Shown here: positions 1 to 64,000 of the stretch, piece after piece
Position numbering within the stretch: the stretch's first letter is position 1
Layout of the letters: the number at the start of each line of letters is the position of its first letter
Source: Prorocentrum cordatum
Taxonomy: Eukaryota > Sar > Dinophyceae > Prorocentrales > Prorocentraceae
Direction: 5' to 3'
DNA: 64,000 nt
Assembly: GCA_963575745.1 (NCBI GenBank)
Contig: CAUYUJ010001747.1
Location: 496,836 to 560,835, forward strand
Notes under the pieces: generated by a model
What the model was told of the DNA's origin: nothing
Databases searched by the model: none
What the model saw: the letters and a program-made list of their open reading frames with translations, nothing else
Position numbers and translations under genes: made by a program

Positions 1-1878
1 GTGGAGTCTGACGGAGGCGCTTTCGCCGCGAGCCGGGGAGGCGAGGCGTCTCTGAACCGTCTGTCCCCAGCCGAGAGGGCCAAGTTCACTGCTGCCGATA
101 ACAAAGAGTGGGGGGCCATGAAAGCCACGGGAGCCGTGGAGATCATACCTCCGAAGCAAGCGCGGGTCATTCGCCAGCAGCACTGGGGTCGTATCATCTC
201 GAGTCGGATGGTCCGCCGGTGGAAACCCCGCGAGGGGACGTTCGCGGAACCGGACGCTAAGTCGCGGTGGTGCGTCCATGGTCACAAAGACCCCGACTCC
301 GGAGCCCTCGAGGTCTATGCCCCGACCCCGCAGACTTCCTCCATTATGATGTTCATGCAAGTAGCCATGAACCTCAGTCTGTTGTGTGACGTGGCCGACG
401 TCAAGAATGCATTCTGTCAGTCCGACAGGATGCAGAGGGCCCAGGGGGAAATATATGTCGAACCGTGTGATGGGGTCGAGCTGGAGCCAGGTTCCCTAGT
501 TAGGCTGCTTGTCAACGTCTACGGGCTAGACGACGCCCTCATGGCCTGGGGGCGGACCGTGGTTAGGTACCTTGAGTCCCACGGCTTCGTTCGCTACCTC
601 CTCGAGCCGTGCTGGTGGATGCGCTGCGACTCCAGGGGCCGGCTGCTCAATGTGATGTCGTTCGAAGTCGACGATTTTCTCATCGGGAGCTCCAGTCCCG
701 AGTCCAGGCAGTGGCTTAGAGGGGTCCTGGAGGCCAGGTTCAAGTTTGGCAAGTACCGGGACCTCCAGGCTGGCGCCGTCGACTTTGCTGGACGGCGCAT
801 CGCGGTCTCCCAGGACCGGGCGGCAATCGACCAGGAAAAGCACATCTTGGAAGAGGTCCGAGCACTACCGATGGCCAAGGGGCGACTTTCACGAAAAGAC
901 ACCCCACTGGAACCTCGTGAGTTTCGTGCCCTCCGATCTTTAGTATACAAGTTCAACCGGGTAGGCCGCGAGGCCCGCCCAGAGGCCGCAGGAGTGGCAA
1001 GTATTCTCGCGAGCAAGCTGAAGCAGGCCACCACCGGAGATGTCATCATAGCCAACAAGTTGGCCCGTCACCTTCGGGCGTCGGCCTCCCGAGGCCTGGC
1101 CATCTGGAAGCTGAACCCGGACAGAAAGTCCTTCATCTCTTTTTCCGATGCTGGCGGCATCGGGTCCACCGAGGGTTTGTTGGACGATCGTGGCCTTCCT
1201 GTTGACCCAACGCAGGGGGCCTGGATGGTCCTGGCGGCCGACTGTTCCGTGCTAGAGAACAAAACTGTGAATGCATCAATCTTGGGCTGGCGCTCCTCCA
1301 AGCTCCGGCGCAAAGTTCCTTCCACTCTAGCCGGAGAAACTCAGGCCCTTTCAGCGGCCGTGGCTGAGGTGGAATTTCTGCAGATATTGTATCGTGACGT
1401 TATGTTTCACGACGTCGACACTCCCGACTGCCATCGGGCTTCAGGACCATTCACCACGGTCCTGCGGAGGGATTGCTCACTCGGCTCTCGTGAGAGACAA
1501 GTGCACGTCGTGGATGCCAAATCCATGTACGACGCCATGCAGAAGGAGGGGGTGGCCTGTGCACGCGACCGTCGCACGGCGATCGATCTGGCAATCATCT
1601 GTGAATCTCTCGAGCGTGCCCGTGGGCACGTGAGATGGGTACCTCATGGCCGTATGCCAGTGGACGCCTTGACCAAAGAAGATGTTACTAAATGTAACGC
1701 GGCGCTATTCGATCTCATGTCTCATGGACGTCTGATACTAGTTGACGAGGACACCGAAGTGGCACGGCGTCGAGAGACCCCCAGCCTCAAGAGCAGAAGT
1801 CAGACCGCCTCTCGAGACGAGCTCTCCCGGAACAACCTCCTGGCCTGGTTCGAGTTCCGGGACCCTCCCTGGCGGTGA
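1..1878 (+). CDS. Ty1/copia-type pol polyprotein, C-terminal part (reverse transcriptase + RNase H), 5' end outside window
   Basis: The frame is open from the first base (GTG) to TGA at 1876-1878, so the true start, protease and integrase lie upstream. RT: D-V-K-N-A-F near residue 132 (motif A) and V-D-D-F near 223 (catalytic box). RNase H: the acidic residues are in S-D-A-G (about 382), G-E-T-Q-A-L (about 445) and V-V-D-A-K (about 503), followed by W-V-P-H-G-R-M-P-V-D-A-L-T-K, the copia C-terminal signature. Copia pol copies the element's RNA into DNA in a cytoplasmic particle. All catalytic acids are present and no frameshift is seen across 625 codons, unlike the decayed copia element at 51.8-61.7 kb, so this copy looks younger and belongs to another lineage. 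No 3' LTR could be delimited downstream. Confidence 0.85.
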   Translation: MESDGGAFAASRGGEASLNRLSPAERAKFTAADNKEWGAMKATGAVEIIPPKQARVIRQQHWGRIISSRMVRRWKPREGTFAEPDAKSRWCVHGHKDPDSGALEVYAPTPQTSSIMMFMQVAMNLSLLCDVADVKNAFCQSDRMQRAQGEIYVEPCDGVELEPGSLVRLLVNVYGLDDALMAWGRTVVRYLESHGFVRYLLEPCWWMRCDSRGRLLNVMSFEVDDFLIGSSSPESRQWLRGVLEARFKFGKYRDLQAGAVDFAGRRIAVSQDRAAIDQEKHILEEVRALPMAKGRLSRKDTPLEPREFRALRSLVYKFNRVGREARPEAAGVASILASKLKQATTGDVIIANKLARHLRASASRGLAIWKLNPDRKSFISFSDAGGIGSTEGLLDDRGLPVDPTQGAWMVLAADCSVLENKTVNASILGWRSSKLRRKVPSTLAGETQALSAAVAEVEFLQILYRDVMFHDVDTPDCHRASGPFTTVLRRDCSLGSRERQVHVVDAKSMYDAMQKEGVACARDRRTAIDLAIICESLERARGHVRWVPHGRMPVDALTKEDVTKCNAALFDLMSHGRLILVDEDTEVARRRETPSLKSRSQTASRDELSRNNLLAWFEFRDPPWR

Positions 1879-3091
1879 TGGTGGTGGTGGTGGTGGTCCT
1901 CCTCCTCTCTCCTCTTCTCTCCCTATCCCACTTTCTCCCCTGTCGTCTCCGCTTTTCCAGTAGTGTACAGTACTCCATCCTTCTTCTCGTTTCTCTGTGA
2001 CCTGGGTGAGGAGCCAGCTCTGCAGCCAGAGCCGGGCAGTCTCCCCAGGCTCTGCCAATCAAGGGAGCTAAACCTAGGAGAAGTTGGACGAGTGTAACCG
2101 ACTTCCAGAATTTGATTGATAGGTTTAGCATTTGTAGTTCATCCTTGGAGACCTGTAAGGCAGGTCACACTAGTTTCGTGGTGCTGTTACCGTTATGGCT
2201 CAAGGCCTAAAACATTCGTCCAATCCCTTGCTGCCACATATAGCTTCCTGCGATCCAACACAGCCCAGGCGGCTCCGACGACCGCCCCGAGGCTCCTTCT
2301 GCATCTCTCCCTCACGCCCAAGCCCGCCCAAGAGCGCCCCGACAGCGCTACACAAAACGGCCAGGAGGCATCCAAGAGAGGTTCAGAACGTACCCAGTAC
2401 GAGAAAACCAGGTCACCACGACCCCATACTGCCTCCCCAAGAGCTTCTGGAGGAGTCCAACACGGCCCAAGAGGGCCCCAAGAGAGCGCAAGATGGCCCG
2501 CGCGCGCCCGAGATGGCCCAAGAAGGCTCTTAGGTGACCTTAGGAGCCCAGGAGGTCCCGAGATGAATCCAAGATGGCCCCAACTGGTCACACCAGGGGC
2601 CCAAGAGGACACCAACAATACCCAGAAAAGGCCCCCAAGCGGCCCCCTGGAAACCACAAGAGGCTTGAAAACCTCGCTCAACCAAGACGCACCCGAGCAG
2701 CACGCCCAGATACCCAAACAGGTGTGACACGCCTCTGGCCACAATCCCAGCACAGTGGCAGTACGAGCCGAAGGCTCCTCAGGCTTCCAAGAGGCCCAGA
2801 GAACTCTCTCAGAGGCCACGCGTCTACATTCTAGACGATGTTTCCACAGCGGGAACATCGATGCGGACTCCACCACCCAAACCGTCCCTGGGATGCGATA
2901 CCGGGCGTCGGACGCCTTTTCCGCAGTCGGCACTCCCAAGTCCCACGTGCTCTGCTTGCTGCGATTCGCAGTCGCTGGCAGTTGGTGCCTTCGGGTTAGT
3001 AGTAGGAGGAAGAGGAGGAGGAGGAGGAGGAGGAGGAGGAGCGCTCGCATTCGTAAGGGGAAGGGCCGTGCCGACAGCCGTGCCGTGTGTC
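1879..3091. repeat. Non-coding stretch with degenerate CCCAAGAnGGCC-type satellite and a GGA microsatellite
   Basis: After the copia stop there is a short GGT run (about 1876-1896) and pyrimidine-rich DNA. From about 2420 to 2830 short, strongly diverged motifs of the type CCCAAGA(T/G)GGCC recur every 15-30 bases. The same motif returns at 14740-14880, and in inverted form (GGGCC..CTTGG / CCATATTGGG) at 6770-6850 and 14200-14420, so it is a dispersed degenerate satellite. A GGA run occupies about 3003-3041. Open frames here follow the repeat composition and show no protein signature. Confidence 0.55.
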
Positions 3092-3696
3092 GCGGGCGTC
3101 AGAGGTTGAACCCTCCAATCCCTCCTCCTTCCTCATCGTCTCCAAGGTGACCCGAGTCGTTCCCCCAGCCGCGAAAAACGGTCAAGGGGAAGTGACCGGG
3201 GCGGGCGTCAGAGGTTGAACCTTCCAATCCCTCCTCTTTCCTCATCTTCTCCAAGGTGACCCGAGTGGCTCCCCCGGCCGCGAACAGTTGTCAACGGGGA
3301 GTGACCGGGGCGGGCGTCAGAGGTTGAACCTTCCAATCCCTCCTCCTTCCTCATGCTCTCAAGGGTGACCCGAGTCTATCCCCTGGCCGCGAAGAGTGGT
3401 CAAGGGGGAATGGCAGGGGCGGGCGTCAGAGGTTGAACCTTCCAATCCCCCTTCCTCATGCTCTCCAGGGTGACCCGAGTCGATCCCCCGGCCGCGAAGA
3501 GTGGTCAAGGGGGAGTGAGTGGGGCGGGCGTCAGAGGTTGAACCTTCCAATCCCTCTTCCGCCCTCATTTTTTCCAGGGTGACCCGAATCGTTCCCCCGG
3601 CCGCGAAAAGCGGTCAAGGGCGAGTGACCAGGGCGGGCGTCAGAGGTTGAATTTTCCAATCCTTCTTCCTCCCTCATTTTCTCCACGGTGACCCGC
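3092..3696. repeat. Six-copy tandem minisatellite, 109-bp unit
   Basis: The phrase CGGGCGTCAGAGGTTGAAC begins at 3093, 3202, 3311, 3420, 3525 and 3634. Spacing is 109 bp except one 105-bp unit. Each unit continues with a C/T-rich stretch, GGTGACCCGA, CCCCCGGCCGCGAA and GGTCAAGGGG. Units differ by point changes only, so the array is fairly homogeneous. Minus-strand open frames across it are by-products of a repeat without stops. Confidence 0.9.
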
Positions 3697-4730
3697 ACCT
3701 GCTTCCAAGAGGCTTCCACCACCACGTCGACTTCCATGGTTCATTCAATGACCGCGTCTGTGCTTCGTACGCAGTTCCACCAGCGCCTGCTCCAGCCACC
3801 GTTTCGCGAAACACTTTTCGATGTTCCAAATTAATTATTTGGTCCGACGAATCTGCATTCCTGCATTGTTGCACCCTTTCTGCCAATGCTTCGGCCACTC
3901 AATAATCGACCCCAACGCCATCCCTGAATCTGGCACGCCGCCTTCAACATGCCTCAAACATTGCACGGGCGTCTGCACGAACCGCTCCGCCGAACCACCC
4001 CGTCAAACCAACGCGCTGCATTCCATCCAACCAGCGCGCTTTGACGTCGCACGTCCATCCCAACAACCACCGGCATAACCCACTCCATCACCACACCTGT
4101 GCTTCTTTTGGCACTCCAACTTCGCCTGCTCTTGCCACCGTTTCGCAAGGTTCTGTTCAACCCTACCTCCGTTACGCAAGATCTGACTAATTTGCGCGCG
4201 TGCATGCAGGCATTGCCTTGCGTGGTCCATTCCATCAGCATGCTTGCGTTTTCCAGATAGTTCCACCGACGCCTGCTTCATCCACCATTTCGGAAGATTC
4301 CGATCGACGCTCCACGAAACCTGATCAGGCGAAACTGCTCGCGTGCCCGACTGCATGGGCACATTCCTTCAGCAAACGATTGAATCACCCATGAATGCCC
4401 CTGTTCCATCCTTGCGCCCAGTCCACAGCTTTGAAAATGCTTGAAAACAGCGCATGACCGCTTCAACGAGCCGCTTCACAGAAACACCCCGTCCAACACC
4501 TTTCGCCTGCTCTGACACACCTGCGCGCCTGCACGTTTCCTTCGTCGCGGGTCCAACCCCGCAACGAGTAGCATGGCTCCTTCCATCACCGCGCCTGTGC
4601 TTCCTACGCCTCTCTTTCTCTCTCGTGCTCTCTCTCTCTCTCTCTCTCTTTTTCTCTCGCCCTCCATCCCACCCCGCTTTACTCTCGCCTTCTCGAGCAG
4701 GGTGTCTATATCTATATATGACGCGTGTCA
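3697..4730. repeat. Decayed long repeats and a TC microsatellite, no gene recognised
   Basis: Three diverged blocks (about 3750-3815, 4085-4160, 4570-4612) share the order CATCACC-CGCCTGTGCTTC, then CCACCGTTTCGC, suggesting old ~400-bp units. A (TC)n tract lies at about 4612-4668, followed by a TATATCTATATATG stretch just before the Helitron Cys-rich frame. No coding signature is visible on either strand. Confidence 0.4.
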
Positions 4731-6896
4731 ATGCACATTGCACCAATATCGTTCCCTCTGTTTCTCTCTAGCGTGCTCTCGTCCTGCCACCGAGGATTTC
4801 GGCTCAAGCGCCCGGCGCCCGCGCCCGAAACCCACCTGCCCGACGCGAGGGTGCCGTCCAAGTGCCGCGGACCCCTGTGCGACATCGCTGCCGCATCTGG
4901 TCGGCCACGCGCTCGCGCGCAAACCACTTATGATGGTATTTGCCCCGACAGCCACCACCACAGCAACGGAAGTTCCAAGAACAACTTCCGCTCCGGTGCC
5001 CGCCGCCGCTGCAAGAATTGGCCGGCGTGTGAAAAATACAAGCAGCACCGTTGCGATGGTCATTGCGCTTGTTGCTTCGCAAAAATCAAGGTCGAGGCGC
5101 TCACGCAAAAACGACGAGCATCTGAACTGCGCCCAGATCCATATGCACCCGCACGAGCGTCCGAGCCACCGTCCAAACGCCCTCGCCTGCAGCCTGTTCC
5201 CAGTCCCCACTGTACGAGTCATCCAAACACCGATCCGGATTTGCCTTGTCCGGAAGCTCACGACGAGCTCACGGCTGCCCTTCTTGTGGCAATTCCATCA
5301 TGTTTGGCAGCAGATCGTCCCAAATATACCCGCATCAACCGTCCGATATGTTCTGCGCGATCCTGCCGTTCCATAGGGCCCAAGTCAATCCCCAAGCATG
5401 CCATGGAATCGTGCCAACATGACCCAATCCTGCTGGAAGCTGCTTACCTCACCTGCAAAGCATGCCTCAAATCTCCCACCTTCTCGTTCCTTGGATGTGC
5501 TCTGCGGGTCGCTCCACGTTTTGGCAAATCGGCCGCGCCGACCGTGCGCGCCACGCACTACGCAGATCCCAGCCAGAATGTCTCGCGCGAGTGGTCCTTC
5601 TGTCGCAACGCCGAGGCTGGTTGCCGGCTTTTGGCACTGCGCCGCAGCGGCAGTAAATGGTATCGATGTTCTGACGGCCATGTCCCATGCAAATTCGCCT
5701 TGGTCGGATGCCCGCAGAACGTGCCAGCAGGTCTTGGGAAACGATTGGCTTGCAGATCAGCTTCCAGAGCTTGCCCTTTCAATCCCGATTCCAACGTCCA
5801 GTGCGTCACCCCGTGGTGCACAGAGACACCGTCCTCGAACGCTGATCGCCGTTGTCGTTTGTGTGCCGCGGGTTTGTTCCCATGCCACAGCAAGTGTTTT
5901 CGACGATCCATCCCGAGCACAGCGGGATATTGCCAAACATGCTACGCCAACCAACCGCCACGAAGTGGCACCCAAGCTATTCGAGAGTCTGCCCTTGCAC
6001 CCGACGCTGACACCTGTAAAACGCCACGGTGTCGCAGCAGCCCTGCTGTCAACGACATGTGTTATCCCTGCGCCCATGGCCTCGTCCCATGTGCCACGCC
6101 TTTGTGTCCGATGAGAGCTCCCATGGGGAATGACAGCCTGTGTTATCTTTGCAAACCACCGCCTGTGCTGCCACTGTGCTCCACAGGCACGTGCAACAAC
6201 ATCGCCGACACTGCTGGTGACACTCACTGCACCCTTTGCATCACGAGTTGTCCACCATGCACCAACAGTCTGAGGTGCCACGGGCGCACGGCCCCTGGAC
6301 AGCGAGGTCTATGTCGAGGTTGTCTCGCATCGCCTGCATCTTCGCCAGGGGTGTCAGCTGCACCGTCTGGAGAGCCGCCGCCAGCCTTGGAGAAGTGCGC
6401 ATATGCCACGCGCGGTTGTGCGAACTTCAAATCTGTTGTCCCGGACCTTTGTCCAACCTGCTGCTCGTGTGGCGCGCCCTGCGCGAGTGTTCCACATGGC
6501 TGCCTCAACCGCATACGCTTGGACCAACCATCCGACTTCTGTTCAGCCTGTTCTCGCGGACGTGTCCCATGCCGTGGGCCTCGCGGCAAAGGGTGCGCAC
6601 ACCCATGTAGAAAGACGGGTGACGTTCGCCGAGGCCGACGTGATCGTGGACCTGTCTGTAAACGCTGCGCCGAACGTAAGATGCCCCTCGCTTCGCGGAG
6701 TGCACGTGTGAATCGTGTGAAAACGGAACCGATTCAGGGAAGGGCCTGGGATGTCTTTTCGACTGCCCCATTTAGCAACTTTTGGAGCCCCCTCTGGGGC
6801 CGCCTTGGTGTCTCTTGGGCTGTCTCCGGACCCTATCTTTTATTGGGGTGGTCGCATTCACCGCTGGGCGCCCCATCTTCAAAAAAAAAAAACTAA
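4731..6896 (+). CDS. Cysteine-rich, zinc-ribbon-like repeat protein of the Helitron
   Basis: A 720-codon frame is open from an ATG at 4731 (frame opens at 4725); the start is uncertain. Residues from about 90 to 690 hold at least six copies of a roughly 45-residue module: C-x3/4-C, about ten residues, C-x2-C, a G-L/H-V-P-C turn, C, then another C-x2-C. Even Cys-pair spacing is typical of structural zinc binding. It ends in an A-rich run at 6880-6900, 90 bases before the Rep frame on the same strand. Zinc fingers often precede Helitron Rep domains, so this may be the N-terminal DNA-binding part or a separate ORF joined by splicing. I do not recognise the module as a named family. The last 60 residues read through a degenerate satellite and may not be genuine. 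Confidence 0.6.
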   Translation: MHIAPISFPLFLSSVLSSCHRGFRLKRPAPAPETHLPDARVPSKCRGPLCDIAAASGRPRARAQTTYDGICPDSHHHSNGSSKNNFRSGARRRCKNWPACEKYKQHRCDGHCACCFAKIKVEALTQKRRASELRPDPYAPARASEPPSKRPRLQPVPSPHCTSHPNTDPDLPCPEAHDELTAALLVAIPSCLAADRPKYTRINRPICSARSCRSIGPKSIPKHAMESCQHDPILLEAAYLTCKACLKSPTFSFLGCALRVAPRFGKSAAPTVRATHYADPSQNVSREWSFCRNAEAGCRLLALRRSGSKWYRCSDGHVPCKFALVGCPQNVPAGLGKRLACRSASRACPFNPDSNVQCVTPWCTETPSSNADRRCRLCAAGLFPCHSKCFRRSIPSTAGYCQTCYANQPPRSGTQAIRESALAPDADTCKTPRCRSSPAVNDMCYPCAHGLVPCATPLCPMRAPMGNDSLCYLCKPPPVLPLCSTGTCNNIADTAGDTHCTLCITSCPPCTNSLRCHGRTAPGQRGLCRGCLASPASSPGVSAAPSGEPPPALEKCAYATRGCANFKSVVPDLCPTCCSCGAPCASVPHGCLNRIRLDQPSDFCSACSRGRVPCRGPRGKGCAHPCRKTGDVRRGRRDRGPVCKRCAERKMPLASRSARVNRVKTEPIQGRAWDVFSTAPFSNFWSPLWGRLGVSWAVSGPYLLLGWSHSPLGAPSSKKKN

Positions 6897-6985
6897 AAAA
6901 ACGGACCGGGGTGGGGAAGGATCGAGAGACGTTGACAATTTCACACGCCTGAGAACCCAAAAGGGGCCGGACGATATCAGCCGCC

Positions 6986-9328
6986 TTGCGTCAACGAGTG
7001 GCCGCTTTGACCCGACACCACGCCCAGTCCACAGCAGCTCAAGTTGACGTCCCTCCATGCGCCGTAGACTGGTGCACGCGCCAGGGAAACCTGCTCTGTG
7101 GCGTCTCAGGCAAGTGCGTACGCGCGTGCTCGACTCATGCTCCCTGGTTCCGCCCGCGAAGAGACAATTCCAAAGACGGCTACCGCATCGGCCATTTAGC
7201 TGCAGCCCAGGTCCTCGATGCATACGTGTTCGGGCAAATTCCTGATCACTCTCTGTCCTCATCAGGCCATTTCGAGCACCAGTGCCCGCATTGCGGCGCA
7301 CTCCATTTCACTGCTGAGCGCGTTCGCACAATTTCAGGCGACAGAGCTTTCTCGCTCTGCTGCCGACATGGTGCTCTGGCGGACCTTCCCGTTCTGGCAC
7401 CCGCGCCTCCAACGCTGGGCGCACTTCTCGGTCCAGTCGCTGGTCACCCCGACGCAGCCGATTTCCAAGCAAACATTCGCTCATACAATGGAGCCATGGC
7501 GTTCGCATCGTTCCCTGACCTGCGTGGGCCTGCTTCTGGAGCGCCCCGATCGGGAGCGGGCAATCGAGGCCCTTTAGTTTACATTCTCCATGGGCGTGCT
7601 CATCGCATCGCTGGCAACCTTTATCTGGAGCAGGGGCGCCCAAGGTATGCGCAGCTCTATGTATTTGACGCCAACGAAAGCACCGACCTCCGATCAGCCG
7701 CTTTCCCACAACTCAACTCGCAGATACTCACCCGACTGCTTCAGATGCTCACTAAAATGGTGCAAGTACCCACCCACAGGCAAGATGCTACACCTCGCGC
7801 CTCGGATGCGTGCATGACACTGAGGCCAAGATACCCATACCCGCAACATTTTCGCAATATGCACGAACAGATTCAAGCCCATAGCGCATCAAGTCCAGAC
7901 AGCGGTCGCGTATCACAGCATGCTCGCAGATTCGCGGGGGGCGTGGACAAAGACCCTCGGACGTACAATCGCCCTTCATCAGCCGAAGTTTCTTGCGTGA
8001 TTGTGGGGGGAGGTCCGCTCCCTGATCGCTTCATCGCAATCTACGATCGGCGTTGCAGTGCTGACGCTCCCTCCACGCACACGCTGTCATGCCTAAGCGA
8101 ACACGTGGATCCCCTGACATACCCATTGATTCACGTTGATGGTGTTGTCGGTTATTCATGCGCCTTGTCGGGACGGCCCGATCCTGGAACGCTGCAGCCC
8201 CGTAAGATCTCCATGGCCGATTTTTATGCCCATCGACTGATGCAGCGACATCCGCACGACTCAACTGTAGTAGATCTTCCACGCGGAGCCCGTCGTTTGT
8301 TCCGGCAATACCTCGTAGATGCTTGGGCCAAGGTGGAGTCCATGCGTCTCGATTGGATGCGACGCAATCAGAATCAATGTCGCATCGATACGCTGCGGGG
8401 TCTGATGGATTACCTCTCTCACTCCGACGACCGACCCGATTGTAGCCCAAGCAATGCCGTCATCATCAATTCTGGCACGCACGCGACACTTGGGAACCCA
8501 GCATCAATGGATCCACATGCCACCTGCAAATTTCTGTCGCCGCCTACCGACACCATCCCGCCTCCTGCGCCAGGCACGCCTGTCATCTTGCCCGCAACAT
8601 TTGGCGGAAGCCCTCGCGCGCTTCGCCAGCTGCACCTTGACGCAATGGCGCCGGTGGCGAAGTTTGGCCGCCCAGACTTCTTCATAACCTGCACGGCCAA
8701 CCCCCGATGGCCCGAAGTTCAACGAAATCCCCGCCCCGGCGAGGCCGCGCACAACCGTCCAGATTTAGTAGCCGGCGTCTTTCGAGCAAAGTTGCAGATC
8801 CTCTTGCGCACGCTCACCAAAGAACACGTTTTGGGCAAAGTCCAGGCCTTCACGCATGTTGTCGAATTCCAAAAGCGAGGCCCCCCGCATGCGCACATCC
8901 TACTCATATTGGCAGACGCCGACAAGCCCCGCACACCGAGCCACATCGACCGCCTCGTCTCCGCCGAACTGCCTGAACCAGTGTCGCAGCCGGAATTGTG
9001 CGCACTGGTGGATCAGCACATGATGCACGGCCCGTGCGGTTTGCTCAATCTTTCGTGTTCTTGCATGGTCGACGGGGTCTGCTCTAAGCACTACCCGAAA
9101 GCATGGATCGACGATGCCGTCGCCAATGTAAACGGATATCCGCAATATCGTCGTAGGCAGACCAACCCCCTCCGAACCGCAAAAAATGGCGTCCTCGATT
9201 CTCGACACGCGGCCCCTTACAATGCACATCTTTTGGAAGCCATGCAATGCCGCCTAAATGTAAAGGTGTGCACAGCCATCAAAGCAGTCAAATACCTTCA
9301 TGCATACACATACAAAGGTCCAGATTGA
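6986..9328 (+). pseudogene. Helitron Rep (Helitron-like N-terminal domain and HUH nuclease), frame closes by mutation
   Basis: Near residue 95 is the entry motif C-P-H-C-G-A-L-H-F. F-F-I-T-C-T-A-N-P-R-W-P-E lies near 565, the HUH metal-binding motif as P-H-A-H-I near 634, a Cys cluster H-G-P-C-G...C-S-C...C-S-K-H-Y-P-K at about 681-710, and the tyrosine-bearing K-Y-L-H-A-Y-T-Y-K-G at about 770. This enzyme nicks and rejoins single strands in rolling-circle transposition. In functional elements it continues straight into the helicase. Here TGA at 9326-9328 closes the frame and, a few bases on, an A5 run (9338-9342) where A6 would keep the frame shifts the remainder into frame 1. Confidence 0.88.
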
Positions 9329-12280
9329 CATGCTTACAAAAAGTACATGCTGAAGTTTCCGACTACTTGGATTCACGATATGTTGGGGCGCCAGAAGCGG
9401 CGTGGCGCTTAATGGGTTTCGAGATGCATGGACAGTCTCACGCGGTTGAGCGCCTCCCTGTGCACCCGCCGCTGCACCAGTCGATTCAGTTCGAGGCTGG
9501 TCTAGAACAGTCGTCCGTGAATCGTGCCATCGTAACGCCAACAAAGCTTGAAGCCTGGTTTGTCTTGAATGCATCGGCGCCTTCTTTCAAACCCGACATC
9601 GCTGATCTCATTCGCAGCTTACGAAGCCCCGAAGTGCCTGGCCATTTCACTTTGGACTCCAAACGTCATCAGTGGTTGCCGCGCAAACAACGACCTCGCA
9701 ATGGCACTGTCGTTGGGCGGATCTCACACGTGAAGCCTGGATCTGGAGAACTATACTATCTGCGCCTCCTGCTCCTGCACGTGACTGGAAAGGGCGCTGT
9801 CAGCTGGGACAGTCTGCAAGCATCTACTTCTTCAGACTCCAAGCCCACATTTCAGAACCGAGCGCGAGAGCTGGGGCTGTTGCGCGATGATGCTGAAACC
9901 GTCAACATATTACGCGAGGCTGCCACGGTCATCCGGAGCACCAAACGTCTCGGAGAGCTTCTTGCAGAATCTTTTGTGTGGCTTGACGTGAATGATCCTC
10001 CCTCGTTCTGGCATCAGTTCCTTCTCCTATTATCTGATCACCACAAAATGACACCAGACTTGGCATGCGATCTGTGCCGCCATACACAGGAAACTTTCGC
10101 CAGATACGGCTCATCGATGGTCGACCTGGGCGTGCCGCCTCCCAGCCCAACAGCCGATCTCACACCACGACAACGACATGCTAATGAGTACAATGCCGAA
10201 CTGCGAAACCAAAAACATATGAACTGGGAAAAGGCTGCCTGTGATAAATTGGAGCTGAATGCCGATCAAGAGGCTGTTTTCGATGCAATCGTTCGTTTGG
10301 TTGACGGTGCTGCTCCAACCACGGGTCCCACAGTGCACTATGTCGACGGTCCTGCAGGCACTGGTAAAACACACTTATACCGAAAAGTTTTGCATTACGT
10401 GCGCATCAGCAGGAGGATTGCTCTTGCCGTCGCCATGTCGGGAATCGCTTCCCTGCTACTGCCCGGAGGGCGCACAGCACACTCACTATTCAAGCTGCCG
10501 GTCCCAGTGCCGCTCGAGGGTTGCAAAAGCAACGTCAAAGGTCAATCAGTTGCCGCTCGCCTCATCCGTGATGCCGCCGTAATCGTGTGGGACGAAGCGC
10601 CTACCGCGTGACGTAGCATGTTCGAAGCCGTCGACCATTGCTGTCGCCAGTTGATGTGCCGCGACCGCCTTTTCGGAGGCAAGCCTGTCCTCCTTGGCGG
10701 TGATTTCAGACAAATCCCGCCGGTCCTGCGATACATCGATCGCGAGCAGGTGGCCGCCCATGCAATCGCAGCGTTGCCTTGGTGGCAAGACGGATCATTT
10801 GTCCGACACAAGCTAACCCAGAACATGCGGGCGCGCTTAGATGTTGATTACGCTTCCTTCTGTTTTGATATTGGTGGCGGATGTCTGCCCCGCCCACATT
10901 GCGCGAGCGACGGACCAGACTGGCAACCGGCTGTCGTGGAGGTTCCGCCGCGCCTCTTCTTGGGCCCGGACGCTACCAGTGCAGATCTCATGAATTGGGT
11001 CTACGACGGATTCGAAACAGTGCGACATGCGCAGTGGGCGTCATTCTACTCCGATCGAGCCGTCGTGACACCAACCAACGACGCCGCTGACGCCCTCAAC
11101 GACGCAATGCAAGCATCCGTGAATCCCGATACCGAAATCCGATCCTTGAGGATTGATTCCGTCGCCTCAGAATGCACCCGGGCTGACGTATATTCAGATG
11201 AATTTCTCCACGCATTGCAACCTGGAGGCATGCCCCCGCACGACCTGCGCGCGCGAAGCAGGTCTTTAGTCATTCTGCTACGCAAGTAATTATGCGCCGC
11301 GCAAGGGATTGTGCAATGGCACCAGGCTTGTCATTGAAAAACTTATGAAATATTCCATGCTCGTCCGCATTGTCACTGGGCCGTTCCGCGGAGAATTAGA
11401 ATTCATACCGCGCATCTGTTGCGACAGCAGTGGAGACGCCGATCTTCCCTTTGTGCTACGCCGCTTCCAATTCCCAGTGCGACTCGCTTGGGCCATAACG
11501 ATCAACAAAAGCCAAGGCCAATCTTTGCCTGGCAGGCTTGGCATATACATTCCCGCACCCGTATTTTCACACGGACAGCTGTACGTAGCCTTCTCGCGCG
11601 GTGTCGCATCGCAAAATGTCAGGGCACTGGTGGAAGATAACGGAGGTGACAAACAACGAAAAATCAGCGACCATACCAAAACATCGTACCAGTACGCGTT
11701 GAACATGGTCGACAAGGGACTGCTGGCCCATTCCATGCCACAACACACAGACGCGACTCCTGCAAGAGCGTCTCCTCCTGGACTACACTCACAGCCTCGC
11801 CCCTCGAAGCCGTCATGCATGGTGCCGACAACAGCCGATGCCAGCGCGCCTTTCCCAATGGAATGCGAAGACGACGCAGACGTGATGCAGGATCCAGTGC
11901 CTGATTCCACCGATTTTCAACAGCAAGAGCTTGCGTTGCGAACGGCGTTGATTGATCGCCCGCATCATTTCGACGAATGGCTTACTTGTGTGAGTTCGCA
12001 CGCTGCTGCCGCGTCAAGCCTGCGTACAACCATGGCGATTCGCACCTTTCTCCGCGTCCTCCACATGTCGCTTCAAGCATGGCATTATCCAAAGTTGTCG
12101 TCCCTGGCAGGTCATCAGATGCGCTTCGCATTTCTTTTGAAAATGCTGCCGCGCCATCGCCTGACGCTCCCATCAACCCGAGGGGCCCTACGCCCGACGC
12201 ACGCACCCGAAAGGGCACGCGCCGGCGGCTACTGCGCAAACCGCGTCGGTTCTTCCAGACAACGCCCCGATGTCCGATGA
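9329..12280 (+). pseudogene. Helitron Pif1-type helicase, broken by a nonsense codon and a 4-bp insertion
   Basis: Frame 1 carries the Rep-helicase linker (R-Y-V-G-A-P-E-A-A-W-R-L), Walker A G-P-A-G-T-G-K-T at about 10348-10371 and Walker B V-I-V-W-D-E-A-P at about 10579-10602. TGA at 10609-10611 stops it; the same frame resumes with F-E-A-V-D-H and G-G-D-F-R-Q-I-P-P (about 10696). At 11286-11289 four extra bases (GTAA) create a stop and shift translation to frame 2, which holds C-N-G-T-R-L, I-N-K-S-Q-G-Q-S and V-A-F-S-R, the SF1 C-terminal motifs. Order and spacing are complete, so this is a once-autonomous Helitron with few lesions. The product would unwind DNA during rolling-circle transposition. 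Confidence 0.88.
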
Positions 12281-13041
12281 AGTGGCCGTGCGCACCGTCA
12301 GACATGACCCACATTACCGAATGCGAACCTACTGGCCCGCCCCAGTGTCCCGGCGCCTATGTCAGTGAGGACGCCGTAGATTGCCGTGCGAAGTCGTCGC
12401 GCTCAGTGGTGGGCCTCTCCGGCTATCCGCCAGTTTGCCCATTAGCTGGTGACGCAGTGGACTACGAATTCGCTCGACCGCTGGATTGCCCCGGCGACAT
12501 TGCCACTCGCAACGCCGCAGAGCGCCAAGCGAAACCCTTGCACTCAGTGGTCAGCCTCTCCGGCGCTCCGCCACGTTGTCCATCAGCCGCTGACAATGTT
12601 CCTGCAGCTTCCACTCCTGCAACAACCTTTATGGCTCCTGGTGGTGACTCCGACCGCACTCTGGGCAACATGCGAGACCGAGAGGATGCCCCAAAGGTTC
12701 TGCGCATGCATGCTTCATGTGTTCTTCGCAGCACGCCACAACACACTTCCGATGCAACAGCCTGTCATGCCGCCGCCGCCTCCTCCACTGCCGTAATGCC
12801 GCAAAAATACAACATTCATTTGCCTGCGGATGCCCGGAAACTCCATGGCCCGCAGTATGAATTTAGTGACGCGCACTGGAACAGTCCGCGACACGCTGTC
12901 ATGCCCTCCCCCAACATCTGCCGCCAGTCCAAACTGCACCTTCGTGGTTCAACTCACCCTCCAGCGCTGCTGTTTCGAGGCGGGTCCAAGTTGGCGCAAC
13001 TTGCGGCCTCCGCGCATTCAGTCACTGCATGGTTCCTGTGA
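12200..13041 (+). pseudogene. Helitron C-terminal linker with an internal 144-bp duplication
   Basis: In frame 1 a Pro/Ala/Ser/Cys-rich stretch follows the helicase, which itself ends in frame 2 at 12280, so a further frameshift lies around 12.2 kb. A unit containing CTCAGTGGT..GCCTCTCCGGC begins near 12398 and again near 12542, giving two diverged 144-bp copies that encode related V-V-G/S-L-S-G-Y/A-P-P-x-C-P segments. No named domain is recognised. Its position between helicase and protease-like remnant suggests a spacer of the original polyprotein. Confidence 0.45.
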
Positions 13042-13551
13042 GCAAAATTCGATCGCAGCCGCAGTCCACGCTTACCAAAGCACAGTTCGAACACGCAGCT
13101 CTCACAGCGCGCCTCGGGGACGCTCATGCGAACCTCATCGAACCCGGCGGAAGCAACTATGATATCGCAACTCTTACATGCAATGTCACCCGCCAGAACG
13201 TTGCGCCTTTTTTAAACGGCAGAAGACATTCAAGAACGCTTGGGCCATCCGTACGCTCCGCACTGCACGGCAGAAGGCGCATTTACTATTGCCGTCTTCC
13301 TGATCCGCACACCTTCTGCAGGAGGTCATTGGATAGCATTGCTGCCGATCGCGCACGTCCACGGATTCGAGACTGCGTCTGCAACGGCGTTGCTGCGTGA
13401 TTCCTTGCACGCTTCCCCTCACTACGCACAACTTCAGGATGTGGAAAATATTTTGGCGATCTGCGCCTTCGAAGCTTCGCGGGCCGCCTCTCGACAGTGG
13501 CAGTGTTTCTTGATCGGTGGTCCCACGCATAATGCCCAGTCTGGTAGTTAA
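13029..13551 (+). pseudogene. Josephin/OTU-like cysteine-protease remnant at the Helitron C terminus
   Basis: The fragment begins in frame 3 (Y-D-I-A-T-L-T near residue 45) and continues in frame 1 from about 13220 with I-Q-E-R-L-G-H-P, then G-G-H-W-I-A-L-L-P near 13320 and L-R-D-S-L-H about 20 residues later. The H-W pair followed by an acidic/Asn-S-L segment resembles the His and Asn part of the Josephin active site. The nucleophile region upstream is not clearly readable. Helitrons of several lineages carry C-terminal cysteine-protease domains, so placement fits. The family assignment is by eye and could be another papain-fold protease. Confidence 0.4.
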
Positions 13552-14300
13552 GCATCACATCGCGCACTGTAGCAGAAATGATGAATCCTGCTGCAGCCAC
13601 CACAATACAAACTGCCTGTCTACTCCTGCCCAGTAGCTACCAGCATTCTTCCAGACAGTCCTGCCGAAGCGTTAGTGCGCCACTTCTGTGTTTTCGGCAC
13701 CGAACCACCCTGCTGCGACTCTGACGCGCGCATGTGGGCACAGGATTTCAGAACTTCCGCGCTTGAGCAGCTGTCCTGAAGAGTCGTCTCATGCACCTGT
13801 TCGCGCGCACGCTCTTCAACGTCTCAGGGCCGACGGGCTCCTGTTTCCTGGTCGGCAGGCGACGCGCGCCAAAGTATACAGGAAAGCGCGCGTCGTGGCA
13901 GCACTATGCCATTCGCGCGTGGCTTGCGCCGAGGAGCAATTTGTAAATTATCTAACTGAAGCCCTTGCCTTGCGTGATTCGGCGAAGTTGGCTACTGCGA
14001 CGCGACCATGGCGAAACGCATGGCGCGTCGTTTCTCCCGACTTCGGATTTGTTCGCTGCGACTGCCCTGGGCCGACTTGCCGAGAGCGCTGGCGGAAAAA
14101 AATTGGCGCATTTTGTTCGAACATTTTTTGCGTGCGCTCGCCATTGGGCTCGATATCCGGAGGTTTGCGCCCTGTGCCGCCAGCCCCCGAGGCTGACCCA
14201 CGTGCCGACCATATTGGGAGCAGCTTTGGCGCAATGATGCGGCACTTCGGAAGCATATTCGACAATCTGGAGCCGGTTGTGGACCATATTTGGTGAATTT
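13552..14300 (+). other. Downstream of Helitron protease remnant; open frame without recognised domain
   Basis: A frame is open from about 13688 to 14296. The first half (to about 14130) has unbiased composition and a short C-D-C-P-G-P-T-C-R motif near 14060, so it may be the tail of the Helitron protein. The second half runs into the dispersed CCATATTGGG/CTTGG satellite and is probably not coding. The Helitron 3' terminus should lie in this stretch. Confidence 0.3.
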
Positions 14301-15831
14301 TTGGGCCCGCCTTGAGGGCTCCTTGGAACTATCTTCGGGGCTATTTGAACCATATTGGGCGAATCGGGCGAAATTGTTGGAGCCTCTTGGAGGCCACGTC
14401 CAGGCAGCCTGGGCATACTCGGTGGCTCTAGAGCCGTTTTGCACTATCTTTGGTCATTGTCATCGTCATTACCGTCCTCATTGTGTCGGAGCACAAGGTG
14501 GCTCGCGGGGCGAGCACACCAGTGGAATTATTAACCTTGCTCCCGAAATTTTTGGGTTGGCGGCCGGGCGTGCATAACGATCTGGACGGTGCCTCCCTGG
14601 ACTCACCTGAGGAGGAGGAGGAGGGCGAGGAGGAGGAGGAGGGAGGAGGGAGGAGGGAGGCCAAACATTGTTGATTTTCATTGTTCTTTTCCAGGTTTTC
14701 TGTTTCATCGTTTATTCGGTTTTCCGACGCTCCATGACGGCCCAAGAGGCCTGGAGGACCGCCCCAAGACGGCCCAATAACCCCCCTGGAGAGCCCCAAG
14801 ACGGCTTGGGGGGACGCCGAGACGGCCCAAGAGACGCCCGGGACGGCCCAGGAAAGCCTCAAGATGGGCCCACGAGAGGAACCACGAACTAAAAAATCTA
14901 GTTCTCCGCCCCAGCCTGCCTCATTTCCCTTCTTCCATTCATGTTCCCTCCGCCCACCCCTGCTTGAGTCGTCGCTCATCCATCCTTCCGCCCGTATCCC
15001 CGCTTCTCGCTTCCTCTCTCCTCATCCTTTTTGCTTTCTTCCTTCCTCCCTTCCTTTGAGGCAGAGACCCGATGGCACTTTCGACCCCCAGCCCAGGTTC
15101 CCCGGGATCTCTCCTTCGGCTCCCCATCCCTGGGTTCTTTGGGTTCCTGGGGTTTCTCGGGTTCGTCAGGATCCTTGGATTGTTTTGCACTGCGTTGCAT
15201 TGTGCTGCATTGCGTTGCTTTGCAGCGCCTTTACCTCGTCCTGCCCGCTTCCCCAACCCCCGCATCGTCTTCCTCCTGTTTCCTCCCTCTTTTTTCCTTG
15301 TTTTCTTCCCCCCCCTCGCCCCCTCCATTATCCCTGGTGGGAGGAGAGGATGAACGGGAAGGAGGAGGGGGAAGAGGCTGAGAAACCCTCTCTGAGGAGG
15401 TCGCCCCGACCAGAAGACTGAAAAAGAAGATAAGGAGGATGAGGATAGAGAGGAGGGAACGGGGACGACGGGGAGGAGGAGGAGGAGGCGCACGGATGGG
15501 ATGGAAGGGATGGATGGAGGAGCGCGAGAGGCGACGGCTGCACAAGGAGGAGGGAGGACAACGAGGAGGAGAGGAAGGATCAGGACGATGATATGGATCA
15601 GCGCAAGGAGGAGGAGGACAGGAGGAGTAGACGCCAATCGCAGTATGCAAATGACAAATGTCGTCAATGTCCAGGAAGTGAATTTCCTGCTCCCCTCCTG
15701 AAGCAGAGGAGCCATGAAACCAGCGCAAGCGGGCGCCAACCTCAACGCACAACGCGGCATGAATTCCATGTCTCGTGCCAGCAGTTGGGCCTGCGCTAGA
15801 ACCTAAGCGCGCGCGATGCGCGCGTGGTTCT
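14301..15831. repeat. Satellite and purine/pyrimidine-tract DNA, no gene
   Basis: 14301-14450 and 14730-14880 hold the degenerate CTTGG/CCAAG satellite in opposite orientations. Purine (GGA-type) tracts lie at 14606-14665 and 15425-15615, with C/T-rich DNA at 14900-15060 and 15230-15340. Open frames on both strands are long only because these tracts lack stops. Confidence 0.5.
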
Positions 15832-15835
15832 AGTG

Positions 15836-15878
<43 letters not shown>

Positions 15879-15895
15879 CCATATATATATATGGC
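15832..15895. repeat. Compound TA/GA microsatellite
   Basis: A (TA)n block, a (GA)n block and a second (TA)n block run together, the last flanked by GCCATATA...TATGGC, which is self-complementary. Confidence 0.95.
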
Positions 15896-17167
15896 TGTCC
15901 TAAATCGAGAATAGAATAGATAGGTCGATCGATAGATGGGCAGATGTGCGCGACAATAAGAAAAACTTCAGAAACCACCAGAAGGACCCTGAACCATCGC
16001 AAATCGACCGCCTCCCCCTCCACCCCCCAAACTTCTCACCCGCAGAGTGGTCCTATCGGTATGTGTCCCTGGACTGGCCAGGAGGGCTTACTCGCAGAAG
16101 CGCTCACACATACAGTAATGTTTGGCCAGGCCCTGTGCATACCCAGACGGGCGGCGTTGTGACGAAGCCACGCCTCGTGCATGTATCTCGGCCTCTATCT
16201 CCCAGCCCGGCGTCGTGAAGAAGCCATATCGCGGCTTGTATCGCCCCAGGCTGGGCCGGATTCTTGAAAGCCTTGGGGGCCCGAGACGCGGCGAGACAGG
16301 GCCGCCTCGCGTGGCTTTACCCAGACGGCGACGACAACGGTCCAGATGACGAGAGCGAGACTCTGCCCCTATTCTGTCTTGAGCTCCAATCGGGTGTTGC
16401 TGGAGGTGCCCCTGACCCAAGGTCGGCCCCAGTTCTTCCGGGGTGTGGCCGCGGACGGCTCCTAGAGCACCCACTCACGAGGTCCAGAGGGTCGCCAGGG
16501 TAGACGGCCCGAAAGGCTGAGGTCCAGGCCACCCAGATGAGGTCCGAGTAGAGGGGGTCGGGGGATCGCGCCGCATCGCCGATGCTTCGGCAATGCGGCT
16601 CGACATAGAATCCGATTCCCTCCATCCCGACGTCGCCGCTTTGCCAATGCATCGGCAAAGCGGCGTGATCTTCCGACCCCATTTTTTCGGACCTCATTCG
16701 GGCGGCCTGCATACGGGCAGCTCGGGCCAGGACCACTTTTGGCAACCTCTGACCTGAGGCAGCCGCGGCGAGCAGCACTCGGCCTCTGAGGTGTGAATGT
16801 AGTCCACAGCCGGCGTGCTTCCCCGCGGCGCAGGCGCGTGCGGTTCCACAATATCCTCGCGGCGCGCCCGCCGCCTTTCCGCCCGTGCCTCTCTCCCTTT
16901 CCTTTGTCGTTCCATCTCTCGCTCTCTCTCTCTCTCTCGTGTTTTCTCTGTCTCTATCGCTCGTTTCTTGTTGTGTTTGGTTCGTTGTTTGCTTGCTGTA
17001 TTGCTTTGTGCGCTGATTTTGTTTGCAGCTGTCTTGCTTGATGCTCTCAGTTGTGCTTCGTTTGTACTTGGTTGCTTGTTGGTTTGATTGTTTCTTGTTG
17101 TGTCTCTCCCTCACGCTCCCTATCTATCGCTATTTCTCTACATCTATGTATATGCATATATATATAT
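15896..17167. other. Unassigned non-coding DNA left of the YR retrotransposon
   Basis: This stretch includes the palindromic repeat listed separately at 16560-16695, a (TC)n tract at about 16915-16942 and, at 17140-17167, a TATGTATATGCATATATATA microsatellite that forms the left flank of the tyrosine-recombinase element. No coding signature was found. Confidence 0.4.
16560..16695. repeat. Dispersed repeat with two hairpin-forming palindromes, copy 1
   Basis: GGATCGCGCCGCATCGCC starts the unit. Stem 1 is GCCGCATCGCCGA with TCGGCAATGCGGC (one mismatch). Stem 2 is GCCGCTTTGCC with GGCAAAGCGGC, perfect over 11 bp around an 8-base loop. The unit ends ATTTTTTCGGACC. A diverged copy with the same beginning, hairpins and end is at 62895-63085. 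Confidence 0.8.
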
Positions 17168-17247
17168 ATGCGTTGCGCTTGCACATTAATGATCTCTTGC
17201 TGCGTTCAGTGCCGTATGTTGTACTTATGCTCAAGTTTTTTCCAGGA
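17168..17247 (+). repeat. Split direct repeat A1 (left end)
   Basis: The 80 bases from ATGCGTTGCGCTTGCAC to TTTTTTCCAGGA match 34223-34302 with two mismatches. The T-run plus CAG at the inner edge also looks like a splice acceptor placed just before the first ORF. Confidence 0.85.
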
Positions 17248-17260
17248 GAGGTTTCCCCTG

Positions 17261-17686
17261 ATGGGGGCTCAGTCCGCCCTCATCGAGACTTTCCAGTCCG
17301 CAGGGATCCGTGCTCTCGAGCTGCTGGCGCTGCGCCAATCCCTGATCTCGGCGGTGCCCCAGTGCCCCGCGGTCTCGCTGGCGTGCCCGCCCGCGAACGT
17401 CTCGTGCCCCGTCCAGGTCTGCCCAGCGCTGGCCTGCCCCACCCCAGCGTGCCCCGTGCCGCTGGTGAATCTCTCCTGCCCGCCTGCAGGAGTGGAGCTC
17501 GTCCCTGACGGGCTCGACATTCCCTCGGCCTGCTGGGGATACCTGGCGGGAGTCTCTGCGGGGCTCGGGCTGGGCGGTGCAGTCTGGCGGCGGGGCGGCC
17601 GCGTCGACGCCGAGGCGACAGGCGTGGGAGATCGAGCGCGACAGCAGCTGCAGCTGATCAGGAGGCGCAATGGCGAGGGTAGGTGA
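17261..17686 (+). CDS. ORF1 of the YR retrotransposon, Cys/Pro-rich, function unknown
   Basis: The ATG at 17261 lies 14 bases past repeat A1 and opens 141 codons. After a short helix-like N terminus there is a run of C-P-A/L-type repeats (C-P-A-V, A-C-P-P-A-N-V-S-C-P, C-P-A-L-A-C-P) at about residues 28-75, then an Arg-rich tail. Its stop overlaps the next ORF start (ATG 17670) by 17 bases. The regular Cys-Pro spacing could bind metal or be structural, but I recognise no family. Confidence 0.45.
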   Translation: MGAQSALIETFQSAGIRALELLALRQSLISAVPQCPAVSLACPPANVSCPVQVCPALACPTPACPVPLVNLSCPPAGVELVPDGLDIPSACWGYLAGVSAGLGLGGAVWRRGGRVDAEATGVGDRARQQLQLIRRRNGEGR

Positions 17687-18892
17687 CTACGTGCTCTTCC
17701 AGTATGACTTGCCTGGAGCGCCGGTGTATCATGAGAGGCTCGTGACAGGGGTCTCGATCGGAGATCCAGGTCTTGTCAGCACGTACTCGCCAGATGGGGA
17801 CCACTACGCAGAGTACACGACGTCCGACGACCTCAGAGATGAGCGGTGGTCGGGAGCGCAGGGCGCCACCCCCCCGGTGTCAACCCCGCCCACGTCTACC
17901 GCTTCCGCCAGGTGCCGACGGCGGCCGAGGTCCAGCAGCTGATCCGCGAGGGCTCGCTCCTTGTCGGGGGGGTGGCGCCGCCTGCTGCCGCTGCCCCTGC
18001 CGCCGCAGCGGCGCCCGTGGCGGCTCCTCCCGCGGCGGCCGCACCACAGGGGGCCATCGTGCCTCGAGGCGCTGGCGTGGTGGGAGGGGTCCCCCGCGCT
18101 GGAGCCGCGGCCGCCCCCGCGGTGGCTGGCACAGTGCGGCTGGCTATCGAGGACTTCCAGGGGATGCGGCGCGGCGAGCAGATGCCTGATCCTCTCCCGC
18201 AGGGCGCCGTCGTTCACGGGGAGCTGGCGCTGGTGCCTCATGGAGGGGGCTTCGTCGGAGCGCGCCAGGTGGCCCTAGCCGACGTGGACGCCTTCGTCGT
18301 GGACGACCTACGCGTGCTGCCCGTGCGTTTCAACCAGCAGGGGGCGCGCCGTCGCCCATACAGCGAGGCCGTGGACATGCAGATCGCGGATGAGCCTGAG
18401 GGCGGCATCATGCTGCAGGGCCCTCGCACTACGGATTGGGTGCTGAGGTCGTATCGGGATGCCGGGCTCACGCCAGTCACTCACCACTCTAACTGGCTGA
18501 GGTCGGCTCGCATCCCTGATGGAGATCGTTCAGTTCACGAACACGAGGTGCTGTGCCATGTGCTGGAGGCAATCGTGACCGTGGACCAGCTCAACGCCCC
18601 TGTGCTCCAGAGCGCCGAGCTCGTCGTGCGCAGGATCCAGGTCATCGAGGACGCTCACTCAGCCTCTCCCTCGAACCCAGACTACTCCGCGGCCGACGAT
18701 TTCATGGGCTGGGCCACTCATCGCCAGGGCGCCGCCGTCGCGCCCGACCTGCAGCGCCACGTGGCCGCGGGCATGCGCGACAGGGCAGCGATCCTCAAGG
18801 AGGCTCGCAAGGCGAAGGAGGAGCAGAAGCTGCGCCGCGGCAAGGGGGGCGGCAGGACCGACGCCAGCGGAACTGGCGGGCAGGGCTCATGA
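17670..18892 (+). pseudogene. Gag-like ORF of the YR retrotransposon, with a C-run frameshift
   Basis: Translation starts at ATG 17670 in frame 3 (about 66 codons, including Y-H-E-R-L-V-T-G-V and P-D-G-D-H-Y-A-E-Y) and must change to frame 2 at the C7 run near 17870-17876, where C8 would keep a single frame. Frame 2 runs to TGA 18890-18892 through an Ala/Pro-rich linker, G-P-R-T-T-D-W-V-L-R, a helical region and a basic Lys/Arg/Gly-rich tail suited to nucleic-acid binding. Its TGA overlaps the pol ATG as ATGA. Gag role is inferred from position upstream of RT. The shift may be a mutation, a sequencing slip in the homopolymer, or a used slippery site. Confidence 0.6.
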
Positions 18893-20541
18893 CGGCTCCC
18901 AGTCGCGGGGGCTGGCCGGCCCGCGACGTACACAAGGCCTGTGGTGCCTCGGCGGCACGCACCTTCCGTCCTCGCACTGTTCCTGGCGCTGAGGGTCGTG
19001 GGGCGCCGACCGACTGTGGCCGCGGGGGCCCAGCGGCACGCACCTCACGTCCTCCAGCCAGGGCAGGCTTCGGGGATCGCGAGGTACCGACCGTCCGAGG
19101 ATCGTGTGACATGGGACGCCCTCCTGGGTTGAGTGCAGCAGACGATCGCCAGCGTGATCTGTTCCCGCTGCCCTCCATTCAGCCGGCTCCGCCTACTTCT
19201 GCGCCGGCGTCTACGTCGACGAGGCGAAGGCTGGCCCATAGGCGGCAGACGGAGCAGTGTGCCAATGATGCCATTGCGGGCCTCAACGCTCTCCATCCTC
19301 CGTGCGAGCAGCGTGGGCCCATCACGGCGGCTCAGCGACTCGCTACCGCCACCATTTTGAGCGAGGTCAGGATGGCCCCGAAGTCTGACACTCACTTTTC
19401 TCGCCGTGGAGCCGCTAAGGAGCTCCTGGCCTCCAGCCTGTCCTACACCGCGGACGAGGCACCGAGTCCCGTGGTAAGGTACGTCAGATCCCGAGTCGAC
19501 ATCCCAGAAGTGGGTGCGGTCATACCTCCTGTTGAGTCGGTGCTCGACGGGATCGGGAGGAGCTACGTGCTGGACTACGAGCAAGCGATGATGAAGACTC
19601 CTGACGAGTGGTCCCGCGTCTTGGATAGCGAGCCGCCCGTCACTCCCTACATGGGCGAGGTTTTGAAGTGTGACCGTGTGGCATACCACACCTTCATCGG
19701 CGACCTGGTGAAGGCTAACATGCTGGGTTTCACGTACCGCCCAAAGGACTTAGTCACCCCTTTTTTCGTGGCCAAGAAGAGTGGAGCACAGCGTCTCGTC
19801 TGGAACGCTAGAGTGCCAAATCGACGTTTTCGCGACCCGCCGCCGCTGGCCATGGGGACATCGGCTGCGTACGGTCGCCTACAGCTACCTGATGATCGTA
19901 AGGAGGACGGCAGCTTCAGCACTGCGCTCTTCTGCGCCCAGGCTGATGTGCGCAACTACTTCTACGCTCTCGGCCTGAGGGAGGAGCTGGGACTGTTCTT
20001 CTCGCTGCCGCCGGTGTCGCAGGCTTCGTTGTCGCAATGGGGGGTTGAGGCAGTGGGCACTCCCGAGGGCCCCTCAGGGGGCTGGGTGTGGCTTTTCCTG
20101 CGGGTCGTTCCGATGGGCTGGTCTTGGGCTTTCTGGCTTGGGCAGCGTGCGAATGCGCACGTATGCTGCTCTGCCTCGGGGCTCGGGTTCCCGCGGGTGC
20201 TGACCGATCACGGTCCGGTGCCCCCGCTCGACGGGGGGGTCCCTTGCCTCCTCCCCTATTGCGATAACATCAACGTCATCGGCACCGACCCTGTCAGATG
20301 CAATGTCCTGATGCGCCAGATCTGCGACGCCTGGAGGAAGCATGGCGTGCAGATTCACGAGGTGGTCGAGGCCACTGACGTCTTCACCAGCCTCGGCCGT
20401 CTGATCGACGGCGCGTCTGGGCGAGTTTTCTCACGGCCCGAGCGCTCCGAGCGCCTCCGCCAAGCTTCACTGTGGCTAGAGCAGCGCCCTAGAGTCACGG
20501 GGAGGGAGGTGGAGAGGTACGTGGGTCATCTCATTGATTGA
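18889..20541 (+). CDS. Reverse transcriptase, N-terminal part, truncated by transposon insertion
   Basis: The ATG at 18889 is chosen because it overlaps the gag stop (ATGA), consistent with coupled re-initiation. RT motifs: C-A-Q-A-D-V-R-N-Y-F near 19935 (motif A), V-P-M-G-W-S-W-A-F-W near 20107 (motif B) and Y-C-D-N at 20257-20268 (motif C). The second Asp of the usual Y-x-D-D is Asn. The frame ends Y-V-G-H-L-I-D followed by TGA, and that TGA is the first three bases of the inserted transposon. The missing RNase H resumes at 31319 in the phase expected after clean excision. DIRS-like RTs copy element RNA into a circular DNA used by the recombinase. Confidence 0.85.
   Translation: MTAPSRGGWPARDVHKACGASAARTFRPRTVPGAEGRGAPTDCGRGGPAARTSRPPARAGFGDREVPTVRGSCDMGRPPGLSAADDRQRDLFPLPSIQPAPPTSAPASTSTRRRLAHRRQTEQCANDAIAGLNALHPPCEQRGPITAAQRLATATILSEVRMAPKSDTHFSRRGAAKELLASSLSYTADEAPSPVVRYVRSRVDIPEVGAVIPPVESVLDGIGRSYVLDYEQAMMKTPDEWSRVLDSEPPVTPYMGEVLKCDRVAYHTFIGDLVKANMLGFTYRPKDLVTPFFVAKKSGAQRLVWNARVPNRRFRDPPPLAMGTSAAYGRLQLPDDRKEDGSFSTALFCAQADVRNYFYALGLREELGLFFSLPPVSQASLSQWGVEAVGTPEGPSGGWVWLFLRVVPMGWSWAFWLGQRANAHVCCSASGLGFPRVLTDHGPVPPLDGGVPCLLPYCDNINVIGTDPVRCNVLMRQICDAWRKHGVQIHEVVEATDVFTSLGRLIDGASGRVFSRPERSERLRQASLWLEQRPRVTGREVERYVGHLID
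20530..20538. repeat. 9-bp target-site duplication, left copy
   Basis: CTCATTGAT immediately precedes the left inverted repeat; the identical nine bases follow the right one at 31310-31318. Confidence 0.9.
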
Positions 20542-20600
20542 GAGGGTTCTAATGAGCCGAATCAGAGGGGGAAGCCTCTGGCTACTCCTCCTCTGGGCCT
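20539..20600 (+). repeat. Left terminal inverted repeat and subterminal region
   Basis: Bases 20539-20552 (TGAGAGGGTTCTAA) are the perfect part; to about 20600 the sequence matches the reverse complement of 31247-31309 imperfectly. Confidence 0.85.
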
Positions 20601-21162
20601 TCCACGTGAGCCCACCTCAGGGCCTCGAGCCACTGACGGTGGCATGCTTCCTTCGCGACTAGGTAACATCGAAACCTCACCCTCTCACCCTCATCTGTCT
20701 CATCAGACACTCAAACACGAATGAAATATTCAAGGAAATCGGAAAGCCCTTCGGGGCCGTTAACAGCAAAGAAGAACAACAGACACCTTGCCAGACAGCT
20801 GACAAACCGACATACCATCCAACGCGCTGCGTCCGTGTGGTCACCACGGTGGCTGATTTCTTCGATGAAAGCCATGTTGGGCCACGTTTGCGCAGAGGAG
20901 AGGCACGCGTTGAAGAGGGGAGCGAAGAGATTAAGAGGATGAAGAGGAAGATGAGGAGGAAGAAGAGGAGGAGGAAGAAGAGGAGGAGGAAGAAGAGGAG
21001 GAGGAAGAAGAGGAAGAGGAGGAGGGACAAGAATGCGGAAGAGAAGGATGATGCGGAGAAGGAGGGGGTCAACACCCTCAGCAGCACAGACGTGTATGAG
21101 GGGCAATGCCACCGCCATCACCATCCACTGTCACTCACCACAGCCGTTTTGGCTAGCTCGCT
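20601..21162. other. Transposon 5' non-coding region with a GGA/GAA purine tract
   Basis: Between the left TIR and the first transposase exon there is no recognisable coding signal. A (GGA/GAA)n tract occupies about 20934-21035 on the + strand. The promoter of the transposase gene should lie here, but dinoflagellate promoters lack a reliable visible signature. Confidence 0.5.
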
Positions 21163-22338
21163 ATGTTGGTTGCGAGTTCACATCAGAATGCGGATGTGAT
21201 ATCAAGAGCTGCTGTGATTGAGGATATCGTGGCTATCGTTTCTGTGTCAAAGGGCAGCTGCCGTGGCGATGGGATTTTAAGGTGGCACGATTCTGCTCTC
21301 ATTGTGGAACGAATACTGCGAGATAATCCTTTCCCTAGTGTTCGAGCGTTGTCAGAACGCATCAAGTCTCATGTGTGCAGCCTTGGCGGCGATACGAACA
21401 GAAAAGACGCAGGCTTTGATATTAAGTTGTTCCCGAATGTCCTTTGGAAGTTCACAGACAAGATTATTGATCAATATGATATCGATGTCGTGTTGCGGCG
21501 CACTGCATATCAACCCAGCGCGATGTCGACGGCGCAGAGATCCAGGCGAGATTTAACGTTGCCGAGTGTTGCAGCTGCTAGCCAAGCCATTGTGGAATAC
21601 GAAACATGGGACCACGCTGAACTGGTACAATTGATTGCTTTGAGAGATGCACAGCTTGCTCAATCCGTGAAGGAAATTGACAGAACCAAGCGTGCACAGT
21701 GCAGAGCGAATGATCGGTGTGATGCATTGGTTGTGAAGAATACTGAGTTGAAGCAACAACTTGATGAGCTGATGCGCCGCGTGAACTACAGGGTTGGCAC
21801 GAGGAACGTCAGCTTGTACGGTGGCTATACAATAGCAATTCGAAAATCGAGAGGGCACGTTGCTTCGAGCACTGCGGTAGCTCTTATTGCTGGTGATGAG
21901 ATTCATGGTGCATTTCTTGACAAAAACATTGCGACTCGGTTCGAGCACAGAGTCAATGCTGCCCAATGCGCTGCGTCCAAAAATGATTACGATGTTATTT
22001 CTTCTTACGTGAGTGAGGTTCCAGACTCGCCAACCGAAGCCGTTCACAAGATGCAAGCTTTCTTGTTCAAAGGGGATGCGACACATTCAGAAGCTCTCGA
22101 AAAAAGTAAAGTATTCATATCATCTCTCCAATCTTGTGCTTTGGGACCCGCTCAGGTCGCATCTGCTGAGGTCCAAGTCTCGTCTGGCGCTCGCCTTTCT
22201 CAGGCGCTCAGGCCGGCAGTCACGGCGACCGATTGCGACCTCCAATTCTCTCGGCGTGGCGACGGTGAGGACAGCGGCATTGATGCAAACGCGGAGAGGT
22301 GGAGGAGGGAGGAAAGGAGAGATAGGAGGGAGGATTGA
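21163..22338 (+). CDS. Transposase-like protein, N-terminal exon (coiled coil)
   Basis: The frame opens at ATG 21163, inside the TIR element. Residues about 145-210 form a strong heptad-type coiled coil (A-E-L-V-Q-L-I...K-N-T-E-L-K-Q-Q-L-D-E-L), followed by S-L-Y-G-G-Y-T-I-A-I-R and A-L-I-A-G-D-E-I-H-G-A-F-L-D-K-N-I. The sequence is less GC-biased than its neighbours. The frame closes in a purine tract at 22338, and a plausible exon end is just before GTGAGG at about 22265, so the last ~25 residues (Arg/Glu-rich) are probably intron read-through. The coil may mediate oligomerisation. Joining to the next exon is inferred. Confidence 0.55.
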   Translation: MLVASSHQNADVISRAAVIEDIVAIVSVSKGSCRGDGILRWHDSALIVERILRDNPFPSVRALSERIKSHVCSLGGDTNRKDAGFDIKLFPNVLWKFTDKIIDQYDIDVVLRRTAYQPSAMSTAQRSRRDLTLPSVAAASQAIVEYETWDHAELVQLIALRDAQLAQSVKEIDRTKRAQCRANDRCDALVVKNTELKQQLDELMRRVNYRVGTRNVSLYGGYTIAIRKSRGHVASSTAVALIAGDEIHGAFLDKNIATRFEHRVNAAQCAASKNDYDVISSYVSEVPDSPTEAVHKMQAFLFKGDATHSEALEKSKVFISSLQSCALGPAQVASAEVQVSSGARLSQALRPAVTATDCDLQFSRRGDGEDSGIDANAERWRREERRDRRED

Positions 22339-22501
22339 ACAGGATCGTAGGAGCAGTGGCAGAGGGAAGGGGAGAGTAGGAGACGGAGCAGGAGAAGGTA
22401 GGAGAAGGGGTAGGATGCAGGAGGGACTCGGGAAGTAGGAAGGAGTAGGGAAGGAGAGCAGGAGGACGAAGGAGTGAAGGAGTTTTTTTTTGCGCCCGCA
22501 G
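22265..22501 (+). other. Candidate intron 1 of the transposase gene (purine-rich)
   Basis: The interval begins near GTGAGG, is almost entirely G and A from about 22290 to 22480, then has T9 and GCGCCCGCAG before the exon base at 22502. The T-run plus CAG is a normal 3' splice site. The donor is only a suggestion, since dinoflagellate introns often use GC or GA donors. Confidence 0.5.
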
Positions 22502-24316
22502 GAGCTTTACGAATTCATTAAGTCTGGGTTTCGGTCGTGTGGCACCGCAGATCTAGAGCAGCACCTGAACGCTGGCGACGAATCACAACTCACCATGTTT
22601 AACTTCGGCTTCGACCAGGGTCCTGACAACCAAGGCGTGATGAACATCATTGCAGGGATCACTTCGAAATCAAATCGGTTAACGTTCAGTGTGGTATGGT
22701 GCAATCTGCACGCCTCGCACTTGTGCGTGAAATCGATCCTGGCAGTGTTGGATTCGTGGGTCTGGGTTGATGCTGAACCGTTATGCACGAAATACTTCAG
22801 TGCTGTTGCAACGATTTCAAATATGTGGAGGAGCACTGGGATCATGAGAAAGTTGCAAGATGCCATCGTGGATCTGTACGGCGAAAGTGCTGAAGAAACT
22901 GCCCGCTGCAAAAAAATGCCTGGTCGAGTGCTCAGGGGTCGGTGGGGGTCCATCGATCAGGTGGAAGAGCTGCTCATCGATGAGATGTCTGTCCTGCCAA
23001 AGCTTTTCAACCACATCCTAGCCAAACCACCAAAGAAAAAACACAAGGCAGGCGTTGGTGACGAGGAAGCAGAACAATTTCAAGAACAACAATCGCTGTA
23101 CAGATCCAACACGCTATCTTTGTTGAACTCAACGGTCTTCAAAATCATGCTCATCGTATCAAAGGTGTCGAAGGCTCCGATCACGCGTTTCCTGTACTGG
23201 GCCCAGAAACAGATCAAGCTCTTCAACCAGAAATGCGTCAACGAGAACACTTACCTTGGACCAACCCCTCTGTCGAACTTCGTCACGGTTGAATGCGGTG
23301 AAACATACCAGACGATAAGTGATATGCTAGACCCAACATCCATGAACAATCCGAAGCTATGGGGCAGCGCGTTCTCACTTGTGCCTGACGGGAACACAGC
23401 ACTTCGTGGCCAATGCCTTCTGTTGGTACTGACGTGTGTGCTGACGTGTGCGGCGGCTTGGTGGATGAGATTTGTATCAACATTTGACCGATTCCCGTTA
23501 TGCCTACTGCACGTTGTATCGCGTCCTCATGATGAACCCGACGACAAACGTAAAGCACTTGCAACAATGTTACTCGATTTGCCAGGGTGCTGCTTACAGT
23601 CGAACACATCGGACTTCGCTGCGAAGTTGAAGGTGAACTTCCTCAGAGATATCGAATATATGAGAGACAGCGGACAGTGTGCACCCAGGATGTTTGCGTA
23701 TCTTCTGGTATGGCGACGAGAACTCCCCGTGGACACACAAGACATTGAAGGTCGCGCGTCTTCCCTGCAAGTCATGGCGAAAAGGGCACCAGGCCTCCAG
23801 ATCCCAGCAGCCAACAACCGCATGAAGGTCAAATACGGTATCAAGATGTCTGCGGAAGACTGCTGTGAGGTCCACGATCAGGTCGTCCAGTTCATGCAAT
23901 CAGTGGAGTGGTCTTGCAGGTTCACCCCGACTGTTTATTCTTGTGGCGTGGACTTGCCCGCTGGCGGAGCACGCGCATGCGCTCACCAATTCTCATTGCT
24001 GGATAAGTTTTGCAAGGCGTTGTCTTTGAACGCAACTGGGCACCACGGGGTGGATATCGGCCCCAAGAAGATCTACTCCATAGATGGCCAGTGGTTCTTG
24101 CTCTCCCCTTGGACCTTCAAGCGGTACAGCATCGCATTCGAGATGAGCCCGCCCGTGGTGATAGACGGCGGCGTGTGGCTGAGCAAGATACACAGGCCGT
24201 TCAGCGTGCGCTGGTTTCACGATCTCCTGAAGGTCATCCTGGTTCCCGCCCTCGGCGAGGATCCGCCCACGAGGGCTACCAAGGCTACAAGGGGGATGAG
24301 AAGGATGAGGAGATGA
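22502..24316 (+). CDS. Transposase-like core exon (hAT-like D...N / C-x2-H / R-W pattern)
   Basis: Translation from 22502 begins E-L-Y-E-F-I-K. Near residue 33 is F-D-Q-G-P-D-N, then W-C-N-L-H-A-S-H-L-C-V, then R-G-R-W-G-S near 142. An acidic D-x-A-x-N, a C-x-x-H-x-x-x-L and an R-W-x-S in that order are seen in the catalytic domain of hAT-type DDE transposases. Further on, D-I-E-G-R-A-S-S-L near 415 could supply the last acidic residue. A Lys-rich P-P-K-K-K-H-K segment near 180 suits nuclear import. The frame enters a purine tract at about 24285 (second intron). It is the strongest transposase candidate in the element. Family assignment is inference. Confidence 0.6.
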   Translation, partial: ELYEFIKSGFRSCGTADLEQHLNAGDESQLTMFNFGFDQGPDNQGVMNIIAGITSKSNRLTFSVVWCNLHASHLCVKSILAVLDSWVWVDAEPLCTKYFSAVATISNMWRSTGIMRKLQDAIVDLYGESAEETARCKKMPGRVLRGRWGSIDQVEELLIDEMSVLPKLFNHILAKPPKKKHKAGVGDEEAEQFQEQQSLYRSNTLSLLNSTVFKIMLIVSKVSKAPITRFLYWAQKQIKLFNQKCVNENTYLGPTPLSNFVTVECGETYQTISDMLDPTSMNNPKLWGSAFSLVPDGNTALRGQCLLLVLTCVLTCAAAWWMRFVSTFDRFPLCLLHVVSRPHDEPDDKRKALATMLLDLPGCCLQSNTSDFAAKLKVNFLRDIEYMRDSGQCAPRMFAYLLVWRRELPVDTQDIEGRASSLQVMAKRAPGLQIPAANNRMKVKYGIKMSAEDCCEVHDQVVQFMQSVEWSCRFTPTVYSCGVDLPAGGARACAHQFSLLDKFCKALSLNATGHHGVDIGPKKIYSIDGQWFLLSPWTFKRYSIAFEMSPPVVIDGGVWLSKIHRPFSVRWFHDLLKVILVPALGEDPPTRATKATRGMRRMRR

Positions 24317-24610
24317 GGAGTAGAACGGCGAGGGGAGGGGGAGGAGGAGAGGGAAGATGAGAGGGGGAGGAGGAAGAGCAGGAGGAGGGAGGAGGTGGGA
24401 GGGATGGGGAGGACTTCAGGAGGATGAGGAGGAGAAGGGTAACGAGTTTTTTTTCGTCGAAGCCGTCGAAGCCTGCGGCAGAGCAGCCAAGTAACAACAA
24501 ACGCACCTTCGCACCTTAAGGCCCTCTTGGGCCCTTCCGTGGTCCGAAATCCTTTGGCGCTCCCGTGGTCCGACGCCAGTTTATTTCAACAAAAAGCATC
24601 GCCTTCGCAG
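24285..24610 (+). other. Candidate intron 2 of the transposase gene (purine-rich)
   Basis: A/G-only DNA runs from about 24285 to 24440, followed by a T8 run at 24447-24454 and, at 24605-24610, TTCGCAG before V-E-L-R-Q-Y in the next exon. The layout repeats that of intron 1. Confidence 0.4.
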
Positions 24611-25648
24611 GTTGAGCTGCGCCAGTATGCAGCTACCTGGACGTCAACAGACACTTGCGAAGTACATGGCGTACCTGTCGCCACCTTTACACTGGAGGTC
24701 GTTCGGCCGCCGAAGGCGGCCTGCGCGGCGCCTGCGCCTGCTGACGTCGCCGCTGCCGATCCTGCCGATCCTGCTGGCCGCGACGGTGGCGATGGTGGCA
24801 GTGATCTTGAGCTCGGCGCAGACCTCGCTCGCATCATCGAGGAGGCCGAGGCCGCGGCCGAAGCTGACGAAGATGCTGGCGATGGCGTGTCTGGCGGCGC
24901 TGACATCGCTGACGATGACGTCGGAGATGATGGTGCTATACCAGAGCCTGTCCCCGAGCCTGATGTCCATGATGAGCTTCCACTGCCACCGCCCGCTGAT
25001 GCCCCCCCGCTTCCAGATGGGCTGTTGGATGCGATAGTGGCTGCTTGCGGGCGCGGCCGCGATCAGGTCGGAGTTGCTCGTGAGAACGCCAGGTTGCACT
25101 CGGATGGGAAGGCGATCGTCGACAAGACGATATCATTGATGGCATTTGCTGAAGAGCGTGATGAGGTTGAGGTCCGTTTTGTTTATTGGGGGGCTGGTGC
25201 GAACGAGATGGAGGGGAGACGAGTCAGGCTAGACATCAACAATCGGGTTGTGTTCGTCGTTGCCCATGTTACGCCTGTTGTCAAGTTGCGGAACTGCTCT
25301 GAGGTGAGGGCAATCATTGTTGATGTGCCCGTCGCAATGGCTAAAGCCACAGGCGCAGGGAGAGCGGATATGCCCGAGTGGTGTCTGATCGTGCAGCAGT
25401 GGGAGCTTGCTCAATTGCATTCTGGGCCTTTCAGTCGCACAGAAAGCGACGGCATGCGCTGTGTTGTGCGCACGCTTGCTGATGAACGTAGGGCCGCCTC
25501 TCCATGTAAGGACAAGTGTGCCGATGATGTCAGATGCAAGCGGTGCTTGAAGTATTGGCATATAGATTGTGCACTGGCAATCGACAACGTATTCAATCTC
25601 ACTGACGAAGGGTTCGTATGTGGCATGTGTACCAAAGCTGGTGGTTAA
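24611..25648 (+). CDS. Transposase-like C-terminal exon with PHD finger
   Basis: The frame continues in phase from 24611 (V-E-L-R-Q-Y-A-A-T-W). An Ala/Asp/Pro-rich acidic linker (residues about 30-135) is followed by a folded region and, at the end, a C4HC3 PHD-type finger: C-x3-C, C-x2-C, W-H-x2-C, then V-C-G-M-C, with TAA at 25646-25648. PHD fingers read histone H3 tails, and their presence in a transposase gene could steer integration or chromatin opening. Dinoflagellates package most DNA without bulk nucleosomes, which makes the domain notable. An independent gene is possible if intron 2 is not real. Confidence 0.6.
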   Translation, partial: VELRQYAATWTSTDTCEVHGVPVATFTLEVVRPPKAACAAPAPADVAAADPADPAGRDGGDGGSDLELGADLARIIEEAEAAAEADEDAGDGVSGGADIADDDVGDDGAIPEPVPEPDVHDELPLPPPADAPPLPDGLLDAIVAACGRGRDQVGVARENARLHSDGKAIVDKTISLMAFAEERDEVEVRFVYWGAGANEMEGRRVRLDINNRVVFVVAHVTPVVKLRNCSEVRAIIVDVPVAMAKATGAGRADMPEWCLIVQQWELAQLHSGPFSRTESDGMRCVVRTLADERRAASPCKDKCADDVRCKRCLKYWHIDCALAIDNVFNLTDEGFVCGMCTKAGG

Positions 25649-25885
25649 TTTGTTTCTCGGGATCGAGATTGCCTGGCGGCGTTCGCCAGACTAACGAGCG
25701 CTTGAGACTGAACTGGCATCATCAACATCACCAACATCGTCTCATCATCGTGGTTCGCATCAGCTTTTTCTGCCGCGGTGGGCGTCCCACAGATTGCAAT
25801 CACGATGTGGTCGAGACCACGCGCTTGATACATCCTTGCTTTCGGTCGGAGTTTAGTCGGCTATCTCATAGCAAGCGTCTGGTCC
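25649..25885. other. Spacer between transposase gene and satellite
   Basis: No open frame with a protein signature. It contains the 3' end of the PHD-encoding gene; no AATAAA-like signal is expected in dinoflagellates and none is seen. Confidence 0.4.
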
Positions 25886-26851
25886 AGATGGCTATCCCGT
25901 GGCATGCCTGATCTCCCGATGGCTATCCCGTGGCCATCCTGAGGCCCAGATGGCTATCCCGTGGCCATCCAGGAGCCCAGATGGCTATCCCGTGGCCATC
26001 CTGAGGCCCAGATGGCTATCCCGTGGCAATCCTGAGGCCCAGATGGCTATCCCGTGGCCAGCCTGAGGCACCAGATGGCCACCCCTTGGCAATCCAGAGG
26101 CCCTAGATGGCTATCCCGTGGCAAGCCTGAGGCCTCAGATGGCTACCCCGTGGCAAGCCTGAGGCCCCAGATGGCTATCCCGTGGCAAGCCTGAGGCCCC
26201 AGATGGCCACCCCGTGGCAATCCACGGCTCAGATGGCTACCCCATGGCAATCCAGAGGCTCCAGATGGCTATCCCGTGGCAATCCTGAGACCCAGATGGC
26301 TACCCCGTGGCAAGCCTGAGGCCCCAGATGGCCACCCCGTGGCAATCCACGGCTCAGATGGCTACTCCGTGGCAATCCAGAGGCTCCAGATGGCTATCCC
26401 GTGGCAATCCTGAGTCCAGATGGCTACCCCGTGGCAATCCAAGGAGGGGAGGAGGGCATATGGCTACCCCATGGCACTCCAGAGGCTCCAGATGGCTACC
26501 CCGTGGCAATCCAAGGGGCAGATGGCTATCCCGTGGCAATCCCGAGACCCAAATGGCTTTCCCGTGGCAATCCAGGGGGGGGGGAAGGAGGGCAGATGGC
26601 TATCCCGTGGCAATCCCAGGCCTCAGATGGCTACCCCGTGGCAATCCAGGGGGCCAGATGGCTATCCCGTGGCAATCCCAGACTCCAGATGGCTACCCCG
26701 TGGCAATCCATGGGGGGCGGAAGGGGAGGCAGATGGCCATCCCGTGGCAATACTGAGGCCCATTTGGCTACCCCGTGGCAATCCTGAGGCTCCGATGGCT
26801 ACCCCGTGGCAACCCTGGAGCCCGAATGGCTATCCCGTGGCAATCTGCAGG
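25886..26851. repeat. Tandem satellite of about 30 copies, ~32-bp unit
   Basis: The core AGATGGCTA(T/C)CCCGTGGCAA recurs about 30 times with 27-45 bp spacing. Filler between cores varies (CCTGAGGCCC, TCCAGAGGCT and short purine inserts such as GGGGGGGGAAGGAGG). All + frames stay open and read variants of M-A-T/I-P-W-Q-S and G-N-P, but no start context or conserved termini support a protein. The array ends about 190 bases before the start codon of the 1167-codon gene. Confidence 0.92.
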
Positions 26852-26936
26852 GACCGAGGCCTCCAGAAGCACCGGGCTGAAATCGGCGGCGCTGCCCTCC
26901 CTTCCCTACGGGTGACCCTACGTGAAACGCCTCACG

Positions 26937-26958
26937 TCCGTAGCTATTTGTGCTCACG
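26937..26958 (+). other. Relic dinoflagellate spliced-leader-like sequence
   Basis: The 22 bases starting TCCGTAGC and ending TGCTCACG match the dinoflagellate spliced leader at 18 of 22 positions without gaps (mismatches at positions 9, 14, 15 and 21). A shorter second match, AGTTTGCGCTCAG, follows 6 bases later, as if two leaders stood in tandem. The leader is normally added by trans-splicing and is absent from genes, so its genomic presence 84 bases before an ATG marks a reverse-transcribed mRNA. Confidence 0.65.
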
Positions 26959-27041
26959 GTTTAGTTTGCGCTCAGTGCAAGTGTACACCGCCCACCACTA
27001 GACCGAGAGAGAGGGAGATAACACCTTGAGTTGCTTTCGCA

Positions 27042-30000
27042 ATGTCGAGCCTGGGCGCCTCTTCTTCTGCTGACGGGAGCCAGCAATCTAGCGCTGCCGC
27101 CGCTGCTGTGGCCGCGCGCGTGGCCGAGCGCACCATCGCCGAGATCGAGGGCGACAAGTACGACGACAGCGGCAAGTACGCAGACTTCGCGGATCGCTGC
27201 GGAGGGACGAGGTCGCCCCTGGAGCTCCTCGGCATGTGCGAGCAGCTCTACTGCGAGAACGCGGACTGCCGCCTCTCGCTCGTGGACGAGACGGGCTTGT
27301 GGACTACCGACCGCCACCCCCTTAACGCAGAGGGACGCGGCGACGAGGACAGCGTCTCGCAACGGGAGGAGAGCGTCACTAAGATCGGCATCATAGATAT
27401 TCGCAAGGGGCCATGGTACATGAAGTGCCCAGAGCACATGAAGCGCGAAGTTCGTCCAGGAACGCAGTACTTGCTGTTCCACTGGGGCACCCTGCTTGAG
27501 GGGGCAAGGCGAGCTTTCGCCAAGGACGGCCAGAAGAAGAATCGCACAGTACAGCTTTCCGTCATGAACGGTGTGAAGGCGTGCAAGGAGTTCAACATTC
27601 GCATGCCGAAGGACGCCATCAGGTTTCTCATCAACGTTGGCAACCTCGTCAACGATCAGCAGACGCCGAAGACGTTCGTGGAGATCTTGGAAAGCACAGA
27701 CAGCATTGAGATGGCATGGACGAAGAAGAAGAACGCGAACAATTGGTCTGCTCCAGCTTTGGGTGGACAGGCGAAGCTCGAGGAGTACAAGTTCGAGTTC
27801 ATCAAGACCTTGTCGAGGGATTGGAGGACGTATCGCAACTACGAGCTGTGCAACACGTTCTACAAGGAGAGCAAGAAGGTGTTCACCGACGGTACCACCA
27901 CTGTGTGGGCGGAGTTCAAGAGGCGCGCCCTTGCCGAGATTGCGTTTACTCAACCTTTGGCGTCGAAGCATGAGCGGACCTTCATCGTCCTCGCCTCTGT
28001 CCTTCGGAAGTTGCGCTACAACCATCCTCAGTTCATCGTGGACGTCATCATGCAGTACTTCCCAAGGACCCCTACAGCAGGCAACATCGGCAAGGGCTTC
28101 CTGCATTCCGAAGGACTGGCGCCCATCGACGTCTTCAAGGAGGATGCGATCGACACTTTGATGGAGTCTATGAAGGAGTCGGCTGTCTGGAAGCAGCTCA
28201 AGGCGGACAAGGCGAAGCGCAACGAGATGCTCCTGCAGGCTGCTCAAGAGGCGCAGTCAGTTGTACAGCCAGAAGGCGAGGCAGCGGGTAGCAAGAAGGA
28301 TGCGAAGGAGCTGAAGAAGAGCCAGAAGAAAGCCGAGATAATCAAGAATAAAGCCCCGAAAGCAGACCTCGTCATCGACGAAGAGAACGACGTGGAGTTC
28401 CTGCACCACCTTCGCGAGACAATCGAGTACATGATGAGGGTCGACTCGACGAGGGACTGCGACATCGCGTCTTTCAAGGACCTCGCTATCCGTGGCTGCC
28501 TGATTGAATCAGTGGAAGTTCTGAAGGGGAAGGGCAAATCCAAGCTGAACGGGTTCTCGGCTCCTCGCAAGATTGCCAAAGCCGCGCTGTACAAGAACGC
28601 GAACTTGGCGCCGAGGCCGTCTGATCCAGACTTCCTTGATGGTGAACAACCTGTGACTGAGGAAGAGCAGGCTGCCTTAGCGACGACTGCAATCGAGGAC
28701 TTGGCGATCACAAGGGCTACCGCGGACGAGAAGGCAGAGGAGTACATCTCGCAGATTGCAGCGATACAGTGCCACTTCGTCGAGAACAACAGCATGCTCC
28801 CCATCATGGGTCGCATGTGCGCTGCGAAGGCTTTGAGCAGCGCGATGGGCAGGGTGGCTGAGATTGTGCAGAAGCAGACGGTCTTCGAGTCCTTGAAGGA
28901 GGCGGCGCTCGCTATTACCCAGGCTGCCATTGAGGAGGTGCGCGTGGTGATTCCAGCTGAGTGGGACATCGTCGTAGACTTCATCGTCAAGGCAAAGGCG
29001 CAGGACAAGCTAGACGACATCGCGCTCACCGACTGGAACAAGCTACTCAAGCTGGACAACAACTTGTCCAACGGCTCCGTCTACCTCGACCTGCTGAGGG
29101 TGCAGCTGTGGATGCACATGTGCAGCGTCCTCGGTTTGCAGTGGTGCACTGTGCGTGGGGGTGCCGACCAGCAGAAGCAAGCCAAGTTCTTACCGCAGCT
29201 CGTGCACCAATCACTGCTGGAGGCGACGGGTGATCTCCAGTCGAGCGTGGCCCAGCCTTTCGACTTCAAGGCGCCCGAGAAGCTGAACAGCATCACCAGG
29301 GAGTTCATAGAGTACCTTGGCTTGCGGGGTAAGTCTGAGGCGGGCATCAGCAAGCCCGTGCACTGGGAGACGTGGGTCGCGGCGTGGGTTGAGGAGTCCT
29401 TCAGTTGCCACGACGTGGCAATCTCGGCCGATGGGCTCGGCTACAAAGTGAAGAAGGCCCGTGACTTGTGTGTTCTGCAGGGAGCGACGGCAGCGCAGAT
29501 GAAGCACTTCATCAAGAACAACATCAAGAAGGAGCTCAAGGTATCGGCCCAGGTGGACGTCTTCACGAACGAGAAGAACAAGCTGTTGAAAGAGATCATG
29601 GAAGCGATGGACGCGGAGCACGCGGCGGAGTTAGCCTCCGAAGCGGTTCAATCGGCTCCGACGCAGATGATATTGAACCGAGTTGCGCTGCAGACTAAGC
29701 CCGCGCTGAAGGAGCCCAAGTCGGAGAAGAAGAAGGATAAGAAGGCCATCCAGAACGGTGAGAGCGACGAGTCTGACAAGCAGGCTGCGGAGAAGCCCCT
29801 TTTGCGAAATTGGTTCACTGAGGTCAAGGAGCGAGAGTCCGCTGGGAACGCATGGACCTCGGAGCTCATGAAGAAGGTGATCTCCGCCGCGGTGTCAGCG
29901 AAGATTACGGAGGTGCTGTTGACCGAGGGCCCTTGCCAGCCAGGCTGCAACCTGGCACTCGACATCAAAGAGGAGGGGACAGCGAAGGGCACGAAGAAGA

Positions 30001-30545
30001 TCTCAGTGGATATCATTCGCATGAACGTTCCCAACGCCACCGAGTGCAAGCTCCCGTACTGGGGGAAGGTCGTGGACGGCAGCGTTGCCCAGCACATGCC
30101 GAGGCACTCGGTCATGCAGCTGAAGCTTGCAAGCGGAGACGGACCAGACCTCTGGCTCGACGGAGCTCAGTTTCAGAATGTCAAGCGCAGCGACTTCTGC
30201 CCAGCGTGGCTCATCACGTACGCGCAGCCCGTGGACAAAGACAAGGACAAGGACGCAGTTGTGCAGGAGCCGCCGAAAAAGAAAGCGAAGAAGTCGGCTC
30301 AGGGAGTCAAGTACGACCCCTTCGACACGCACGAAGTTCACTACGAGCCGATGCCGATCGCGATCCACGTGAATGGCGAGGCCCACATTTTCGACTACAC
30401 AAGGCCGTACCTGAAGGACGTCACTGGCGATGGCGTGCATGTGTACGGCATCCCGTGCCACCGCAGCGCGGTGGACAGCGACGAGATGGACATCAAGAAG
30501 AAGGCCAAGGCGCATGAGGCCGCCTCTGGCTTTGCAGCCCAATAG
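27042..30545 (+). CDS. Uncharacterised 1167-residue protein, intronless, cargo of the DNA transposon
   Basis: The ATG at 27042 is the first after the spliced-leader relic and opens 1167 codons without a stop, to TAG at 30543-30545. I recognise no named domain. Visible parts: an Ala-rich N terminus; a Cys cluster (C at about 54, 68, 73 and 78, with K-C-P-E-H near 130); a largely helical middle; a Lys-rich linker near 415-435; another charged Lys/Ser segment near 885-920; P-P-K-K-K-A-K-K near 1080, a good nuclear-localisation signal; and a basic C terminus. The neighbouring transposase has a similar basic signal, so both may act in the nucleus. Absence of introns next to a multi-exon transposase gene supports retroposition. 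It could be captured host cargo or an accessory transposition factor. Confidence 0.75.
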   Translation: MSSLGASSSADGSQQSSAAAAAVAARVAERTIAEIEGDKYDDSGKYADFADRCGGTRSPLELLGMCEQLYCENADCRLSLVDETGLWTTDRHPLNAEGRGDEDSVSQREESVTKIGIIDIRKGPWYMKCPEHMKREVRPGTQYLLFHWGTLLEGARRAFAKDGQKKNRTVQLSVMNGVKACKEFNIRMPKDAIRFLINVGNLVNDQQTPKTFVEILESTDSIEMAWTKKKNANNWSAPALGGQAKLEEYKFEFIKTLSRDWRTYRNYELCNTFYKESKKVFTDGTTTVWAEFKRRALAEIAFTQPLASKHERTFIVLASVLRKLRYNHPQFIVDVIMQYFPRTPTAGNIGKGFLHSEGLAPIDVFKEDAIDTLMESMKESAVWKQLKADKAKRNEMLLQAAQEAQSVVQPEGEAAGSKKDAKELKKSQKKAEIIKNKAPKADLVIDEENDVEFLHHLRETIEYMMRVDSTRDCDIASFKDLAIRGCLIESVEVLKGKGKSKLNGFSAPRKIAKAALYKNANLAPRPSDPDFLDGEQPVTEEEQAALATTAIEDLAITRATADEKAEEYISQIAAIQCHFVENNSMLPIMGRMCAAKALSSAMGRVAEIVQKQTVFESLKEAALAITQAAIEEVRVVIPAEWDIVVDFIVKAKAQDKLDDIALTDWNKLLKLDNNLSNGSVYLDLLRVQLWMHMCSVLGLQWCTVRGGADQQKQAKFLPQLVHQSLLEATGDLQSSVAQPFDFKAPEKLNSITREFIEYLGLRGKSEAGISKPVHWETWVAAWVEESFSCHDVAISADGLGYKVKKARDLCVLQGATAAQMKHFIKNNIKKELKVSAQVDVFTNEKNKLLKEIMEAMDAEHAAELASEAVQSAPTQMILNRVALQTKPALKEPKSEKKKDKKAIQNGESDESDKQAAEKPLLRNWFTEVKERESAGNAWTSELMKKVISAAVSAKITEVLLTEGPCQPGCNLALDIKEEGTAKGTKKISVDIIRMNVPNATECKLPYWGKVVDGSVAQHMPRHSVMQLKLASGDGPDLWLDGAQFQNVKRSDFCPAWLITYAQPVDKDKDKDAVVQEPPKKKAKKSAQGVKYDPFDTHEVHYEPMPIAIHVNGEAHIFDYTRPYLKDVTGDGVHVYGIPCHRSAVDSDEMDIKKKAKAHEAASGFAAQ

Positions 30546-31293
30546 TGGGCAGCAGGGCTCCCAGGCGCGCAACTCAAGGCTAAGGGAGGGAGGGGGAGGA
30601 TTGAGGAAGGAGGGAGGAAGGGAGGAGGATCCACAGGAGGACAGGAAGGAATAAGGGAAGGAAGAAGCACACGCGTCACTCGAGTTTGGTCAGCGGCGCC
30701 TCGCAGACGCATCTCTCTTTAGTTCTTTAGTAAGTACATCGGAATTGCTGACGACAAATCGGAGACGCCTGAGACACGACAGTGCTGTGACCGTTTTCCC
30801 AAGGTCGCATGTTTATTTCCTCCTTCCTGTCCTACCGCTCCTCCTCTTTGCCTCTGGCACTGGCTTACCAATGCCCTCCCTTTCGAGTCGCGCAGTGGCT
30901 TGCGGGTCTGCCGCAGCAACGACTCGACGGCACGTCGCTCAGGACTAGGATCGTCTCCCTAGCGAAGCAGAGTTCGAGAGTGAAAAACGACAAAACAAGT
31001 TTCGTGCTCTGATTTGTCGGCGCTTGACTTTAGTTTTCTTGAGGCCAGGGCCGAAAACACTTGATTCAGGTCAAGGTTTGGTTGACAGAGTTCCTGGACA
31101 GAAAGCAAAACGTCAGGACATCGAAAGCTTCAGAGTAAACCAAACAACCCTCCAGGAAAAAAAAACATTGGACCTACAGAGTCGGTGATTCAAACATCGG
31201 CCTTCAGAAATCTATGAGAAGCTCTCCTGGGTGGCAGCCCCAGGAGCCAGGAGGAGGCAGAGTAGCCATCACCTTTCCCCTCCCAAACCCTCA
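30546..31293. other. 3' region of the cargo gene and right subterminal region
   Basis: A purine tract follows the stop (about 30585-30665). An A9 run at 31157-31165 could be the trimmed poly(A) end of a retroposed transcript. No other gene signal is seen. From about 31247 the sequence mirrors the left subterminal region of the transposon. Confidence 0.4.
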
Positions 31294-31295
31294 CG

Positions 31296-31318
31296 TTAGA
31301 ACCCTCTCACTCATTGAT
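31296..31318. repeat. Right terminal inverted repeat (31296-31309) and target-site duplication (31310-31318)
   Basis: TTAGAACCCTCTCA is the exact reverse complement of the first 14 bases of the element, and CTCATTGAT repeats bases 20530-20538. Confidence 0.9.
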
Positions 31319-32110
31319 CATTTGATGCTGAAGAGGGAGCTGCTCTCGATCCTCAGGAGTTTGTATGATTTCGTCAGAGATTGCTATCACGTGCGAGCCC
31401 GTCTCTGGCCCTCAGCTGCCCGCGAAGTCGAGCAGTGCCGTCGCCTGCTGCCGCTGATGTCTGCTAACCTTCGGCTTCAGTGGTCGCCGACGGTCTTCGC
31501 TTACGACGCTTGCTTGACGGGTATGGCGACGTGCCAGGCAACATTGTCATCAGATCTTGTCAAACGTATCGGGTCAGTCAGTGAGAGATGGAGATATCGC
31601 ATGCCTTCGGCTATCTCGGCACGCCGCTCTGCTCTGGGAGTCCGTTCTGGAGGCCACGAGGCCTCGGAGGGGCCGTTCGACGTCTTCAGCGACATCGAGA
31701 CCGCCAAGGCCCCCAAGAGCACCAGCGTGGACCTCGTCAAGGACCCCTGGGAGCTCAACCCGCAGTTCACAGAGGTGCCCGTACAGGCTCTGCAGGGCCC
31801 CCAGTGGAAGCAGGTGGTCTCGGCCAGGGTTCACGTCAAGGAGCCCATCACTATTATCGAGGGGAGGGCCTCGAACATGACATCTCGTCATATCACAAGG
31901 GCCCAGGCCTCCTTTGGTCTCCGTCATCTACGTTTCGGGGACAACCTCGGCACCGTGCTCGCGCTCGGACGTGGGCGATGCTCCTCCTATCCCCTTCTGC
32001 TGTGCTGCCGCAGAGAGGCTGCCTACTCCGTCGCCACTGCGTCGCGGTTCGAGCATCGGTGGATACCTTCGGAGCTCAGCCCCTCCGATGAGGGGTCGAG
32101 GCGCTGGGAT
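31319..32110 (+). CDS. RNase H domain of the YR retrotransposon RT, continuation after the nested insert
   Basis: Directly after the second target-site copy the frame reads H-L-M-L-K-R-E-L-L-S-I-L, the segment that normally joins RT to RNase H in DIRS-like elements. Catalytic landmarks follow: A-Y-D-A-C-L-T-G near 31500, an E in I-I-E-G-R-A near 31857, F-G-D-N-L-G near 31935, and W-I-P-S-E-L-S-P-S-D-E-G-S-R near 32060. The phase is exactly that left at 20538, so one excision event would give a continuous RT-RNase H. The frame stays open into the recombinase region, but the protein signal changes to frame 3 at about 32109. Confidence 0.82.
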
Positions 32111-33482
32111 GCCAAGTCGGGAGGTGTCTCGCCTGCCCCGCGCGGTGTCCGTCAAGCGCCCAGCCGCCAGCCCCAAGATCGTGCAGAAGAGCTTTTTGAA
32201 GGGCAGGCCGTTTGTTGGGGCGACGAAGGAGGAGAGAATCGCTCACCGTCTGCGGGCCTCTGGGCCGTTCACGATGGTGGGGGAGGACGAGAGGGGCTTC
32301 CTGGAGTGGAACGCGGTGGCGCCCGAGACCCAGGCATACTACAAGGACGCCCTCGACGACTTCCAGACGTTCGTGGACCTCTTCGAGCTGCCGCTGCACA
32401 CCGCGGCTCAGGTCGACTTGGCGCTGATGAACTACGCCGACTACGCCTGGAGCATCGGGCTCGAGAGAGCCGCCGTCCTGAAAACATATGCCGCGTACAT
32501 CTCGGCGCACCCCGACTTTTCCCGAAAGGGGTCGCTCCGCCTGCCGCGTTTCTGTCGGGCCCTCCAGGGCTGGAGGCGCCTGGACCCAGGCCAGACGCGC
32601 CCGCCCATGCCCTGGCAGGTGGTCGCGCTGGTCGCGCTGGTGATGGCCACGCAGCTGGGGTCCCCGCGCGCGGCGCTCATGGTGGTGACGATGTTCTGGG
32701 TGTACCTCAGGCCCTCCGAGGCCGTCGGCCTGCGCGAGCAGGACCTCTTCCTCCCCTCGGGCTCGTGCACGGACTACGGCTTCAACCTGCACCCCAGCGC
32801 GAGGGGCGAGTGCAGCAAGACCAGCTTGTCGGACGAGAGCTTGCTCCTCGATTCGGTCGAGGTGCCCTGGCTGGGCCCGCTGCTGGCGCGCGCGAGGTCG
32901 GGGGACCCGCAGGCGCCGCTGTTCCGTCTCACCGCCGCGCAGCTGGGCGTCCCGTGGCGCAAGTCGCTGGAGCTGGCCGAGGTGCCCACCAGGTGCGTGC
33001 CCTACCAGCTCCGCCACGGTGGCCCGTCGCACGATCGCCTCAAGAGGTATCGATCCATGGACGAGATCAAGAGGCGCGGGCGGTGGGCCTCCGACTACAC
33101 GATGAAACGCTACGAGGCCCACGCGCTGGTGCAGCAGGAACTTGCAGCGCCCCCAGTCGACGTCCGCCGCAGGGCCGAGGCGGCGCCCGCGAAGCTGCAC
33201 GCCGAGCTCGAGAGGCTCCTGGCGCGGCCCCAGAGGCCGCGGACGGCCACGCCGTCGGCGCGGCTGCAGGCGGCGCCTGCGCCCAGCATGCGCCGCCCCG
33301 CACCTTCTGCCAAGGTGCCGCAGCCCGCGCCCGTGCCAGGCCGTTCGTCGAGCTCATGTGCGGCTCCGCCGCCCTGGCCAAGGCCGTCCACGCCGCCGGC
33401 TGGGCTTCGGAAGGCTGGGACTACGCTGACGACCCGCGAGCCGACCTTCTTGATGAATCCCTCATCGACAGTCTGGTATTGA
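32109..33482 (+). CDS. Tyrosine recombinase (integrase of the YR retrotransposon)
   Basis: The ATG at 32109 starts inside the end of the RNase H frame, in another phase. A basic N terminus and a helical arm domain (residues about 60-150) precede the catalytic domain: Arg in Y-L-R-P-S-E-A-V-G-L (codon 32709-32711), R-H in Y-Q-L-R-H-G-G (33012-33017), R-R-G-R-W-A-S near 33075, and nucleophile Tyr in K-R-Y-E-A-H (33111-33113). The R...HxxR/W...Y tetrad is complete. These enzymes integrate a circular cDNA by strand exchange without a target duplication. A Pro/Ala-rich tail runs to 33482 over the methyltransferase frame, the overlapping-frame layout known from DIRS elements. Confidence 0.85.
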   Translation: MPSREVSRLPRAVSVKRPAASPKIVQKSFLKGRPFVGATKEERIAHRLRASGPFTMVGEDERGFLEWNAVAPETQAYYKDALDDFQTFVDLFELPLHTAAQVDLALMNYADYAWSIGLERAAVLKTYAAYISAHPDFSRKGSLRLPRFCRALQGWRRLDPGQTRPPMPWQVVALVALVMATQLGSPRAALMVVTMFWVYLRPSEAVGLREQDLFLPSGSCTDYGFNLHPSARGECSKTSLSDESLLLDSVEVPWLGPLLARARSGDPQAPLFRLTAAQLGVPWRKSLELAEVPTRCVPYQLRHGGPSHDRLKRYRSMDEIKRRGRWASDYTMKRYEAHALVQQELAAPPVDVRRRAEAAPAKLHAELERLLARPQRPRTATPSARLQAAPAPSMRRPAPSAKVPQPAPVPGRSSSSCAAPPPWPRPSTPPAGLRKAGTTLTTREPTFLMNPSSTVWY

Positions 33483-34066
33483 GGATCTCACGGAAGGAGT
33501 TCGCGGGGGCGCATGTCGGCCTGGACTGCAAAACGTGGAGCCGGGCAATGAAGAATGATGGACGGGGTCCGCCGCCACTCAGGGACGATGCGAATTTGCA
33601 CGGCCTCCCTCTGCTGGCGGCAGCGGACGCTGAGAAGGTGAGGATCGCCAATCGTCTGCTCGCTAATGTTCTGCGCCTGCTGGCTGCTGCCGTCGAGGCG
33701 GGAGTCCCCTTCTCTCTCGAGAGCCCTCGCTCGTCTCGCCTCTGGCTTGTCCCAAAGCTGCTGGACATGGCCCGCGACGCTCACGCCGAGTGGGCTTCTG
33801 TTGATTATTGCCAGTATTAGGTCCCCTGGAAAATGGCGACTACCTTTTTGCTTTTCAATTGGCTGCCAGCGCAGCCTTCCCTCCGCCTGTGTACAGGCTG
33901 TCAAAAAAGGTGCAGTGCAACAGGTAAGGCACACATAACACTGAAGGGTAAAGACCCGCTCGGTGTGTTCTGGACTTCGAGGGCGTGCCCTTACCCTGCG
34001 GCGCTCTGCAAAGATCTTGCAGCGCTGGTGGTGGCCAAGGCCAAGACGCTGGATGGCAGTGGGTAG
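33338..34066 (+). pseudogene. Methyltransferase-like domain of the YR retrotransposon, one nonsense codon
   Basis: Frame 2 reads F-V-E-L-M-C-G-S-A-A-L-A-K-A-V, a glycine/serine-type SAM-binding loop, followed by W-D-Y-A-D-D (ribose-binding acids), G-L-D-C-K-T-W-S near 33525 and F-S-L-E-S-P-R-S-S-R-L-W near 33712. The C-x-T-W-S and E-S/N-P pair resemble motifs IV and VI of C5-cytosine methyltransferases. TAG at 33818-33820 stops it, but the same frame continues with P-W-K-M-A-T-T-F-L and C-x2-C residues to TAG 34064-34066, so the stop is probably a mutation. DIRS elements usually encode an adenine-type methyltransferase near this position; the role is unknown. Confidence 0.6.
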
Positions 34067-34222
34067 GGGCTCAGAGTCTTGAATGCCGCTCGCTCAGTCC
34101 GTTCAGGTCAGCGCCATCGTGCTGCCCTGTCACCGCCTGCCGCTCGTTCTCTTGATTTGCTTCGAAGCAGCGGAGCATGCCGAAGAACAAGTTTATCTTG
34201 GCACGGGTAGCAGCCTAAGCTC
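34066..34222 (+). repeat. Split direct repeat B1
   Basis: 157 bases from GGGGCTCAGAGTCTTGAATG to GCAGCCTAAGCTC, repeated at 34355-34511 with three substitutions. Confidence 0.93.
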
Positions 34223-34302
34223 ATGCGTTGTGCTTGCACATTAATGATCTCTTGCTGCGTTCAGTGCCGTATGGTGTACTTATGCTCAAGTTTTTTCCAG
34301 GA
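34223..34302 (+). repeat. Split direct repeat A2
   Basis: Matches A1 (17168-17247) with two substitutions and lies between B1 and B2. 52 further bases (34303-34354) before B2 are not found at the left end. Confidence 0.9.
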
Positions 34303-34354
34303 CCCGCCTGCCGTCCCCATCTTCCACCTTCCTGGGCGTCACTTCGCCCCACAG

Positions 34355-34511
34355 GGGGCTCAGAGTCTTGAATGCCGCTCGCTCAGTCCGTTCAGGTCAG
34401 CGCCATCGTGCTGCCCTGTCACCGCCTGCCGCTCGTTCTCTTGATTTGCATCGAAGCAGCGGAGCATGCCGAAGAAAAAGTTGATCTTGGCACGGGTAGC
34501 AGCCTAAGCTC
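34355..34511 (+). repeat. Split direct repeat B2 (right end of the element)
   Basis: Second copy of B; the element ends at ...CCTAAGCTC, after which TA microsatellite DNA begins. Confidence 0.93.
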
Positions 34512-34513
34512 AC

Positions 34514-34544
<31 letters not shown>

Positions 34545-34592
34545 TAGATATAGAGAGATATATGTATATATACATATATATATACACACCTC
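34512..34592. repeat. TA-rich microsatellite, right flank of the YR element
   Basis: (TA)n with scattered G (TATGTATATA, TAGATATAGAGAG). It matches the left flank at 17140-17167 in type, suggesting one microsatellite was split by the insertion. Confidence 0.9.
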
Positions 34593-34879
34593 TCTTTTCT
34601 CTACCTCTCCAAAGCGAGTGCCTCCTCTGACTGTCGTCAGGCAGCCAGCGACTGCTGGATAGGAACGTTCAGCAGAGCGCCAGCCGAACGACGTGGCGGG
34701 CGAGAGTTAGCTCGCCCGCCCCCGAGCGGTGCCAAAGGTGGATTGCGATTTCCTTCCATGTAAGTAGCACAGTTTTTGCTACTCCCACTCCGGAACCAAC
34801 TCATCTGGCGAATTTCTCTGATAAAGAGGCAAGCGGCGCGACAACCAGCCTGGCAAAACCAACCCAAATGGGCGCGTAG

Positions 34880-35430
34880 ACGCCATGCGAGCACGCTCAC
34901 TGGAGCCATATGTGGGGTTCTCTTGGGGACACGAAACATGTGAATGCTGTGCCGAATCTGGCGCGGGGGGGCCATGCGAGCACGCCCCCTGGGACCTCGG
35001 TGGCCCTCCGAGTCCCTGTGGGGCACAGCACGTCTGAGTGGTGTGCCGACACGGGCACAGGGATGCCATGCGAGCGCGCCCTTCGGGACCAGGAGTTGAG
35101 GTCCCTGGGGGGGGGGGCAGGATCGCGTGAGGGGTGTGCCGATACGGGTGTGGGGACGCCGCGTGGGCACGCCGCTCAGGCCATGGGCGGAGCCCCGTGG
35201 GAAGCGCGAAACGCGCGAGGGTTGTGCCGCAATGGGCGCGAGGAGGCTACGCGAGCACGCCCAGTGAGGTCATCGGTGTAGCTCTTTGTGGGGTATACAG
35301 ATCGCGCAAGGAGTGCGACAACGTGGGCGCAAGGTTACCATGCGAGCACGCCCGCTGTGGCCATCGGTGCAGCTGCCTGTGGAGTGCGAGACGTGCGAGG
35401 GGTGTGCCGGCATGGGCGCGGAGTCTTTAC
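34880..35430. repeat. Six-copy minisatellite, 88-94-bp unit
   Basis: The phrase CCATGCGAGCACG or a close variant starts at 34883, 34972, 35066, 35159, 35247 and 35338. Each unit also has GTGCGAGGGGTGTGCCG followed by an ATGGGCGCG-type core. The same consensus underlies the ~101-bp array at 63.1-63.87 kb. Confidence 0.85.
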
Positions 35431-36809
35431 TGCCGCTCCCCTTGTCTCTCCTTTGGGCGAGCCTACGCGTGCGTTGCCGCGAGTTTGGCTCAAGTAATTT
35501 GTGAGAACTGATTGTGGCATTAAGCGTGGCGGTGACAGGGTGCGCGCGCCTTGTCTGAGCGCACGCGTATCAGTATCCATTATCACAACTACGTAATCGG
35601 ACCATGTAGCCATGTCGCAACACTTTAGATATAGGAACCTTTGAGCTAGGAGACTAGGGTATTGACAATGCTCGTTTGTCAGACTTCGAGAAACGTCATG
35701 CGAGTCATACGGCAAGTTCATGATTACCGCCCGAAGTAATGACGGAATGCGGAATACCTTCAGGATGTTGAGCGCCATGGGAAACGCCATAACGGTTGCA
35801 ATGTGTCGGCACGGGAGCAAGATCATGACGAATAGGATCACACGAAAGGGCCCCGCTTTGGGTCTCCACACCCCGAGGGTTACCAATCTGGACGCCAGAA
35901 GACATCCAAGGTTTCTCTCTGCCGTCAGAGTCGGTTCCTGTGAAGGTGATCTCGAGGGCGGATCCCGGCGCCCCCGACCTGAGGAGGGGGGAAAGCAGTC
36001 GGTCTGAGCAGAAGTCATTTCAGTTGGTGGGTTGACCGGCCTCGTCTGATGAGGGATCTCATACGCCATTCCAGCCGACAGTCGATGTGCTCGGAACATG
36101 CCTACCTCGGAACCCCCGCGTGGACGTCTAGGCTCGGGCCGAGCGAAAGGGGGAGATATGAAAAGGGGGGATGCGAAATCTGCTGCATGCAGCTGGTTTC
36201 GGCCCCGCCGCCGGGCTCAATCCTCGATACATGGGCGCCTCCCGGCGCTGGGAGGCGCCGGGATATTCAGCTACGTGAGCTGATTCTCAAACCCCCCCTT
36301 TGGTATCCCCCCTTTCGCCCGGCCCGATAGGCTATCAAAGATCATGGTAAAGCCCCAGCGTATGTTGAGTTTATTTTCGCTTCGGGCGCGTCTCCTGGGC
36401 CACTCGGACGCCCAGAAGCAGTCTTCAGAGCTGGCGCCGAGGAAATGGCCAGTGTTCTCGGGCGCGGCGCGGGGGAATTGCTCGACCAGCGTCGCGTCCT
36501 CTGCGCCAGTGAGAGTCCGTGAGGGCGACCGAGGGAAAGGCGGATCGGTTGGTGCGAAGTGCATCTCCCTGTGCCATCGCAGTCTCTGGCGCCTGCTGCT
36601 CAAGCACCAGTAGGCAGTGGAGGCGGGTCGATGGATGACGCCCTTGGACGCGCGCGAGGTTCCAGTGGCTCTGCCGCTGGCCCTTCGCTTCCGCCCCCCA
36701 GTCTTTCCAGATCCGATCCAACGTGTAATGGGAGATGCGCGCCAGCCCTCGAGCACCCCTCGATCAGAGAAGTGCGATTGAACGACGGGCGCCTGCTTTG
36801 TCCCGAATG
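35431..36809. other. Unassigned single-copy-looking DNA, with a perfect hairpin
   Basis: 35510-35900 is of mixed composition without repeats. A minus-strand frame (36099-35335, 254 codons) crosses it but has no recognisable domain and runs into the minisatellite. Another minus-strand frame (36756-36271, 161 codons) is likewise unassigned. At 36234-36259 GGCGCCTCCC, a six-base loop and GGGAGGCGCC form a perfect 10-bp stem. Confidence 0.35.
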
Positions 36810-36889
36810 AGTTCCAACAGGTCCAAAAACGATCGTCTCGACGGCGATGGACAGGAGGCCGAGGTTTCCAATTCGGTCCGCGATTTCGT

Positions 36890-37423
36890 TTGGAAGTGCG
36901 GCCTCCATGGTCAAGAGACGCTGGGCGCTCCGAGTGCGCGGCGAATGCGGAGTGTCGCTGTCTGGGGAGATCGGTCCGATGTCAGAAACCAGTCTGCCAA
37001 TCGCGTTCGCCTGTCTGCGAGCATTGCAGCGTCAGTTACCTCTGCGTCGAGTGTTTCCCGCGGGGGCAACGTCCTTGCCGGGGCCGGGCGGGCCGAGCGG
37101 GGGACTGCGCAGCAGAAACATGCGGTTGCAAGTTATATGCGCATCGAGGAGATGCCCCGTCAGCAAATGCACCAGGTTGCTACTTCCTGGGCGCAGAAAC
37201 AAACGAGCAATCCGAACCCGCGAGATGGAATTCGGCGGCCGAGGAACGAGAGAAACGCTTCGTTACCGCGCAAGCTGGACATATCCAAGTGGCTCTAAGT
37301 GCTCGCACGGCTGGCGAAATTGGTCGCGCCGGGGCACTCCGCGGAGCCGGGGGGCCGAAATCGCCAGAGCGCGCGAGATGGCCGAGGGCGGAGTTGCTTC
37401 CAGAGCCCAAGAGGGTGAAATGA
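36890..37423 (+). pseudogene. Cys-rich zinc-binding-like fragment
   Basis: One frame holds C-A-A-N-A-E-C-R-C, K-P-V-C, V-C-E-H-C-S-V-S-Y-L-C-V-E-C-F-P-R-G, then C-G-C-K-L-Y-A-H and G-C-Y-F-L within about 100 residues. Paired cysteines and aromatic spacing resemble a B-box or RING-type metal-binding fold, but the order fits no family I can name. Upstream and downstream frames are not convincing, so this is probably a gene relic. Confidence 0.3.
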
Positions 37424-37544
37424 TGGCCTGGGAAGCGAGCGGACGTGGCGAACGGGCAAGTTCAGATCGAATCGCGACGCGGGCGTCGAAGGCAAGTTTG
37501 TTCCAAACACAAAGCGGGGCGGCCGCTGCGCAGGCATCAGAGAC

Positions 37545-38570
37545 TGCCGCCCTCGCCATCCCTGGGGGGCCGCGGTTTCCGAAACTGCTGCCACTTGCGA
37601 GGGCTGCTGGGGAGTGGCGGCATAGTGGGCAGCCACCGCAGGCCCAAATTAGACCTCGCCATCCTTGGGGGCTGCGATTTGCAAACTTGTCGCCAGTTTC
37701 GAGGGCTGCTGCGGGGGGCAGCGTAGTGGGTCGCCGCCGAAAACCCAAATTTGACCCCGCCATCCCTGGGTGCTGCGATTTGCGAAGCTGTCGCCACTTT
37801 CGAGGCCTGCTGGGGGGGGCAGCATAGTGGGTAGCCGCCGCAAACTCACAGTAGACCTCGCCATCCCTGGGGGGCTGCGATTTGCGAAACTTGTCGCCAC
37901 TTTCGAGGCCTGCTGGAGAGGGGCGGCATAGTGGGCAGCCGCCGCAGAACCAAATCAGACCTCGCCATCCCTGGGGGCTGCGATTTGCAAACTTGTCGCC
38001 ACTTTCGAGGGCTGCTGGGGGGGCGGCATAGTGGGTCGCCGCCGCAAGCCCAAAGTAGACGCCGCCATCCCCGGGATGCTGCGATTTGCGAAACATGTCG
38101 CTACTTTCGAGGGCTGCCGGGGGGTAGCTGCCGCAGACCCAAAGTTGACCTCGCCATCCCTGGGGCGCTGCGACTTGAGGAAAAACCGTCGCCACTTTCG
38201 ACGGCTGCTGGGGGGGGGGGGGGGGCAGCGTAGTGGGTTGCCGCCACCAAACCCAAATTGGACCTCGCCATCCCTGGGGGCTGCGATTTGAGAAACCGTC
38301 GCCACTTTCGAGGGCTGCTGGGGGGGCAGCATAGTGGGTAGCCGCCGCAAACCCAAATTAGACCTCGGCATCCCTGTGGGGCTACGATTTGGGAAGCTGT
38401 AGCCACTTTCGAGGGCTGCTGGGAGGGGCAGCATGGGTAGCCGCTGCAAGCCCAAATCAGACCTCACTATCCATTGGGGGGGGCTGCGATTTGCGAAACC
38501 GTCGCCGCGTTCGAGGGTTGCTTGGGGGGGGGGGGGGGGGGGCAGCGCAGTGGGTAGCCGCCGCAGACCC
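37545..38570. repeat. ~105-bp minisatellite array, left half (about 10 units)
   Basis: The unit reads CGCCATCCCTGGGGGGCTGCGATTTGCGAAAC.GTCGCCACTTTCGAGGGCTGCTGGGGG..AGCATAGTGGGTAGCCGCCGCA in order, with period 95-115 bp, varying mainly in the G-run length. It stops at CGCCGCAGACCCA (38570), mid-unit, where LINE sequence starts. The second half is at 42663-43573 in the same orientation. The 310-codon minus-strand frame across it is a repeat artefact. Confidence 0.9.
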
Positions 38571-38672
38571 AGTGTCTCAAGTCAATTACGATCCCTGCAG
38601 TCAGTTGCCTGTCCTGGCTACTGCAGATTTTTCGGTTCACCTCTTACCTCTCTGTGCTACTCAGCTGAAGCC

Positions 38673-39702
38673 ATGGCTGGTATCAACCGCATCGGTGACC
38701 AGGCGAAGGACTCGCTGGCGCAGTGGTTCGCTCCCGCAGCCAGCGCCCCCGCCCGCAAAGCCGCGCGCCCAGATGCGTCTGGCTCTTCGGCTCCACCAGC
38801 AGCGCCTGACGGCGGCAAGCGTGTGGCAAGCCCCGCAGCGCGGATCCCTTTCAACGAGCCGCAGTGCCAGTGGTTGCAGCAAGCGCTGGGAGCCACGCTC
38901 GGCGCTTCCTTCGAGACCTTCGGGCAGCACGTCGACCAGCAGATCCGGAATGTCGATGAGAAGGCTGAGAGTGTCATTCGCGACACCGCGGCGCTCAGGG
39001 CTGACTTCGGGCAGCAGATGACGGAGCTCAAGAAGAAGCAGGAGGACACTGACAAGACCGTGGCGGAGCTTCAACGAAGGCAGGGCGACCCCCGAGAAGG
39101 CCATCACGAGCCTGGAGGAGCGCCCAGCACCTGCGCCCCCACCAGCGGCAGGGCCCCAGCAGCGCCTCCAGCAACCGACTATCCCGTACGAGCAGCGCAC
39201 CGTGGCGCGCATCGGCAACCTCGGATGGGACCTCCAGCGCGAGACCCTGCTCGAGCGCGCCCAAGCCGTCCTGCAGGAAGCGCAAGTTCCAGGCGCCAGT
39301 CATGGTCCACTTTCGCCTGTCGTCGGCCGTTCCGGCAAGGGCAGTTGCACCGAGCTCACTTTCCACGCGCCGGCCGGACTGCAGCTCGCCAAGTGTCTCG
39401 TCCGCAACTTGCGCAAGACGTTCGAGAATGACCGCTTGGTGCAGCTCGAAGCTGAGAAAGAGCGGTCCGAGCTCAGGCCCGCCAGCCTCGTCCACAGCGC
39501 GCGTGACGTCCTCGCCGACCTTGAGGCCCAGCGCCCTCAGCCCATGCAGGTCGAGGAGGATCTCATCCACAAGGTCGTCAAGATCGGTGCCAACAGGTGC
39601 TGCGTCCCATTCAACGGCATGTTTCACTTTGCCCACTGGGCGAAGCAGCACTTCACCGAGGACGAGCTCAACGTGGCCAAGGCTTTCGCGGAGGCCGAGT
39701 GA
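38673..39702 (+). pseudogene. LINE ORF1 protein (coiled coil + RNA-binding-like domain), C-run frameshift
   Basis: The ATG at 38673 opens frame 3: an Ala/Pro-rich N terminus, then a helical coiled coil (residues about 75-140: F-G-Q-H-V-D-Q-Q-I...M-T-E-L-K-K-K-Q-E-D). At a C5 run (39089-39093), where C4 would hold the frame, translation passes to frame 1, with K-A-I-T-S-L-E-E-R, a Pro/Gln linker, and from 39202 R-I-G-N-L-G-W-D ... G-S-C-T-E-L-T-F to TGA 39700-39702. Coil followed by an RRM-like fold is the usual plan of LINE ORF1 proteins, which coat the element RNA. Confidence 0.55.
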
Positions 39703-39750
39703 CTATCCGCTGACCGGGCGGTCGCAGCCGCGGCGAACGCGTCGCGAGCT

Positions 39751-42302
39751 ATGGGGAACGAGCCTTCCAGAGGGGCATTCTGGAAGTTACTCCGGGCATC
39801 GATTCCGGAGTGGTCGTTCGCTTTCATCTCCGAGTACGACGGGCACGCCGATGAGCGCTCTGCTAGGCTCGGGCCGCATCGCTGTTTTGGGCATTACCGA
39901 GGGCAGGGGAGCTACGCCATGTCATGGGTTGTGCGTAGGTCCGTCGCGCCCTTAATGCAATCTGTGGCCTGGAGGGGTAGGTGTGGAGCTCTTCATATTC
40001 GATCCGCCTCCTCGGTCGCGTCTCTAGATTTGAATATCTTTGCTGTCGGCTTCCACGGGGGTCATGCGGAGGCCCTGGGCGACAGCCTCCACGATCTGGT
40101 TTTTGTCCTTAGATCCAGGCCTTTCGGCAGTAATGTCGCTGTCGTCGGCGATTTTAACGTCGATCAGTTGCCCGCGCATCCGTCTGACCCCTGCCCCCCC
40201 CAGCTGGGTCGGAGAATTCGCCATTATATAGCCCGGGAGTCGCTAGCTCAGTTGATTAGTTCTTTTAGTCTTAATCTCGTCCTCCCCCCCCTTCCTCCTC
40301 TGGCCCTTGTGGGCCTCGCGATGGCGCTTGCAACGCAGCGCCCACCGCCAGGGTACCCGTTGGGGACGTTGCCGAAGATTGCAAGCCCAGCTTGTTAGAT
40401 TACTCTCTCGCCCCCCCCTCCGCCCTGCCCAATTCCACCATCCACTGGGCGTCCCGTGGAGACCGCGCTTTCCTTCAGCACGCATTGCGGTGCAAGGTCA
40501 GAGCGCGGCGCCGCGGCAAGACGCACTGGGTCTGTAAGGATTTCGACCAATGTCGGGATTGGTTGGCTTCCGCTCTCGCCCCCCCCCTCTCTTCGGCCCC
40601 CTCCCCCCCCTGCCCCCCTCCTGCCTCTGCAGATGCTGTTTGCGCCGCTGCTTTCGCAGCCCTCCGCGAACAATGGTCTGACAGCAGTCCTTGTGCGGCA
40701 CGGTCCGCGAACCGCTTGCCATCGCAGTGCCGCGAGCTGTGCTAAAGAGCTGCCCAGTCCCCTTCTGAACATGGGCGCAGGCAGCTTCGGAGCCAGGCTT
40801 GGCACCTCTTGCGGGCGCACGTTCAGCAGGGGCGGGCTCGACGGATCACCGGCGCCATCCGGCGAGGCAGAGTCTTTAAGAAAGCATCTAAATTGCGCGC
40901 CGTGACGGGCATGCACACGCCGCCTCTTGCCGGCGACGGCGTGGCTGCCGAAGAGAGCCAGGGCGTGCTGTCGCATTCTCCGGATGTATGGGCTCGAGTT
41001 GTAAGCGCTCGCTCGTCCACGAAACAGCGGCAAGCTTGACGGCGCAGGGCGTTGCGTCCGCGCGCGTCGTTTAATATTCAGCTGCAGTCCGGAATTGTCC
41101 GCGCTCTACTTTAACGAGCTCGCGGCGTCGAGCGCCGCCATGTCCAGTGCAGTAGTCTGCGGCATGTGCGTGGGAAGGGGGCTTCCACCCCCGAGCCAAC
41201 GCAGCTGCGCGCCATCATGCATCTCCCAGCTGACCTCCAGGTCCTGGACTGTCTGCTCGCGCAGCGTTTCAATGCATGGATCGATGAGCACGTTGCCGTG
41301 CCAGAGGATTGCTGGGTCGGAGCCCGGCCCTTCACGCAGGCATTGGATGTCACGCGCGGGCTGCGCCTCGCAGTCGAGCGGGGCCTGGGCGATCGAAACC
41401 AGGCGGCAATCGCGCAAAGCGACATCGAGACGCATTCCGATTCGCTTCCTGTCGCTAGGATTCTGCAGTGGCGTGCATCTCGTGGCATGCCCGCTCCCCT
41501 CGCGGCAGCGGCAGCCCGCCGGCAGCTGCTTCCTCGAGCATCTCTCCGCGTAGGCGACGTGAGCGCCGAACTTGGCAAGCGCTCGCGGGGCAGTCTGACC
41601 GGAAGTCGGGTGGCCGGCGCCCTTGGCCACATCCTTGTCGAGGCAACGTTCAGAAACATGTCCGACGCTTGCCAGCGGCGTGGTTTCCAGTTGCACCAGT
41701 CGCAGCATCTTGCCATCGCCACGTACGTTGACAATATATACTCAGTGAGTCAGTCTCTCAGGAATGCCACCCTCTTGCAGGACGAGTTTGAAAGCCATCT
41801 CAGTTCGGAGTGGGGGCTCCGCATCAAGCCATCCAGCCGATCTTGCATGGTTGCTTCAGGGGGAGACCCTTCCGTTTCAGACCCAAGTATTTGGACGCCG
41901 TCTGCATCTTTTGACGCTTTAGGCCACATTCTGGAGAACACGGGATCATGCGCGCTGTGTGTCGACCGCACCCTTGCCGTCATGTGGCGCGCTTTTTGGG
42001 CGAATTGTTCGATGCGCCGGCTGCGGGACGTCTCATTGGAGCGTCGCCTCAGAATGCTTGACCGTTCTGTGCTTCCAGTCTTTGACTATCGATGCAGTCG
42101 GTGGCCCCCCGCTGCCACCCTCGAGGGGCGCACCGATTCGTGTCAGCGCCGCATGGTTGCCTTGCTCATGCGAGCGCCACGGCGGCCGGGAGAAGAAACG
42201 CCAGACTATTTCAGACGCAGGGCGCGCGAGGCTAAGGAGATCTGCCGGCGCAGGCGCTGGTGGAGCCATCGCCATTGTTTCCGCGTCTTAGATTGGCAAT
42301 AA
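39751..42302 (+). pseudogene. LINE ORF2: AP endonuclease and reverse transcriptase, several frameshifts
   Basis: Endonuclease: V-A-V-V-G-D-F-N-V-D in frame 1 near 40140, then L-L-D-Y-S-L and H-W-A-S-R-G-D-R-A-F in frame 3 near 40395-40470, equivalent to the catalytic G-D-F-N and C-terminal S-D-H-type motifs. RT: in frame 3 from 41166, I-A-Q-S-D-I-E-T near 41415 (motif A), R-G-S-L-T-G-S-R near 41586 (motif B) and Y-V-D-N at 41724-41735 (motif C, Asn replacing the second Asp). About 40750-41160 between them is poorly preserved. The stop at 42300 is followed by a weak continuation to about 42500. The product would nick target DNA and prime reverse transcription; this copy is dead. Confidence 0.7.
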
Positions 42303-42662
42303 CACCTCGAGCGACCGAGGAATCAGCGATCTGGGGCACCACGCCTGCTGTATTTCCAGGGCGAGCAGTGGCTCCAAGACCGGAGAGCGCAACTAGGCAG
42401 TCATAGCGTCCATGCGGGCCGGACTGACACGCGACTGGCGGCCCGTTGTCCACGACAGCGGTGGCACGATGGCGCCCGGCACGCGCTAGAGCACACGTTT
42501 CCCCATGCCGTCCGGTGCCCCCCTTCTTTCCTCCCTCCCCCTCTCCCTTCCCCGCGCTGAGCGAATCAGTATTTTAGTAACCATTTGAATTGCCAAGCCT
42601 TTGGGTTGCGCCCTCGTGTGCACGCCTCTTGCGGTGACATCCCGCCTTGATTCTGATTATGA

Positions 42663-43573
42663 TTCTGATTTGCGAGACCGTCGCCGCTTTCGAGGGTTTC
42701 TGGGGGGGGGCAGCATAGTGGGTAGCCGCCGCAGACCCAAATTGGACTTCGCCATCCTTGCGGGGCTACCATTTGCGAAACCGTCGCCACTTTCGACGGC
42801 TGCTGCGGGGGACAGCATAGTGGGTCGCCGCCGCAGACCCAAAGTAGACCTCGCCATCCCTGGGGGGCTACGATTTACGAAAACCGTCGCCACTTTCGAC
42901 GGCTGCTGATGGGGACAGCATCGTGGGTATCGTCAAACCCAAAGTAGACCTCGCCATCCCTGGGGGGCTGCGATTTGCGAAACCGTCGCCACTTTCGAGG
43001 GCTGCTGGGGGGGGAACAGCATAGTGGGTCGCCGCCGCAAGCCCAAATTAGACCTTGGCATCCCTGTGGGGCTGCGATTTGCGAAACTGTAGCCGCTTTC
43101 GAGGGCTGCTGGGAGGGACAGCATGGGTAGCCGCCGCAAACCCAATGAGACCTCACTATCCATGGGGGGGCTGCGATTTGCGAAACCGTCGCCGCTTTCG
43201 AGGGTTGCTGGGGGGGGACAGCATAGTGGGTAGCCGCCGCAGACCCAAATTGGACCTCGCCATCCCTTTGGGGCTACCATTTGCGAAACCGTCGCCATTT
43301 TCGACGGCTGCTGCGAGGGACAGCATAGTGGGTCGCCGCCGCAGACCCAAAGTAGACCTCGCCATCCCTGGGGGGCTACGATTTACGAAACCGTCGCCAC
43401 TTTCAACGGCTGCTGAGGGGGACAGCATCGTGGGTATCGTTAAACCCAAAGTAGACCTCGCCATCCCTGGGGGGCTGCGATTTGCGAAACCGTCGCCACT
43501 TTCGAGGGCTGCTGGGGGGGAACAGCATAGTGGGTCGCCGCCGCAGACTCAAATTAGACCTCGCCACTCGCAA
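42663..43573. repeat. ~105-bp minisatellite array, right half (about 9 units)
   Basis: Resumes at GATTTGCGAGACCGTCGCC and continues with the same unit as 37545-38570 until the array ends at CAAATTAGACCTCGCC. Confidence 0.9.
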
Positions 43574-43825
43574 ACGAGCAAACAGTAACGCGGGCTAGCC
43601 AGAGGTCAGCGCCTCCGCCCGGCGGCGTCGGACGTTATTTGGCGCAGCCGTGTGCAGTCGTAAATATTCCAGAACCAATGCGGGCGCGAGGGCTCTGGGA
43701 ACGCCAGCCAACTCAGGAATTGCCCGGGAATTGAGCGGCTAGTTTCTTATTTGTTCCGCCCTCCCGGCTCAGCCGCAAGATTTCTTATCTCATGGTTTTC
43801 TGTTCACTGAATGGGGGTGTATCCA
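43574..43825. other. Spacer without recognised features
   Basis: About 250 bases of mixed composition between two repeat blocks. Confidence 0.4.
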
Positions 43826-44640
43826 TGTCACTATCGATTTCACTATCGATGTCATTTTCGATCTTACTATCGATCGCACTATCGATCGCACTACCGATCT
43901 TACGATCGATTTCACGATCGATCTCACTATCGGTCTCTCGATTGATGGCGCTGTCAAACTCACTAGCCATGTCACTCAATCGATCTCACTATCGATATCA
44001 CTAACCTCACGAAGCGATTCAGACCCCCCCTTCTGGTGAATCGACAATGCATCCAGCACCCGGGAGAGTGAACCTCGCACCCTGAGGAGGAGAGGAGGAA
44101 GAGGAGGAGGAAAAGGAAGAATTGAGGAGGAGGGCGAGGAGGAGAAGGAGAAGGAGGAGGAGGAGGAGGAGTAGGAGGAGGAGGACAGGGAGGAGGAGGG
44201 GCGGGGAATACCTTTTTGGCCGGCTTGGTGCGGTGCTAAAGATACCGCTCCGCTAGTTCCGCCTCTGTGATTTGTGTTATTTCGTTTCGGTGCGAACGAT
44301 GCCACAGGGGGGGACTGCTGAATCGTTTCATGAGATCATTGATTCCCCTGCCAATCTCACAGTCGATCTCGTTATCGAGCTCGCTACCCATGTCATTCAC
44401 TCGATAACACTATCGATCTCACTATCGAACACAATCGACCTAACACGATCGATCCTTCGATCGGTCTCACTCAATCGATAACACTATCGATCTCGCTATC
44501 TATCCCATTTTCGATTTCACAATAGTTGACCTCACTGCCAATCGCACTGTCGATCTCACTATCGATCTCACGATTGGTCTCACTCTTGATTTCACTCAAT
44601 GGATCACTACCGGTATCAGTAGCAATCTCACTATCGACCT
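43826..44640. repeat. ATCGAT-rich 10-12-bp tandem repeat, interrupted by a purine tract
   Basis: Units of the type TCTCACTATCGA recur at 43826-44000 and 44345-44640, with variants ATCGATTTCACGATCG and GTCATTTTCG. The two blocks are separated by a GGA-rich tract (about 44081-44205) and ~130 bases of other DNA. The repeated palindrome ATCGAT gives frequent self-complementary sites. Not coding. Confidence 0.88.
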
Positions 44641-46330
44641 GCACAGCTTAGAATATAGCATAACAGAGGACACCCCCGCGGCACGGACCACCACGGGAGT
44701 GAGAAAGAGAGAGAGAGAGAGAGAAAGAAAGAGAGAGAGAGAGAGAGAGAGCCGCGTTGGCTCTGGCTCGCGACGCTGAGTGGGTCCGCCCGCTCGCCGC
44801 GCGCCATGCCGCAGCAAGCGACGACCCGCCGCGCCGCCCTGGAGGCTGCGCGCGGCACGTTGGTGGTGGCCCACGCTGCCGCTGGCCTCAGCGTGGGCGC
44901 GAGCCGCGAGGCTCTGCGCCTCCCGACGGCCGCTGAGGGCACGACGAGGGCAGCTGTGGTATTCTTCGGCGCGCCCGCGGCCACTGCTCCTGGTGATGGC
45001 GGCGGTGCAGCGCAGCCTGTTGCTCCCGCGTAGTCCACGCCCTGCTGACTACCACAGGCGGAGGAGGCGGGGACCTCGGCGGTGCCGAGGCCGTGGAGCG
45101 CAGGCGGCCGCTGCGCTGACCCGGCCAGGCGGTGGCAGCCTGGAGGTGGACGCCGGGCGGTCTCGAGGATGGTGCACGGGCCCCTGGCTCGGCACCCTCG
45201 GCTGTTCCTGCTGTGTCCCCGGCCGCCGCATCGATGGCCGTGGAGAGCCCCCGCTTGACGCAGAGCTCGGCGCCAGTGGCCGCGGCGTTGGAGCTGACCC
45301 TCGACGAGAAGATTGATGCGGCGAGGGCTCATGTCTTGGAGGCGGTCGGGCAAGTGGAGTCCCTGGGCGCGCGGTTCAGGGTCTCGCCGCTCGATGACCC
45401 CGCGGCGTTCCTGGAGGCGGCGGTGGCCGCGCCGTTGTCCGAGAGCGAACTCAAGGAGCGGCGGGCCGACCTGGTGGTCTTCAAAGTCGCGCGCCGCTCC
45501 CGCTCCTGATGCTCACCGACGCCTTGGGCCCCCTTCAGGACCTTGCGCGGCTTTCGCGGCGGCCCGCAGCAACCAGCGGTGCAGGTCTCTCTCTCTCTCT
45601 CTCTCTGCGGGAGAGGCTGCGACAGGGGTGCCGGCCTCAAGGCACGGCCCCGCGCAGTTTCCTCGTCGATGTTCGCCGCCCCAGCGTGGGGAGAGATTCT
45701 GCTCGGAAGTGTCGGCCTCGGGGCACGGCTCCGTGTGGCGTCGGCTTCATGGTACGGCCGCGGGCACTGTCCTCCGAGGTGGAGGCAGTGCAGGGGGTGT
45801 CGGCCTCAGGTTACGGCCACGCAAGTGCCCCTTCGGTACGGCGCTGAGGATTAGCGCGAGGCGGGTGCGCGAGGCGCCCGCGGCCCCGCGGCGAGGATCT
45901 GCGCGTCCCGCGGCCTTTTGTTGCGGCTTTGCTGCGCGTCAAGCGGTGTGCAGAGAGAGAGAGAGAGAGGGAATGAAAGAGACAGAACAAAAAAGAGCAC
46001 AAACAAAACGAGAGAGGGAGAGAGACCACAAGAGTGATAGAGAGACAGAGAGAGACATATAGAGATATATAGAGAAATTATGAAGGAGAAAGAGAGATAA
46101 TAATAAAAATACAACAACACACATAAAAAAGAGCGAGAGAGAGAGACACATACGATAGGTAGATTTGACTACGCTGTAGTTTCAGCTTCTACTAGGGAGG
46201 GTGGAAGGCCGACCCAGGCACCTGCGGAACATCAGAAATCCACGGATGAAGGCTTGATCCGGTGAAGCTTATATGTGTTCCTTGAGCCTGAACCATGTAT
46301 GGGCTTATAATGGGTTAATTTCGCACGCGA
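44641..46330. other. GC-rich region with GA microsatellites; small open frames, none convincing
   Basis: (GA)n lies at 44699-44751 and GA-rich DNA with TATA patches at 45949-46146. Between them short frames exist (for example 45132-45509, ending in A-L-E-L-T-L-D-E-K-I-D-A-A-R-A-H-V-L) with Ala-rich composition but no family match. A phrase GTGTCGGCCTC..GGC(A/T)ACGGC recurs at about 45628, 45707, 45740 and 45797. Confidence 0.35.
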
Positions 46331-47700
46331 GCCATTTCCCGTGTTTTTACTCGGGCCGCTTTCGCCCGTGAGGTCCAAACATGTACGTTCTATATTTCAG
46401 GAGGTTTCGCGAGGCCCCAAAAGGGCCAAGGAGGTTCCAGGAGGCACCAGGAGACAACATGAGCCCAAAGCTTGTGTTTTACATGGGTTCCTCTCGCCCG
46501 TGAACCCAAACCGTGTGTGTTTGCTGTGTTTCCTCTCGCGCGCGGGCCCGAGCCGTTTGTCTTTACATGGTTGCTTCCGTGCGTGAGCACGCGCCCTCTC
46601 GAGCGAACCGCTTGTTTTCACGTGTCCAGATCGCCTAGGCAGGTGTCTAGCAGGGGGGGGGGCTGTTGAGGATGTCTCCAGCGAGACGCGTGTTGGGGAT
46701 GCCTCGAGCGAGCGCCTCGCCTGCAGCGGCATGCTAATTCTGAAGGATGCGTTGAGGATACCTCTCGCGGGCAGTGCCTTTGCATTGGTTGACGAGGTGT
46801 CGACCTGGGGACTTGTCGGCGGGGCGTTTCGTGTCGGTCCGGGTCGCCCACGGTTCGTCGTCCCATTCGGAGCTGGGTCAGGTTTTGACTCCGAGTTGGC
46901 TCAACGGTCCTCACGTTTTGACTGCAACCATGCGTTCAGGCATGCGCTTAGGTAGCTTGAGCTCACGATCTAGATCAGTTCGGACAGGATTGAGGCGCCA
47001 AGGACGGCCTGATCCACAACGGAACAGGACAAACTCAAGACAGCATGACGCAGCACAGTGCAGCACTGCGCGGACCAGTCGCAGTTTGTACCACGATCGC
47101 GGCCGTAGTCATCTTCGATGGGGCCTTATTGGCACCTCTGAGTACGGCTCCCATGTCAGGGGTCGCCATGGAGTCATGGGGTATTAGGAATGTGAGCCGA
47201 AGCGCATTCGGCTCTTCTCAATCTTTGTTTGTATTCCCTCGCTTCGGTTAAGGTCGGTTCGGCGTTCGTCTCGATTCGTAATGTTTCGGCTCGTTTTGAT
47301 GCAGTTCGTCGCTTCTTGGTTCGCCGCGCTTCGGTCCGTCCATTGTCGGTGCGTTTCGCGTCGGTTCGAGGTCGCCCCTCTTGGTTCGGCCCGTTACGGA
47401 ACTGAATCAGATCTTGAGTTCGAGTTGGTCCAGCACCCCGCGCGGCCCGATTGCAACCAGCTCGAATGTTGCGTTCAGGCGGCTCGAGCCTAAGTCCCAG
47501 AACAGTTCGGGCATGATTCTGACGCCAGAGACGAGTTGATCCACCGTGGAAAGGAGAACAACACAGTGCAACGCGGCATCGCACAGTTCAATTCGTCACA
47601 ATACCGCACAGCCTCTGACACAGTTGCCTCGAGCACTGCCATTGCCCGGCGCCCACGTTTGATGCCTGACATAAGTGTCCATGTTTCACAGCAGGCCTTC
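46331..47700. repeat. Diverged duplicated blocks, non-coding
   Basis: 46345-46640 repeats a ~55-bp phrase with CTCG/CCCGTGA..CCAAAC..GT. A larger pair follows: about 46870-47030 and 47410-47560 share, in order, GAGTTGG, GATTGCAACCA/GACTGCAACCATG, TGCGTTCAGGC, AGTTCGG and TGATCCAC. This indicates an old ~540-bp direct duplication. No protein signature. Confidence 0.5.
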
Positions 47701-48620
47701 AGAGAAATGTTTTAAGTCTTAAGTCTTCCCAGAAGACAAACAACAACTTCTCAGAAGGCGCGAGGGCTTCTGAGAAGTCCCGCCGCCTTCTGAGAAGGCC
47801 TTTTCTTTCTCACTTCCCACCCTCGCTCGCCTCCGACATATCCCTTTCCGGATTCGTGGGTCGATCATGCTGTGTGCCTCCCGCCTTCTCTCTCTTCTCT
47901 TTTTCTGTTCTCTCTCTCTCTCACTCTTTATTCCTCAATTCCTCTCTCCTGTCCCACACCTTGTTTTCGGTTGCAGCTCGAGTCCGCCAAGGACGACGGC
48001 GCCCCCAAACAAACGTAACAAACGTAGCGCTTGAGAAACTAACGACTCCGAGGGTGGAAGCCCTGGCTGCCCCGACTGGCGAGGTGCAGCACCTCGTCAC
48101 CCCGGTCACCGGCATCCAGCTCACGGACAGCCACGCCGCCGGCCCGCGCGATTGTCCCTCCCGCATGCCGTCTCCCACCCGCACCCCCAGAGATGGAGGG
48201 GGTGAGGAAAGGCTGGGGAGGAGGAGCGGTTGATAGACAACATATCTTGCACCACTCGCGCGACCCGGGTGCTGGCGCAAATTTCACGCGCCCCTCTGCC
48301 CCCGATGCAATGCTGGTTGGCATCGCCAGCGGGGCGCAGGATTTCGGCCAGTCGAGAGATCGACACATCGCGGCGCAGCCCTCCATTCTTTCACTGGAGG
48401 CGCTGGAAGGGCTCACGAATCAACATAACAGGGTTTTGTCCATCAGGCCGTCGTTGTCATCATCGTCGTCGTCGTTGTTGCGCGGCGGGTGCCACAGAAA
48501 AAACAGGAATGAGTTACCCGCTATTGGTGGGACCCCAGTCCTTCAATAAAGCCGCCGAGAAATAATTAGCGGCCCCCTTTTTTTGGGGGGGGGTCTAAAG
48601 ACCTTTCAGGGGTATGAGCG
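47701..48620. other. Unassigned DNA with CTTCTGAGAAG repeats
   Basis: Four short copies of the CTTCTGAGAAG type lie at 47735-47805, one as a near palindrome GCCTTCTGAGAAGGC. Then a (TC)-rich tract (47885-47945) and ~600 bases without recognisable coding content. Confidence 0.35.
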
Positions 48621-48929
48621 GGCATGAGGAGGAGCAGGAGGAGGAGGAGGAGGGGGAGGAGGGTGAAAAGGAGAAGGAGGAGGAGAAGGAAAAGGAGGAG
48701 GAGAAGGAGACGTCTCAGCCGTGGCATCTTCGCCGGCGGGCTTGCGACCGCTCGGCGAGCAATCCAGACGGATACCCGCTTCCCAGAAAGAAGAGCGGAT
48801 GATGATGATGATGATGATGAGGAGGAGGAGGAGGAGGAGGAGGAGGAGGAGGAGGAGGAGGAGGAGGAGGAGGAGGAGGAGGGGGAGGGGAGGAGGAGGA
48901 GGAGGAGGAGGAGGAGGAGAAGGAGGAGC
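48621..48929. repeat. GAG/GAT trinucleotide tracts
   Basis: GAG/GAA-rich DNA lies at 48625-48712. A pure (GAT)7 run at 48798-48819 passes directly into (GAG)n, nearly perfect for ~110 bases to 48929. The long Ser/Pro/Glu open frames on both strands here are created by the triplets. Confidence 0.95.
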
Positions 48930-48996
48930 TGTAGGGATACAATCCCAATACTGTAACACTGCATCCCATACTTGTGATTCGTGGTAGTTCACGATC

Positions 48997-49985
48997 ATGG
49001 CGTGGAGTTGGTGGGGCAGCAGCTCTTGGAACGCGAGCACTCAGGCAAGTCAGGGTTGGGACATGCAGTGGTGGCAGTGTTCATGCAAGTACTGGATTCC
49101 GAAGGGTAAGAGTAAGTGCAGGCGGTGCGGGTTGAGGTGCCTCCCTCTCCAATGACCCTCGCGGACTTTTGGCCAGAATTGCCAAGTTCGCCACCTTCGA
49201 TGAGCCCGCCGTCGTCGAGTCAGACGAGAGGCCCTGGGACTTCGACGGCGACGGCGACGACGGCTTCGGCGGCTACTAGTCCATCCGGGCCCGCTACTAT
49301 CGTGCATCCGGGGGGGCATGGGAGCAGAAATCAAGCCGATTGCTGTCGCTACTATCCATGAGTGTGAACATGCACTGAAGGCGCTGCCCGGAGCCGAAAA
49401 GCATGCGGACGTCCGCAACATGTTGGTGGACAAGATTGCAGCGAACAAGAGGGCCATCACGTCATCGAAACCTTTTCATTCGCAGTTGTCGTCGGCTACG
49501 GCGGCGCTGGCCCGGACGCAGGAGGCACGCGATGGTGGGCGCGCTGCCTTCCAGGCCGCCCAGGAGGAGGCGGGGACTCCATCGAGCGCCTGTCCACGTC
49601 CATGCGCAACATCATGGAGGACATGAAGGCCTCCCCGGTTGTGCCCGGGTACATCTGCCAGCAAGCGGAGGAGGCCATGATGCAGGCCCTGGTCGGCATC
49701 CGGCAGGTGGCAAGCGAGGCGCAGAAGACGGCAGGAGGCCAGGCGGGTGGCCCACCCGCAGCCAGATCGAAAAGATCTTCCAGTGATCCTGCTTTGGCGT
49801 CCCCTGGCAAAAGTATGCCAGGGGCCGCTTCTGCCGGGGCGCCTCGAACGAGGCTGACCGGCAAGACTTTTCTGGAGACGCTGCAGCTTCCAGCAAATTT
49901 TAATCCTGCCGCCGCCGTGGGCCTTCCAGCCTTCCACTGCCCATGGACGGTGACAGTCCATTACCCGAAACACCCTGTGTAGCAC
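48997..49985 (+). pseudogene. LINE ORF1-like protein with zinc finger, broken
   Basis: The ATG at 48997 starts a Trp/Ser-rich segment with W-W-Q-C-S-C-K-Y-W-I-P-K-G-K-S-K-C-R-R-C near 49070-49130, a RanBP2-like finger (two close Cys, an aromatic, C-x2-C). That frame stops at 49155. Later pieces are in frame 1 (49318: A-T-I-H-E-C-E-H-A-L-K, with a helical K-R-A-I-T-S...A-A-L-A-R-T region) and frame 3 (49602-49982: R-N-I-M-E-D-M-K...). A finger followed by a helical region just upstream of a LINE endonuclease suggests ORF1. Confidence 0.45.
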
Positions 49986-50182
49986 TAGCGTCGGGTGGGG
50001 GGTTACCAGCTTTTTCCTAACGCAAATGGTCGTGACCGAGCGTGCGGGCGCAGGCCTGTCGACAACGAATTCGGGAAGCGTGCTGGGGCTACCCGCGGGG
50101 GGAGTACAGTTGCTTTGATCCTTCCTGCTACAGCCCCCTTTGGGAGAGCTTCGACTACAAAGGGGGAAACAGCGCGTTTAAG

Positions 50183-51148
50183 TTTTACTACTGCTAACGT
50201 GTGCACCCTTCTCGACATTTTTTTTTGTTTTTGCGAGCGGTGTTCAGGTGGGGGGGCGAATGCCCTCACAGCTACAGCGTCTGGCACGGACGTCTACAGA
50301 TTATGGAAATACAGTTCGACGTGTTAGGTCTTGATGTGCTTCGGGTGCAAGAGAGTAGGACGCAGGGATCTGAGGTTGTTCCGGGTCTTGTCTATGATCG
50401 GTATAGTGCAGGTTGCGACGAGCGCGGCAATTATGGCACTCAGCTGTGGATGCGCCGGTGCGGGCGCTTGCGCGTTGAATATCGGGTGCCGCACAACCCC
50501 CGCCTCCTCGGGGCCGTGGCGCGCGTCCGCGGTCTCAGGGGCATTGTGCAGGTCATCGTGGGGCATGCGCCGCATGAAGGAGCAGCTGTTGAGGCCAAGC
50601 ATGCTTTTCGGGATCGCGTCTCACAGCTCACTGGAGTCGCCCAGTCGAGAAGCTATACGCGTGTGCTGTTGGTCGATGCGAATGCCCGCGTCGGTTCGGT
50701 GAGAGGGCAAGGTCTTGGCGATCGCCGGGCCGAGCAGGAAAAGTACAATGGCTATTTGCGTCGCACTTATACGACGCGTTGTCCGGCTTCGGCCGTAAAT
50801 ACCTTTTGGGGCGCGGGGCGCGCCTGGACGTTGGCATGGAACCTTCGGCATCGAATCGATTACATTTGCATCCCGACATGTTGGCATGACCATGTTGTTG
50901 CTTGCAGCGCTTCTGAGGACATTGATCTGGCCCGTTCGGCTAAAGAAGATCATCGGGCTGCCTCGGCGGGCCGTCGCCCATGCTGGAGCGTCTTCTGCTG
51001 CCGCGGGAAGTGGGTCTTCGACGGAGACGCCTCTCCCAAAGGCGCCGCCTCCTCCGGTGGGGCATCCTGGGGGGCGCAACCAGGGCCACCGCCGCGCCGC
51101 CAACGCTTCCGGCGGTGGACAGGGCTAACGCTGGAAAACATGCATTAA
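50183..51148 (+). pseudogene. LINE AP-endonuclease domain without reverse transcriptase
   Basis: T-T-A-N-V-C-T-L near 50185 (frame 3) is followed, after a frame change, by frame 2: D-V-L-R-V-Q-E-S-R near 50330 (metal-binding Glu), V-L-L-V-D-A-N-A-R-V near 50665, R-H-R-I-D-Y-I-C-I near 50848 and K-E-D-H-R-A near 50945, the ordered motifs of an APE-type nuclease. These enzymes nick chromosomal DNA to prime LINE cDNA synthesis. The frame ends at 51148 and no RT motif follows before the copia remnant, so the element is 3'-truncated or was overwritten. Confidence 0.65.
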
Positions 51149-51839
51149 GGCTGAGACGCTGGGAAAGGGGGCGAATGCGAGAGCGCCGCGGAGACCCGCC
51201 ATGTGGATGACGACGACGACGATATAGTTGTAGATGCTGACGGATGCCACGGCTCCTTATGCGAATGCCAACGGCTGCCAACGCTTGCGGCCCTGCCGCG
51301 CCGACGCAGAGAGAAACCCGCAACGCGTGCGCGACCTCCTCCGCGAGAAGCTGCCCACGAGACTGATTCGGGAAGGGGGCCCGGGTGGCAACAAGCGGGC
51401 CCTCCCCGGTCGCGATGGCCTCATGCGCGTGAGCCAATAGTTTTCCAAGAGATTGCGCCGCCGCCCGTTTCGCCGCGATGATGGCAAGGATCGATGCGAC
51501 GAGAGGTTTCTCCGTGATTGCCCAACCTTCGACATCGTGGATGGCTGGGCTTCTCTCGCGGACCTCCTCGCGCATCAAAGCGGCGGGAAGGTCTACTCCG
51601 CGGCCGTGCAGTGGGTGGGGCCTGGCGAGCCAGTCATGGACTACATCGCACTGGCGACGATTATGATAGCGGAGGTGGTGGGCCGCTCAGGCGATCAGAG
51701 GAATCGCCCAGAGGTCGATGGGGGCCACCTGCGGAAGCGCAGCAGCTGGTGCAGAGCACGACGATCCAGCGACCCCCCCCAGCAGACGAAGGTTTGCCCG
51801 TGCGGGCCGCCAACGGCCACTCCAGATTAGTTTTCGCTG
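51149..51839. other. Unassigned, between LINE fragment and copia remnant
   Basis: Short frames only (for example 51453-51830, with D-C-P-T-F-D-I-V-D-G-W-A-S-L-A-D-L-L). No domain recognised; it could be LINE or copia residue. Confidence 0.3.
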
Positions 51840-53640
51840 GTCCGAAAGAGCCTCTACCGACGCGAAGCTATTCTGACGGATGCATGCATTTCGCTCATGG
51901 CGCAAAGATGACAAGCATCCCGTCGATCATGGAGAAGGGCGTCTCCTGCCACGCGGGGGGGTACTACCCGCGGCGGAGCCGCCTCGGCAAGATATGACAA
52001 GGGCGTCCGTTTATACATGGATGCCCCTACATGCCAGGAGACCACCGTACCCAGAGCGGATCCTTCAACGACGCGGAAATCGCTGCATTCGTCCTTTTAC
52101 CGCTTCTATTGCATGATAAGTCCAAAGCGTGGCGCACGGCAAATGATATATTCTTTGCAAACGGGAATGCGAACGGCCGCATTTCGCCGCTGTATATCAT
52201 GCAGCTTGTTGCCCTGGCTGGCCACCATAGGAATTTTGCGTGGCGCGGCCCGCTGCGCTTCGACGCCGCCGTCGGCTGCGCCGCCGCCGCGGGGGGAGAG
52301 GAGCTGAATCGGGGACGGGGTCGGCCCGCGCGCCCCCTCGGCTTGGGGGTCGAGACCCCGCGTGGGAACCTCGGGGGGGCAGCGATGCACATGATGAGTG
52401 TCTCTGGCGGGCGCGGGTCCCATCAGCGCGTGGAAACGCGGTCACGCGCGCCTGTTACGTCGCGGCAGAACCCCCCAGCACCAGCGCCGCCACCTGGGGG
52501 GTCCGTGGCGCCAGCAGTGATGGAAGCAGCCGTAGCCCAGATGGCCCTTTCCGACCCGTGGGCCGTCGCTGCGCGCCTCCGACAGACCATCTGCCCCCTT
52601 TGGGGGGCGTGGCTGCGCCGAGGAGGCCGGCCAGTGCCGCGGGATGGGTCCGGTTCGAGCCCATGGGCCTGGGCTCGCCGGCGAGTCAGCCACATCTGGC
52701 GCGCTTTTCGCTGCGCCACCAGGCCAGGGGGTCGCGACTCGCGACCTGCAGCAACGGTTGCAACATTTGCAGAACCACCCTGAGTTGCTGACAGCACTCC
52801 ACGAGATTACACCAATGACTCCGCCAGCGGCAACGCCTATCGCCGCGGCCGCGGCGCCGCAGCCCGGAGACGTGCCCGAAGCATCTGCCCGCTGCGATCC
52901 CCGTTGCGAGCGGCAACGCTTAACCCAGCAACGTGAACAAGGAATCGAGGAGATGCGGGCCCTCTGGATAGACGTCGCGGGTCGCCTCGAGAGGTGGCTG
53001 GGGGATTGGGCGCCGCCACGCCCCTGGAGCCGCGATCCCGACCCGACGTCGGCTGGTAGATCCCAATGCGCGCCGGTGTTCGGCATGCGCCCGCGCCTGG
53101 CAGGATCTCCTCTTGGTGCGCCAGCGCCACCTCCCACGGATGCGCCGACGCACCCCGCATTTCATCGTGACATGAATGGGCGGGGGCGTGCTGGTAGGAC
53201 CGTTTCACCCAATCGGTGCACGAGGGAGACTACGGGGGATTTCCACGGGAAGTCTGCCGCGCGCGCGGTGGGTTTTGCGCTGCCGCCGCACGTGGCTTAC
53301 CAACCCGCGCCGTTGGATGCGGGGGCGCAGGCGCATGGAACTAGCGCCGCGATGCCAGCGCCACTTGGCCCTGTCACGGAGGGCATCAGAGGCATATGCC
53401 ATGATATGCAAGCGAACGTGGCATCCCGACACAATCTGGTCGCTGCAGCGCGGGCGCGAAACGACGCCCGACGCGCCGACGGCCGCGCAGCAGCAGCCAG
53501 AGGATTCATCGCGGAAGCGCGCAGAATTGTATTGATACGCCATCATCCAACGCGGTGGCGCCGCCCGCAGATTCTGCCACTGAGTCCACGTTGGAAAGAC
53601 ATGGGGGGCTCCGGCCACGCGCGCAGATGCCGACGATATC
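51840..53640 (+). pseudogene. Copia remnant, N-terminal region (gag-like, Pro/Arg/Ala-rich)
   Basis: 51880-52000 reads F-A-H-G-A-K-M-T-S-I-P-S-I-M-E-K-G-V-S-C-H-A-G-G, reminiscent of the H-G-T-x2-x2-I-x-x-I-L-x-x-G-L motif of ADP-ribose/RNA 2'-phosphotransferase folds. Another frame (52031) continues with S-F-N-D-A-E-I-A-A-F and S-P-L-Y-I-M-Q-L. 52644-53753 is a 369-codon Pro/Arg/Ala-rich frame with a helical Q-R-L-Q-H-L-Q-N-H-P-E-L-L segment. Functions are not assignable. Placement upstream of RT suggests gag. Confidence 0.35.
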
Positions 53641-53790
53641 AGATATTGAGTGCACTCGATGCGCGGTATGCTTGCAGCCTTTCCTGCCGAGGGAGACCTT
53701 GTGGCGCCTGCAAAGTGAGCATCAGGACAACGTTGCATGCTGGGATGGTGTGAACAGGGCACATGTTGTCAAACACTGGAGGCGCGACAG
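53630..53790 (+). pseudogene. Degenerate RING-finger-like segment
   Basis: I-E-C-T-R-C-A-V-C-L-Q-P-F ... L-W-R-L-Q-S-E-H-Q-D-N-V-A-C-W-D keeps the first Cys pairs, the H and a C-W of a RING-H2 plan. The Cys before E-H is now Ser and the usual F-H is D-N, so zinc binding is lost. Confidence 0.4.
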
Positions 53791-56188
53791 CAGACCGCCC
53801 AGACGCAGGCTGACCGCTGCCGGTGGAAACGCCGAACAACGATCCACGGCGAGGGAGTTCGCCCGGCAGCGCGCCATGAGCGGACTACGACCACAACCCA
53901 TGACGACGCTCAGACGGGGGCGCCCACGCTGTTGGGGAGGCTTCAGCAGCAGCTGCAGGCCACCAGCACTGGTACAGGCCGGCGTGGGCTGCCTCCTCCG
54001 AGACAGGGGCAGCGCCGCCGAGTGGAGTCTCCGCAGCGCGCTCGCAGTCAGACCAGCCCCATTTTGGTGGCGATCTTGACGATGCAGAGCGGAAGCGCTG
54101 CCCGCGGGCCCCCATCCGTCACGAGCGTGGATCGCCAAGCGCTCCAACCGCGCGCCAATATCCAAATTGTCTTGGCGATCGAGCCTGTAACAAATGACGT
54201 GCTACGCGTGGCGCGCCGACTGGGGTCGCGCCTCAGGGCGCGCTTCCATGGTTGAGCGGGCGGTCGAACAACGGCGGAGACGCTGCGCGGGCGCGTCAGA
54301 TGTCCGCGCGAGCGCGCCAACTGGGCATCAGGCCCAGATCGCTCAGAATCATGTTGTCCGACGGCCGACTGTCTATCTGAGAAGATATCGGCTCAGACGC
54401 CAAATTTCTTTGACGGAAAGCGGCTCGGCGTTCTGAGGAGAATGCCAGGCAGCGCGGCTTTCGAACCGCGCGTCGTGATCTGGCGGAAGCGCTGTGTGTC
54501 AATGGAATTGGCGCGGGTTCGGTCCTGCAGGACTCCGAGGGAAATTCCCCATTGCCTGTGACTATCTCAACGAGACGCAGATGGGCACCTTCGCCGCCAA
54601 TGTCGCAGAGGGCATCGGCGCTGACATATTTGCCCTTTTTGGCCTGACCAGCCTTCAACGGAAACGCGTAATCTCGGTGCTCGAACACGGGAAGGATATA
54701 TCAACATTTCCATTCTGAGAAAAGCATCAGCGACCATATGGCCACCCCGCTCGCCGAATTCGAGGGCGCGGGGCGGGCGAATTTCAGCGGCCCCTGCAAG
54801 TCTGAGGGCGCGTGTTTCAATGTTATAAGTGCGGCAGGCAGTGGGGTGGCTGGTAAGTACCGCTTGACAATGGTGGCCTGACGCTGCGCTGATGCGGAAA
54901 CGCAGTCTGGATACTTGCCCAGTTCCCCCTCAGCTGACGGCGCGCGCCCTCGGGGCCACGATGGAATTCCCGCGGGGAATGCGGGGGCGCAGGCCGCTGC
55001 GCGGCCGCGCTGTTGCGAAGCGCGCGGCAGGGGGTAGATGGAGGCGGAGATGCATTTGGCACAAGTAGAAGTGGAAACACAGACGCGCATTAATGGGATC
55101 ACGAGGCCCGGCAGACCCGACTCAGCTGCCGGGCTCGTGCTTCGCGATTTGGCGGAGAGAATTGCCGTTCGCGCGCTGGCGATGTAATCGGTGATCGGCT
55201 TCGCGAAGCGTCGCTTGGATTGTTGCCGCGCTCTCCAGGGCGCCAACCATCCCCGCGCGGATGGCCGCGGCCGCCTGGAGGTGACTAGCTCGATGAAAGA
55301 CCTCCTCATGACGCAGGTCGACAGGGCGGCTGAGCATTGGGCCCCAATTCCACGCTGCGCCATGGACGGGGCCGGCTCAACTAGCGGTGGCGCGAGCGAA
55401 GCGGCAGCCATCATCGGGAGAGACCCCGACAGCACCTTCAGCACATGGCCGTGGGCGCTGACGCCCCCGAGCACGGCGGAAACGCTAGCGTCCCGTGGCG
55501 GGGTCGAGCTGAGGAGACCCGGCCTTCATCTTGCCGGTCTAGTGAGCCGGTGCATGCCCGGTGGGTGATTATGGGAGATATTCGCATTGTTTCCGCGCAA
55601 CTCCGCCAGCGTGGATACGCATGCGATAGGATAACATATGCAGAAGTTTCGTGGGCCAATGGCTCCGTGCATTCGGGGGATGCGTTGGCCGGAGACTGCA
55701 AGTTGCGTGGATCTCCACGCCGGCGGGAAGGCGCATGCACGCACCGGGGGAAAAAGGACATGTGCACAGTGGAAGCGGATACGCAATCGTGTAACTAAAA
55801 CGATTGGGTTGAGTATGCATATCGCCATGATGTGTCGGCCAGACTATACGTGGCAAGTAAGGCCTATTAAATATGATTCGGTGCCTACATTTCACCGCGA
55901 TGCGCCTGCGCCTATGTCACTTTGGATTCAAGTGCGACCGAAGGGGTCCTTAGTCCAGTGGCTCATACCTATAGGTCGTAACTGCGTGCAGTCGCATCCC
56001 CGTGACAACGTGGATATGTAAAAGTGCGGATGCTACCCAACATGCGCTCGATCGGTACGGTCGTGCCCAACAGTGCGCCGCATGGCGCCATCGTGTCCTA
56101 GCGGCACTCACCTCATGCCTTTTGGAAACAGTAGCCAAGCACCCCCCGCGAGAAAATAGCGGACACGCCATGCAGTGCACGTGCTCGA

Positions 56189-57383
56189 TTGGACCGCAAT
56201 GTGACCCAATTCGTGATATTGGGCGATAGTGACCCCGAGCAATGCGACTCAGTCACGAGAAGAGTTGCACGTGACCTTGACGCAAACAGTATGATGCAGG
56301 ATGCCACAGTCAAGGACCAGCCTACAGGCTATGACTGGTGCTCTCCATCTTCGACAGGGATAGAGAACAATCGCGCCGATTTATATCGCGACGACCCAGG
56401 GCCCGCGCCGCTAGGCGAAGCCTCGCGGACGCGCCCACAACGAAATAACGCGCCAACCATCCAGGATGATTGTTCTCTTCCCTCCCCGATCTTTGGGCCG
56501 CAATCCGCCCCTGTTTTTTCGACTCCCAAACTGGCGTGCCCGACTGAAGCGCGCAGTGGACAACGAGAGGAGCAGAAGGCAGACAAAGCGACAGGTATCA
56601 AACCCAGAATGGTACCGCATGAAGATGAGGAAGGAGACAGTTGCCGCGGCGAAAGCCGAGACGGTCTTAAGTCAAACGCATATTGCAGTACCGACGTACC
56701 ATATGACTCAGGTTCAGACTCCGACCCGGAGCACATGTTCTTCGCGCCATCAGCGGGCGCGCGCGCCCGCGTCTCTGATTCCAGTCCGACATTATTCCAC
56801 GGGCAACAGAAAAAGGTTTTGATGTGTTGGAGATGTGCGGTGGAGCGGGAAGCATGCCACAATTTTCCATCTAGCGCCGTCTTTCGTCAGGTGGTAATCT
56901 TGATATGAGAACTGGAGCTGACTTGGGGCGCCAGACGGTGCAACGGGCTATGCTGCATTACCTGCATACGTATAGGGCAGGGTTTGGAATTCTGCAACTA
57001 GCTTGCCGCGCCACTGGATCACCATCATATGTCCACGCCACGATCAACTGCAACGCGCGGTGATAACAGTGGAATCACCACCAAGAGGATTCACCGTGCA
57101 TCATTTTCTGCCGCACCGTCGACAAAACCCAGGGCGAAGTGCGCAGATTCTGGATGTGCGAACACCCGCAGATACATGGATTGACGAGATACCTGGTTGG
57201 CGCGCACTGCAGGAACGCACGTGCACGCGCAACATCTCAAAATATCAGTGCGCCACAGGGTTAATATATAAAAACGGCGCCCTCATCGGGTTGCCGACGC
57301 AGATCATGCGCGCACGTCGATCTTCTGGCGCCCTTCCAAGAGATGGATGCAAGGGTCGCCACGAAGGTGTCCAAGAGGTTTAA
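56189..57383 (+). pseudogene. Copia remnant: disordered linker and methyltransferase-like segment
   Basis: 56189-56908 is a 239-codon Ser/Asp/Pro-rich frame. In another phase, from 56815, D-V-L-E-M-C-G-G-A-G resembles a SAM-binding loop and is followed, after a TAG, by L-S-S-G-G-N-L-D, T-G-A-D-L-G and then F-W-M-C-E-H-P-Q near 57155, spaced like the motif I and motif VI regions of a C5-methyltransferase-like fold. At least four in-frame stops are present. Confidence 0.4.
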
Positions 57384-60189
57384 TGCAAGGGTCTTCTGAC
57401 GTCGATCTTCGGACGCGCAGGTGTGCAATGCGGAGTTTGCTGCAGCGCAACAGCACGCGCGTGCGCGTTATGCGCTCGCCGTCTATGCAGTCCACATCGC
57501 GCAGAAGCTCTTCGAACCACCTGTCGATCCGTAAAGCAGACGGAAACGCGCCCCGGTCTTTGTGGCCAGCAGTGCAGGTTTTGACCTTCACGCCGAGGGC
57601 ATGCCGCGTGGCCCCTCGGGTGCGACAGCCAGGCCGCCACGGGGGGGCTTGGGGTGCCCTGCGCGCGTAGATGACATCCGGCAGAATTTTCCATGCCACG
57701 CAAGGGGCCCACGCATGCGTCGTGGGCACGACTGTCACCCTATCCGTGGGAAGTGCGAAAGCTCCAAGAATAACAGTGCTGCGAACAAGGCGTGGCACGC
57801 GAAGATTCCTGGCAAGTGCAGACTCGCGAAAACGTTGGAACTGCCAGCCGGCCCGCGCCAAACTCCATTCGACGCCCCGCGCGCCACCAGCGGGGGCGCC
57901 AGCCCCGCCTGCAGCTCCTCCAGCAGAACCCGAAGCACGTCCAGATGCCCTGCGATAGAAGGCTGCCAGCCCGGGTAAACCCAGACAGCTATACACCTCG
58001 CCCGCATCTTTCTGCAGCTGCCACTCGAGGTGCTGGGGGTCACGACATGGCGCGGGGGAAACGCGCTGGCGGGGGCGGGGGAGGAGGAGGCGCAAAACCT
58101 CCGAAGTTTTGACCCAGCTGTCGTTGCTCAAGGGCTCCGAAAGCTACGCCTACGGTGGCGCCGTGCTAAGGGGCCTAAGATGATGTTTGCTTTGGGAGAT
58201 GATAGGCCTTCATCCGGATCAACGGCGCGCGCGGGAATGCCGAGCGCGGGAGAAGACAGGCAATGCCGCCATGCCGCCAGTGGCCTCATCAGGGAAAGTC
58301 AATGAGGAATGTGCATGTTACCTGGTCCATTATAAGACGCACATCGTATTCCATATTATAGACCCGCGCATTTCGCTTTGCATCTGGTCAAGCCATCCTC
58401 GGTCAAACCATGATTTTGGTGCTGGACGCATGCCGCCGCGCGCGGCTACACCGTGGCCTTGCAAAGATATTATACTCAGATGGAGAAGGTTCTCTTAGCG
58501 ACGACACAGCGGGACATCCTCAAACGCAGAGGAACTGCTGAAATCGGGGTCCGAGCACGCGGGCAACGCGCCACGATGGTATAATCTAGATGTGGAATCC
58601 CACGGCAGACCACGTACGTGATGGAGGAAAAAACAAAACGACAGAGCATGTCTCTTAATATCCCCCCTCTGCTAAATGAAGGAATGTTCGTGACCAGCGC
58701 TTTTACGTTCTACAAGAGTGCGTCCATATCAAGCGTTGTATGGACGCCAGCCGGCATGTCTACCCGAATTGCCGACTTTTGACCACGAGCATCAGACGGA
58801 AGCGACTGACCACTCCCGAGAACAGCGGATGCGCGAGATCAGCCGCGAAGTTATTAGACAAGCGACGGCAGTTGCTTAAGTTAGCAGAGCACTACGCACT
58901 AAGACAACACCACCACGGCATATTCTCCATCGTGATGGCGGTCTCTAGTAGATTACCACAACGAAGGACGACTGGGGAGGTTGGAGTGGTCCGTGCCCAG
59001 TTGCACGCCACGACCCTGGCAGGGGCCGAGCCATTGCGCGGGTCGGTGCTAGCGAGGTCGCTGTTCAATGCCCTGATTTAGGGTACGCGTTTTACATTGA
59101 AGTGCTGATGGTCCGAGAACTCGGTTCCAATCCCACTGCGCTTCGAACTGCGCATGCCTTTAGCGAGTCTATCTGCAGGGCTACCTGCGATGACCTTTGG
59201 ATACTCGCCAAGTAAGCAGGGGCGCTTTCGCGTGACCGCGCCCAACAAGCTATCGCCCCACATGCGCCTGGCATTGCAATGCTGGATCTGAAACTATATC
59301 AGGATCGAGAACGTGGTCGCAGTCCCACTTGCCAAAGTATCCCTCGACTACCAGTTGCTACTTACTTCGGTTGCTGTACATATGCCCATTATGACGACGT
59401 CGTCGCGCCGGGTTTTCGCTGCCACGAGTCGAACGGCACCGCCCTCGACATGCGCGCAGTCATTGGGTCTGCACGCGCAAGGATATTACAGTGTCCGAAA
59501 TTATCCAAGCCTCAAGCCGGCGTCGATGAGGACCTTCCGACATTCGAGGAGAATGCGGACGACCCCGCAGCGCGCGGCGATATTCGCCCGGCGCAAACGT
59601 GAGTGAACAAAAATGGAAGAACATTAAAAAACGCCCCCACCTACAGGGTGCCCCCCACGATTCAAGAGGAATTTGCAGCCGACCTCGACTTATACCCTCG
59701 AAGCATGGCGCGCATAATTTGGCAACCAACGCGAGCTTCTCGAGACCGCGAAGCAATTTGCGTAATACTTATTATGAAGGAATCAGACCAGACGGTCCTG
59801 ATCACCGTGGCCAACCATGACCCAGGCATTCGTCATCGCGGAGACGCACGCCATCACAATCCAGATGTGCATCGCGTCTCCGTGTTTCCACATTGCGACG
59901 AAGAGTATATTCTTGACAGCGACAAGTCTGGCGAATCCATTGAATTTTGCGTCATGGCAGACGTGGCCAATGCGGTACTTCCGGAACAGCAGCATGTTCC
60001 ATTGCAGAACGACAGCGCTACCACAATGCGGATATACGTCTCCGCAGCTACCAAATTCGCGTTGGAAAGGAAGATGGCCTGATCACTAAGGCTGAAATAT
60101 TTGCCAGTCCAGTGCAGGTAGGCAAGGAACTCTGCACTCAGCTAAATATTGAGCTTGATAAAGCGCTTCACGATGACATCTTTCAGACG

Positions 60190-61064
60190 CCTCAGACGCA
60201 TTCACCTTGCGCGATGTGCGCGCTTGGAAATTCGTCAAGAATGACAAAGGAGAAAGGTAAAACAAAAAAAAACACCCGTTTAAGCTTTGTCTTGCGAGGA
60301 TTCATTGGCGTAGAAGCTCTTGATGTAGAAACCTTCTGAGGAACTGCCAGAAGGTCAAGCCGGCGCCTGTTGGCCAGCGAAGGCGCATGCAACCGTGACC
60401 GGATAATTGCGCCCATGGACATGGACGGGATGTCGAAAGGGTTTCTTTTATTGTGGGCTCGCAGAAGCCGGCGCAGAGCGGGGGCGCATCGCATGCTTTG
60501 CAGTGCCACCTGGGTCAGCAGCTGTGCTGCGAATTCCCAATGGGCTCGAGAAGCACGACGAAAGCCGGCGCGAGTTGCAGCGCTGGGGCGCAGGACGCTC
60601 CGCGAGCCTTCTCCCCGAAGCCTCGCAATATCATGCGCGGCCTCGCCCTGCAAGCCAGGTCTCGCGACGAGGGGCTGGAAGCGGCGGAGGCGCTTCTGGC
60701 GGCCAAAAACGCGGGCGACATCATCGCGATTGGAAAGGGGGGAACTATCGATCGCCGCGTGAAATGCGTCGAAGGCACATTCGGCGCATGCAAACTCAAC
60801 GCGCGTACTCACAATAAGTGCGCCGTCATATATACGAAGAACGAACGTGATTATACAACGTTAGATCAGGACGAGTACATCGAACAAATCCGCCCCATCC
60901 AAGACGCCGACCTTACGGGCGCGGAGGCCGAGGAGAAAGCGGCGAAATTTGTCGCAGACATGTTGGTCAGTTTCCGCGAAGCATTAGCATGTGTTCTTCT
61001 AGCCCAGGCCTGGCTGATGGCATGCGCTGTCGGTTTCTTTGCAGCGGGCGCGATAACCCACTGA
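60190..61064 (+). pseudogene. Copia reverse transcriptase remnant, catalytic box deleted
   Basis: Frames alternate: S-F-V-L-R-G-F near 60288 (from R-V-V-A-R-G-F), M-D-M-D-G-M-S-K-G-F near 60415 (from S-M-D-V-x-K-A-F), then in frame 3 A-Q-D-A-P-R-A-F near 60591, E-Y-I-E-Q-I-R-P near 60878, and the thumb segment V-A-D-M-L-V-S-F-R-E-A-L-A-C-V-L-L-A-Q-A-W near 60953. Between R-A-F-S and E-A-A-E-A-L-L the stretch that should contain the V-D-D box is missing, a deletion of roughly 30-40 residues. Confidence 0.7.
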
Positions 61065-61249
61065 CATCCTGGCGCGGCGGCCGAATGCAAGTGCGCGCGA
61101 ATTGCAGAGCCAACCTCAGAACGTGGTCTACCTTTCTATGAAGCCCACTGGAGAAGCACCCTGGCCATCGACGATTGACAGGGGGCGCTGAGAACGAGAT
61201 GAAAAGTCATTGCTTTCTAGGTGCCGACCTACTCTGGCGCGGACTCACG

Positions 61250-61660
61250 CGCAATGGCACATCTGTCACACGCAATGGCACAAGTTGCATCGACTGCAGG
61301 TAAGATCAGGCTACTCTGCAGGGAAGCCCGCAGCAGCCTATGACTTGGAGCGCTGCTACCCGGCCATCTTCACCCTGCGCGAACTAAAGGCGGGACCGCT
61401 TACACCCACGTAATTCAAACACATACTTGAACTTGGCAGCCTCTGCATCAAAGTTACCCTCGCCGTGGGTGCTAAGTTGGCATTCGGACCTGTGTCCAGC
61501 AAGGACCTTGAGAAGCCTGCAGAATGTACGCTGCTTGGACACATTGGCGTAAAGAGAGATGATGAGATCACGCATCGTGCACAGCATGGAACTGCGGAGC
61601 GCATGAGATCGGACTGTTCATGCCACGGCGGGAAAGCAATCCTTTGAACGCGAGTTGAAG
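61250..61660 (+). pseudogene. Copia RNase H remnant
   Basis: L-Q-V-R-S-G-Y-S-A-G-K-P-A-A-A near 61290 corresponds to the copia S-S-x-x-A-E-x-x-A segment with the catalytic Glu lost (E to G-K). T-L-R-E-L-K-A-G follows near 61370, and after stops S-S-K-D-L-E-K-P-A-E-C-T-L-L-G-H-I near 61497 carries the later RNase H signature. Confidence 0.65.
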
Positions 61661-62894
61661 ACTTGCACTCCGCGCAGGGCTCCGATCTCGAAGGTTGGGC
61701 CCGCCCAGTGACGAGTCGGCGGGATGCCCTTATCTGGCGCGGGGACACGCGTTGTGACAAGCTTTTTTTTGCACTGTGCCTGTAGTAGGATTTTCTTTTG
61801 CGCTGTCTGCGCCTTTTGGGTCTTTGCCATGCGGGCCCAGCATGGCTGTCGCTGGCACTTGGCCAGGTCAGCTCCTGCCGTCACTTTGCGGCTCGATCGC
61901 GGCTCCATATCGGATCGTGCCCGCCACCTCTTCGCGGGCCAAGCCTGGCGCTGGTTGGCTGCACTCGCCTGGTCTTTACACGAGTCCTCGAGCGTTTTAT
62001 TGTTTGTAAAATGTAGCCTGGTCTTGCAGCTCGCTCCGCCCGTCTCCTCCCCCCCAACTCTGAAATATGGGTTCAGAGGGCCATGTGTGTAGCGAGCGTA
62101 GCGAGCGCGCCGTCGGCGTCTAACTCAAGACGCCGGTGCCCCATGTGCCTGCCTAGATTGACCGTGGGCGCGGCAAACTACTATTGCGCCAACAACAAGT
62201 CCAGTTCAGTCTTGTGGATGGAACACCATTTCTCATCCATCTTCACTTCTTACCACATGGTCCTCATCCTGCCTTTTTCAGTCATCTTCCATATTTGAGG
62301 CCGTTTTGGAAGCCATCACCCGCTATTTGTGGCGAACTAGGAGGCGATCTCCCTGAACCTTCAGTGGTCTCCTGTTGTTCGGGGTGGTTTCTCGGCGACC
62401 AGTTAGTTTGGTCAGAAAGGCCAACAAGAGTTTCTGATGAGGCCAAAACAAGAACTAAAACTCGGCGCGTCAAACACCCTTTTGCCAACGCCGATCCATC
62501 AGCCACGTATCCCAGAGCCCACTTCGATGGTACCCCTCCCCAGACTGGTCCCCCGCTGCCGTCCCCCACTGGCATCTCCCGACTCCCCTCGGGCCCAGCC
62601 CAGCGACCTGCCTGCAGCACGGCGCCACTGCGCAGGTCACTGGGCGGAAAGGGGGACCGTAAGGGGGCGCGCCCCGCAGGAACCCGACATCGTAGGGTTG
62701 CTGGAGGAGTCGCCTCCCGCCGCGGCCGCTTCCGTGCCCCCTGGCAGAGGCAGAAGTGCGGGGAGGAAGGGAGGCGCGCGCACATGGGAATAGAGGGGGC
62801 CAGGCCCAGCGCCGCCCGTTCCCCTGGAGCGGGCCCGCGGCGGGCTCCGCGAAGAGGCCGTGGTTTTCGGCTTCTTAGATGGGGTCGGAGTAAA
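61661..62894. other. Right flank of the copia remnant, no gene recognised
   Basis: Long frames occur (for example 62184-63155, 323 codons) with Pro/Arg/Gly-rich composition, no domain, and the second half running through the palindromic repeat. A copia LTR would be expected near here but no matching repeat was found. Confidence 0.35.
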
Positions 62895-63085
62895 TCAGAT
62901 TTGAGGATCGCGCCGCATCGCCGATTCATTCACGATGCGGCTCGATGCGGACCCCGCTTTTTCCCACACCGACGTCGCCGATGCGTCGCCGACGTCGACG
63001 GCGCATCGTTGATGCATCGCCGACCGATGCATGGGCGATGCGGCACGACCCTCCGACCCCAGTTATTCGGACCCAGTCTAGGAGG
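62895..63085. repeat. Dispersed repeat with palindromes, copy 2
   Basis: Starts GAGGATCGCGCCGCATCGCC and ends TTATTCGGACCC like the copy at 16560-16695. GCCGCATCG with CGATGCGGC (9-bp stem) begins it; an expanded set of GATGC/GCATC inverted motifs fills the middle. Confidence 0.75.
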
Positions 63086-63099
63086 CCTAGGCTCTAGGG

Positions 63100-63870
63100 G
63101 CAGTGGAGCCACGGCGGTGGCGGTGGAGCTCCCCATGAGGCCACGAACTTTGTGAGGGCTGTACCGACATGGGCATGCGGTGGGCTGGGAGGGCTCATGT
63201 GGACTGTGCCACTGCGGCCTTCGGTGGGGCTCCCTATGGGGCCTCGAACCGGTGCCGGAATGGACGTGCGGTGGGCGGGGAGGACGCATGTGGACGCGGC
63301 CATTGGCGCCTTCGATGGAGCTCCCTATGGGGCCGCGAACCGCGTGAGTGGTGTGCCGGAATGGACGTGCGGTGGGCGGGGAGGGCGCAGGCGGACGCGG
63401 CCACTGGGGCCTTCATTGGAGCTCCCTATGAGGCCACGAACCGTGTGAGGGGTGTGCCGACGTGCGGTGGGCGGGGAGGGCTCATGTGGCCCTCGTCATT
63501 GGGGCTTTCGGTGGAGCTCCCTATGGGGCCACGAAGTGTGTGAGGGGTGTGTCGACATGGGCATGCGGTGAGCGGGGAGGGCGCATGCGGACGCGCCCAC
63601 TGGGGCCTTCGGTGGAGTTCCCTATGGGGCCTCGAACCGTGTGAGGGGTGTGCCGAAATGAATGGACACGCGGTGGGCGGGGAGGGCGCATGCGGACGCG
63701 CCCACTGGGGCCTTCGGTGGAGCTCCCTATGGGGCCACGATCCGTGCGAGGGGTGTGCCGAAGTGGGGATGCAGTGGGCGGGGAGGACGCATGCGGACGC
63801 GGCCACTGGGGCCTTCGGCGGAGCTCCCTATGGGGCCCCGAACCGTGTGAGGGGTGTGCCGAAATGGACA
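63100..63870. repeat. Eight-copy minisatellite, ~101-bp unit
   Basis: GTGTGAGGGGTGTGCCG (or a variant) recurs at about 63151, 63251, 63342, 63443, 63537, 63639, 63744 and 63845. The unit also holds GGTGGGCGGGGAGGGCGCATG and CTTCGGTGGAGCTCCCTATGG. The consensus is shared in part with 34880-35430. Confidence 0.9.
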
Positions 63871-63884
63871 TGCGGAAGGCAGAG

Positions 63885-64000
63885 GCTAGGAGGGGGAGGA
63901 GGGAGGAGGGGGAGGAGGAGGAGGAGCAGGAGGAGGAGGCGGAGGAGGAGGATGAGGAGAAGAGGAGAAGAGGAGAAGAGGAGAGGAGGAGAAGAGGAGA
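63885..64000. repeat. GGA/GAA purine tract reaching the window edge
   Basis: Almost pure purine (GGA)n and (GAGAAGA)n to the last base; continues outside the window. Confidence 0.95.

Follow-up and report, generated by a model that had tools for sequence, protein, structure and literature searches.

Rehavkus transposons have one ORF, are known from arthropods and annelids only, and form an outgroup of the MULE DNA transposons. MULEs generate target duplications of 8 to 11 bp. MuDR also carries two genes. In hAT transposases, the motifs D, D, CxxH, RW, and E follow one another in this order, and the D-to-E spacing is long. Pfam holds models for MULE, hAT dimerisation, KDZ, and TET/JBP. The available part of one source puts the MULE DDE domain at about 180 residues (PMC13359780). 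The available part of another gives the hAT target duplication as usually 8 bp, with variants of 5 to 7 bp, and that of Zisupton and Dileera as 8 bp and of Kyakuja as 7 bp; it describes the KDZ group (Kyakuja-Dileera-Zisupton) as DNA transposons able to carry more than one gene and as TET/JBP carriers (PMC12730594). Transposons of the RAG1-RAG2 type (Transib) combine a transposase with a dedicated second gene and have a PHD finger in RAG2, as stated in the available part of PMC4411706.

We analyzed a window of 64,000 nucleotides of Prorocentrum cordatum DNA, in which the earlier note had described a 10,771-bp insert with terminal inverted repeats and a 9-bp target duplication. We read the borders directly and found that this description is exact to the base: the element occupies positions 20539 to 31309, between two copies of CTCATTGAT. 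The features are as follows.

18520..20538, + strand: left part of the host retrotransposon ORF, with an RT-like motif
20530..20538, no strand: left copy of the target duplication, CTCATTGAT, present as a single copy in all six host paralogues read
20539..20552, no strand: perfect part of the left terminal inverted repeat, TGAGAGGGTTCTAA, which continues imperfectly to about 20596
21163..22266, + strand: transposase exon 1, with inferred start codon and inferred end, the latter backed by similarity with P0003
22502..24232, + strand: transposase exon 2, both ends inferred
24482..25648, + strand: transposase exon 3 with the stop, start inferred, encoding an acidic linker, a conserved C-terminal domain, and a PHD finger
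25884..26845, no strand: minisatellite with a unit of about 31 bp, between the transposase gene and gene 2
27042..30545, + strand: gene 2, with 1,167 codons in one open frame and no known domain
31296..31309, no strand: perfect part of the right terminal inverted repeat, TTAGAACCCTCTCA
31310..31318, no strand: right copy of the target duplication, CTCATTGAT
31319..33820, + strand: right part of the host retrotransposon, with RNase H-, tyrosine-recombinase-, and methyltransferase-like motifs, in differing frames

The terminal inverted repeat is perfect over 14 bp and then imperfect, with gaps, to about 60 bp. The window contains 415 inverted pairs of 14-mers lying more than 200 bp apart, and only one of them, the element's, is flanked by a 9-bp repeat matching at 8 or more of 9 positions. 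Among 30 Markov-simulated sequences, we found one inverted pair with such a flanking repeat in all sequences together; this control is lenient because the simulated sequences hold a mean of 15.1 inverted pairs, far below the 415 of the window. The borders had also been called frame perfect, and a script confirmed that the joined host flanks keep one frame (...RYVGHLIDHLMLKRELL...). The host is a putative YR retrotransposon by its motifs; a Pfam scan of three host ORFs gave no match.

To compare the host with its relatives, we used 300 bp of its left flank. With 40 of the 67 candidates scored, this flank has at least 40 matches, counting the window itself. From the best-scoring of the 39 matches outside the window, we read six paralogues across the insertion site. 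All six have one CTCATTGAT followed by uninterrupted host sequence, with 95.6 to 99.0% identity over 295 bp. Host copies bearing the same 10.8 kb had been named in advance as what would speak against an insertion, and none of the six has the insert; we thus ruled out that the segment is a constitutive part of the retrotransposon. Two further full-length copies of the element lie at other sites, with 99.45% and 99.29% identity over 10,771 bp, each with its own flanks and its own target duplication (8/9 and 9/9). Such loci, with these termini and their own duplications, are what the insertion reading demanded. The full-length copies with other 9-bp duplications, taken together with the empty host sites, settle that a DNA transposon inserted into the retrotransposon gene, as had been proposed. 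An assembly artefact at the junctions is extremely improbable: the assembly is 4.1 Gb and repeat rich, and one copy (C15469) has mismatched flanks, but the perfect duplication and inverted repeats, the two near-identical copies with duplications of their own, and the six empty sites led us to reject it.

The three copies that are more than 99% identical suggest recent movement in this genome. Older copies have about 85% identity, and all eight of them contain stops or frame breaks. We rejected counting every older copy as an independent insertion; C7328, C5896, C4364, C565, and C1229 have both flanks in common and were counted once, as one event. Both ends were read for 11 distinct insertions, which take in the window and two distant families with transposases about 30 to 38% identical; a 9-bp target duplication (at least 7 of 9 positions) is present at 9 of them, and 7 of these duplications are perfect. 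Registers of 8 and 10 bp do not fit, with the exception of partial matches at two C-rich sites. No target duplication was found at C15469 or at the five-contig duplicated group; the mismatched flanks of C15469 suggest rearrangement or misassembly. Both distant families share the gene order of the window element; their termini are of the form TG...CA, and their target duplications are 9 bp long. In this one genome, the transposase was found at 68 places among scored candidates, from 1,178 first-look candidates. Nine pattern matches in viral contigs included no relative.

The earlier note had also claimed a transposase-like gene with a PHD finger, and both parts are borne out. The Pfam model PHD_P300 matches exon 3 with an E value of 1.3e-5 and 25.5 bits, just under the curated cutoff of 27, and a PHD-type Cys/His pattern is present in distant relatives of the transposase as well. 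Of the first Cys pair, the window copy lacks the second residue, and it has extra Cys nearby. We modeled the gene as three exons, of which the first intron would require a GA donor rather than GT. In the spliced model, the candidate first catalytic D lies in exon 1, in GDATHSEA (residue 305). Exon 2 has FGFDQGPDN (D406), CxxHxxH (435 to 441), RGRWGSID (513), and QDIEG (E784), which places 378 residues between candidates D406 and E784 and 480 between D305 and E784. The candidate D, D, CxxHxxH, RGRWGSxD-like, and E motifs align across relatives, with the metagenome relative P0003 having G at the second D and L032 having E at the D of the neighboring GPDN. Alignments A3 and A4, in which exon 1 is partly misplaced, were left out of every count.

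The protein, with its DDE-like residue pattern, is a likely transposase, with catalysis presumed from the motifs. The PHD finger was the sole significant match: we found no transposase family in Pfam and no significant match to PDB sequences or in profile comparison. AlphaFold models of P0003 (pLDDT 34.9) and of the exon 3 domain (pLDDT 37.7) are unusable, and since no family matches either, the DDE fold stays a candidate. A protein database search with the transposase returned two metagenome proteins. An alignment query against the protein database gave no match, a weak null given that the query's own two metagenome proteins were also missed. Compared with the eight older copies, five of which belong to one duplicated group, dN/dS is 0.25 to 0.36 for exon 1, 0.38 to 0.49 for exon 2, and 0.47 to 0.58 for exon 3. 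Among young copies, exon 1 dN/dS is near 1.

The second gene of 1,167 codons that had been proposed is present as a single open frame. It has no Pfam domain, its best PDB match has an E value of 0.21, and in the protein database (7,988 candidates scored) we found only itself and one P. cordatum protein, annotated merely as an unnamed protein product. Gene 2 lies 2.4 to 3.9 kb 3' of the transposase, on the same strand, in all 18 testable places, namely, those with a scored transposase on the same contig (six distant relatives and eleven close copies besides the window). The 44 gene 2 places and 68 transposase places come from the small share of candidates that was scored; 26 of the former lack a scored transposase and 50 of the latter lack a scored gene 2, so that linkage is supported for these 18 places. 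The minisatellite between the two genes is matched in the ten other near-full-length copies. In C9520 and C15469, a 43-bp array lies between the genes, and in C21609, none was reported there.

Gene 2 might play no part in transposition and be a passenger or a gene captured from a host. Its lack of a known domain and its dN/dS of 0.67 to 0.82 between subfamilies, which indicates weak constraint and is not decisive, are consistent with this; among young copies, dN/dS is 1.86 to 1.95, from very few changes. Against this, relatives of gene 2 in other families, at about 23 to 33% identity, keep its position and orientation. In families C and D, their colinearity extends along the entire gene, and the window family, C3503, and family D have open frames of 1,098 to 1,171 codons. 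Because distant transposases also have gene 2 next to them, it appears to belong to the element, and we regard a passenger as improbable.

We concluded that the 10,771-bp segment is probably a two-gene DNA transposon that would move by cut-and-paste with its own DDE-type transposase, likely with help from gene 2. It would belong to an autonomous two-gene lineage, possibly a new superfamily. We see about an even chance that this is an undescribed superfamily, abundant and recently active here, with a PHD-tailed DDE transposase that has a very large insertion domain and an obligate partner of about 1,100 residues, the two having been together since before divergence to about 30% identity. In such a system, the transposase would bind the TGRG... 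termini, and an RNase H-like site, for which D305, D406, and E784 are candidates, would cut both strands. The 3' ends would then be joined to the target at positions staggered by 9 bp. The C-terminal PHD finger may anchor the complex to selected chromatin targets, and the gene 2 protein may act as a dedicated partner, for example, in end binding, assembly, or targeting.

Dinoflagellate genomes are huge. In titles and abstract openings of the literature, with most subscription papers and Repbase outside this coverage, we found no two-gene DNA transposon of this kind in dinoflagellates. Elements of this kind are easily missed, as they have no Pfam transposase match, have introns, and encode a partner whose relative is annotated as an unnamed protein product. 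Dinoflagellate cells package most DNA without nucleosomes, and a transposase with a PHD finger in such a setting raises the question of where it inserts. If gene 2 is required, this would be another two-protein transposition system, comparable to MuDR or RAG1-RAG2.

The RAG1-RAG2 Transib system resembles the element in having a transposase, a second gene, and a PHD finger. It differs in that the PHD finger is in the RAG2 partner rather than in the transposase and in its 5-bp duplication (CCAGG in one example) compared with 9 bp, as far as the available part of PMC4411706 goes; we found no sequence match. It is unlikely that the element belongs, as a divergent member, to the hAT-like or KDZ-like (Zisupton type) transposons. 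As in hAT, the motifs D, D, CxxH, and RW come first, and E follows after a long stretch that is presumably helical; an unreliable, low-confidence model places a strand-helix-strand unit ahead of CxxH and predicts mainly helices from there to E. KDZ transposons can likewise carry more than one gene. However, the 9-bp duplications argue against hAT: they are found at 9 of 11 insertions, where an 8-bp register misfits, whereas the portion of PMC12730594 available gives 8 bp for hAT (5 to 7 in variants) and 7 to 8 bp for KDZ. Pfam scans matched neither the hAT dimerisation domain nor KDZ or TET/JBP.

MULE/Mutator elements share inverted repeats with the element, and 9 bp falls within their duplication range. 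In contrast to the DDE domain of about 180 residues that PMC13359780 gives in its available part, candidates D305 to E784 span 480 residues; this long D-to-E spacing, read from the motifs, would argue against standard MULEs, and Pfam returned no MULE match. Rehavkus bears a PHD finger and is an outgroup of the MULE (Mutator) superfamily; we consider it somewhat unlikely that the element is a divergent Rehavkus with a second gene gained. Its two genes contrast with a single ORF and its likely protist host with arthropods and annelids, and the MULE points above count against this reading as well. The Rehavkus minisatellite stands before the 3' inverted repeat; the element's array also precedes that repeat, at a distance of 4.5 kb and with the 3.5-kb gene 2 in between. 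By these features, Rehavkus is nonetheless the nearest described kind: both have a 9-bp target duplication, a PHD finger with the transposase (C-terminal in the element), and a minisatellite 3' of the transposase gene.

The earlier note had claimed a 10,771-bp segment with terminal inverted repeats, a 9-bp target duplication, and frame-keeping borders. Direct reading of the borders confirmed this, and we found that the host reading frame stays open over the join of the flanks once the element is removed. The features are as follows.

20530-20538 and 31310-31318: 9-bp target duplication CTCATTGAT, by direct reading of the borders
20539-20552 and 31296-31309: terminal inverted repeat TGAGAGGGTTCTAA, 14 bp perfect and imperfect onward to ~60 bp
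20539-31309: element, 10,771 bp
27042-30545: gene 2, single frame of 1,167 codons

The window contains 415 pairs of inverted 14-mers separated by more than 200 bp, and of these the element's pair alone is flanked by a 9-bp repeat (at least 8 of 9 positions). Thirty Markov-simulated sequences gave 1 such pair altogether, a lenient control because these sequences begin with far fewer inverted pairs (mean, 15.1 each). The 300-bp left flank of the host retrotransposon had at least 40 matches, including the window (40 of 67 candidates scored), and 37 of the 40 were 94 to 100% identical. From the best-scoring rows of the 39 remaining host places, we chose 6 and read 351 to 356 bp over the site in each. 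All six carry a single CTCATTGAT followed by host sequence 95.6 to 99.0% identical to the window right flank over 295 bp, and the empty host paralogue thus exists. The insert lies in a repeated host element, to which it is a secondary addition. Judged by its motifs, the host finishes in a methyltransferase-like part at 33350-33820; its reading frame differs among the parts that resemble RNase H, a recombinase, and a methyltransferase, and this host copy therefore looks frameshifted. Elsewhere in the window, and again judged by motifs, open reading frames at 4722-11289 (Rep-like and helicase-like) are presumably Helitron-like, and those at 39700-42302 and 50198-51148 presumably resemble non-LTR retrotransposon reverse transcriptase and endonuclease.

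We searched the assembly (4,128,499,153 bases; 21,875 contigs) with 171 bases comprising 9 bp of flank and the element's left end. This gave 13 matches, including the window (13 of 13 candidates scored). Comparison of the other 12 showed a nearly complete element in 10 and a short terminal match alone in contigs C11001 and C547; a further copy, on C11425, was detected solely by protein searches. Two copies are young, with 99.45% (C17088, over 10,771 bp) and 99.29% (C19658) identity to the window element. The eight older copies are mostly 84 to 89% identical, with a less similar right end (~76%) in five, gaps in gene 2 in C10001 and C565, and additional sequence in C10001; all eight contain stops or broken frames. 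Each of the ten fetched copies matched the two genes and the minisatellite. Five contigs (C7328, C5896, C4364, C565, and C1229) have both flanks in common, and we therefore counted them as one old insertion; either larger transposon-bearing segments were duplicated or these are unmerged haplotypes.

With that group taken as one, we scored target duplications at 11 distinct insertions with both ends read. We found a 9-bp duplication at 9 of them: perfect at 7 (the window, C19658, C5413, C10001, C9520, C21609, and C18733) and partial at C17088 (8/9) and C16611 (7/9). C15469 (2/9) and the five-contig group have no clear repeat. Registers of 8 or 10 bp do not fit the insertions, with partial matches (6 to 8 positions) only at C-rich C19658 and C18733. 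The borders of C5413, C21609, and C18733 were set one or a few bases off the BLAST end, so as to begin at the terminal motif. The C15469 (L034/L035) and C9520 (L036/L037/L042) stretches bear the same family C element, and the C15469 right flank equals the C9520 target duplication while its left flank is unrelated. C15469 may therefore be rearranged or misassembled, or the two may be one insertion, giving 9 of 10. The search, of a kind that the earlier note had proposed, found other loci with such ends and their own target duplications.

We joined the window's three transposase exons into one 1,333-residue model, and this is supported by two relatives whose transposase lies in a single frame (1,381 and 1,384 codons). 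Motifs kept in aligned relatives are [KQ]xD.T (D305), FGxD..GPDN-like (D406), CxxHxxH (435-441), RGRWGSxD-like (513), YLGPTPLS-like, and Q[DE][IV]EG (E784). This set suggests a D-101-D-378-E arrangement, with D305, D406, and E784 as candidate catalytic residues; the second D is G in the metagenome relative P0003, and the GPDN D is E in the fetched stretch L032. Against the eight older copies, five of which belong to the one duplicated group, dN/dS was 0.25 to 0.36 for exon 1, 0.38 to 0.49 for exon 2, and 0.47 to 0.58 for exon 3. The C terminus matches PHD_P300 (E, 1.3e-5, slightly below the curated cut-off), and PHD_NSD matched 2 of 6 members scanned. CxxC...CxxCxxxxH...CxxC is present in L032, C21609, and the metagenome protein P0004 and similar in C15469; the window copy lacks one Cys. 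Structure predictions of P0003 and the exon 3 domain had pLDDTs of 34.9 and 37.7. The inferred introns (22267-22501 and 24233-24481) are both rich in purines and carry a run of T close to the 3' end, and the first appears to require a GA donor.

Gene 2 had no meaningful Pfam match and no significant PDB match; a 79% identical relative is an "unnamed protein product [Prorocentrum cordatum]." Merged searches with the window gene 2 (40 of 836 candidates scored) and a family D gene 2 (42 of 1,974) gave at least 44 places, 18 with a scored transposase on the same contig. In 18 of 18, gene 2 lies downstream of the matched transposase core, on the same strand and 2.4 to 3.9 kb away. Twelve comprise the window and its close copies (the duplicated group supplies five), and six are distant (C3503, C9520, C15469, C21609, C15273, and C3958, with C9520 and C15469 of the same family). 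Among the matches listed, 26 gene 2 places had no scored transposase and 50 transposase places no scored gene 2. By reading, C18733 also holds the pair, with a frame-broken transposase, and the gene 2 start was matched downstream of the L032 transposase (E, 1.6e-7). Conservation with families C and D is colinear over the length of gene 2; dN/dS between young and old subfamilies was 0.67 to 0.82, a weak constraint. The earlier note's reading, a transposon with a PHD finger-bearing transposase-like gene and a 1,167-codon gene inserted in a retrotransposon, held. Near 28174, all eight older copies (L013-L028) carry at one place in gene 2 a ~110- to 130-bp insert, absent in all three young copies, that is bounded by inverted repeats (mostly TGGGGGCC.../...GGCCCCCCA) and has an AAGGA duplication. 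It looks like an introner, and in the P0002 model it has seemingly been spliced out.

A protein search with exon 2 returned at least 77 rows (74 of 1,178 candidates scored). Among the matches listed, those outside the close copies had 33 to 39% identity, and many lie in open frames of 1,000 to 1,641 codons with the match free of stops. Comparing two pairs of distant copies located the element ends in C9520 (family C, 11,221 bp, TGAGTAAAGG...) and, for family D, in C21609 (10,038 bp) and C18733 (9,986 bp; TGGTAAAGG...). A TGRG...AAYG end pattern is common to families A to C, and family D ends are more diverged. C8657 and C413 match each other at 99.93% over the whole of the stretches compared, and their comparison gave no element limits. 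P0004 (31 member sequences) spans the C-terminal half of the transposase, with its PHD finger well formed; since it is metagenomic, the group likely occurs beyond this genome.

The analysis establishes that the element inserts with a 9-bp stagger, that its ends and its gene pair are conserved, and that near-identical copies exist. We predict cut-and-paste movement driven by a DDE transposase, in which the PHD finger would guide target choice and the gene 2 product would act as a transposition partner. The conserved partner gene is the aspect most worth following.

The element is undescribed in the titles and abstract openings surveyed, with most subscription papers and Repbase outside that coverage, and its lineage is possibly a new superfamily. 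Like Rehavkus (PMC6446971), it has a 9-bp duplication, a PHD finger, and a minisatellite; in contrast, Rehavkus has one ORF, not two genes, and an arthropod and annelid range. The MULE DDE domain spans ~180 residues (PMC13359780), versus 480 between candidate D305 and E784, and hAT, Zisupton, Dileera, and Kyakuja make 5- to 8-bp target duplications rather than 9 bp (PMC12730594). The element resembles RAG1-RAG2 (PMC4411706), to which it has no sequence match, in that a dedicated second gene accompanies the transposase and a PHD finger is part of the machinery.
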